Source: Pirellulales bacterium (lineage in GTDB: Bacteria; Planctomycetota; Planctomycetia; Pirellulales; Thermoguttaceae). From it: a DNA stretch of 37,442 bases. This document shows positions 1 through 37,442 of the stretch, piece after piece; the stretch's first letter is position 1; each line of letters starts with the position of its first letter. The position numbers and the translations under genes were made by a program. The notes beneath the pieces were generated by a model, which was given only the letters and a program-made list of their open reading frames with translations, ran no database searches and was not told the origin of the DNA. The stretch spans positions 1 through 37,442 of the forward strand of contig JAFGDS010000051.1 of NCBI GenBank assembly GCA_016931995.1, read 5' to 3'.

Positions 1-9
1 CGCGGGCGA

Positions 10-28
10 GGGTTCTCGGATAGGCTCT
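10..28 (-). repeat. Terminal-repeat-like 19-mer, variant copy
   Basis: The 19-nt gggttctcggataggctct is the exact reverse complement of 37186-37204 and differs by two bases from the perfect inverted pair at 16113-16131/16229-16247. It abuts the stop codon of the neighbouring minus-strand gene (28-30), just as the 37186 copy overlaps a stop codon. It reads as a dispersed repeat end, possibly half of an element cut by the window edge. Confidence 0.6.
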
Positions 29-777
29 TAGTACGCGACGATGCCCCACGCGACCATGGCGGCGATAACCAACACCAGAAACGCCGCGATGAGCAGCACC
101 CGCGAGCCCGCCTCGTCGGGCGGCTCGCCCGGCTCGGCGTCGGCATCGTATCCGTCCTCGAAGTCGTATCCGCACGACGCGCAGCGCCGGGCGAACCGCG
201 GCACGAAGGGCTCGTCGCACGTGGGACACCGCAGCACCAACGGGTCCTGGGCCGGCGCGTCGTCCTCCGCTTCCTCGATGCGGCCGTCGTCCTGGGTATC
301 TGCCTCGGGGACGCCGGCTTCGGCCGCGCAGCGGGGCGAGCCGCAGTCGCAGGCCGGCGCGTCCGGCGCCTCGGCCAACCCCATCCCCCAGACGTAGTCT
401 GGATCCGCCCTTGGGAAGTCCGAGCCGGTCGTGTGGCAGATGACGCAGCGGGTCGTGCGGGGTTGTCCGCATCGGGGGCAGACGGGCCAGGGACTCGGTT
501 CGGCGGGCGAACTCTCGGCGGTGTCCGCCGGCGACGGACCGGCCACCGCGCCCCGCCGCTCGTAATCCAAGGCGATCTGCCTGGCCAGCGGGGCGTCGGC
601 CGCGTCGACCATCACCCGGGGCAACGTGGCCCAACCCATCGCGTCCACGCCGGAACCCCGCTCAAGCAGCTCGTTGGTCACCACCGCCTTGATCCCGACC
701 TCGGAAAGGGCGTTTTTCAGGAGATGGGCCTGCTGCATGGAAGCGGCGGTGTAGATTACGGTGGGTTCGCGGGTCAT
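28..777 (-). CDS. DUF2007 domain protein with zinc ribbons and C-terminal membrane anchor
   Basis: The 249-residue protein has an N-terminal DUF2007-like ferredoxin-fold domain (about residues 5-75: a tyrosine/alanine beta strand, a helix starting near QQAHLLKNAL, then an ALP-V-V strand). This family is described only as putative signal transducers. Cysteine pairs follow at 100/103 and 111/114, a CxC cluster at 143/145/150, and pairs at 184/187 and 199/202, so at least two zinc ribbons are likely. An acidic linker leads to one hydrophobic helix at about 227-247 ending the protein. I infer a tail-anchored protein with its zinc ribbons in the cytoplasm; partner and function are unknown. The start fits the DUF2007 domain directly. 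The stop abuts a dispersed repeat at the window edge. No operon partner is visible, since the next minus-strand gene upstream is about 240 bp away. Confidence 0.8.
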   Translation of the reverse strand: MTREPTVIYTAASMQQAHLLKNALSEVGIKAVVTNELLERGSGVDAMGWATLPRVMVDAADAPLARQIALDYERRGAVAGPSPADTAESSPAEPSPWPVCPRCGQPRTTRCVICHTTGSDFPRADPDYVWGMGLAEAPDAPACDCGSPRCAAEAGVPEADTQDDGRIEEAEDDAPAQDPLVLRCPTCDEPFVPRFARRCASCGYDFEDGYDADAEPGEPPDEAGSRVLLIAAFLVLVIAAMVAWGIVAY

Positions 778-945
778 GGCGAGTCCGCCGCATCAGGACG
801 GCGGCCGTGGTTGAAGGAGCCCCTATCGCATTGGGGTCCATTATGATGGCTTCGGCAACGCGCGGCAAGTCCGCGACCGCTCCGCGCGCCCGCCAGACCG
901 TCCCCAAGCTGGGAGGGCCGAAGTAGCCGCGAGGCATTCCGTGGT

Positions 946-990
946 ACGGGCTTCCAGCCCGTGAAGAGAAACACGGCCAGGATGGCCGTG
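946..990. repeat. Two adjacent short palindromes (dispersed planctomycete-type repeat)
   Basis: Two hairpins sit side by side: acgggc-ttcca-gcccgt at 946-962 and cacggcca-gga-tggccgtg at 972-990. Translated on the minus strand they give GTAILAV and TGWKPVP, a pair I know as a frequent spurious peptide in planctomycete genomes, which marks them as dispersed intergenic repeats. They lie just beyond the stop of the truncated-looking kinase at 1015 and could act as a transcript end. The rest of 778-1014 shows nothing recognisable. Confidence 0.7.
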
Positions 991-1014
991 CCGCATCCGG
1001 TGACGCGAAAAGCC

Positions 1015-2412
1015 TTACAGGGCGGCCGACGAAAGCTCGTCGGCAAGCGGCGAGTCCTCGTCATCCTCCGACGCGCCGGGGGAGAAGTCGAGAACCTCGC
1101 CAAACACGGCGAGCAGATGGTCGGCGTTGCGCCGGATGGTCTCGACGTGCTCGCGCAGCGTGCGCTCGCCGAAATCGCATTGTTGAGGGCAGCCGTCTTC
1201 CACCAGGTCGGCGTAGCCGAGAATCGCCGTGACCGACGTGCGGACCTCGTGGACCAGGTTGGCCAGCAGTTGCCGACCGTTCCGTCGGACGACCTCGACG
1301 GCGCCGCGGATCCGTTGGAGTTCGTCCTCGTTCGCCCGACGGACGGTCATGTCGCGGGCGACGCCCACCAGGCCGGTGGGCACGTCGTTTTCGGCCAAGA
1401 TGACCGACGCGTTGACGTCGGCCCAAAGCGTCGTCCCGTCCTTGCGGCGGAACTCCAGTTCGATCGAAATGGGACGTTTCCAGAGCGCCGGGTCGTACTG
1501 GGCCGCGGCCAGCCGCTCGGTCAGCACGGTCATGGCCCGCTCGGCCGAGGCCGGCGTCATGAGTTCGTCCAACGACAGCGACGCCGTCTCCTTGGGGGTG
1601 AAACCGAGGAGCCGTTCGACGGCGGGGCTGACGTACTGCACGCCCAGCTCCATGTCGGTCGTCCAGATCACGTCGCTGACGTTTTCGGTGATGAAGCGGT
1701 AACGTTTCTCGCTGGCCGCAAGCTCTTCGGCGGCCCAACGCTGCTGGGTCACGTCGCGATCGCACCCCCGATAGCCTCGGAAACGGCCTTCGTCGTCGAC
1801 GATCGGCAGGCCGCTCGTCTCCTTGAGGATGCGGTGTCCGTCCTTGTGGCGGTCGATGATCTCCAAACCCCGAAACGCCCGGCGGCTGCTGACGATCTGA
1901 TCGAAAAACGACGCCACCCAGCGGGCCTCCTCGGCGGGCATGAAGTCGAAGGGCGTTTTGCCGAGCACTTCCTCGGGCGCGTAGCCGAGGTAATCCTTGA
2001 TCCGCGGGCTGACGTAGGTGTAGCGGATGTTCTCGTCCAATTCCCAGACCCAATCGCTGGTGGTTTCGACCAACGCGCGGTATTTCTCCTCCGTCTGGCG
2101 GAGCTTCTCGAAGGACGTGGCCTGCGGGACCCAAAGGAACAGCCCGGTGACCAGCGACAAGAGCCCCGCCACCTTGACCGTGTAGGCGAGGACTCCCTCG
2201 ACGACGTTGCCGAATCCCATGACTTGCTGGATGTCGGGCCACGCGACCACCGCGCGGAGCGCGCCGCCCGCGACAAGCAGCGCCAAGCCCGTGAGAATGT
2301 ATCGCCATCCCGGTCCAGAAAGATCCGGCCGCTGGCGGCCCTTGCGCCAAAGGTAGACGAACAGAATCGCCACCAGTGCCGCCAGGACGCCTTCCAGAAG
2401 GGACGGGATCAT
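1015..2412 (-). CDS. PAS-PAS-HisKA sensor protein lacking an ATPase domain
   Basis: The 465-residue protein starts with two to three membrane helices (about 5-22, 37-55, 75-95). A PAS domain follows at about 108-235, containing TTSDWVWELDENIRYTYVSP and a CDRDVT end, then a second at about 238-365 ending GVARDMT. A HisKA dimerisation/phosphoacceptor helix carries H388 in LVHEVRTSVTAILGYADL. The usual proline after HE-RT is replaced by serine. After a second helix (about 415-440) the protein ends in an acidic tail, with no HATPase_c N, G1 or G2 boxes. No such domain is found in any frame downstream to 778. It may be phosphorylated by another kinase, bind partners as a sensor, or be a decayed kinase; intact PAS motifs argue against recent decay. 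The start has a GGTGGG-like site upstream. Ligand and response regulator are unknown. Confidence 0.82.
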   Translation of the reverse strand: MIPSLLEGVLAALVAILFVYLWRKGRQRPDLSGPGWRYILTGLALLVAGGALRAVVAWPDIQQVMGFGNVVEGVLAYTVKVAGLLSLVTGLFLWVPQATSFEKLRQTEEKYRALVETTSDWVWELDENIRYTYVSPRIKDYLGYAPEEVLGKTPFDFMPAEEARWVASFFDQIVSSRRAFRGLEIIDRHKDGHRILKETSGLPIVDDEGRFRGYRGCDRDVTQQRWAAEELAASEKRYRFITENVSDVIWTTDMELGVQYVSPAVERLLGFTPKETASLSLDELMTPASAERAMTVLTERLAAAQYDPALWKRPISIELEFRRKDGTTLWADVNASVILAENDVPTGLVGVARDMTVRRANEDELQRIRGAVEVVRRNGRQLLANLVHEVRTSVTAILGYADLVEDGCPQQCDFGERTLREHVETIRRNADHLLAVFGEVLDFSPGASEDDEDSPLADELSSAAL

Positions 2413-2670
2413 ATCGGCCCACCGAAGACTTGAAGACGGATTCGCGGGCGAGCGATCCGAACAACCGCGATGATCTTTCGCTCGACCAAGACCGAGGCCC
2501 CTTGTCCGGAGCGGCTCCTTTGCCGTGCCCCCGACCGGCCCCTAATTGGACACTAGGTCGCAAGGAAGCCTCCTGCCGCGCAACGGCGGAACATGCTCCG
2601 GCATCCGGTAAGAGGTACGGGATAACGTGGCGGCGTAGCCCGTTCGGGTGGAAGCCGCTCCGTCGGCGGC

Positions 2671-3165
2671 TCAGGCGCGCCACGAGGCGTCGGCCAGCAC
2701 GACCGACGTTTCCACCTGGCGCTCGGGGATGGACCAGTAGCGGCGCAGAAGCCGGTCCTTTTGCTCGGGCGTCACGAGCCGGAAGCCGTGTTTCTCATAG
2801 AAACCAATGGCCCAAACGGCGTCCGCCCACGTGCCCACGAGGAGGGGTTTGTCGGCGAGCGTCCGCAAATGCGCAAGCAGACGGCCGCCGACCCCTTGCG
2901 ACTGCCGGCCGGGCCGGACATAGGCGTGGCGGATGAGCGTCACGTCGTCAACGTCCTGGATGCCCATGACGCCGACGAGCTGGCCGTCCCGCTCTTCCCA
3001 TCCCCAGAACGCCACGCCCGCGTCGATCTCGCGACGAAGCTCGTCGCGGGGCATGTAGGGTTCGTGCCACCGGTCGGCGGGGATGACGTCGCGGTAGGCG
3101 CCGGCCGCCTCGTTGACGATCGCCAGAATCGCGTCGAAATCGTCGTCGTTGCAGGGGTGGATCAT
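2671..3165 (-). CDS. GNAT family N-acetyltransferase
   Basis: The 164-residue protein is predicted to acetylate an amine using acetyl-CoA; its substrate cannot be deduced. The GNAT fold is visible: an N-terminal DFDAILAIVNEAAGAYRDVIP helix pair, a strand QLVGVMGIQDVDDVTLIRHAYVRP, the acetyl-CoA motif A loop RQSQGVGGRLLAHL, and the closing strand-helix with WAIGFYEKHGFRLV. The frame is open 38 codons further upstream to 3279, but that extension is read through the 3196-3265 inverted repeat, so I chose the ATG at 3165, which starts directly at the first GNAT strand. The gene stands alone between the PAS-HisKA gene (258 bp downstream) and the GT39 gene, all on the minus strand. The family call is sure, the function is not. 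Confidence 0.88.
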   Translation of the reverse strand: MIHPCNDDDFDAILAIVNEAAGAYRDVIPADRWHEPYMPRDELRREIDAGVAFWGWEERDGQLVGVMGIQDVDDVTLIRHAYVRPGRQSQGVGGRLLAHLRTLADKPLLVGTWADAVWAIGFYEKHGFRLVTPEQKDRLLRRYWSIPERQVETSVVLADASWRA

Positions 3166-3195
3166 GACGTCAAAGGCCGCTCGCGGCTTTGCAAC

Positions 3196-3265
3196 GTGGG
3201 AGGCGACTCCCGTCGCCGACTGAAGGTCGATTCCCTGGGCATCGGCGACGGGAGTCGCCTCCCAC
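3196..3265. repeat. Perfect 24-bp inverted repeat, 22-nt loop
   Basis: The arms 3196-3219 and 3242-3265 are exact reverse complements (core gaggcgactcccgtcgcc), separated by 22 nt. A single arm with one mismatch lies at 5050-5073, on the other side of the GT39 gene. It is a dispersed palindromic repeat. It lies in the leader of the GNAT gene and immediately past the stop of the GT39 gene, so a transcript-end hairpin role is possible. Confidence 0.85.
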
Positions 3266-3294
3266 AAGTTTGACATCACGGGGGTGAAATCAGC

Positions 3295-5034
3295 TTAGCG
3301 TGGAGCGTTTGAGCCGCCGCCTTGCGCCGTCGCCGGCGGACGGCGGCACACGGTTACCACGTTGTTCGACTTCGAGCCGCGGAAACGGTCGCAAGGAATG
3401 ACCTCCAACGTCTCGAAGGGGAAATCGAGCCTCTCGGGCGAGACGACGGCGTTGTGGAAACAGAAATACTCCACCTCCGCCGGGAGCGCCTCGCCCGGCT
3501 TCGGAACCGGCATCGATTCGACCGGCTCGCCGTAGTGGTAGGTGAACACGTGATGCGCCAGTCCCAGGCTGACCAGCTTCGCCGAGGCGGGGATCCGCTC
3601 CCTGACCCGGGCAACCGCGTCGGCCTGATCCTCGGTGCGCCGCAGGAGCGAATTGGTGAATGCGCCGGCCACGGTGAGCCCAAGGAAGAGCGCCACGCTG
3701 GCGGCGCCGACGATCCGTTGGCGATCCGTCCGTCCAAGGCGAGCCCAAAACGCCACGGCGGCCAGCCCCAGCGACGCCGCCAGATAGGCGACGGCGAAGG
3801 CCAGCGGTTGGGCGACGAGCGAGTCGCGGTCGATCAGCGTGACTCCCAAGACGATCGGACCGGCCAGCGCCATCACCGCGGCCATCCCCGTCAACAGCCC
3901 GCGCCACAGCCACGCCCATCTCTCCGATCCCTCGGCCTCCCAGCATCGCTGCGCCACCAGCGCGGCCAACAAGGCGAAGCAGGGATAAAGCGGCATGTAG
4001 TAGCGACCCCGCGCGGTGGGCACGAACCAGACCGTCGGAAACGTCACCGCCAGCGCGCAGACGAGAAACACCACGTGGTCTCGCGCCGGGCCGAGTTTCC
4101 GCCAGAAGTCGCGGTTCACATACGCCACCAGCAGAAGCGACCAGGGCAGCAGGCAGCCGAACAGGATCTCGGCCGGATAGCTGAAGAAGTGTTCCACGTA
4201 GGTTCGCCAGGTCGTCTCGTCGAACCGGATGGCCACGTCGTTGCCGTAGATGCGAAACGCGGCGTCGAACCCCGCCGCCAACGTATACGGAATCTGCCAT
4301 GCCCCGACCACGGCCGCCCACAGGCCGATGCCCGCCAGGTGCGACCAGCTCACCGCGTCGCGCCATCGCCAGGTGACCAGCAGATAGGCGCCCACCGTCG
4401 CGGCGAAGTAGGCGGGGGCCTGCGGGCCCTTGCACAACGTGCCCAGGGCAACCATCAGGTAGGCGGTGGTCCACGTCCGCAACGGCGACCAGCCAACGGT
4501 GCGCCCATAGTGCCACAACAGCAGCGACGCGCTGACCAGTAGCGTGAACATCATGTCGGTCTCGCCGAGCCGGCCCAATTCGATCACCTGGACCATCGAG
4601 GCGAAGCCCGCGGCGGCAACCCAAGCCGCCGCGCGCGAGAGAAACGTCCGCCCGTAGGCGTGGATCAAAAGGACCACGCCCAGCACGGCCAACACGCTGG
4701 GCAACCGGATGGCCCAGCGATCAACCTGGCCGCGGGCCATGCCCACCAGGCCGATGACCCAGTTTTGCAGCGGCGGCCGGCTCAAGAAGAGTTCACCCTG
4801 TTGCCGCGGGACGATCCAATCGCCGGTGCGGATCATCTCCACCGCCACCTGGCCGCGCCGCGGCTCCTCGCCCACCACGTTTAGCGCGGTCAATCGCGAG
4901 CCGTGGATCACGGCCACGAGCGACACCAGGAGGGCCACCTCCCAAGAGAGCCACCACCGACGCGAACACGAGTCGGTTGCCGGCTGGACACTGCCGCCTT
5001 GTCGAGGAAGGACCGTTGTTCTTTTTTGTGTCAT
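3295..5034 (-). CDS. GT39/ArnT-type polytopic glycosyltransferase
   Basis: The 579-residue integral membrane protein has about 12 hydrophobic helices. Near the N-terminus it has the GT39/PMT hallmarks: an acidic pair in the first periplasmic loop (VVGEEPRRGQ, then MIRTGDWIVPRQQGELFLSRPPL) and a second acidic motif RLGETDMMF about 85 residues on. Proteins of this class (PMT, ArnT, RgtA-like) move sugars from polyprenyl-phosphate donors to protein, lipid A or glycans on the outer face of the membrane. Donor and acceptor here are unknown. A soluble domain of about 110 residues ends the protein. The frame is open 35 codons further upstream, but that part contains a dispersed-repeat arm (5050-5073); the ATG at 5034 puts a short charged N-terminus before the first helix. 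It probably contributes to surface glycan assembly together with the Wzy-, CapD- and WecG-type genes nearby. Confidence 0.85.
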   Translation of the reverse strand: MTQKRTTVLPRQGGSVQPATDSCSRRWWLSWEVALLVSLVAVIHGSRLTALNVVGEEPRRGQVAVEMIRTGDWIVPRQQGELFLSRPPLQNWVIGLVGMARGQVDRWAIRLPSVLAVLGVVLLIHAYGRTFLSRAAAWVAAAGFASMVQVIELGRLGETDMMFTLLVSASLLLWHYGRTVGWSPLRTWTTAYLMVALGTLCKGPQAPAYFAATVGAYLLVTWRWRDAVSWSHLAGIGLWAAVVGAWQIPYTLAAGFDAAFRIYGNDVAIRFDETTWRTYVEHFFSYPAEILFGCLLPWSLLLVAYVNRDFWRKLGPARDHVVFLVCALAVTFPTVWFVPTARGRYYMPLYPCFALLAALVAQRCWEAEGSERWAWLWRGLLTGMAAVMALAGPIVLGVTLIDRDSLVAQPLAFAVAYLAASLGLAAVAFWARLGRTDRQRIVGAASVALFLGLTVAGAFTNSLLRRTEDQADAVARVRERIPASAKLVSLGLAHHVFTYHYGEPVESMPVPKPGEALPAEVEYFCFHNAVVSPERLDFPFETLEVIPCDRFRGSKSNNVVTVCRRPPATAQGGGSNAPR

Positions 5035-5049
5035 GGCCAGATGAGACCC

Positions 5050-5073
5050 GTGGGAGGCGACTCGCGTCGCCGA
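5050..5073 (+). repeat. Single arm of the 24-bp repeat family
   Basis: This 24-mer matches 3196-3219 at 23 of 24 positions. There is no inverted partner nearby, so it is a half copy. It lies just upstream of the GT39 start. Confidence 0.7.
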
Positions 5074-5155
5074 CTCGTTGGAGTATTCTCCCCCACCCCG
5101 TCCGGGCGGAAGTCTCACAGAATCCGCCCGGCGGATCAAGAGCAGTTGGGAGGGC

Positions 5156-5719
5156 CTACCAGCTCATCGGGTGCTTGCCGGGCGGCACGACGACGCGTTG
5201 GCGGTTGGGGGCGTCGTAGTCGGGCAAAGGCGCCTTGATCGACGAGTCGAATCGGGTGGTCGGCCGGGAGGCCCTCTCCATCTCGGGGTTGAACGCCCAC
5301 GTCGGCAGCGGGGGCGTGGCTGGCTCCGTCATCCGGTGGCCCGGCGACATGGCGCGGACCATGTGGCGCATATGGATCGGCTCGGGCGTGATGTTCACCT
5401 GGATCAGGGGATTGAACGTGATCCGGTCGGGCCGCATGTGGCTCGGTCGGATGTCGTCCTTGTTGATCGGCGCCAAGTGCATCCGATCGGGCAAGATGTT
5501 GCGGTTGTGAAAATGCGGCATCGGCGCATAGGGCTTCGACGGCATCGATTCCGTGCGGTACGGCTCGGCACGGAACCCCTTCGGGGCGATCTCGGTCAGG
5601 GCCGGTTTGCGGGGCTCGATCTTGTCGAAGAGGATCTGCCCCCGCGCTGGCCGACCTGATCCAGCAAGCATCATCCCGACGAACACGCTCGCGGCGATCC
5701 AGTAGGTCTTTTGAGTCAT
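5156..5719 (-). CDS. Exported His/Met-rich protein of unknown function
   Basis: The 187-residue protein begins with a signal peptide (MTQKTYWIAASVFVGMMLAG, likely cut after PARG near residue 27). The mature part lacks cysteine and strong hydrophobic stretches and is rich in Pro, Arg, Met and His. Short degenerate motifs recur: PMPHFHNRN, DRMHLAPI, PSHMRPDRI, PIHMRHMV, SPGHRM. Such low-complexity His/Met motifs can bind copper or other soft metals, but that is inference. The ATG at 5719 was preferred over the GTG six bases upstream because GGAAG lies nine bases before it. It precedes the GT39 gene in the same direction with a 121-bp gap. I recognise no family; it could equally be a structural envelope protein. 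Confidence 0.65.
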   Translation of the reverse strand: MTQKTYWIAASVFVGMMLAGSGRPARGQILFDKIEPRKPALTEIAPKGFRAEPYRTESMPSKPYAPMPHFHNRNILPDRMHLAPINKDDIRPSHMRPDRITFNPLIQVNITPEPIHMRHMVRAMSPGHRMTEPATPPLPTWAFNPEMERASRPTTRFDSSIKAPLPDYDAPNRQRVVVPPGKHPMSW

Positions 5720-5923
5720 GATCACGCACTTCCAGGAATCAATCGGCCGACTGATCTTGACCTCGACGGGCGTCCTTCCTACTCTACTGAACCCTAGGCC
5801 ACGGACATTCTGCTGGGGGGTGCGTTAGACAAATTGAAGCGCCGTGCCGGTGGATTGGGGCGGGGCCCGACGGGCACGGGCGCCACGACCGACACGACCA
5901 CTACCGGATCGGGGGTTCCATCC

Positions 5924-6217
5924 ATGAAATGTCCCGTTTGTTGGGCGGAGAAAGCCTACGTGCGGCGCGTCGACGGTTGGAAAGGCAAGCTCCTCGCCTT
6001 GTTCCTGATCGTGCCCATGCAGTGTCACCACTGCTATCACCGATTTCACGTCCTGTGGTTCCAGACGTGGGGTAAGCGCACGCAACCGCCCCTGCGGATT
6101 GCCCCGAACACCCGCGCCACCCGATTGTCCTACGCCGCCCGGCACGTCGCGGCCCAGGGGCTGGCGGACCCGGCGTCGCGCGAGAGTTGCCCCGCGCGGC
6201 GCGTGGACGCCGCCTAA
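5924..6217 (+). CDS. Small zinc-ribbon protein
   Basis: The 97-residue protein has a CPVC pair at 3-6 and a CHHC pair at 34-37, separated by a basic and then hydrophobic stretch (GKLLALFLIVPMQ), followed by HRFHVLWF. This is the layout of a small zinc ribbon whose knuckles bracket a hydrophobic segment, perhaps membrane-associated. The ATG at 5924 is preceded by GGGGG at about ten bases. The frame is open 30 codons further upstream, but that part is low-complexity Thr/Gly. The downstream phosphatase starts a few bases after the stop, so the two are probably co-transcribed. The C-terminal 50 residues look disordered. No function can be assigned. Confidence 0.65.
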   Translation: MKCPVCWAEKAYVRRVDGWKGKLLALFLIVPMQCHHCYHRFHVLWFQTWGKRTQPPLRIAPNTRATRLSYAARHVAAQGLADPASRESCPARRVDAA

Positions 6218-6229
6218 CGCCGAGTGCCC

Positions 6230-7036
6230 ATGCAATTCCCGGATCGGTTCATCGACACGCACTGTCATCTGCTGCCCGGCCTGGACGACGGGGCGGCCGA
6301 TTGGGATGAGTCCCTGGCCATGGCGCGGCTGGCCGCGGCCGACGGCATCGTGACGACGATCGTCACGCCCCATCAGCTTGGCGCGTTCGCGGCCAACGAC
6401 GGCCCGACGATCCGTGCCCGCACGGCCCATCTGCAAGACTTCCTCAACCAGCAGGACGTGCCCTTGCGCGTGCTGCCCGGCGGAGAGATCCGCGTCGAGC
6501 CCGACCTAGTGGACCGCATCCGCCGGGGCGAACTGATGACGTTGGCCGATCAGGGCCGCTACGTTCTGGTGGAGCTGCCGCACGAGCTCTATTTGCCGTT
6601 GGATGGACTGTTGTCCGAGTTCCGCCGGGCGGGATTGGTGGGCGTCCTGGCCCACGCGGAGCGGAATCAGGGCATTCTGGCCCAACCCGCCCGAGCCGAG
6701 GCCCTGGTGTCGGCCGGTTGCCTGCTCCAGGTGACGGCCACCAGCCTGATCGGGACGTTCGGCCCCGACGTCCAACGTTTGGCCGAGGACCTGATCGCCC
6801 GCGGGTTGGCCCATCTCGTCGCCACCGACGCCCACAGCGCCCAGGCGAGGCGTCCGCTCATGGGCCGGGCGTTCGAGCGGGTGGTGGACTGGGCGGGTTA
6901 CCGGACGGCGAAGGTCCTGTTTTGCGACAACCCGGCCGCCGTCGTCCACGACCGGCCCCTCGCCCATCTGCCCGGCTCGCGAAGCGGCCGACGCGGCGTC
7001 CTGGCCCGCTGGTTCGGCGGGCGCAAGGCCGGCTAG
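6230..7036 (+). CDS. CpsB/CapC family PHP-domain protein tyrosine phosphatase
   Basis: The 268-residue protein is the manganese-dependent PHP-type tyrosine phosphatase known as CpsB/CapC/YwqE, which dephosphorylates bacterial tyrosine kinases and controls polymer length in capsule synthesis. All metal-site motifs of the family are present in order: FIDTHCHLLPGLDDGAADWD (D9, H11, H13), TPHQ, GGEIRVE, VLVELPHE, VLAHAERN and VATDAHS. Length matches the family (about 250-260 residues). A GTG two codons upstream (6224) could also serve as start. No BY-kinase partner is encoded in the window, although Wzy-like and CapD-like genes lie downstream on the same strand. It is cytoplasmic. The family call is firm; the capsule role is inferred. 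Confidence 0.92.
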   Translation: MQFPDRFIDTHCHLLPGLDDGAADWDESLAMARLAAADGIVTTIVTPHQLGAFAANDGPTIRARTAHLQDFLNQQDVPLRVLPGGEIRVEPDLVDRIRRGELMTLADQGRYVLVELPHELYLPLDGLLSEFRRAGLVGVLAHAERNQGILAQPARAEALVSAGCLLQVTATSLIGTFGPDVQRLAEDLIARGLAHLVATDAHSAQARRPLMGRAFERVVDWAGYRTAKVLFCDNPAAVVHDRPLAHLPGSRSGRRGVLARWFGGRKAG

Positions 7037-7093
7037 GAACCTATCCCAGAATCCGGACGACATCGTCGTCATGCCGAGCGAAGCGAAGCATCT
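7034..7093 (+). repeat. Left half of the composite inverted-repeat element
   Basis: cctatcccagaa (from 7041) and a degenerate 26-mer at 7068-7093 (gtcatgccgagcgaagcgaa onward) match, in the same order, the left halves of the complete element at 16113-16247. No right half follows. The apparent ATG of the next gene (7071) lies inside the second motif. Confidence 0.65.
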
Positions 7094-7922
7094 GACCTCC
7101 GTGCGCCACGCGCCGGCCGCTCTCGGGCGCCTTCTGGCCGTTATGCTCCTCGCCGCCTCCGCGTCCGGCGCCGAGCCTTGGGTCGATCTGCGGATCGCGG
7201 GGCCATTCGTGTGCCGGGCCGATTTCCCCCTTTCGGACATGGAAGGATTCTTCGGCGAGTTGGCCCAGCTTCAAGACGATTTGACGCGGCATCTGGGCAT
7301 CCGGCCGCCGCCCGAGAGAATCGAGCTCTTTCTCTTCCGCGACGAGGCCAGCTACCGCCGCTATCTGCGCGCGCATCTGCCCAATATGCCGTATCGTCGG
7401 GCGTTGTACATCAAGGACGGCGGGCCGGGCCGCGTGCTCGCGCACCGCGGCCGCGAATTCCACGTCGATATCCGCCACGAATGCACCCACGCGCTGCTGC
7501 ACGCCACTCTGCCCATGGTTCCCCTCTGGCTCGACGAGGGCGTGGCGGAGTATTTCGAGCTGCCCCGATCGCAACGGGCCTACGATAACCCCTACCTGGA
7601 CGGTGTTGTCTGGGCCGCGCGTTTCGGGATCGTGCCGCGTCTGGAGAATCTGGAGAAAAAGGCGGATTTCGCCGGGATGGGACGCAACGACTACCGCGAC
7701 AGTTGGGCATGGGTCCACTTCATGCTGCACGGTTCCGCCGCGGCCCGCGACGAGCTCGTCCGGTTCCTCGCAAGCATTCAGGCGAATGCGCCGCCCGGCG
7801 CGTTGAGCCAGCGTCTGGCCCGGCGACTCCCGGACGCCCGCCGCGAGTTCGCCTCGCATTTCAAGCGATGGAAACGGCCCGCCCATCAGCCCTTGCTAGA
7901 CCAGGCAAGAGGCGGATGGTGA
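7071..7922 (+). CDS. Exported HExxH metalloprotease-like protein (DUF1570/peptidase MA type)
   Basis: The 283-residue protein has a signal peptide (AALGRLLAVMLLAASASGAE) and a gluzincin-like zinc site: HECTH at 136-140 followed after about 15 residues by LWLDEGVAEYFE, where E156 is the likely third ligand. This spacing fits DUF1570/peptidase-MA proteins, which are numerous in Planctomycetes. The N-terminal domain (FVCRADFPLSDMEGFFGELA, IELFLFRDEASYRRYL) is also typical. Start uncertain: ATG 7071 lies inside a dispersed repeat, and GTG 7101 would give a cleaner signal peptide. It follows the CpsB-like gene by 34 bp. The substrate is unknown, presumably in the periplasm or envelope. Protease activity is inferred from motifs only. 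Confidence 0.82.
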   Translation: MPSEAKHLTSVRHAPAALGRLLAVMLLAASASGAEPWVDLRIAGPFVCRADFPLSDMEGFFGELAQLQDDLTRHLGIRPPPERIELFLFRDEASYRRYLRAHLPNMPYRRALYIKDGGPGRVLAHRGREFHVDIRHECTHALLHATLPMVPLWLDEGVAEYFELPRSQRAYDNPYLDGVVWAARFGIVPRLENLEKKADFAGMGRNDYRDSWAWVHFMLHGSAAARDELVRFLASIQANAPPGALSQRLARRLPDARREFASHFKRWKRPAHQPLLDQARGGW

Positions 7923-8126
7923 GCGGACTGCGTTGGATGAAGGAACATCGGGGGCGAAGGGGCAAAAATACCCGGAATTTGGCCTTCCGCCCTCGGATGG
8001 ATTCTTGTAGCATCCCGCCTCCTCCTTGAATGCTGGGATTGTCGCGAACGCCCCGTCGCGGACGAAGGTGCTTGCGACGGTCCGCTCCGTATTACCGTCT
8101 TTTCTTCAGATGAGAGGACTCGTCCC

Positions 8127-8684
8127 ATGAAGTTGTCAGCCATCCTGAAAGGGGCGGCACTGTCCTTGGCCTGCCTCGGTTTGGTGCTTCCGACGCCGCT
8201 CGTGCAGGCCGCGACCGTCCCAACCGATCCAGCGGCCAACGCGGCCGGTCCCGCCAAGGCGGTGATCGACGTCGGCCTCCACAAGGGCGGCGTGCTGCTG
8301 GGCCAAGTGGTCGATGCGCAAGGCGTTCCGCAGGCCAAGGTGCCCGTCACGCTTCTGGACAAGGACCGCCCCCTGGTGCGGACGGCGACGGACGCTTCCG
8401 GGTATTTTGTCGTCGCGAAGGTGCCCTCGGGCACGTACCGCGTGGTGGCCGACCAGACGCAGGGCATCTATCGGCTCTGGGCGCCGGAGACGGCCCCGCC
8501 CGCCGCGCAGCAGGGCGCCCTGCTGGTCATCGGCCACGGACCGGTTCGCGCTCAGCAGGGACCCATCGCCTACTGGCTCGGCAATCCCTGGGTCATCGCC
8601 GGCTTGGTGGCCACGGCGGTCGCCGTGCCCGTGGCGATCCACAACCACCAAATCGACAAGAAGAAAACGCCTGTAAGTCCCTAG
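8127..8684 (+). CDS. Exported carboxypeptidase-regulatory-like domain protein, copy 1
   Basis: The 185-residue protein has a signal peptide (residues 1 to about 28, ending VQAA). A small beta-sandwich of the carboxypeptidase-regulatory type covers about 52-108, with the usual pattern GQVVDAQGVPQAKVPVTLLD, TATDASGYFVVAKVPSGTY and RVVAD. A conserved YRLWAPETAPPAA segment follows, then a glycine/alanine-rich hydrophobic helix (about 152-170) and a short basic tail ending TPVSP. A good GAGAGGA site lies nine bases before the ATG. Its neighbour at 8716 has the same architecture and an almost identical YRLW/APP segment, so the pair arose by duplication. The helix near the end suggests membrane anchoring with the domain outside. 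Function unknown; such domains usually mediate binding or stability. Confidence 0.8.
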   Translation: MKLSAILKGAALSLACLGLVLPTPLVQAATVPTDPAANAAGPAKAVIDVGLHKGGVLLGQVVDAQGVPQAKVPVTLLDKDRPLVRTATDASGYFVVAKVPSGTYRVVADQTQGIYRLWAPETAPPAAQQGALLVIGHGPVRAQQGPIAYWLGNPWVIAGLVATAVAVPVAIHNHQIDKKKTPVSP

Positions 8685-8715
8685 CGAGCGCAGCGTGAAC
8701 GTAACGGGGGCCAGC

Positions 8716-9276
8716 ATGCCGAGACGAGCAGCCTTGGGCCTGGCGGCGAAGGTCGTCATGGCCGTTGCGCTGGTTCCGCTCGAGTCGGCCGCCGGCGCCG
8801 AGACGACCGCGACCGTCGCGGCGCCGCCGGCGCGCGGCGACGTTCGCGACGTGGCGCTCGAACCCGGGGGTCTTCTGCGCGGTCGCGTCGCGCCCTCGTC
8901 GCCTGGCGCCGCCGCGCCGCGACGGGTTTATCTGATCCACCAGGGTCGCGTGGTGAGCGAGGCGCTGAGCGACGCGCAAGGCCGTTTCCTGATGCAGCGT
9001 CTTTCGGGCGGGACGGCCGCCTTGGCGGTCGACGACGCGGCGCGGCCCGATCCCCGCGCCTACCGCCTCTGGTTGCCGCGGACGGCGCCGCCCGGCGCGC
9101 TGGCCGAGGCGTCCGTGCCGACCGGAGTGGTCCGGACGCAGAACGCTTCGGTCTTGACGATGGGTTTTCCCCGCGCGGCCGCGCTGACCGGCATCGCGGC
9201 CGGCGCGGTGTCCGCGCCGATCATCTACCACAACATCCAACAGAACCACAAGCCGCCGGCCCCCATCAGCCCCTGA
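8716..9276 (+). CDS. Exported carboxypeptidase-regulatory-like protein, copy 2
   Basis: The 186-residue paralogue of the preceding gene begins 31 bp after its stop, so the two are surely co-transcribed. A signal peptide (MPRRAALGLAAKVVMAVALV, cut near AAGAE) precedes a beta-sandwich with LLRGRVAPSS, VYLIHQGRVV, LSDAQGRFLMQRLSGGT and ALAVDD. YRLWLPRTAPPGA then parallels YRLWAPETAPPAA of copy 1, and an Ala/Gly-rich hydrophobic stretch precedes a tail ending PAPISP (copy 1: TPVSP). Divergence elsewhere is high. I preferred ATG 8716, with GGGGG seven bases upstream, over GTG 8695. Both copies keep an asparagine/histidine-rich stretch (HNHQ, YHNIQQNH) right after the helix. Function unknown. Confidence 0.75.
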   Translation: MPRRAALGLAAKVVMAVALVPLESAAGAETTATVAAPPARGDVRDVALEPGGLLRGRVAPSSPGAAAPRRVYLIHQGRVVSEALSDAQGRFLMQRLSGGTAALAVDDAARPDPRAYRLWLPRTAPPGALAEASVPTGVVRTQNASVLTMGFPRAAALTGIAAGAVSAPIIYHNIQQNHKPPAPISP

Positions 9277-9327
9277 GCGACCCGCCGCGCAATCCGAGGT
9301 TCTGTAGCTCCGGATTTGCCCCCGCAA

Positions 9328-9391
9328 GTCATCCTGAGCGCAGCGAAGGATCTCGGTGGCAAGGGAGATTCTTCGCTTCGCTCAGAATGAC
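9328..9391. repeat. 26-bp inverted repeat, inner family of the composite element
   Basis: The arms 9328-9353 and 9366-9391 are imperfect reverse complements built on gtcatcctgagcg and cgctcagaatgac. The same arms occur at 16147-16172/16193-16218 and 17388-17413/17434-17459. It is a dispersed repeat between two genes and a possible transcript-end hairpin. Confidence 0.8.
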
Positions 9392-9683
9392 GGTATCGAT
9401 TGCCTCCAAGATTTGGAACTACTGAGGTTGTGTTTCTCTCGCGCCGGCACGCGGTCCAGCGCGAGCCCCAGCCCCTTCACGTGGGCGTCCCCACGCGCTC
9501 CGCCTCCGGCAAACCTCTGTTGACCGGTAAGGGTATTCTTGGTATCTACTCCCCGCCAATTTGCGGGAAAACTCCTGATGTCCGCGGCATTCGCCCGCGA
9601 AACCGCGAGCGGCCAACGCGCATCGTGGCGACGGCTCGCCGAGACGAGCCGCCGGCCGTACACTGCCCACTGCCGAGAAGTCC
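9392..9683. other. Intergenic region, nothing recognised
   Basis: This is the remainder of the 407-bp gap between the paired exported proteins and the Wzy-like gene. Reading frames here lack codon structure and homology. It probably contains the promoter and leader of the Wzy-like gene, but no convincing -35/-10 pair stands out. Confidence 0.4.
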
Positions 9684-12359
9684 ATGTCCGCGGCGTCCCC
9701 TTTCCATTCCCATCGGCACGCGCACTTGTCGTCGCGTCGGGCGCGGCAGCGACGACTTCTGCTCCGCGTCGTGGACGCCGGATTGGCCGGGTGCGTGTTT
9801 GGGCTTCCGTGGCTTCTGGGCGGACGCCACCCGCTGGGACAACTCGCGCTGGTCGCGATGGCCGCGACGGTCGCGCTGGCGTGGCTTCTGCGTCAAACGC
9901 TCGAACGGGAGCCGACCTGGCGGCCGTCGGCCGGGACGCCGTGGGTGGCCGCGGCCGTCGCGCTGGTCGCGCTGCAGTTGCTGCCTCTGCCCGGGCCGCT
10001 CCTCGCGATGGCCAGCCCCAAGACGTCCGCGATCCTCCCGCTCTGGTCGGAAGGCGCCGGGAGCGCGGCCGGGCTGGGCGCGTGGTCATGCGTCTCACTC
10101 GCGCCGGCGGCGACGCTCTCGGGCCTTGCGCTCCTGGGAGCGTACGGATTGCTCTTCTGGGTCGGTCTCCAGCGGATCGAGGACGTTGAGGACGTCGAGC
10201 GGCTTCTGCGTTGGTGTGGCTTGTCGGCCCTGGCCGTCGCGGCCCTGGGGATCGCGCAATACTTGGGAAGCAACGGTCGATTCCTCTGGTTCTACGAAGA
10301 CCCGCTGTGCGATACGTTCGACGCCGCGAAGGCCGCCTTCACCAACCGCGACCACTTCGCCCACTATTTGGCTCTGGGTGTCGGGCCGTTCATCTGGTGG
10401 GTCCAGGACTCGCTTCGCAAGAAGCACCAGCGCGCCGAGCGGGATTCCGAGGAGACGTTCGCTTCGCCCGGGCGGGATACGGGGTTTCGCTGGCTTGGGT
10501 TCGGCGCGCTGCTCGCGGCCGGTCTGCTCTCGTGGTCGCGAGGCGGCGTTGTCGCGATCCTTGCCGCCGGAGTGGTCATCGTCGCGGCCTGCCGCCGCGA
10601 GAAACGGATCGGCCGGCAAACCGTGCTCTATCTGGGCGGCGCGGCCCTGGCAATGGCCGTCGGAATCGTGATCCTCGGGGGCCAACAGACCGCGTCGTCG
10701 CGCGGCGTCGTCGCTTGGTCAACCGCCCTTCGCGCGGCCCGCGATTTCCCGCTCGTTGGCGCGGGCGTCGGCAGCCACCGGTGGGTGTGCCCGACGTATC
10801 TCGACAAGACGGGCCCTTCCGGTTTCGATCCACGCGCCGGCGACGACGCCCTTGCCCAGGCCGACAGCGGTCCGCTACGGATCGCCCTCGAGACGGGCAT
10901 GCCCGGATTGACGCTTCTGCTCGCCGCCGTCGCGTGCGTCGGTTTTTGGTGTTGGCGGGCCTTGAGGCGGGCGGAGTCGCGCCGCGCGCGGCTGGCTGCC
11001 GCGGCCGCCGCGGCCGTCCTGGTCGCCAGCGTGCTTCAGGGACTGGTCGATTCGGTTTGGCGCGTGCCGTCGTGCATGGCCCTGGTGGCCCTTCTGGCCG
11101 CGTGCGCGTGTCGTTTGAGCCAGATGGCCTCGCCCGACGTGCCCGCCCGCGCCGCGCGACCGCTGCCGCGGCGACGGGCCGCGCTGGGCGCGGCCGCCGT
11201 GGGCGTGCTCGGCGCGGCGATGGTGTTCCAGCAAATCGGACCCGTCCGCGGATCGTTCCCCTGGCTGGCCTACCAGCGTCTGATCCGGATTCCTCCGGAC
11301 GACGAGGATCCCGAGCAAGCCCTCACCGTCGCCGTGCTCCAAAAACGCGTGGAGACGCTCCAAGAGGTGGTTGCCCGCGATCCAACCCACGCGGAGGCCC
11401 ACGTACTGCTGGCCGGCGATTGCCTGAAGCTCTTCGAGCGGATTCAAGAGGCGACGCCCGGCGCGAGGGGCCTTGCCGACGTCGGCCGCGCGGCGGCGGC
11501 GCTGCCGACCTCGTCTCGCGTGGAGGTCGCGGCGTGGCTGGTCCAAACGGTCGGGCCTCGGGCGGCGCTGCTGGAAAAAGCCCGGCAACACGCGCGGTGG
11601 GGACTGTCGCGGTGCCCATTGGAGGGCGTGGGCTACGCGTATTTCGGCCAGGTGGGCTTCCTCGAAGGGCGCGGCGCCGCGCCGGGGGAACGGGCATGCG
11701 TCGAGCAAGCTCTGCGCGTAAGGCCCTGGGATGGAAACGTGCTCATCGCCGCCGGGCACGAGGCCATCCGGTCGGGCGACGCGGCGCGCGGCGTGGCCTT
11801 GTGGCGGCGGGCGTATGGGGCGGGCCACGTGCACCGGTGCGCCCTGGTGCGACATCTGGCCGGCCGCGTCCATCCCAACGATCCGGCGCGCGACGTGGCC
11901 TTCTTCCTCGACACCTTCCAGCCCGATCTGCCGATCCTCCGGCGGCTCGACGACGTCCACGCCGCGACGGCCCGCGACGAAGACCTCGTTCGGCTTCGCG
12001 CCCGGCGCGCGGAGGCGGCGCGGGCGGCGGCGGCGTCCCAGACCGGTTCCGCCGCGGCGCGGCTCTGGCTCGAGGCGGGAACGGCGCACGCGCGGCTGGG
12101 CGACGTCCCCGGCGCCCTCGAATGCCTCGAACGCGCGGCGGCCTGCCAGCCCGACGACTACGAGATCCGATACCAGCTCGCCGTCGCCCTGGCCGAGCGA
12201 TTGCGATATGCCGAGGCCATGGAGCACGTCGAGTGGTGCTTGGCCAAGCGGCCGGACGATCCCGCGCCGCGAAACGTCGCGCGGCAGATCACCCAGGCGC
12301 AGGCCCGCCGCGCGTGGTCTGGGTTGCCCTCCGAAGAGCCAACGCCATACCGTCGTTAA
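9684..12359 (+). CDS. O-antigen ligase/polymerase (Wzy_C) family protein fused to TPR domain
   Basis: The 891-residue protein has about ten or more membrane helices in residues 30-530, then a soluble C-terminal half. The Wzy_C hallmarks are visible: FTNRDHFAHYLALGVGPF, the LLSWSRGGVVAI helix carrying the catalytic-type arginine, and a large loop with VGAGVGSHRWV before the last helices. The C-terminal 350 residues contain TPR-like helix pairs, clearest in LEAGTAHARLGDVPGALECL followed by a PDDYEIRYQLAVALAERLRY unit. Wzy/WaaL proteins join undecaprenyl-linked glycans on the outer face of the inner membrane. Ligase and polymerase cannot be told apart by sequence, and some family members glycosylate proteins. 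The TPR half suggests docking to a partner. The gene is followed by a palindromic repeat and then the CapD-like gene, pointing to polysaccharide synthesis. Confidence 0.85.
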   Translation: MSAASPFHSHRHAHLSSRRARQRRLLLRVVDAGLAGCVFGLPWLLGGRHPLGQLALVAMAATVALAWLLRQTLEREPTWRPSAGTPWVAAAVALVALQLLPLPGPLLAMASPKTSAILPLWSEGAGSAAGLGAWSCVSLAPAATLSGLALLGAYGLLFWVGLQRIEDVEDVERLLRWCGLSALAVAALGIAQYLGSNGRFLWFYEDPLCDTFDAAKAAFTNRDHFAHYLALGVGPFIWWVQDSLRKKHQRAERDSEETFASPGRDTGFRWLGFGALLAAGLLSWSRGGVVAILAAGVVIVAACRREKRIGRQTVLYLGGAALAMAVGIVILGGQQTASSRGVVAWSTALRAARDFPLVGAGVGSHRWVCPTYLDKTGPSGFDPRAGDDALAQADSGPLRIALETGMPGLTLLLAAVACVGFWCWRALRRAESRRARLAAAAAAAVLVASVLQGLVDSVWRVPSCMALVALLAACACRLSQMASPDVPARAARPLPRRRAALGAAAVGVLGAAMVFQQIGPVRGSFPWLAYQRLIRIPPDDEDPEQALTVAVLQKRVETLQEVVARDPTHAEAHVLLAGDCLKLFERIQEATPGARGLADVGRAAAALPTSSRVEVAAWLVQTVGPRAALLEKARQHARWGLSRCPLEGVGYAYFGQVGFLEGRGAAPGERACVEQALRVRPWDGNVLIAAGHEAIRSGDAARGVALWRRAYGAGHVHRCALVRHLAGRVHPNDPARDVAFFLDTFQPDLPILRRLDDVHAATARDEDLVRLRARRAEAARAAAASQTGSAAARLWLEAGTAHARLGDVPGALECLERAAACQPDDYEIRYQLAVALAERLRYAEAMEHVEWCLAKRPDDPAPRNVARQITQAQARRAWSGLPSEEPTPYRR

Positions 12360-12366
12360 CACCCGC

Positions 12367-12430
12367 GTGCCGCTGGCTCCGCCAGTGCCTTGACATACAG
12401 AGAATCCGGCGCTGGCGGAGCCAGTGGCAC
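12367..12430. repeat. 23-bp near-perfect inverted repeat, GCTGGCTCCGCCAG family
   Basis: The left arm 12367-12389 and right arm 12408-12430 are reverse complements with one or two differences; each arm is itself a short hairpin (ctggctccgccag). It is the same family as 19807-19870 and 23020-23041. It lies eight bases past the Wzy-like stop. The GTG at 12424 inside it is not taken as the next gene's start. Confidence 0.88.
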
Positions 12431-12459
12431 GCGCGATAAAAAACCGAAGGGAAAAAGCC

Positions 12460-14394
12460 GTGACGCAGTGGATCCGAAACCTGGCCTCCCGCGCGAGGCG
12501 ATTCGTTCCGGGCGAGGGCACCGCGCCGGCCGGTCGCGCCGCGCGGTTCGTGCCCCAGGTGGCGGGGCTCGCCGCGTTGGGCCTTGTGTTCATCGCCGTC
12601 CACTACATCAGCTACTGGCTTCGTTTCGAGGGCCAGATGGGCGCCGGCGGGATGAACCACTACGCCGGCTCGCTCGCGTGGTTCGTCCTGGTGAAGGTCG
12701 CCGTGTTCGGCTGGTTTCGCGGCCACCGCGGCTGGCGGCACTACATCACGTTCTACGACCTTCTGGTGCTCGTCCAGGCGGCCACGGTCGCCACGTTGGC
12801 CCTGATCCTGGTGGACCTCTATCTCCTGCCTCGGCTCGCCGTGCCGCGGAGCATCTTCGTGATCGACTGGGGCGTGACGGTCGTCGTGCTGGGCGGCGCC
12901 CGCGCCTTGGTGCGCGTCATGGAGGAGCGGAGCTGGTCGCTCGTGCTCAACGTCGACAAAGTGCCCGCCTTGATCGTCGGCGCCAACGAGGCGGGCGAAT
13001 CCCTCCTGCGGTCGATCATCCGCAATGGAAAGCTCACGTATCAGGTTGTCGGGTTCGTCGACGAGGATCCGTGGCGCGTCGGCTCGCGGATCGGCGGCGT
13101 TCCGGTCGTCGGCACCATCGACGAAACTTGTCAGTTGGCTCTGCGCCACGGCGTGGGCGAAATCCTCCTCACCAGCGGCGATCTGTCCGGACGCCAGGTC
13201 CGCCGCCTGGTGGACGACGCCCAAAGGCACGGCATCCGCGTCAAAATCCTCCCGAGCTACGAACAGCTCATCACGGGCCGCGTCGCCCTGCAGCCCCGCG
13301 CGGTGGCCATCGAGGACCTCCTTCGGCGCAAGCCGGTGCCCCTGGACGTGGATCGCCTGCGCCAATGGATCGACGACCGCGTGCTCCTGGTGACCGGCAG
13401 CGCCGGCAGCATCGGATCGGAGATCTGCCGGCAATTGCTCCGCTTCGCTCCCCGGCGGATCGTGCTGGTGGACCGCGCGGAGAGCGGCTTGTTCTTTCTC
13501 GAACGCGAATTGAGCGGAATGGCCGGCCGCGTGGAACTCGAGGTCTGCGTGGCCGACGTCCTCGATCGGACGCGGATGGCCAGCGTCTTGGCCCAGCACC
13601 ATCCCGACATCATCTTCCACGCCGCCGCGTACAAACACGTTCCGCTCATGGAATCGCATCCCGGCGAGGCCGTCAAAAACATCGTCACCGCCACGCGCTG
13701 CCTGGCCGACCTGGCCATCGAGCACGGCGTCGGGTCGTTCGTGATGATCTCGACCGACAAGGCCGTTCAACCAACCAGCGTCATGGGCGCGTGCAAGCGG
13801 GCGGCCGAGCTCTACGTGCAGGCCATGGCGGACCGGGCTCCCTGCCGCTTCGTCACCGTGCGATTCGGCAACGTGCTCGATTCGGCCGGCAGCGTCGTGC
13901 CCATCTTCCGCCAACAGATCGCCGCCGGCGGTCCGGTGACCGTGACCGATCCCGAAATGCAGCGGTTCTTCATGACGATTCCCGAAGCCGCGGGACTCGT
14001 CATCCAAGCCGGCGCGATCGGCAACACCGGCGAAATCCTCGTGCTGGACATGGGCGAACCGGTCCGCATCGTCGATCTCGCCGCCGACATGATCCGGCTG
14101 TCGGGCCTCCGCGTGGGCGAGGACGTCGAAATTGTCTTCACCGGCATCCGGCCCGGCGAAAAACTCTACGAAGAGCTGCACATCACCGGCGAGAAGCACC
14201 TGCCCACGCGGCACCCCAAGATCACCGTGGCCGACCGCAAACGTCGCGATCCGGTCTCCGTGCTCGCCTCGATCGAGCGGCTGCAATCGGCGGCCGACGG
14301 CCCTCCGGAGGCCATCCTGGACGTTTTGAGGCAGATCGTGCCCGGCTTCCGCCACGGCGACAGTGTCTACCGCATCGACCGTCGCGCGGCCTGA
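12460..14394 (+). CDS. CapD/WbpM/PglF-type nucleotide-sugar 4,6-dehydratase
   Basis: The 644-residue protein has four N-terminal membrane helices (about 30-135). A first Rossmann-like domain follows (ALIVGANEAGESLLRSI at about 168), then the catalytic SDR domain with TGSAGSIGSE at about 311 and MISTDKAVQPTSVMGACKR at about 428-447. In this family the usual SDR tyrosine is replaced by Met within the S..K site, and PTSVMGACKR fits. C-terminal motifs RFGNVLDSAGSV and FTGIRPGEKLYEEL are also typical. Relatives convert UDP-GlcNAc to the 4-keto-6-deoxy sugar, the first step to bacillosamine, FucNAc or QuiNAc units. The GTG at 12460 is chosen because GAAGGGA lies upstream; the earlier GTG at 12424 lies inside the repeat. 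The length is usual for WbpM-class enzymes. Exact substrate unproven. Confidence 0.9.
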   Translation: MTQWIRNLASRARRFVPGEGTAPAGRAARFVPQVAGLAALGLVFIAVHYISYWLRFEGQMGAGGMNHYAGSLAWFVLVKVAVFGWFRGHRGWRHYITFYDLLVLVQAATVATLALILVDLYLLPRLAVPRSIFVIDWGVTVVVLGGARALVRVMEERSWSLVLNVDKVPALIVGANEAGESLLRSIIRNGKLTYQVVGFVDEDPWRVGSRIGGVPVVGTIDETCQLALRHGVGEILLTSGDLSGRQVRRLVDDAQRHGIRVKILPSYEQLITGRVALQPRAVAIEDLLRRKPVPLDVDRLRQWIDDRVLLVTGSAGSIGSEICRQLLRFAPRRIVLVDRAESGLFFLERELSGMAGRVELEVCVADVLDRTRMASVLAQHHPDIIFHAAAYKHVPLMESHPGEAVKNIVTATRCLADLAIEHGVGSFVMISTDKAVQPTSVMGACKRAAELYVQAMADRAPCRFVTVRFGNVLDSAGSVVPIFRQQIAAGGPVTVTDPEMQRFFMTIPEAAGLVIQAGAIGNTGEILVLDMGEPVRIVDLAADMIRLSGLRVGEDVEIVFTGIRPGEKLYEELHITGEKHLPTRHPKITVADRKRRDPVSVLASIERLQSAADGPPEAILDVLRQIVPGFRHGDSVYRIDRRAA

Positions 14395-14402
14395 GGGTTG
14401 TC

Positions 14403-14918
14403 ATGTCCGAGCCGCCCCCGCTGTTTCAGGGACGTCTGTTCCGCGTGGTCCGCGAGGTCGTCCGCGCGCCCGACGGCCGCGAGCACTCCCGCGAAATCGT
14501 CCGCCACCCCGGCGCCGTGGCCATCCTCCCCATTCTGGACGACGGCCGGGTGTGTCTCATCGAAAACTACCGGATCGCCGTGGGCCAGACCCTGTTGGAA
14601 CTGCCCGCCGGCACGCGCGAGCCGGGCGAGGACCCTCTCGAAACGGCCCGGCGGGAGCTGGCCGAGGAAACCGGCTACCGTGCTGGGCGGATTGAGGCTC
14701 TGGCCACGTTCTACATGTCGCCGGGCATCCTCGACGAACAGATGCACCTGTTTCTGGCGACGCAGCTTGCCCCTGGCCCCGCGGCGCTCGAGGGCGGCGA
14801 ACAAATCCACCCTCGGCCCACTTCCTGGGAAGAGGCCATAAGTTCTGTCCGCGACGGTCGCATCCAGGACGCCAAGACGATCGTCGGCCTGCTCTACTAC
14901 GCCGCGTTCCGCCGGTAA
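14403..14918 (+). CDS. NUDIX hydrolase (ADP-ribose pyrophosphatase type)
   Basis: The 171-residue protein carries a complete Nudix box, G-x5-E-x7-REL-x-EE-x-G (GTREPGEDPLETARRELAEE followed by TGY), in the setting of the NudF/ADP-ribose pyrophosphatase subgroup: DDGRVCLIENYRIAVGQTLLELPAG before the box and FYMSPGILDEQMHLFLA after it. It would cleave ADP-ribose or a nucleoside-diphosphate sugar to the sugar phosphate plus NMP, with Mg2+. The start ATG lies eight bases after the CapD-like stop, so the two are in one operon. A housecleaning or NDP-sugar balancing role would suit that context. The same frame stays open across most of the upstream gene, which is a high-GC artefact. Confidence 0.9.
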   Translation: MSEPPPLFQGRLFRVVREVVRAPDGREHSREIVRHPGAVAILPILDDGRVCLIENYRIAVGQTLLELPAGTREPGEDPLETARRELAEETGYRAGRIEALATFYMSPGILDEQMHLFLATQLAPGPAALEGGEQIHPRPTSWEEAISSVRDGRIQDAKTIVGLLYYAAFRR

Positions 14919-14980
14919 TGAGTGCCGCTGCCGGCTTGTCCAGCCGTGCCGTTTCAAACCGGCGCAACGGTCAAGAGATG

Positions 14981-15040
14981 TAGCACAGCCGCCCTCGGCT
15001 GTGTGGGCTGGTCCTTCACGGCCGAGGGCGGCCGTGCCAC
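14981..15040. repeat. Inverted repeat, GGCCGCCCTCGGC family
   Basis: tagcacagccgccctcggct (14981 onward) pairs imperfectly with the arm ending gagggcggccgtgccac at 15040. The same family, closer to perfect, is at 20857-20920. It is a dispersed intergenic repeat in the 209-bp gap between the NUDIX and GNAT genes. Confidence 0.8.
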
Positions 15041-15127
15041 AAGCGGCCCCTGTCCCTCGCCCGCCGCAACGGGTACCATGGAGGGAAACCATCCCTTCCC
15101 GGCACTGCGGACCCGGCGAGGCTGCCC

Positions 15128-16057
15128 ATGCAGACGTTCACGCTCCGACGGATGGAAGCAGCGGATCGGGCCGAAGTGGCCGAGCTGATCTGCCTTTCGA
15201 CGAACGTCTGGTACCGCGTCCGTGGCAGCGGGCCGATCTTCCCCGACGGGCCGGCCGCCTGCGAGGTGTTCTTTGAAGTCTACGAAGCCCTCGACCCCGG
15301 CCGCGGATTGGTGGCCGTCGGCGCGCGCTCCGGCCGGCTCGTGGGCTCCTGCTTCTTTCACCCCCGGCCGACGCACGTCTCGCTGGGCATCATGAACGTC
15401 CATCCCAACGCCTTCGGCCAGGGCGTCGCCCGGGCGCTGCTGACGCGGATCTGCGAGCTGGCCGACGCCCAGCGCAAGCCGCTGCGGCTGGTCTCCAGCG
15501 CGATGAACCTCGATTCCTTCTCGCTCTACAGCCGCGCGGGCTTCGTGCCTAGGGCCGCCTATCAAGACGTGATGATGACCGTGCCCGCCGACGGCCTGCC
15601 GCACCGCGTCTCTGACCTCGAACGGGTTCGCGAGGCCACGGCGGACGACGTCCCGCGGATGGTCGCGCTCGAACGGGAGCTGGCCGGCCTCGAGCGGGAA
15701 AAGGACTTCGCCTATTTCGTGGCCAACGAACTGGGCTTCTGGCACGTGTCGGTGTTGCCGGGCGAAGACGGACGGCTCGACGGGTTCATGGCGTCTTCGG
15801 CCCATCCGGGCTGCAACATGATCGGACCCGGCGCGGCCCGATCGCCCGAGCACGCCACCGCGTTGATCCTGGCCGAACTCGACCGCCACCGCGGCCGCCG
15901 GCCGGTGCTCCTCGCGCCGGTCGATTGCCCTGAGCTGGTCCACCAACTCTACGCCTGGGGCGGGCGGAACTGCGAGCTGCACTTTGGGCAGGTTCGCGGG
16001 CCGGTACAACCGCCGCGCGGCGTGCTGATGCCCACGTTTTTGCCGGAGAGCGCGTAG
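15128..16057 (+). CDS. Tandem-domain GNAT acetyltransferase
   Basis: The 309-residue protein has two GNAT-like halves. The first (about 3-155) is canonical: FTLRRMEAADRAEVAELICL, the strand LVGSCFFHPRPTHVSLGIMN, the CoA-binding loop HPNAFGQGVARALLTRI, and MNLDSFSLYSRAGFVPR. The second (about 165-305) starts REATADDVPRMVALERELAG and has the fold pattern but no clear CoA loop, ending LVHQLYAWGGRNCELHFGQV. This resembles YitH-type proteins where a degenerate second GNAT half completes the enzyme. The substrate is unknown. The ATG at 15128 starts directly on the first beta strand. It stands alone, flanked by dispersed repeats on both sides. Confidence 0.85.
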   Translation: MQTFTLRRMEAADRAEVAELICLSTNVWYRVRGSGPIFPDGPAACEVFFEVYEALDPGRGLVAVGARSGRLVGSCFFHPRPTHVSLGIMNVHPNAFGQGVARALLTRICELADAQRKPLRLVSSAMNLDSFSLYSRAGFVPRAAYQDVMMTVPADGLPHRVSDLERVREATADDVPRMVALERELAGLEREKDFAYFVANELGFWHVSVLPGEDGRLDGFMASSAHPGCNMIGPGAARSPEHATALILAELDRHRGRRPVLLAPVDCPELVHQLYAWGGRNCELHFGQVRGPVQPPRGVLMPTFLPESA

Positions 16058-16112
16058 TGGTGCAATACACGTCTTTCATTTGTGGAGTAGGACCGCTTGA
16101 CACTTGATTCTT

Positions 16113-16247
16113 AGAGCCTATCCCAGAACCCTCGCCCTCGCCGCAAGTCATCCTGAGCGAAGCGAAGGATCTCGTTGGTGTTTCAGGAGTTTAGATGCTT
16201 CGCTGCGCTCAGCATGACGATATTATCCGGGTTCTGGGATAGGCTCT
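16113..16247. mobile_element. MITE-like composite inverted-repeat element, 135 bp
   Basis: The outer arms agagcctatcccagaaccc (16113-16131) and its perfect reverse complement (16229-16247) enclose a second imperfect inverted pair, 16147-16172 and 16193-16218. The nested palindrome contains no open frame of note. Outer or inner arms also occur separately at 10-28, 7034-7093, 9328-9391, 17388-17459 and 37186-37204. Small size, terminal inverted repeats, copy number and absence of coding capacity suggest a non-autonomous element or REP-type repeat; no obvious target-site duplication was confirmed. Confidence 0.6.
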
Positions 16248-16249
16248 TA

Positions 16250-16285
16250 GGGTGCCATGCCCACGCAAGCGTGGGTATGGCACCC
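16250..16285. repeat. 17-bp stem hairpin with 2-nt loop
   Basis: Arms 16250-16266 (gggtgccatgcccacgc) and 16269-16285 pair at 16 of 17 positions, the exception being a G-U pair. It sits immediately beside the MITE-like element. Related gcgtgggcatggc motifs occur at 23161-23181. An in-frame ATG inside it (16257) is not the start of the next gene. Confidence 0.8.
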
Positions 16286-16325
16286 TGAATTCCATGGGAA
16301 AACCAATCTGAAGCGAGGCGCCACG

Positions 16326-17354
16326 GTGTTCTCCCCCCGCATCCGCACGAAGGAACTGGCTCAATTGTGCCGTCGGTTGGGCACGTCGCTCGTGGCGGGC
16401 ATCGACATGCGAGCGGTGTGGAAGCGCGAGGCCGGCGGGGCCGGTCGAGCGGCCGCGCTGCGACGATACGCCCAAATCCGCGACGCCGTGGCCCAGGGCC
16501 GCAGCCTCGCCGACGCTCTGGAGACGACCGGCGACTTCTTTCCCGTCCTGTTTCGCGAGCTGGCCGGCGTCGGCGAGGCCACCGGCGGACAAGGCGAGGT
16601 CTTCCATCAGCTTGCCGAGCACTACGAGGCCCAGCTCACCCGGCAACGCGTCTTCCTCGCCGCCATCAGTTGGCCCTTCTTCCAGTTGGTTATCGCCCTG
16701 TTGGTCGTCGGCCTGGTCATTTGGCTGCCCGGCGCGATCGGCGGGGCCGATATATTGCGCATCGGACTGGTGGGCAACTCCGGCCTGGCGATGTACGTGG
16801 CCCTGGTTTCCGGGCTGGGCATCCTCGTCGTGCTGGCCATCCACGCCACGCGGCGGGGGCTCTTGGGCACGCGGGTGATCCAACGCGGGCTGCTGCGCGT
16901 CCCCTGGTTGGGACCCGCCCTCGAGACCCTGCTTCTGGCCCGGCTTGCCTGGGTACTCCATTTGACGCTCAACACGGGCATGGACGTCCGCCGCGCCGTC
17001 GCGTTGGCCCTGCGGAGCACGAACAACGCCCGCTATCTCGACCAGATCCCCGTGATCGAAGCCGCCCTTGGCGAGGGCAACACGATCCACGATGCGTTTG
17101 TCGAGGCCGGCGGATATCCAGCGGACTTTCTCGACGCGTTGGCCGTCGGCGAGCAGACCGGCCGGCTGGTCGAGTCGATGGACCACCTGTCCGGCCAGTA
17201 CCAAGATCGCGCCAAAGTTGCCCTGGCCGTGTTGATGACCCTGGCCGGTCTGGCCGTCTGGGCCCTCATCGCCCTGTTCATCGTTGTGATCATCTTCCGG
17301 TTGTTCTTCTTTTACCTGGGCACCCTCCAGGGCGCGCTCAATGGCACGTTTTGA
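16326..17354 (+). CDS. Type II secretion system F family (GspF/PilC-like) protein
   Basis: The 342-residue protein has the two-domain layout of GspF/PilC inner-membrane platform proteins. A first cytoplasmic helical domain (about 8-115: LCRRLGTSLVAGIDMRAVW, GRSLADALETTGDFFPVLF, GVGEATGGQGEVFHQLAEHY) precedes membrane helices near 120-180. A second copy of the domain follows (ARLAWVLHLTLNTGMDVRRA, ALGEGNTIHDAFVEAG, AVGEQTGRLVESMDHLS), and then a C-terminal membrane helix. These proteins couple the assembly ATPase to pseudopilin polymerisation. No GspE, GspD or pseudopilin operon adjoins it, so it is an orphan here; the prepilin-like gene at 21946 is 4.6 kb away. The GTG at 16326 has GAAGCGAGG upstream and removes 23 codons that translate a hairpin repeat. 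Slightly shorter than GspF (about 400). Confidence 0.85.
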   Translation: MFSPRIRTKELAQLCRRLGTSLVAGIDMRAVWKREAGGAGRAAALRRYAQIRDAVAQGRSLADALETTGDFFPVLFRELAGVGEATGGQGEVFHQLAEHYEAQLTRQRVFLAAISWPFFQLVIALLVVGLVIWLPGAIGGADILRIGLVGNSGLAMYVALVSGLGILVVLAIHATRRGLLGTRVIQRGLLRVPWLGPALETLLLARLAWVLHLTLNTGMDVRRAVALALRSTNNARYLDQIPVIEAALGEGNTIHDAFVEAGGYPADFLDALAVGEQTGRLVESMDHLSGQYQDRAKVALAVLMTLAGLAVWALIALFIVVIIFRLFFFYLGTLQGALNGTF

Positions 17355-17387
17355 CGGCCTTTCCCGGTACCGTGGACATCGTGCCAC

Positions 17388-17459
17388 GTCATCCTGAGCG
17401 AAGCGAAGGATCTCCGTTGCGCCAACGCCGACGAGATGCTTCGCTTCGCTCAGCATGAC
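17388..17459. repeat. 26-bp inverted repeat, inner family of the composite element
   Basis: The arms 17388-17413 and 17434-17459 are reverse complements with few mismatches and match the inner arms of the MITE-like element, here without the outer arms. It lies between the F-family gene and the POT transporter gene. Confidence 0.82.
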
Positions 17460-17546
17460 GAGGACTCCGCAGGGTGCCTCGGGACGTGCCACCCAGAATA
17501 GGCCGTTCCCGGGCGCGACGTGCCTCTGGTGAGGCCCCCCGGCGGC

Positions 17547-17555
17547 TGATATACT
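17547..17555 (+). promoter_or_regulatory. Candidate extended -10 promoter for the POT transporter gene
   Basis: TGaTATACT at 17547-17555 is a good extended -10 element about 100 bases before the transporter start. There is no convincing -35, as is common for extended -10 promoters. It is a prediction only. Confidence 0.35.
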
Positions 17556-17654
17556 CGGGAGGATTGTCGCGGCCCAACCCGGGGAGCCGGAACGCCCTTT
17601 TCGGCGCTCGGGCCTCATCCGGAGCGCATTTCGTCAAACCCTCGGAGACGTGGA

Positions 17655-19766
17655 ATGAGCCAGTCCGCCGCCGCCAACGGATCCCGCCCCGCTTCCGCCC
17701 CCGCCCACGTGAAGGCCGCCAAGGGCCAGCCCAGCGGTCTTTGGGTGCTCTTCATCACCGAGATGTGGGAGCGGTTCAACTACTACGGGATGCGGGCGCT
17801 TCTGGTCTATTACCTGGCGGCGAAGACCACGGCCGTGAACTTCGGTTTCGGCTGGGACAAAAGCAGCGCCATGGATTTCTACGCCTGGTACACCAGCCTG
17901 GTCTACCTCACCCCGATTTTCGGCGGCTGGCTGGCGGACAAGTTCCTCGGCACGCACCGCTCCATGCTCATCGGCGGCGCCATCATTGCCCTGGGCGAGT
18001 TCTGCCTCGCGGCCACCGAATTCTGGGGACGATCGGCCGTGGACGTCGTGTTGTTTGGCACGGCGCCGGCGCCCTTCCTCACGTCCATGGGCGGGCTGCT
18101 TCTGATCGTCGTGGGAACGGGTTTCTTCAAACCCTGCGTGTCGGTCATGGTGGGACAACTCTACGACGCCGACGACCCCCGCCGCGACTCCGGCTTCACC
18201 ATCTTCTACATGGGCATCAACGTGGGCGCGCTCCTGTCGGGCGTCATCGCCGGGCCCTTGGGCGAAACGGTTGGGTGGCACTGGGGATTCTTTTCCGCGG
18301 GCGTGGGCATGGTGCTGGGGCTGATCGTCTACACGATCTTCCGCCCCTTCTTCCTCAAGGGAGTCGGCCTGCCCCCGCACCACCAGCCCGAACACGCCAA
18401 GGATCGCCAGCCCACGCCCGAGGAGATGGAGCAGGCGCGCCTCGACGAATTCGAGCGGACGCGGCCGCTCTCGCGCGTGGATTGGGACCGGTTGATCGTC
18501 GTGATCCTGCTCTCCACGTTTTCCATCGGTTTTTGGGCCGTTTTTGAGCAGGCGGGCTCGTCGCTGAACTTCTTCGCCCTGGATCGGACCGACCGCATGT
18601 TTTGGGGAGGCGAGTTCCCGGCAACCCTGTATCAATCGGTCAACCCGCTGGCCATCGTGCTTTTCGCGCCGCTGTTCGCCGGGCTCTGGGCGTGGCTGAG
18701 CCGGCGCGGCATGCAGCCGTCCACGCCCGTCAAGTTTGGCCTGGGGTTGGCCATCCTGGGCATCGCGTGCATCGCGATGATCATCGGTTCCATGGAGGCC
18801 GGAAGCCCCCGGCCGGTGAAAATCGCCGACACGCCCGCGCCCGTTCAGACCGCCCTGAACGCCCGGCGCCAGATTGTCGAGGAGTATCGTCGCGAAAACG
18901 CGCGTTCCAAGGAAGCCGGCAAGGAAGAAACGAAGGAGGACGAGAACGAGTCCGAAGACGAGTCGGAGGAGAAGGTGTTCGACGTCCTTGAAGTCTTGAC
19001 CTACGACAATGCGGAGTATTACTCCGTGGCCTTCGAAAACAAGCAGGCCATCGCGTTCGAGCTTTTTGACGCCGACGGCCGCCTGTTGCGGCGCCGCACG
19101 GAGCCGAAGGCCGAGGACTCCGACGTGGTGGCCGTCGCCGACGCCGAGCCCGAGGAGATCCTGCTTGCGGATGTCCCCGAGACCGCCCGGACGGCGCTGC
19201 TTGCCCACGCCGGCGGACGCGACCTCAAAACGCTGCGCGCCACGGTCACGGCGAAGAAGCCGGTGGTCGAAACCTGGAAGGAGAAGGACGGCGCGCAGTG
19301 CGAAAGGACGCATTTCCAGCACGTCCGCGAGTTCGAGGCGACCTGGCGGCAGGACGACGGCGACGTGTCCGTCGGAGTGCGGGAAGACGGCCTGGTGCTC
19401 TTCAAACGCTCGGAGGCGTTTGGCCAGGTGGGATTGGCCGGCCCGCAATGGCTGCTGCTTTTCTACATCCTGGCCACGTGCGGCGAGTTGTGCCTCTCGC
19501 CGGTGGGACTATCCATGGTGACGAGGTTGACGCCCGCGCGGTACACGTCTTTCATGATGGGCTTCTTCTTCTGCACCACGTGCATCGGCAACTTCACGGC
19601 CGGCAAGCTGGCCGCGTACTCCGAGCAGCTCTCGACCGGCCGGTACTTCAGCCTCTTCGGCGGCCAGGCGGACTTCTTCCTCATGTTGTGCGTCGCGCCG
19701 CTGGTCATCAGCGCCGTCGTCTTCGTCCTGTCGCCGAAAATCAAGCGGATGATGCACGGGCTGTAG
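17655..19766 (+). CDS. POT/PTR family proton-coupled peptide transporter with large inserted domain
   Basis: The 703-residue protein is a POT (PTR2) major facilitator that imports di/tripeptides with protons. Family signatures: LFITEMWERFNYYGMRALLVYYL (the ExxERFxYYG motif of helix 1), FFKPCVSVMVGQLY and FTIFYMGINVGALLSGVIAG (PTR2 signature), and GELCLSPVGLSMVTRLTPARY in helix 10. Typical bacterial members have about 450-550 residues. The excess is an insert at about 390-590, between the helix around GLAILGIACIAMIIGSM and the one around WLLLFYILATCGE. The insert has a highly charged Glu/Lys stretch, then two similar beta-rich halves (YYSVAFENKQAIAFELFDAD and a VPETARTALLAHAGGRDLKT unit) that resemble PepSY-like folds. 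It follows a repeat and a candidate promoter and seems monocistronic. Substrate range is inferred from the family. Confidence 0.9.
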   Translation: MSQSAAANGSRPASAPAHVKAAKGQPSGLWVLFITEMWERFNYYGMRALLVYYLAAKTTAVNFGFGWDKSSAMDFYAWYTSLVYLTPIFGGWLADKFLGTHRSMLIGGAIIALGEFCLAATEFWGRSAVDVVLFGTAPAPFLTSMGGLLLIVVGTGFFKPCVSVMVGQLYDADDPRRDSGFTIFYMGINVGALLSGVIAGPLGETVGWHWGFFSAGVGMVLGLIVYTIFRPFFLKGVGLPPHHQPEHAKDRQPTPEEMEQARLDEFERTRPLSRVDWDRLIVVILLSTFSIGFWAVFEQAGSSLNFFALDRTDRMFWGGEFPATLYQSVNPLAIVLFAPLFAGLWAWLSRRGMQPSTPVKFGLGLAILGIACIAMIIGSMEAGSPRPVKIADTPAPVQTALNARRQIVEEYRRENARSKEAGKEETKEDENESEDESEEKVFDVLEVLTYDNAEYYSVAFENKQAIAFELFDADGRLLRRRTEPKAEDSDVVAVADAEPEEILLADVPETARTALLAHAGGRDLKTLRATVTAKKPVVETWKEKDGAQCERTHFQHVREFEATWRQDDGDVSVGVREDGLVLFKRSEAFGQVGLAGPQWLLLFYILATCGELCLSPVGLSMVTRLTPARYTSFMMGFFFCTTCIGNFTAGKLAAYSEQLSTGRYFSLFGGQADFFLMLCVAPLVISAVVFVLSPKIKRMMHGL

Positions 19767-19806
19767 TGCATCGCGTAAGAATTATCGTGTTGAAGGCCCG
19801 CCGTGA

Positions 19807-19870
19807 GTGCCACTGGCTCCGCCAGTGCTCGGAACCACGGGCGATTCGGCACTGGCGGAGCCAGTGGCAC
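19807..19870. repeat. Perfect 22-bp inverted repeat, CTGGCTCCGCCAG family
   Basis: The arms 19807-19828 and 19849-19870 are exact reverse complements, each containing the small hairpin cactggc-tcc-gccagtg, with a 20-nt spacer. Family members are at 12367-12430 and 23020-23041. It lies between the transporter and the acyltransferase genes. Confidence 0.9.
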
Positions 19871-19919
19871 ACGGCGCGAGGAGCCAATAGCCAGCACGGC
19901 GCGACAATCGACATGAAAA

Positions 19920-19937
19920 GCGGCGACAAGTCGCCGC
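19920..19937. repeat. Short hairpin gcggcgac-aa-gtcgccgc
   Basis: A perfect 8-bp stem with a 2-nt loop. The wording (gcggcgacaagtcgccgc) is that of another repeat I know from planctomycete intergenic DNA. It overlaps an in-frame extension of the acyltransferase gene and supports the later start. Confidence 0.6.
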
Positions 19938-19972
19938 ACTCCAAGAAAGCCCTCCGCCAAACGAGAACGGCG

Positions 19973-20731
19973 ATGAACGACGGGAGCCACCATCGCGACG
20001 CGACCCCGCGACGAACGGCCGACGCCGGCTCTTCGCCGGTCAACGAGCGGTGGTACGGCTTCTGCAAGCGGATCCTGCAACTTGGCTGGGTGACACTGTA
20101 CCGCGTCCGGGTCTCGGGTCGGGAGAACATCCCGGCCGAGGGGCCCGTGCTCCTGGCGTCGAACCACCAGAGCCATTTCGACCCGCCGCTGATTGGCGCG
20201 TGCTGCCCTCGCCGGGCAAACTACATGGCCCGGCGGACGCTCTTTCCCTTCGCCCCGTTTGCCTGGCTCTTAAACTCGCTGGGGGCGTTCCCGATCGACC
20301 GGGACGGCGTGGGCTTGGCCGGCGTGAAGGAAACCCTCCGCCGGCTCCGTCGCGGCGAGCCGGTGCTCGTCTTTCCCGAGGGCACGCGGACGTACGACGG
20401 CCGGATCGCCCCATTTCGCCCCGGGCTGGCCGCGCTGGCCGCGCGGTCGCGCGCGGCGATCGTGCCGGTCGGGGTCGCGGGCGCGTACGACGCGTGGCCC
20501 CGTTGGCGGCCTCTGCCGGGTCCTGGCCGGCTCGTGGTGCACTTTGGCCCGGCCATCGCGCCCGACGAGGTCCGCGCGCTGGACGACCGCGCGCTGGTCG
20601 CCGAGGTCGAGCGCCGCGTCCGCGCCGCCCATGCGGTCGCCCAGCGCGCCTGGGCCCACCGCGCCGCGCACCCGGCGGATGCCGGACCGCTCATCCGGCT
20701 GCTTTGCCAGCGCCTTCGCGCCGCGGTTTGA
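19973..20731 (+). CDS. plsC: 1-acyl-sn-glycerol-3-phosphate acyltransferase (PlsC family)
   Basis: The 252-residue protein transfers an acyl chain to lysophosphatidic acid in phospholipid synthesis at the cytoplasmic membrane. It has the LPLAT blocks in order: block I NHQSHFDPP with the catalytic H65/D70 pair, block II around MARRTLFPFAPFAWLLNSLG and FPIDRDG, block III VFPEGTRTYDGRI, and block IV IVPVGVAGAY. Length matches PlsC. An amphipathic or hydrophobic N-terminal segment (WYGFCKRILQLGWVTLYRV) could bind the membrane. An earlier in-frame ATG (19913) would add residues read through a hairpin repeat, so 19973 is preferred, though its ribosome site is weak. The C-terminal 60 residues are Arg/Ala-rich. 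A specialised acyltransferase of the same family remains possible. Confidence 0.88.
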   Translation: MNDGSHHRDATPRRTADAGSSPVNERWYGFCKRILQLGWVTLYRVRVSGRENIPAEGPVLLASNHQSHFDPPLIGACCPRRANYMARRTLFPFAPFAWLLNSLGAFPIDRDGVGLAGVKETLRRLRRGEPVLVFPEGTRTYDGRIAPFRPGLAALAARSRAAIVPVGVAGAYDAWPRWRPLPGPGRLVVHFGPAIAPDEVRALDDRALVAEVERRVRAAHAVAQRAWAHRAAHPADAGPLIRLLCQRLRAAV

Positions 20732-20856
20732 GCGCGGCGCGCCGCTTCCGGCTTGTTCCGCGGCGCGCGTGTCGGCGCGAAACGACACTCGGCCCATCGT
20801 TATGGGCGTCCTTCGGCTCCCTGCGAAAGAGGGGCACGGGTGAGGGCGCGGCCCCT

Positions 20857-20920
20857 TTGTGGCACGGCCGCCCTCGGCTATGCAGGGCAATTTCCACGGC
20901 CGAGGACGGCCGTGCCACAA
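20857..20920. repeat. Inverted repeat, GGCACGGCCG family
   Basis: ttgtggcacggccgccctcg (20857 onward) pairs with the arm ending ggacggccgtgccacaa at 20920, with one or two mismatches. It is the same family as 14981-15040. It lies downstream of the acyltransferase gene. Confidence 0.82.
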
Positions 20921-21454
20921 ACCCCGACCCTCTCCCGGAGGTACACGGGGTGGCTCTTTTTTGTCGCCATCTCGCGAGGGCAAGCGCGCGTCGGGGCAAA
21001 TCCAGCAACGCCTGAAAAGGACTTCTCGCTTGACAGACCGGGGCGGATTCGTCAAGATTCAGATGGAAGGTGCGTCCGCGTCGGCCATCCGTGGGAACTC
21101 TTTTCGCCGTCGCCCACGGTTTTGGCGCGGACGCGACGCACGCGGGATCGGACAGGGATCGAGGCCACCGATTGCGTTGCCCCGCCAGTGGCGTTTTTCG
21201 TGGGCAAGGGGAGTGGCTATAGGGGCCTGTCCGTTCGGGTTGTGTTCACGAGGTTTATGACGGTCCCGGCGCGCTGTCCCCGCGGGGGATGGGACGATCT
21301 GTCCGCGCCGGTGAGTGCCATTGGTAAGCCCGAGCTTGTCGGTTGCGCAGGGTTCTTCCCTCGCTAATCGTGGAGGGGCAGTTGCCGGCGGGTCGTGCGC
21401 CGATCGGCGGCGGGTGGCATTTTTTCGTCCGCGGAAGCGAAAGGAAATCGCGCT
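20921..21454. other. Long intergenic leader before the lipoprotein/DUF1559 operon
   Basis: No convincing gene lies here; open frames on both strands have no homology or codon structure I recognise. The only notable signal is TTGACA at 21030-21035 with CAAGAT 17 bases on (21053-21058), a weak sigma-70-like pair. If it is used, the leader to the lipoprotein start would be nearly 390 nt, long enough for a structured RNA, but no known riboswitch motif was recognised. Confidence 0.35.
21030..21058 (+). promoter_or_regulatory. Weak candidate sigma-70 promoter
   Basis: A consensus TTGACA (21030-21035) is followed by a 17-nt spacer and CAAGAT (21053-21058), which matches the -10 consensus at only three positions. 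It points towards the lipoprotein/DUF1559 operon. Confidence 0.22.
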
Positions 21455-21949
21455 ATGACGGGTAGACGTTTGTTTGCGGTGGTTGCGGTGCTGGTCGCGT
21501 TGGCCGGCGCGTGGAGCCTGGCCGGCTGTTCGCGCGAGAGCCAAGGGAAGAACGTCACCCGCGATCCCGCGCAGGTGGCGACGCTCGCCAAGCTCTACGG
21601 GGACTACCGCAAGGCGCACGGCGGCAAGGCCCCGCCGGACGAGGCGGCGTTCAAGGCTTTCGTCAAGGAGGCCGTGGCCAAGGGCACGGCGTCGCCGCCG
21701 GGCGCCAAGCCCGTCTCCGACCCGGAGGCGCTCTTCGTCTCCGAGGGCGACGGCCAGCCACTGGTGATTCTTTATGGCCCCGGCGCGCTGGACGGCCCCA
21801 AGGAAGGGCCCGGCGGCATGCCGGTGGTGATGTACGAACAAGAGGGCGTGGGGGGCAAGCGCTTCGTCGCCAGTCCGATGGGCTTGGTCAACGAAGTGAA
21901 CCAGGAACGTTTTGAACAGCTTGTGCCGAAAGGTGGTTCTTCGAAATGA
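21455..21949 (+). CDS. Small lipoprotein coupled to the DUF1559 gene
   Basis: The 164-residue protein has a lipoprotein signal peptide: basic start MTGRRLF, hydrophobic core and lipobox LAGC with C25 as the lipidated residue. The mature part has a helical segment (VATLAKLYGDYRKAHGGKAP, DEAAFKAFVKEAVAKG) and a beta-rich end (GDGQPLVILYGPG, GMPVVMYEQEGVGGKRFVA). I do not recognise a named family. The start ATG has AAGGAAA upstream. Its stop overlaps the start of the prepilin-like gene by four bases (ATGA), so translation is coupled and the two products probably work together, for example as lipoprotein and pseudopilin-like surface partner. The earlier in-frame start at 21395 would bury the signal peptide. 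Confidence 0.8.
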   Translation: MTGRRLFAVVAVLVALAGAWSLAGCSRESQGKNVTRDPAQVATLAKLYGDYRKAHGGKAPPDEAAFKAFVKEAVAKGTASPPGAKPVSDPEALFVSEGDGQPLVILYGPGALDGPKEGPGGMPVVMYEQEGVGGKRFVASPMGLVNEVNQERFEQLVPKGGSSK

Positions 21950-22998
21950 AAGCGACAAAACCTTCTCGCGGGGGCGGGTTCACACTGGTGGAGCTGCTCG
22001 TGGTGATCGCCATCATCGGCGTGCTCATTGCGCTGCTATTGCCGGCCGTGCAGGCGGCGCGCGAATCGGCCCGGCGGACGCAATGCTCCAACAACCTCCG
22101 GCAGTTGATTCTGGCCGTGAACAACCACGAGGCCCAGCGGGGCTGTTATCCCACGGGCGGCGACGTCCCCTGGCCGATCGCGACGTACAACATCTTCGAC
22201 GGGCGGGTCAATCCGCCGGAGAAGCTGGGCTTCTCCTGGGCGTTTCAGGTGCTCCCCTACACGGAGAAGGCGCCCTTGGTGGAACAGTTTCCGGCCAACA
22301 ATAATCCCGCCATGTTGCAGGCGGCCATGAAGGCCCTGTGCGAATCGCCCAACAGCCTGGCGTTTTGCCCCTCGCGCCGGGGCACCACCTCGGTCTATTA
22401 CAACGGCATCAATTACGTCCTGAACGACTACGCCGCCGCCGTGCCGGGGCCCAAACTCAACAACGATCCCAACTACGAAAACATCAACGCCTTCTGGTCG
22501 GGGCACACGCAGATAAGCAATGCCGACCCCTATCGCTGGACGATCCAGCCGAACATGTATTTCCAGGGCGTCATCACGCGGATCTCCTGGTGGCGCGGCG
22601 GCACGGGCGACGACGGCACCAACGCCGGGCCCGAACGATTCGTCGATCCGGTCCGGCTCGTCCGGCCGGGAGACATCACCGACGGCGCGAGCCAAACGAT
22701 GGTGCTCGGCGAGAAGCGGCTCCTGCCCAACGAGTACGACACCGGTCGCTGGTGCGACGACCGCGGTTGGACCGACGGCTGGGACCCGGACACGCTCCGC
22801 TCGACCCAGCACAAACCGGAGCTGGACGGCGCCAATTCGTACGATCCCTGCTACCAATTCGGCTCGGCGCACGTGTCGGGCTTCAACGCCGCCTTCGCCG
22901 ACGGTTCCGTCAAGACGATCCCCTACGAGATCGACCGCCTGATCTTCGCCTGGCTCGGCGACCGCATGGACGGGCAGTCGTTCGAGATGCCGTTTTAG
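21946..22998 (+). CDS. DUF1559 prepilin-like protein
   Basis: The 350-residue protein begins with a type IV prepilin N-terminus: cleavage between G11 and F12, Glu at position 5 of the mature protein, then a hydrophobic helix (FTLVELLVVIAIIGVLIALL) and the planctomycete signature LPAVQAARESARRTQCSNNL. The rest is the DUF1559 domain (SBP_bac_10): a C-terminal TMVLGEKR, and SGFNAAFADGSVKTIPYEID near the end. The family is massively expanded in Planctomycetes; it is presumed exported by a prepilin peptidase-dependent route, but the function is unknown. The gene is coupled to the lipoprotein by a four-base overlap. Length is typical (300-350). A broken palindromic repeat follows the stop directly. 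Confidence 0.95.
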   Translation: MKATKPSRGGGFTLVELLVVIAIIGVLIALLLPAVQAARESARRTQCSNNLRQLILAVNNHEAQRGCYPTGGDVPWPIATYNIFDGRVNPPEKLGFSWAFQVLPYTEKAPLVEQFPANNNPAMLQAAMKALCESPNSLAFCPSRRGTTSVYYNGINYVLNDYAAAVPGPKLNNDPNYENINAFWSGHTQISNADPYRWTIQPNMYFQGVITRISWWRGGTGDDGTNAGPERFVDPVRLVRPGDITDGASQTMVLGEKRLLPNEYDTGRWCDDRGWTDGWDPDTLRSTQHKPELDGANSYDPCYQFGSAHVSGFNAAFADGSVKTIPYEIDRLIFAWLGDRMDGQSFEMPF

Positions 22999-22999
22999 C

Positions 23000-23181
23000 G
23001 CGCCGCTGGCTCCGCGTGTGTGCCACCGGCTCCGCCAGTGCGGATTTGTGTTGGGCGCCAAGGCACGGGCATAGCCAATGGCGCCCAGCATCCAGCCGCT
23101 TGCGGCTTCGCGACGCTTGCGTGGACATGCGCGCGTTTCTCGGAGAAACGTGCCTACGACAAGCGTGGGCATGGCGCCCAA
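23000..23181. repeat. Cluster of degenerate palindromic repeats
   Basis: A half copy of the CTGGCTCCGCCAG family (23020-23041) follows a broken one (from 23001). Next is an inverted pair ttgggcgcca (23051-23060) and tggcgcccaa (23172-23181), with an additional tggcgccca at 23079-23087. The right side contains gcgtgggcatggc, as in the 16250 hairpin. It fills the gap between the convergent DUF1559 and fumarase genes. Confidence 0.65.
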
Positions 23182-23205
23182 GACGCACGAAATCGTGACG
23201 CCTTG

Positions 23206-24618
<1,413 letters not shown>

Positions 24619-24695
24619 GGGGCGCGTTGTCCAAAGGGGGAGGTTGATTCGCCCGCGGCACAAGGCACGCGTCAGCCCGGTTAGGGATTACCACT

Positions 24696-24723
24696 ATGAT
24701 AACAGGCGGGGGAGGGCTGTCGG
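24696..24723 (-). promoter_or_regulatory. Candidate promoter of the fumarase gene
   Basis: On the minus strand an extended -10, TGtTATCAT (positions 24704 down to 24696), lies about 75 bases before the fumarase start. CCGACA (24723-24718) is placed 16 bases upstream as a -35. This is prediction from sequence only. Confidence 0.4.
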
Positions 24724-25073
24724 AGGACCCTCCCGTAGAGGATTAGGATCAATACCCCCCCTCTGGGGGAGGATTAGGGTGAGGGCACGTGACGCAAGAA
24801 ACGCCTATCTCACCCTTTGTCGTCTCCAGAGCTGTCCCGACGCCCTCACCCCGGTCCCCTTTCCCGACGGGAGAAGGGATGGTGGCGCAGGTCAAATCCC
24901 CGAACCGGTCGCTTCTATATGCGTGGCCGGCTGAGTAGACTGAAGAGATAAGTGCTTTTCTCATCGGACGTTCGCCACCGGGGCTCATTCGAGCGTGGGG
25001 CGACGGGAACAGAGCGTCTGCCGCCATGTTGGTCCTCGGTGGGCCCGAAGACACAATACGGACACGAGTTGCC
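24724..25073. other. Intergenic region with degenerate inverted repeats
   Basis: The gap between the divergent fumarase and giant genes holds gggtgagggc (24777-24786) and its reverse complement (24842-24851), a C/G-tract hairpin near 24755-24769, and cccctttcccgacgggagaa (24856 onward) with a near-palindromic partner. No gene or confident promoter for the giant operon was recognised. Confidence 0.45.
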
Positions 25074-28000
25074 ATGCGTTGGCCGATCCTCTGGTGCGTG
25101 TTCGCCGTCGTGGCCTGTTGCCCGGCAGCGGCGGCCCAGAACGCCCCGCCGCCGTCCACTCCGCCATCGGTCGCGCCGGCGGCCGCCGTGGTCGAGGCCG
25201 CGCCCCGGCCCGACCGCGTGGAGGAGGCGCCGCTGCCGCTTTACTACGTCGAGGACGAGCAGGGAAAGCTCGTCCCGATGTTCGGCTTCACGTTCGAGGA
25301 CTTCATGCGGGCGTTTCGGCGGATCGAGGGGCTCGCGCCCAGCGCGCCGGCCGCGTCCTACGTGATCGAGCGTTTTTCGGCGCGGGGCAGAGTTCAGGGG
25401 TCGCGGGTGGAACTGGACGTCCAATACGATCTGATTGCCCGCGACGAGGGTCGTTTCCGCGTGCCGTTGCGGCTGGGCGGCGCCGTGGCGAGGGGTCCGC
25501 TCGAGAGCGATCCAGACGTGCGCGCCATTCTGGAATACGACGAGCAGGCGAAGGACTACGTCTGTTGGGCGCGGGCCAAGCCGGACGAGCGATTCCGTTT
25601 GACGTTGGGCGTCTCGCTCCCGGTTGCGTCGCTCGGCGGGGAGTCGTGCCTTCGGATGCGCGTGCCGCCGGCCGCGCGCTGCGAGCTGCAACTGACCGTG
25701 CCCGAAGCGGGGCTCGTCGGCGAAGTCTCCCGGGGCGCCACGCTCGAGACGACCGCGTCGGAGGATCCGCGGCAGACGCGGTTCACGGCGGCGGGGCTGC
25801 GCGGCGATTTCGAGTTGCGGTGGCGCAAGCCCGCCGAGGCGGCGACCGCCGCGCCGACCGTGCTCGATGCCTCCGGCCAGATCGCGGTCCGGATCGACGA
25901 CCAGAGCGTCCATACCGAGGCGACGCTTCAGGTCCAAGGGGGCGCTGCGCCGCTCGATCGGTTTCGGATCCGATTGCCGGCCGGATCGGAGCTACTGCCG
26001 GACAATCCCTCGGACTATCGTCTGGTAGTGCTGCCGCCTAGCCGCGAGGGCGCCCAGACGGCGGGGCCGCTGGTCGAGGCGCGGCTTGCCGAGCCCACGG
26101 CCGGGCCGGTCACCGTGCGACTGGCCACGCGGCGTCCGCTGTTGGGCCCGCCGTCCGCCGAGTGGCAAGAGCTGGGCGGGTTCGAGGTGATCGGGGCGGC
26201 GCGCCAGTCGGGCCGCGTCGCCGTCGAGGTCCGCGGCGACCTGTTTGTCTCTTGGGATCCCCGGCAGGGAGTCCGCCAGGTGGAGGCCCTGCCCGAGTCC
26301 GCGACCGGCGCCGACTACACGGCGGGTTTCGAGTACGTCGCGCAGCCCTATTCGCTGCGGGCAAGAATCGTGCCGCGCAAGACGCACGTCAACGTGGCGC
26401 CGGAGTACGTGGTGTCGGTCGATGCCCGGCAGGCGTCGCTTGCCGCCACGCTGCGCTACACGGTTCGCGGCAGGAAGGCGATTCTGTTCGAGGTGGACAT
26501 GTCCGGGTGGGAGTTCGACGAAGTGGGACCGGACAACGTCGTGGGCGCCGACGGAGCCAAGGTGAGCGGCGACGGCGTGTTGAGCGTGCCGTTGCTCCAG
26601 CCGTCAACCGGCCAGATCGAGATCACGATCAAGGCCCGCCAGCCAATCGACGCGGCGTCGGGGAGGATGCGGCTCACGTTTCCCGAACCGCGCACCGGGG
26701 CGCCCGGTCCGGCGGGCGTGGCGATCCTGCCCGCCGACAACGTCCGCCTGGTTCCCGACGACGACGCGACGATGGGCCTGTCTCGGCAAGAGACGCCCCC
26801 GCCGGTCGATCTTCCCAAGCGGCGCCAGCCGCCGTTGTTCTATCGAGGCGAGATCGGCAGGGCCGTCTTCGTGGCCGAGCACTCGGTTCACGCCCAGGCG
26901 ATTTCGGTGGGCGTGACCACGCGGGTGGCGCTGGACGACGAGGGCGGGCGCGTGGAGCAACGCCTGGCCTACACGGTCGAGTACGAGCCCCACGATCGGC
27001 TTCTCCTGGAGGTGCCGCGGAGCCTGGCCAAGTCCGACGCCACGGAGTTCCTGTTGGACGCAAAGCGGCTGCTGCCGACGGCGCTGGCGGAGGGCGAGCC
27101 GGACGCGTCGGGTGACGACAACCGACCGGTCCGCATGGTCGTGGCCTTGCCCGAGGCCCGGATGGGACGGTTCGATCTGATCGTTCGTTATCCGTTGCCG
27201 CCGCGCCGGCTCGTCCCAAAATCGACGCTGCTCAGGGCGATACCGCTGGTGATGCCGTTGGACGGTCGGTTGACGGCCAACCGCGTCATGGCGCTGGCTT
27301 CGGCCGGGCTGTGCGTGACGCACCCGCAAGGCTTGTGGAAGCCGCGGGTCGCGTCCGACGGGCCGGGCCAGACCGCGCCGGCGCCGTCCTCGTCGTTGGA
27401 GTTGACTTCGCTCGAACGGCTCGCGGAAGTCGAACTGGGCGTCTTCATGGAAGCCCGAAATCTCCCCGACGCCACCGTCGTCCAGCGAGCGTGGCTTCAG
27501 ACCTGGTTGATCGAGGCGGGATCGACCACGGGCCGGCAGGATCGGGCTTTGTTCCGCTTCACGACCAACCGCCTTCAGGTCGCGCTGCGTCTTCCCGAGG
27601 GCACGATCGACTCGGAAACGGAGATCTTCCTCGACGGCGAGCCCGTCAACGCGCCGGTCAACGACAAGGCGGTCCGACTCATCGCTCTTCCCCGAACGGC
27701 GCCGCAGCGCGAGCACCTTCTGGAGGTGCGGTGCCAACGTCCCGGCGGGTGGACGCCCCAGGGCAGGTTCCTGCTCGATCCGCCGCAACTGGGAGAACAG
27801 GTCTGGACGCGACGCGCCTATTGGCAGGTGATCGTGCCGCCGCACGTGCATCTGGTGGGTTCTCCGCCGGGCTACGTCGCGGAGTGCCGTTGGGCCTGGA
27901 ACGGCGTCTTCTGGGGGCGGCAGCCGCTGTTGGATACGCCCGACCTGGAGCGATGGGTGGGCATTGAGCCCTCGGCCGCCGATCCGAAAGGCGCCAACAC

Positions 28001-28469
28001 CTATCTGCTCGGCACGCTGGGACCCATGCCCGCCGCCGTCCTGAGATCGGCCAACCGCTCGTGGATTGTCCTGGCGGCCTCCGGCGCGGCGTTGGTTCTG
28101 GGGTTGGTCTGGATCTACGTTCCCGTGGTGCGCCGCGGCGGCGTCCTTTGGGCGGCGGTCGTGGCCCTGGCCGCGACGACGGCTCTCTGGCCGGCGCCGA
28201 CGCTCTTGGCCCTCCAGGCGGCAAGCCTTGGCGTCGCGCTGGCCCTCGTGGCCGGCCTGCTCGAGTCGCGCTTCGGGCGGCGCGGCCCGGGGCGGCGCGG
28301 CGCGACGGGCTCGGTTCTCGACAGGGACTCCACGCAGACGCAGTACGTCACGCTGTCGGTCCCCGGCGAAAACTCGGCCGCGGCCTCGTCGCCTCCCGGT
28401 CCCGCGACTCCCTCGGCCACCACCACGCACGTGCCTTCCCGCGACGTACCCAGCAGCCGCGTGGGCTGA
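25074..28469 (+). CDS. Giant exported membrane-anchored protein of unknown function, one module
   Basis: The 1131-residue protein has a signal peptide (MRWPILWCVFAVVACCPAAA), a Pro/Ala linker and a lead motif at about 56-80 (LYYVEDEQGKLVPMFGFTFE). A beta-rich ectodomain of about 840 residues with many short strands and few cysteines follows, then RRAYWQVIVPPHVHLVGSPP at about 914. Three hydrophobic segments follow at about 996-1064, and a Ser/Thr/Pro-rich tail of some 65 residues ends the protein. I recognise no family. Its motif order recurs twice in the next gene, so the two are likely paralogous and functionally linked. The gene ends 21 bp before that gene. The ATG at 25074 gives a clean signal peptide; an earlier ATG (25026) does not. 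The ectodomain pattern suggests stacked beta sandwiches outside the membrane; a scaffold or surface role is inference. Confidence 0.85.
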   Translation: MRWPILWCVFAVVACCPAAAAQNAPPPSTPPSVAPAAAVVEAAPRPDRVEEAPLPLYYVEDEQGKLVPMFGFTFEDFMRAFRRIEGLAPSAPAASYVIERFSARGRVQGSRVELDVQYDLIARDEGRFRVPLRLGGAVARGPLESDPDVRAILEYDEQAKDYVCWARAKPDERFRLTLGVSLPVASLGGESCLRMRVPPAARCELQLTVPEAGLVGEVSRGATLETTASEDPRQTRFTAAGLRGDFELRWRKPAEAATAAPTVLDASGQIAVRIDDQSVHTEATLQVQGGAAPLDRFRIRLPAGSELLPDNPSDYRLVVLPPSREGAQTAGPLVEARLAEPTAGPVTVRLATRRPLLGPPSAEWQELGGFEVIGAARQSGRVAVEVRGDLFVSWDPRQGVRQVEALPESATGADYTAGFEYVAQPYSLRARIVPRKTHVNVAPEYVVSVDARQASLAATLRYTVRGRKAILFEVDMSGWEFDEVGPDNVVGADGAKVSGDGVLSVPLLQPSTGQIEITIKARQPIDAASGRMRLTFPEPRTGAPGPAGVAILPADNVRLVPDDDATMGLSRQETPPPVDLPKRRQPPLFYRGEIGRAVFVAEHSVHAQAISVGVTTRVALDDEGGRVEQRLAYTVEYEPHDRLLLEVPRSLAKSDATEFLLDAKRLLPTALAEGEPDASGDDNRPVRMVVALPEARMGRFDLIVRYPLPPRRLVPKSTLLRAIPLVMPLDGRLTANRVMALASAGLCVTHPQGLWKPRVASDGPGQTAPAPSSSLELTSLERLAEVELGVFMEARNLPDATVVQRAWLQTWLIEAGSTTGRQDRALFRFTTNRLQVALRLPEGTIDSETEIFLDGEPVNAPVNDKAVRLIALPRTAPQREHLLEVRCQRPGGWTPQGRFLLDPPQLGEQVWTRRAYWQVIVPPHVHLVGSPPGYVAECRWAWNGVFWGRQPLLDTPDLERWVGIEPSAADPKGANTYLLGTLGPMPAAVLRSANRSWIVLAASGAALVLGLVWIYVPVVRRGGVLWAAVVALAATTALWPAPTLLALQAASLGVALALVAGLLESRFGRRGPGRRGATGSVLDRDSTQTQYVTLSVPGENSAAASSPPGPATPSATTTHVPSRDVPSSRVG

Positions 28470-28490
28470 CACCGGCCGCGAAAGAAAGCC

Positions 28491-31400
28491 ATGTCTTGCA
28501 CACCCGACCGCATCCGTCTGCCCCGTCCGCGACGCGTCGCCAGGGCGGCGGGCCTTGCGCTGGTGGCGGCGTGGTGGTCGGCCTGCCTCTCCACGGCGGC
28601 AGTCGCGAAGCAACCCGCCGCGGCGGCCGATCCCGCGACGCTGGCCGCGACGCAAAACGCCGCCACCGCCGCGCCCGAGCCGTCCACCGAAGCCGCAACG
28701 CCCTCTCCGACGCCCTTGCCCGTTCCGTTCGTGCGGGCGTTCGTGCCCGCCGATCGCGTGGAAGACTGGCCGCGAGACCAGGGACGATACGTTCCGATGG
28801 AGACCGCGGCGTTCGACAATCTGATCGCGCGCGTATCGGGAGCCCCGGGCCCCGGCGGACCGCGGCCCGAGGAAGTTCGCGTCGACGCCCGGCTCGGCGA
28901 GCAAGGGCTGCTGGAAGGCCGGACGTCGTTGCGCGTCGCGGGCGCGCCGGACGCGCCGGCGCTCGTTTCGCTCGGGCGGTGTCGGCTGGCCGTGCGCGAC
29001 GCGCATTGGCAAGGCGATCCCCCCATCCCGGCCGTGCTCGGCGCCGGCGAGAACGGCGCCTTGCTGCTGCTCGCCGACCGATCCGGCGTGGTCGTCCTGG
29101 CCTGGTCGGCGCGCGGGCGCGAGGGAGCCGAGGGAAACACGGTCTTTCGACTTGACCTGCCGCGCGTGTGCGGACTGGCCCTGCGGCTCGATCTGCCCGC
29201 GGGCGCCGCCCCCGCCGTCGAAGGCGGACTGCTCGTCTCGCGCGGGCCGGGCAACGAGGGCCGCGAGACCTGGACGTTTGCCTTGGCGCCCGAGCGGCCG
29301 GTCGTGTTGCGGCTGGCTGCCCCTGGACGCACCGCCGCCGAGGAGCCGCTGGCGGAGGTCCGCACGTCGGTGGTGTACGACTTCTCGCCGCACGGCGTCG
29401 AGGTCAAGGCTCGACTGCATTTCGACGGTTCCGGGACGCCGCTGGGCCGCGTGGCCCTGGCGTTGGATCCGCCTTTGCGGCTCGCCACCGCGCATTGGGG
29501 CGAGCGACCCGCCGCGTGGACGGTCGCGTCGGGAGCGGGTGAGTCGCCCACGCGGATTCTGATTGATCCTCCGGTGGTGGAAGACGCTGCCGTGCCGGAG
29601 CTGCGTTTGGGAGCGGTGGCTCCGCCGGTTCGCGGCGGTCGGTGGACGTTGCCGAGGATCCGGCCGCAGCGAACCCTATGGCGCCAAGGCGAGGCGACGC
29701 TGCTGGTGCCCGAGCCGCTCCAACTCGACCAGGTGGAGGGCATCTCGTGCCGGCAATCGAAAGTGGAGCCTCTCTCGGCGCCCCGCGTGGGGCAATCGAT
29801 TCAACTTCAATATTTCTCGCCGGACGCGGCGGCCCGCGTCGTGCTGAGCCAACCCCACGCCACGGCGACGATCGACTGCGGCACGTCGTTGGAGTTGGGC
29901 GGCTCGGGCGCCGCGGCGACGGTCGTCGCGGCGTGCCGCATCGAAAACGGCGAGCGTTTCGAGCTCCGGGCGAAGGTGGCGCGCGATTGGATCCTCGACC
30001 GGGTCGAGTCGGTCCCGGCGGGCGCCGTGGCCGATTGGGACGTGGCCGTCGCGGCCGACGGGTCGCGCCAATTGATCGTTCGTCTGGCCAAGCCGCTCGC
30101 GCCCGGCGCGGCCCCGTTGCGGCTCTCCGTGGCGGGCCGATGGCTTGATCTGGCGGTCGGACAACCGCTGGCGCTGGAGGACCTATTGCCCTTGGAGTTT
30201 CTCGACGCGCAGCGGGGGCAAGAGCTGGTTGCCCTCCGCGCGGCCGAGTCGTATCGCCTGACGGGGGCCACCACCACGCCGCTGGTCGGACTGGACCCCG
30301 CCGATCTCGACGCCCACGCCGCGGCGCTTCTTCCCAATGCCAACCCTCTCCCAAAGGGAGACGGGACGCAACACGCGGCCTCTCCGGCGGCGCCTTCCGG
30401 TTCAACGCGCCTGGTCTTCGCGCGCGATGACGGCCAGACGTTGCCGCGGGTGGTTGTGCGGCGGCAGGCGCCGGGTTTCGCGAGCGAGATAGAGACCGCG
30501 GTCCTTGCCGAAGGCGGCATGGTGACTCAGACGCACCGGTTGCGATGCGTGCCCGACGCGCCGCGGATCGACCACGTCGTCATCCACCTGTCGGACGACC
30601 GGCCGGAGCCGTGGCGGTTCACGTTGGGGACGGACGACGACGAATCGCTTCCGGCGCGGCGTCTGGGACCGGCCGAGCAGTCGGCGGTGGGCGTGGGGCC
30701 GGGCGGACAAACGTGGGACGTGGCGGTCGTGCCGCCGCGGATCGAACCCTTTTTGATTTGCGCCGAGCGAAAGGAATCTTTGACGCGGCCCCTGACCGTT
30801 TGCCTGGCCGCGCTGCCCGAGGCCGTCCGGCAACAAGCCCGATTGACGATCGGCGCCAACGACGCCACCGCGCTGGAGATCGCAAACCGGCGGCTGGAGC
30901 CGGTCCCCTGCGACCCGGCGCCAGCGGGGCGCTGGCCCATCGCGCGGGCGGCCTACCGCTATGGCCCCGCGGACGTCGCGGCGGCGGCCGACGAGCCGGC
31001 GATTACGGTGGCTGCGGCCGCGGCGTCGCGGAAGTCGCCCGATGCCGCGGTGTGGTCGCTGGAACTGTTTTCGTGTTATCCACCCCACGGCGGGGCGCGA
31101 CACCTGAGCGTCCTTCGGGTGCAGAACTTCGGCCGCAAGCAGATTCGGATTACGCTTCCGCCGGACGTGGCGCCCAACGAGGTTGTGTCGGTATGGGTCG
31201 ACGCGCAACCGTCGGCGTGGCGGGTGGCGGACGCGCGGGGCGCCGCCGCGATCAGCGTGGACTTGCCTGCTGGAGCCGCGATGCCCACCGTGGCGATCGA
31301 TTTCTCCACGTTCGAGCCGGCCCTCGCGCGGGGACGAAGCCTGGCTCCGCCCGTCCCGGCGGTGGACGTGCCCGTTCTCTCGCGGCGGTGGATGGTGCGG

Positions 31401-34400
31401 CTGCCGCCGGGTTACATGCCCTTGCGCGACGCGTGCGCCCAGGACGCTTCGTGGACGCAGCGGCTTTTCGGTCCGTTCGGACGCCCCGCCGGCGCCCGGC
31501 CTTTCGATCCGCTTCTGGGCGACGACTGGCGCGGCCTCGCGACCGTTGGGTCGTGGGGCCCGCGCCGCGCCGCGATCTCGTCGGCGCCTGCCGAGGCGCC
31601 CTCCCCCGCTGAGCCGTCCAAACTGCCGTGGCCGGCGGCGTTGCCGGCCGGTTGGGCCCCGAACGACACGACCCAATGGACGGTTTGCCGCGTCGCGCTC
31701 TCGGAAACGGGATCAAACCGGTTGTCCGTCGTCGACGCCGACGCGTTGGAGGCCGCGCGATGGTTGGCGTTGCTGGCCACCGTCGTTTTGGGAAGGACGA
31801 CGCGGCTGCGCCGCCCCAGCACGCTCATTGCCGTCGGCGGGGCGGCGGCCGCGGCGGCATTGTTGCTGCCGTCCCTCGTCGCGGTCGTGGCTTCCGGCGT
31901 CTGGCTCGGCGTGCTGCTTTGCGCCGCGTGGGGGCTGGCGCGCCGGGCATCGTCGCGCCCGGCGTCCGACGGGTCGCGCACGGCCGTCCTCGCCGACGCC
32001 CCGACCACCGCGTGCCTGATTCTTGCCGTCGGGATCCTCGCGGGCCGTGCCGTCCGCTGTCCCGCGGCCGACGCGACGCCGCCCGACCGCGCGCCCTATC
32101 GCGTGTTGATCCCCATGGATTCCGAGCGGAAGGCCGCGGGCGATCGCGTGTTCGTTCCCGAGCCGTTGCTCCGCGAGCTCCATCGGCTCGACACCGCCCG
32201 GGCCGGGCGGCCGCGGGGGGGCCTGCTGACCGGCGCGGTCTACCGAGGCGCAATGGCGTGGCAGGCCCCGTCCAAGCAGCTTACTTTGGAGCACCTGTGC
32301 GCGGAATTCGATCTGAGGGTGTTCGACTCGTCGGAACCCGTGCGGACGCCGTTGGGTCGGCAACGGATCGAGCCCTCGGCCGACGGCGTTCGGCTCGACG
32401 GTCAACCCATCCCGCCCCAATACGACCCGACGGACGGCGCGCTGGTGCTGTCAGTGTTGGAGCCAGGACCGCATCGGCTGGAGGTGATCCTTCAACCGAG
32501 CGAGCGGGCGGACGACGCCAGCGCCGCCAGCCCCGGCGAACGGGGTTTCGACGTGGACGTTCCACCGCTGCCGCAAGCCCGGCTCGAACTGAGCCTTCCG
32601 CCCGGCGCGCCGGCCATCGACGTGCCCACCGCCCGCGGCGCGGTCCAACAGGACGGCCAGCGACTCCTCGCGGAGATGGGAGGAGCGGATCGGCTGAGCG
32701 TGCGTTGGAGAGACGGCGCGCCGGGCCCGCGGGCCGACGGACAAAAGGAGGTCGAGGAATTGCTCTGGCTTCGGATCGCGCCGGGCTCCGTGGTGCTCGA
32801 CGCCCGATTCGTCTGCCACGTGCTCAGCGGCCAGCTCGTCGAGCTGCCGCTGGAGGGAGAGCCGCGCTTGCGACTGTTGGAGTCGTCGCCGGGCGTGAAG
32901 ATGATCGAGGCGCCAGGCAAGCCGGGCTTGTGGCGCGCCACGCTCGAAAAACCCGCCACCGAGCAGGTTGCCATCGAAGCGAGCTTCCTGGTCACGGAGG
33001 CCTCTGGCGTGGGAAGCCTTCGGCCCCCGCGGCTTCGTTGCCAACATCTTCGGGCAACGCGGCGGTGGTTGGCCGTCTCGATCGATCCGACGCTGCGCCA
33101 CGAACTCGTGTCGCCTCGGCCGCTGGAGCCCGTGGCCGTGCCCGACTTCCTCAAAGCCTGGGGAGACGCGGACGCCCCGCCGCAATTCGTCCGCGATCCG
33201 CGCGACGAGACGAATCCTTGGACTATCGCCTCTTGGCCGCGGCCGGGCGAAACGGTCGTCGAACAAATGGTCGTCGTGAGTTGCGGTCCGCACGAGGCCG
33301 AGGCGCACCTGGACGCGAATCTCCAGACGACGCCAGGCCATGGGTTCCATTACGCGGTGCAAGTGCCCAGTGGATTCGTGGCCGAAACGCTCCGCGTTCT
33401 GGAGGACGGCGCCGACCGCGTGGCCCGCTGGTCGCAAGGCCCGGACGGAACCATTCACGTGTCGCTTGCCGGGCCGGCCGCCGGCGCCCGTCGGCTGTTG
33501 CTCGACGGCCGCCTTGCGCTGGATCATCGCGGACAAGGCGACTTGCCGATTCCCCAGGTCATCGGCGGCCGCCTCCAGAAGTGCCAGGTCGCCGTGTTCC
33601 GGCGGCCGGGCGTCCTGGTCCGCGTCGCCGACGCGGCCGGGCTCGTCCAGGCCGACGCGCCGGTCCTCGCCCAACCGAAACGAAGCCTGGGCTGGCACGC
33701 CGGGTCGTTCGTCGCCGGCGGCGAAACCCCGCCCGTCGCCCGGCTGCTGGTCGAGCCCAACCGCCCTCGGATCACGGCCGTGCAGAGCACGTCCGTTTGC
33801 CGCGCCGGCGCGGCGTACGAAGCCTGTCTGGAATTCGAGATCGACGTGGCCAGCGGTCCGCTGGATCAGATCGAATTGGACGTGCCGCCCGGCATGTCGG
33901 GTCCCTTCCGGACGACTCCGGCCATGGAGATCGTGGATCAACCCTCCTCGGGGTCGAACCGCCTGCTCGTGTTGCGGCCCCAATCGCCCCTGACCGGCCG
34001 CGTCCATCTCACGTTCGCCGGGGTTCTGGAAGGCGAGCCGTTGCGCGTGCCCAACGTCGCGCTGCGCGGCGCGGCATACGTCCGCCGGCTGGTCGTTCTG
34101 CCCTCGCGGCTCGACGATCAACCCGTCCTCTGGGAAACGCGGGGCCTCAAACAGACCACCCTCCCGGCGCGGTGGAGCGCAACCCGCGGCGTGCCCGCGG
34201 GCACGGCGTACGAGGTTTCGGGCGACGCGTTCCACGCCGGGCTTATTCCCTCGCCACCCGAAGGCAAGACGCCCCGGGTTGAGTGGGCCGATACGCGCGT
34301 CGTCTGGCAAGCGGATGGAGCGTGCGCGGGCGTGGCGCGCTTCGATCTGATTCCGGCTGGGCGCGCCGCCTGTCCGCTGCGCGTGCCGGAAGGCACGCGG

Positions 34401-35027
34401 CTCTTGCAGGTCGTCGTGGCCGGCGCGCCCACATGCCCCCTGCCCGTCGACGAACGTCTCGACGTGGCCCTGGCCTCCCGGGAAATGCCACAACGCATCG
34501 AGGTCGCGTTCAGCCGCCCCGCCGCGTCGGGCGGCGCGGCGGACGCCAGGATGATCGAAGCGCCGCAATTGGGTGACTTGCCGGTCGCCGCGACGTCTTG
34601 GACCGTGTGCGTGCCCCGGGGCTTTTCGGTCGACTGGCCGCGGCCAACCATGGACCTAAAGCCCGAGGACGCCGACCGGGAGGCCATTCCCGACGGGTCG
34701 CTCGCCGGGCCATGGTCCGCCTCGCTGCCCGAGGATTCCGACACGATCGTCGCCCGGACGGACGGTCCCGCGCCCTCGATCGCCATCGTCCCACCGGCGG
34801 CGCCGTGGCTCGCGCGACGCCTGCCGGCCGCCCTCGCGGCGACGGTCCTCGCCGCCTTGGCCTATCTCGCCGCGCGACGAAGTCTTGTTTCCGCGACGCT
34901 CCGTCGATGGCCCCCTCTGCTGGGCGCCCTGGCGGGCGTCTTCTGGTGGCTCTTCCTTTGGCCCAGCGCGCTGGGTGGGGTCATCGCGCTCGCGTCCCTG
35001 GCGGCCTGGCGCCGACGCGATTCTTAA
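28491..35027 (+). CDS. Giant exported membrane protein of unknown function, two modules
   Basis: The 2178-residue protein, one of the longest single frames expected in such a genome, has a signal peptide (GLALVAAWWSACLSTAAVAK). Two similar halves follow. Half one: lead motif at about 80-105 (FVRAFVPADRVEDWPRDQGR then YVPMETAAFDNLI), a beta-rich region, SRRWMVRLPPGY at about 965 and TQWTVCRVA near 1065, then membrane segments at about 1090-1188. Half two: lead motif at about 1203-1232 (YRVLIPMDSERKAAGDRVFV, then PEPLLREL), a beta-rich region, SWTVCVPRGFSVDW near 2035, and membrane segments at about 2110-2173 ending in AWRRRDS. Each half resembles the single module of the upstream protein. It is co-oriented with that gene, 21 bp apart. 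No enzyme motif was seen. RNase P RNA begins 42 bp after its stop. Function unknown. Confidence 0.85.
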   Translation: MSCTPDRIRLPRPRRVARAAGLALVAAWWSACLSTAAVAKQPAAAADPATLAATQNAATAAPEPSTEAATPSPTPLPVPFVRAFVPADRVEDWPRDQGRYVPMETAAFDNLIARVSGAPGPGGPRPEEVRVDARLGEQGLLEGRTSLRVAGAPDAPALVSLGRCRLAVRDAHWQGDPPIPAVLGAGENGALLLLADRSGVVVLAWSARGREGAEGNTVFRLDLPRVCGLALRLDLPAGAAPAVEGGLLVSRGPGNEGRETWTFALAPERPVVLRLAAPGRTAAEEPLAEVRTSVVYDFSPHGVEVKARLHFDGSGTPLGRVALALDPPLRLATAHWGERPAAWTVASGAGESPTRILIDPPVVEDAAVPELRLGAVAPPVRGGRWTLPRIRPQRTLWRQGEATLLVPEPLQLDQVEGISCRQSKVEPLSAPRVGQSIQLQYFSPDAAARVVLSQPHATATIDCGTSLELGGSGAAATVVAACRIENGERFELRAKVARDWILDRVESVPAGAVADWDVAVAADGSRQLIVRLAKPLAPGAAPLRLSVAGRWLDLAVGQPLALEDLLPLEFLDAQRGQELVALRAAESYRLTGATTTPLVGLDPADLDAHAAALLPNANPLPKGDGTQHAASPAAPSGSTRLVFARDDGQTLPRVVVRRQAPGFASEIETAVLAEGGMVTQTHRLRCVPDAPRIDHVVIHLSDDRPEPWRFTLGTDDDESLPARRLGPAEQSAVGVGPGGQTWDVAVVPPRIEPFLICAERKESLTRPLTVCLAALPEAVRQQARLTIGANDATALEIANRRLEPVPCDPAPAGRWPIARAAYRYGPADVAAAADEPAITVAAAAASRKSPDAAVWSLELFSCYPPHGGARHLSVLRVQNFGRKQIRITLPPDVAPNEVVSVWVDAQPSAWRVADARGAAAISVDLPAGAAMPTVAIDFSTFEPALARGRSLAPPVPAVDVPVLSRRWMVRLPPGYMPLRDACAQDASWTQRLFGPFGRPAGARPFDPLLGDDWRGLATVGSWGPRRAAISSAPAEAPSPAEPSKLPWPAALPAGWAPNDTTQWTVCRVALSETGSNRLSVVDADALEAARWLALLATVVLGRTTRLRRPSTLIAVGGAAAAAALLLPSLVAVVASGVWLGVLLCAAWGLARRASSRPASDGSRTAVLADAPTTACLILAVGILAGRAVRCPAADATPPDRAPYRVLIPMDSERKAAGDRVFVPEPLLRELHRLDTARAGRPRGGLLTGAVYRGAMAWQAPSKQLTLEHLCAEFDLRVFDSSEPVRTPLGRQRIEPSADGVRLDGQPIPPQYDPTDGALVLSVLEPGPHRLEVILQPSERADDASAASPGERGFDVDVPPLPQARLELSLPPGAPAIDVPTARGAVQQDGQRLLAEMGGADRLSVRWRDGAPGPRADGQKEVEELLWLRIAPGSVVLDARFVCHVLSGQLVELPLEGEPRLRLLESSPGVKMIEAPGKPGLWRATLEKPATEQVAIEASFLVTEASGVGSLRPPRLRCQHLRATRRWLAVSIDPTLRHELVSPRPLEPVAVPDFLKAWGDADAPPQFVRDPRDETNPWTIASWPRPGETVVEQMVVVSCGPHEAEAHLDANLQTTPGHGFHYAVQVPSGFVAETLRVLEDGADRVARWSQGPDGTIHVSLAGPAAGARRLLLDGRLALDHRGQGDLPIPQVIGGRLQKCQVAVFRRPGVLVRVADAAGLVQADAPVLAQPKRSLGWHAGSFVAGGETPPVARLLVEPNRPRITAVQSTSVCRAGAAYEACLEFEIDVASGPLDQIELDVPPGMSGPFRTTPAMEIVDQPSSGSNRLLVLRPQSPLTGRVHLTFAGVLEGEPLRVPNVALRGAAYVRRLVVLPSRLDDQPVLWETRGLKQTTLPARWSATRGVPAGTAYEVSGDAFHAGLIPSPPEGKTPRVEWADTRVVWQADGACAGVARFDLIPAGRAACPLRVPEGTRLLQVVVAGAPTCPLPVDERLDVALASREMPQRIEVAFSRPAASGGAADARMIEAPQLGDLPVAATSWTVCVPRGFSVDWPRPTMDLKPEDADREAIPDGSLAGPWSASLPEDSDTIVARTDGPAPSIAIVPPAAPWLARRLPAALAATVLAALAYLAARRSLVSATLRRWPPLLGALAGVFWWLFLWPSALGGVIALASLAAWRRRDS

Positions 35028-35034
35028 CCGACCC

Positions 35035-35063
35035 TTCTCCTGGCCGCCGCTTCCCGGTATCCT
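35035..35063 (+). promoter_or_regulatory. Candidate promoter of rnpB
   Basis: TTCTCC (35035-35040), a 17-nt spacer and TATCCT (35058-35063) lie so that transcription would start about 7 bases later, at the first base of the P1 helix (35070). The -35 begins only eight bases after the giant gene's stop codon. The -35 match is weak; the -10 and start spacing are good. Confidence 0.45.
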
Positions 35064-35069
35064 TCTGTT

Positions 35070-35524
35070 AAGGAGGCGTAGTGGAACGGATGGCCGCCGG
35101 CCGGGGATTCCGGAGCCGCCCCATCGGCTCGACGGGACCCGGCGGGAGGAAAGTCCGGGCTCCGTAGGACGTGGCGGTGGGTAACGCCCACCGGCCGTGA
35201 GGCCAGGGAAAGTGCAACAGAAAGCAAACCGCCCGGCGGATTCGTCCGCCGGGTAAGGGTGAAACGGTGAGGTAAGAGCTCACCAGCAGGCCGGGCGACC
35301 GGTCTGGCTAGGCAAACCCCGCCAGGAGCAAGGTCAAGCAGGGAGCTGCGGCCACGCGCGGGATCACTCCTTCGCGGCCGGCCCGCGGATCGGTCCGGTC
35401 CGCCATCGACTCCCGGGTAGACCGCTTGAGGGGCCGAGCAATCGGCCTCCTAGAGGAATGGCCATCGCCCGCCCGCGAAAGCGGCGGGTACAGAACCCGG
35501 CTTACAGGTCCGCTACGCCTCCTT
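35070..35524 (+). ncRNA. rnpB: RNase P RNA, bacterial class A
   Basis: This is the catalytic RNA that trims the 5' ends of tRNA precursors. The universally conserved blocks are present in order: gaggaaagtccgggctcc (35146-35163, P4 5' strand), acagaaagcaaaccgcc (35217-35233), ggtaagggtgaaacgg (from 35252) followed by gaggtaagagctcacc, aggagcaaggtcaa, and acagaacccggctta (35490-35504, P4 3' strand and J regions). The termini form a 16-bp P1 helix, 35070-35085 with 35509-35524, with one G-U pair, which fixes the ends. About 455 nt is within the range of type A RNAs, somewhat long. The 3' P1 strand overlaps the last codons of the convergent gene. No intrinsic terminator is seen after the 3' end. 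Confidence 0.96.
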
Positions 35525-35995
35525 CTTCCTCTTGCGGGAACGCGGCTTGTCCGTCTCAAGGTAACGCTTCCGCGGTATCATCGACCGGTCGACGCACTGC
35601 ACCAGCTTCGAAATGCACAGCTTGTTGAGCGTCGTCTTCCGCTGATACGCCTCCTCCGTGAGCGCCTCGTGCATGCTCCGCGGAATGCGGACCGTGATTA
35701 CCGCCGTCGGCTCCTGCTGGTCCGCGGGGATCGGCGGATTCTCGCGAAGCCGCGCCATCATCCGCAATAGCTCCCCGTGGCAGTCGGTCGCCTCGAACTC
35801 GGCCAGGGACTCCCGCGTTGGGTAGTACTGGCGGACCACGCCGCCGACGCCCAGCATCTCGCGGTAAAACGTCACCCAGTCCGGCTGCTCGGCAAACAAC
35901 GCCGCCGCGGCCCGATATACTTCCGCCTCGCGCGGCGCCGCCTCGCTGCCTTCCGTCGTCCGGAAAAGCGACGGCATCGAGTCCGGTGTGGTCAT
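35513..35995 (-). CDS. HicB-like ribbon-helix-helix protein
   Basis: The 160-residue protein has an N-terminal helical region of about 100 residues without a known domain (AEVYRAAAALFAEQPDWVTF, EFEATDCHGELLRMMARLRE). A ribbon-helix-helix segment of the HicB C-terminal type follows at about 97-138: TAVITVRIPRSMHEALTEEA, then RKTTLNKLCISKLVQCV. A basic tail (RSRKRKKEA) ends it. It probably binds DNA as a dimer. The start is well supported by GGAGGAAGGAAACC directly before the ATG. No HicA or other toxin gene is adjacent, so it is more likely a stand-alone regulator than a toxin-antitoxin pair. Its stop codon and last few codons lie within the 3' P1 strand of rnpB, which runs in the opposite direction. 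Palindromes upstream could be its operators. Confidence 0.78.
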   Translation of the reverse strand: MTTPDSMPSLFRTTEGSEAAPREAEVYRAAAALFAEQPDWVTFYREMLGVGGVVRQYYPTRESLAEFEATDCHGELLRMMARLRENPPIPADQQEPTAVITVRIPRSMHEALTEEAYQRKTTLNKLCISKLVQCVDRSMIPRKRYLETDKPRSRKRKKEA

Positions 35996-36023
35996 GGTTT
36001 CCTTCCTCCAAATCCATCCCGCG

Positions 36024-36159
36024 GACCCCGCGGGGTCGCCCGCGAGATCGCCGCCGGACCGGTTCTCCCCACGCCAGAATACCGCCCGCGACAACCCGAC
36101 GCTGCAACCCAATGCAGTGACAGCACTTATGCCGCTGCTGGCGGAATGCGCGCATTCCG
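36024..36159. promoter_or_regulatory. Divergent intergenic region with two perfect palindromes
   Basis: gaccccgcggggtc (14 bp, 36024-36037) lies about 30 bases before the RHH gene start. cggaatgcgcgcattccg (18 bp, 36142-36159) lies mid-gap, followed by gcacgcgtgc (36161-36170). Such sites between a DNA-binding protein gene and a divergent glycosyltransferase gene could be operators for an RHH dimer. The rest of 35996-36343 shows nothing else. Confidence 0.35.
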
Positions 36160-36343
36160 GGCACGCGTGCCGGTTTTGCGGGCTGCGCAAGAAATAGGCA
36201 CGCCGGCGTTCCCGATTCCCAGGTGTCGCGCTCGCCCTGGGCCCGACTTCCCGCCCCCTACGGCCCCGCGTGCCATATTTCCCACGGACCACAACGCCCG
36301 GCCAATTCGCCCGGGAATCGCCGCACGCCCAAAGGACTTCCCC

Positions 36344-37186
36344 ATGAGTCAAACGCAAGTTATTGACTTCGAGCCGACGCCAGCCAGCCCGCCCGAGCTG
36401 GCCGAGCCGCTCGCGCCGCCGACCGTCACGGTGTGGGGACTCCCCCTGGCGCGGATCGACATGGACGATCTCGTGGATTGCGTCGATCGGCTCGTCGAAC
36501 GGCGCCGGCCCAGCTTCTTCATCACGGCCAATCTGCATTACGCCCGACTGTGTCGCGCGGATCGGACCCTTCAGGACGTGAACCGTCGCGCGGCCTTCCT
36601 CGTGGCCGACGGAATGCCGTTGGTCTGGTACTCCTGGCTCCTGCGGCGGCCCCTGCCCGCGCGGGTCACCGGCGCCGACGCCGTCTATCGGCTCTGCCAG
36701 CGGGCGGCCGAGCGAGGGCATCGCGTCTTCCTGCTGGGCGCCGCGCCCGAGGTCGCCCGGCGGGCGGCCGATATCTTGCGAGGGCTGTTTCCGGGCTTGA
36801 ACGTCGTCGGCGTGCGGTCGCCCGCGTTCGCGGCGCTCTCGCCCGACGACCACGAGCAGCTCGTCGACGAAATCCGCCGGACCGAACCCGACGTGTTGTT
36901 CGTCGCCCTGGGCCAGCCCAAGGGAGAGCGGTGGCTCGCGCGCCACGTCGAGGCGTTGGGCGTGCCGGCGTGCGTGCAGGTGGGCGCGGCGCTGGACTTC
37001 ATCGCGGGCCGCGTCCACCGGGCGCCGCGGTGGGCGCGGCGGCTGGGCGTCGAGTGGCTCTTCCGCGCGGTCGGCGAACCCCGCCGCCTCGTCCCCCGCT
37101 ATGCCGCCGACGCCGCATTCTTGGCCGGCGCGCTGGCGCGCGACCTGTCGACCGCCGTGCGAGGACTCTGGCGCAAAAAACAATAA
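36344..37186 (+). CDS. WecG/TagA/CpsF family glycosyltransferase
   Basis: The 280-residue protein belongs to GT26, whose members (WecG, TagA) add ManNAc-type sugars to an undecaprenyl-PP-linked sugar at the cytoplasmic face of the membrane. All family blocks are present: FFITANLHYARLC, FLVADGMPLVWYSWLL, RVTGADAVYRLCQRA, VFLLGAAPEVARRAADIL, DVLFVALGQPKGERWLA, VQVGAALDFIAGRVHRAP, LGVEWLFRAVGEPRRLVPRY. VADGMP contains the acidic residue proposed as catalytic. It is somewhat longer than TagA (about 245) through a 30-residue N-terminal extension. The ATG at 36344 has AAAGGA upstream. It most likely serves the same surface glycan pathway as the Wzy- and CapD-like genes, though it lies 22 kb away. 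It ends directly in a dispersed repeat. Confidence 0.95.
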   Translation: MSQTQVIDFEPTPASPPELAEPLAPPTVTVWGLPLARIDMDDLVDCVDRLVERRRPSFFITANLHYARLCRADRTLQDVNRRAAFLVADGMPLVWYSWLLRRPLPARVTGADAVYRLCQRAAERGHRVFLLGAAPEVARRAADILRGLFPGLNVVGVRSPAFAALSPDDHEQLVDEIRRTEPDVLFVALGQPKGERWLARHVEALGVPACVQVGAALDFIAGRVHRAPRWARRLGVEWLFRAVGEPRRLVPRYAADAAFLAGALARDLSTAVRGLWRKKQ

Positions 37187-37204
37187 GAGCCTATCCGAGA
37201 ACCC
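37186..37204 (+). repeat. Terminal-repeat-like 19-mer, variant copy
   Basis: agagcctatccgagaaccc overlaps the last base of the glycosyltransferase stop codon and is the exact reverse complement of 10-28. It is the outer-arm family of the MITE-like element. No partner arm is visible before the window ends. Confidence 0.6.
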
Positions 37205-37266
37205 GGGTCCGCTGGAGTGGAGATTGCGGTCCGTGGCGTTTTGGTTTCCCACAGGTTCCTTTTTCT

Positions 37267-37374
37267 CTAGCCCAGGCGTTCACGTGCCTTTTCTCTAGCC
37301 CAGGCGTTCACGCCCGGGGAAGGGATGACTAGCCCAGGCGTTCACGTGCCTTTTTTCTAGCCCAGGCGTTTACG
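37267..37374 (+). repeat. Four tandem copies of an 18-nt repeat, ctagcccaggcgttcacg
   Basis: Copies start at 37267, 37295, 37329 and 37357, with one T-for-C change in the last. The intervals are 28, 34 and 28 bases. Copies 2 and 4 continue into cgcccgggga or cgcctgggga, making hairpins (cccaggcgt-tt-acgcctggg). Copies 1 and 3 are each followed by tgccttttct-like text. The array is a local amplification of a palindromic intergenic repeat. Confidence 0.8.
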
Positions 37375-37442
37375 CCTGGGGAACGGAAGACGAATACGAT
37401 TTTTTCCAAAGCTCCCTTTAGGGGGCGACACGAACTGCGGAG

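Follow-up and report, generated by a model that had tools for sequence, protein, structure and literature searches.

Two adjacent genes from a Pirellulales bacterium, in a 37,442-nucleotide stretch of DNA that was analysed as a whole (the window), encode three homologous modules, each consisting of five beta-sandwiches in tandem, about 165-235 residues apiece, and a cluster of membrane helices. The first protein, P1, is a single module and the second, P2, is a fusion of two, such that a pair amounts to about 3300 residues. This anatomy of gene pair, modules and domain repeats is well supported. We propose, at a probability of roughly 45%, that P1 and P2 form an arm or scaffold in the periplasm, non-enzymatic and anchored in the inner membrane, with a link to envelope sensing in some lineages. 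The novelty lies in the system and in how it is built; the building block has a fold that is already known, and the function is one that we infer. No paper was recognised as describing proteins of this type in literature searches of open-licence papers. At 6.5 kb, P2 lies above the 5 kb size limit for planctomycete "giant genes" given in a passage of PMC5177795, where the label goes by size only; no module like those of P1 and P2 is described in that passage.

The P1 frame gives 1131 residues from the ATG at 25074, and an in-frame ATG upstream, at 25026, would give an alternative of 1147 residues. P2, with 2178 residues and a stop at 35027, follows after a gap of 21 bp. Both giant frames and their spacing are present as the initial annotation had claimed, as are the six motif strings that it quoted (P1 residues 56-75 and 916-925; P2 residues 85-104, 966-975, 1207-1226 and 2036-2045). 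It had also read the pair as a single module present three times, with two of the copies fused, and comparison by hhalign of P1 with the first (P2a) and second (P2b) modules of P2 bears this out. With profiles built from 39, 39 and 38 sequences, P1 aligns with P2a at E 5.7e-38 over 974 columns and with P2b at E 4.9e-33 over 909 columns (E 6.1e-38 with a second alignment set), and P2a aligns with P2b at E 2.6e-35 over 807 columns. The alignments are colinear. In 18 control comparisons with reversed or column-shuffled profiles, the best match had E 3e-4 over 67 columns, with a probability of 39.6. Similarity is significant against these controls in all three segments, and Pfam and NCBIfam place none of them in an unrelated known family.

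Naturally split versions agree with the fused-module reading, given that P2 is divided into two genes in loci L095 and L098 and that three module genes stand in a row in L202 and L203. In L205, one protein of the size of two modules follows a gene for a VWA protein, and no separate gene for module 1 was seen. In a FastTree phylogeny of 66 chosen modules over 1044 columns, modules 1, 2 and 3 of type A each form one clade (support 1.000, 0.999 and 0.959), and module 1 of type B forms one clade with that of the other classes (1.000). A further node (0.991) unites the three type A modules, so that the tree does not settle whether triplication or pair duplication came first.

The initial annotation had described a beta-rich region of 800-900 residues in each module; the beta-rich character stands, and rather than a single stretch the region is a series of five repeated domains. 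The lead motif is present, and where a hydrophobic helix had been read the model shows short strands followed by a helix ahead of domain 1, and no membrane helix. All 105 pairs of the fifteen domains were compared against 75 reversed-profile controls, the best of which gave E 1.5e-3. This best control is beaten by 62 pairs, 43 of them below 1e-4 and the best at 3.3e-13, and is not beaten by the other 43; the best-scoring pairs align in register. Structure models of modules 1 and 3 have mean pLDDT values of 84.0 and 85.0 and pTM values of 0.44 and 0.51, so the arrangement of the domains, and with it an extended-arm shape, is not fixed by the models.

In these models, the fold of several domains is a beta-sandwich like the N-terminal domain (NTD) of M1 aminopeptidases. 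Ten domains were modelled, of which four (the first and fifth of module 1, the third and fifth of module 3) match such domains singly, with Z of about 12-13 and mostly an rmsd of about 3 over some 155 residues, and the other six have no single-domain match of their own among the 50 matches listed per model. Foldseek matches to integrin and alpha-2-macroglobulin were dropped, given TM-scores of about 0.1. The features of the two genes are collected in the table.

Table. Features of the P1-P2 gene pair, in window coordinates
Feature	Position	Strand	Basis or remark
P1, module 1	25074..28469	+	match in 57/60 genomes, own genome counted
Putative signal peptide of P1	25074..25139	+	hydrophobic stretch, P1 residues 3-21, or 19-37 if counted from the ATG at 25026
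Lead motif of module 1	25239..25298	+	modelled E13-16, E22-25, H30-40
Module 1 domain 1, M1-NTD-like	25353..25856	+	model; Z 12-13, rmsd ~3 over 141-160 residues
Module 1 domain 2	25857..26378	+	strand pattern and profile similarity; no own fold match listed
Module 1 domain 3	26379..26888	+	model and profile similarity; no own fold match listed
Module 1 domain 4	26889..27470	+	model and profile; with domain 5 aligned to OST chain, high rmsd
Module 1 domain 5, YWQVIVPPHV	27471..28061	+	model and profile; one M1 match, 3q7j, Z 12.4, rmsd 3.1 over 149
Module 1 membrane-helix cluster	28056..28274	+	modelled H951-971, H973-994, H996-1023; two pass hydropathy scan
P1 C-terminal tail, predicted cytoplasmic	28275..28466	+	topology inferred
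P2, fused modules 2 and 3	28491..35027	+	match in 58/60 genomes, own genome counted
Lead motif of module 2	28743..28802	+	sequence
Module 2 domain 1	28854..29345	+	boundary transferred by hhalign, no model
Module 2 domain 2	29346..29855	+	boundary transferred by hhalign
Module 2 domain 3	29856..30464	+	boundary transferred by hhalign
Module 2 domain 4	30465..31040	+	boundary transferred by hhalign
Module 2 domain 5, RWMVRLPPGY	31041..31742	+	boundary transferred by hhalign
Module 2 membrane-helix cluster, approximate	31722..31940	+	P2 1128-1146 passes hydropathy scan; two more by eye
Internal signal-peptide-like segment, fusion point	32004..32075	+	P2 1172-1195; hydropathy peak P2 1165-1183
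Lead motif of module 3	32109..32168	+	sequence
Module 3 domain 1	32214..32738	+	model and profile; no own fold match listed
Module 3 domain 2	32739..33242	+	model and profile; no own fold match listed
Module 3 domain 3	33243..33761	+	model and profile; Z <=13.2, rmsd 3.4 over 159, M1 N-terminal domain
Module 3 domain 4	33762..34262	+	model and profile; no own fold match listed
Module 3 domain 5, SWTVCVPRGF	34263..34799	+	model and profile; tricorn factor F3, Z 13.2, rmsd 2.9 over 147
Module 3 membrane-helix cluster	34806..35018	+	modelled H906-929, H933-955, H959-976; one passes hydropathy scan

Hydropathy and the modelled helices point to an envelope location for P1 and P2, with topology judged from a simple hydropathy scan and the models. 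P1 would begin with a signal peptide, whose end point is likewise a prediction, and the internal segment at the fusion point of P2 may act as a signal-anchor. In the proposed role, each of the three modules would be exported, such that its five M1-NTD-like beta-sandwiches reach into the periplasm as an arm, and the C-terminal helix bundle would hold it in the inner membrane; the internal signal-anchor would join the two modules of P2. It is probable that the arms, three in all, assemble and work as a tether or adaptor within the periplasm. In lineages with the sigma and VWA genes described below, the state of the arms would probably be reported via the VWA protein to gene expression.

To our knowledge, few proteins are known that build or monitor the enlarged planctomycete periplasm. 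The abstract of PMC7716846 attributes an enlarged periplasmic space to the Planctomycetales and Pirellulales. A bolder and rather doubtful extension of the scaffold reading is that fifteen ribophorin/M1-NTD-like domains on three inner-membrane anchors, with two paralogous sets in this organism, brace or sense that periplasm and report in some lineages via a VWA anti-sigma factor, which would make them a new class of envelope machine.

The set recurs in many planctomycetes. It is matched in 57 of 60 relatives, the remaining three having no P1 match, and the same genome holds a second, paralogous pair elsewhere (G000:C7). The proteins had been described as a pair, and P1 and P2 are indeed adjacent in 54 of the 57 genomes with P1, a sample of 39 loci in the main set and 18 others, of which 15 show adjacency (G035 by coordinates). 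Contig ends cut two of the remaining cases (G003 and G019). The one clear exception is G029, where the genes lie on different contigs and the roughly 2.7 kb after P1 hold no P2, so adjacency is not strictly required. The two frames, as called, overlap by 4 nt in 12 of the 39 loci. The deliberate searches covered Planctomycetota, where P1 was found in at least 46 of 294 surveyed genomes and module 1 of another class in at least 98, together at least 102; 192 genomes gave no match, and since at most two candidates were scored per genome the match counts are lower bounds. The plasmids searched gave no match, which is uninformative on other phyla.

The link to sensing comes from other classes of the family, in which a YfbK-type VWA gene lies directly upstream of the modules in 8 of 20 evaluable loci, the other 12 giving no VWA match. 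An ECF sigma gene precedes the VWA gene in seven of these eight, and in the eighth the contig begins inside the VWA gene. Pfam finds VWA and YfbK_C in all eight VWA genes, a zf-HC2 finger in five, and sigma-70 regions in all six sigma genes scanned, the seventh (L205) having been identified by phmmer. All three junctions overlap by 4 nt in L221 and L223, and the L206 VWA protein carries a DxSxS stretch that presumably has a metal-binding meaning. The modules are additional genes beside ECF sigma/zf-HC2 anti-sigma systems with a YfbK-type VWA protein in these eight loci. The 39 loci that include the window have no VWA match, and the organism's own genome has a single YfbK_C match, on another contig, which at 26.2 bits lies slightly above the cut-off of 25; these results, with the 12 loci that gave no match, weigh against the proposed role. 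With the operon of the other lineages, the idea of sensing can be put to a direct test.

The same operon raises the alternative that the modules are an envelope-stress sensor proper, the part that senses a ligand or strain in an ECF sigma/anti-sigma system, with copies of the window's class acting through unlinked sigma factors. This seems unlikely, if the best of the alternatives: the 39 loci gave no VWA match, sigma-like genes in 4 of them lie elsewhere and not beside a VWA gene, and presence in 57 of 60 relatives also fits a structural role.

Fold comparison suggests a different role by analogy. Chains of the oligosaccharyltransferase (OST) complex, which from their length and position we take to be Ost1/ribophorin I, rank first among the Foldseek hits for each model (E 4.8e-9 and 1.4e-9). 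Ribophorin I has two domains and one membrane helix, and Ost1 probably holds acceptor proteins or glycans in the ER. The modules would, like ribophorin I, place tandem M1-NTD-like beta-sandwiches ahead of a membrane segment, but have five domains and about three helices where it has two domains and one. As ribophorin-like accessories, the arms might keep acceptor proteins or lipid-linked glycans in place for an OST-like enzyme, and genes for a WecG-family glycosyltransferase (35777-37186) and a Wzy_C/TPR protein (9684-12359) lie in the window. We consider this improbable. The best OST match of module 1 has Z 14.9 over 299 residues (model 563..954 against chain 28..445) but an rmsd of 10.8, and module 3 gives Z 12.4-12.8, tied with single-domain M1 matches, at an rmsd of 18-21 in several registers, so only single domains superpose. 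Profiles of whole modules and of domains, run against PDB sequences, reached no OST chain up to E 10, and Pfam found no ribophorin family in P1 or P2 up to E 10 or, up to E 1, in sets of 34 and 33 members of the modules. STT3 (PF02516) has no match in the organism's own genome, with matches in 4 of 14 control genomes, and inspection by eye picked out no glycosylation gene among 13 representatives of recurrent neighbours. Membership in ribophorin I was dropped for want of a recognisable ribophorin I sequence and an STT3 partner. According to a passage of PMC4973528, BLASTp turned up no bacterial or archaeal proteins that resemble the non-catalytic OST subunits.

Slightly less probable again is a complex for the maturation or chaperoning of secreted proteins, by analogy with BatD-like membrane proteins that have VWA partners; a beta-rich ectodomain with membrane helices at the C-terminus fits, as do the VWA neighbours in some lineages, but Pfam scans of selected neighbours found no Bat, MoxR or transglutaminase family. 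One A1 member matched TgpA_N (E 4.7e-5). That the modules are degenerate M1 peptidase arrays that bind peptides is very improbable, since the domain fold speaks for it but the five HExxH strings in 99 family proteins include no two at one alignment column, no M1 sequence was reached by any profile, and P1, P2 and the module members have no M1 Pfam match. M1 peptidase membership was dropped on these grounds, as fold alone does not make a peptidase. The single-domain fold is common to the modules and the N-terminal domains of M1 aminopeptidases (LTA4 hydrolase, ERAP1, tricorn factor F3) and of TAF2, but the modules carry it in arrays of five and without a catalytic domain. Among the fold matches are the TFIID entries 7edx and 5fur, whose matched chains we take to be TAF2, a non-catalytic use of the fold; the modules show how far the M1-NTD fold may be reused without catalysis.

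That the proteins match no nameable family, as first noted, agrees with the library searches. Pfam gave no family for P1 and a single match for P2, PapC_C, at E 0.0073 and 16.5 bits; this identity was dropped, the match being below the cut-off of 27. NCBIfam offered nothing beyond GltG at E 2.3, and PADLOC models matched neither protein up to E 1, on which ground a role in anti-phage defence was dropped. The repeat architecture of P1 and P2 is thus unrecognised by all three libraries. DUF5693 was also set aside, with matches in 12 of 34 A1 members at a best E of 3.7e-4. Matches of profile searches to MHC class I and RodA were judged to reflect membrane helices or composition.

The commonest neighbour in type A loci is an inositol-monophosphatase gene, found in at least 31 of 51, a count that takes in loci with a cut upstream part; it is missing from the window. 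This neighbour points to no scaffold role; like RimI, it is regarded as part of a conserved gene order that offers no clear link in function. RNase P RNA adjoins P2 in the window and was not found there in 14 other loci. Several neighbours named by length alone are probably antisense ORFs.

The two adjacent giant genes claimed in the initial annotation are separated by 21 bp and are both found as frames on the + strand; they encode P1, which is module 1, and P2, which comprises modules 2 and 3 (see table). P2 meets the 5 kb limit for a "giant gene" set in PMC5177795. Every motif string quoted in that annotation is found in the two proteins, and its remark that they belong to no nameable family agrees with searches of Pfam, NCBIfam and PADLOC, in which neither P1 nor P2 has a credible match. 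An RNase P RNA gene starts 51 bases past the P2 stop codon; this adjacency is not conserved in 14 other loci of the P1/P2 family, given that no Rfam match is present there.

Features of the P1/P2 neighbourhood and of the paralogous pair in the same genome
Feature	Position	Strand	Remarks
Fumarase/lyase gene	23206-24663	opposite to P1/P2	nearest identified gene on that side
P1	25074-28469	+	frame of 1131 aa
P2	28491-35027	+	frame of 2178 aa
RNase P RNA gene, bacterial class A	35078-35520	+	RF00010, 273 bits
WecG-family glycosyltransferase gene	35777-37186		among nearest identified genes
Type B pair of the window's own genome	G000:C7:5441-17039 (L188)		frames of 1174 and 2693 aa

The earlier proposal that the three segments are copies of one module is borne out by profile-profile comparison. 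Of 60 genomes, the window's own among them, 57 have a match to P1 and 58 a match to P2. Profiles were built from the window plus 38 regions where enough sequence flanked the match, giving 39 P1 proteins, 39 P2 first halves and 38 P2 second halves, with P2 cut at residue 1204 of the window's protein. P1 matches the first half of P2 at E 5.7e-38 and the second half at E 4.9e-33 (6.1e-38 with a separate alignment set), and the two halves of P2 match each other at E 2.6e-35. All three alignments are colinear and span 807-974 columns. Eighteen controls with reversed or column-shuffled profiles gave at best E 3e-4 over 67 columns. That two of the modules are fused, as had also been proposed, fits a segment resembling a signal peptide or signal anchor between the P2 halves (P2 1172-1195). 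P2 is split into two genes at two loci (L095 and L098), and at two loci of other classes (L202 and L203) three module genes stand in succession. P2 looks like a fusion of two modules.

Each module appears to be built from five domains. Modules 1 and 3 were modelled with AlphaFold2 at mean pLDDT of 84.0 and 85.0, and the modelled strands form five blocks, each opening with a pair of long strands; a cluster of helices comes after them. The pTM values are 0.44 and 0.51, such that the relative arrangement of the domains is not fixed by the models. Cutting the three modules at the block limits, with those of module 2 transferred, gives 15 domains. The best E among 75 reversed controls is 1.5e-3. 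Of the 105 domain pairs, 62 score better, including 43 under E 1e-4 and a best of 3.3e-13; the other 43 pairs are no better than that control. Within the three modules, 5/10, 6/10 and 7/10 pairs beat it. The closest likeness is of first domain to first and fifth to fifth, with domains 2-4 less tied to position, a pattern that fits copying of a whole five-domain module. We place the probability of this anatomy, three modules of five repeats with membrane anchors, above 0.9.

The top Foldseek matches of modules 1 and 3 are chains of the oligosaccharyltransferase (OST) complex (E 4.8e-9 and 1.4e-9), which we take from their length to be Ost1/ribophorin I. On realignment, residues 563..954 of module 1 (domains 4 and 5) reach Z 14.9 with an rmsd of 10.8, and module 3 reaches Z 12.4-12.8 with an rmsd of 18-21, in several registers and tied with single-domain rows. 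Individual domains match the N-terminal domains of M1 aminopeptidases at Z of about 12-13 over about 155 residues, with rmsd mostly about 3, on a scale where a best Z of 7-8 is typical for models with no clear match. Four domains have their own match of this kind, the first and fifth in module 1 and the third and fifth in module 3; the six remaining modelled domains were assigned from repeat similarity and strand pattern. In Pfam scans and profile searches, neither M1 peptidases nor ribophorin showed a link at the sequence level, and no conserved HExxH was found (five such strings in 99 proteins, never two in one column). Membership in either family is therefore rejected in favor of a shared fold. 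The ribophorin match might, by analogy, invite a role in glycosylation; however, the likeness is good only for, and confined to, single domains, and no STT3 was found in the window's genome. According to PMC4973528, the non-catalytic OST subunits have no BLASTp match in bacteria or archaea.

Conservation of the gene pair upholds the view that the two genes are paired. P1 and P2 are adjacent, with order kept, in all 39 loci of the main set, and their frames as called overlap by 4 nt in 12 of these. Among the other 18 genomes with P1, the genes adjoin in 15, are cut by contig ends in two (G003 and G019) and are separate in G029, so that adjacency holds in 54 of 57 genomes with one clear exception. 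In G029 the genes lie on different contigs (C62 and C100; L229 and L230), and P2 is absent from the roughly 2.7 kb beyond P1. Among paralogs and loci of other orders or classes, a P1-like gene adjoins a P2-like gene in 20/20. Seven genomes of another order carry both the window's type A and the paralogous type B pair, whose second protein has about 2600-2800 aa. Among 294 genomes sampled evenly across the phylum, 46 match P1, 98 match module 1 of another class and 102 match either, all lower bounds because at most two candidates were scored per genome. In a tree of 66 chosen modules, those of type A separate by module position, and module 1 of type B groups with that of other classes; the tree leaves the triplication undated. 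One Pirellulales-like P1 copy sits in a record titled Candidatus Nealsonbacteria (L122, JABMRB010001437.1); this contig was most likely mis-binned.

At least 31 of 51 type A loci have a gene for an inositol monophosphatase upstream; the window has none. The loci from other classes number 26: 20 can be evaluated (L167, L200-L209, L211-L215, L219-L221 and L223), and six were excluded as cut or unclear (L210, L216, L217, L218, L222 and L224). The L205 locus has a second piece, L225. A VWA gene is directly upstream of the modules in eight of the 20 (L201, L205, L206, L211, L214, L219, L221 and L223), preceded in seven by an ECF sigma gene; the L219 contig starts inside the VWA gene. By Pfam, all eight VWA proteins carry VWA and YfbK_C, five carry a zf-HC2 finger (L201, L206, L211, L221 and L223), and all six sigma genes scanned of the seven have sigma-70 regions. 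The complete VWA proteins range from 792 to 1897 aa, the larger with a long part unannotated by Pfam. In L221 and L223, 4-nt overlaps occur at all three junctions of the sigma, VWA, module 1 and module 2 genes. No VWA match is present in the 39 main-set loci, window included.

The fold unit itself is already known; as far as these tools show, the three-by-five architecture, the gene pairing and the sigma/VWA operon have not been described before, and no description of P1 or P2 was recognised in the portions of the literature searched. No enzyme motif was found in the modules. Tentatively, and at slightly less than even odds, the pair may form a non-enzymatic, membrane-anchored periplasmic scaffold. 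The modules would be exported, each an arm of five beta-sandwiches held in the inner membrane, and the simplest role of such arms would be structural. The three arms of a pair probably assemble, given that they are made from neighbouring, often overlapping genes. The VWA anti-sigma partner of some lineages suggests that there the arms could bind it and relay the state of the envelope to gene expression. If the window's order has such a link, it would be located outside the neighbourhood.

Elsewhere in the window, an 891-aa protein (9684-12359, +) has TPR repeats and a Wzy_C (O-antigen ligase) region slightly below cut-off, and a DUF1559 protein with an N-terminal methylation motif, a common planctomycete type, is encoded at 21946-22998 (+). 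The P1 tail (28275-28466), predicted to be cytoplasmic, has a high content of Ser, Thr and Pro. Short stretches, DRDSTQT or ERGST for example, are common to the tails of several P1 orthologs and could possibly be kinase or binding sites.
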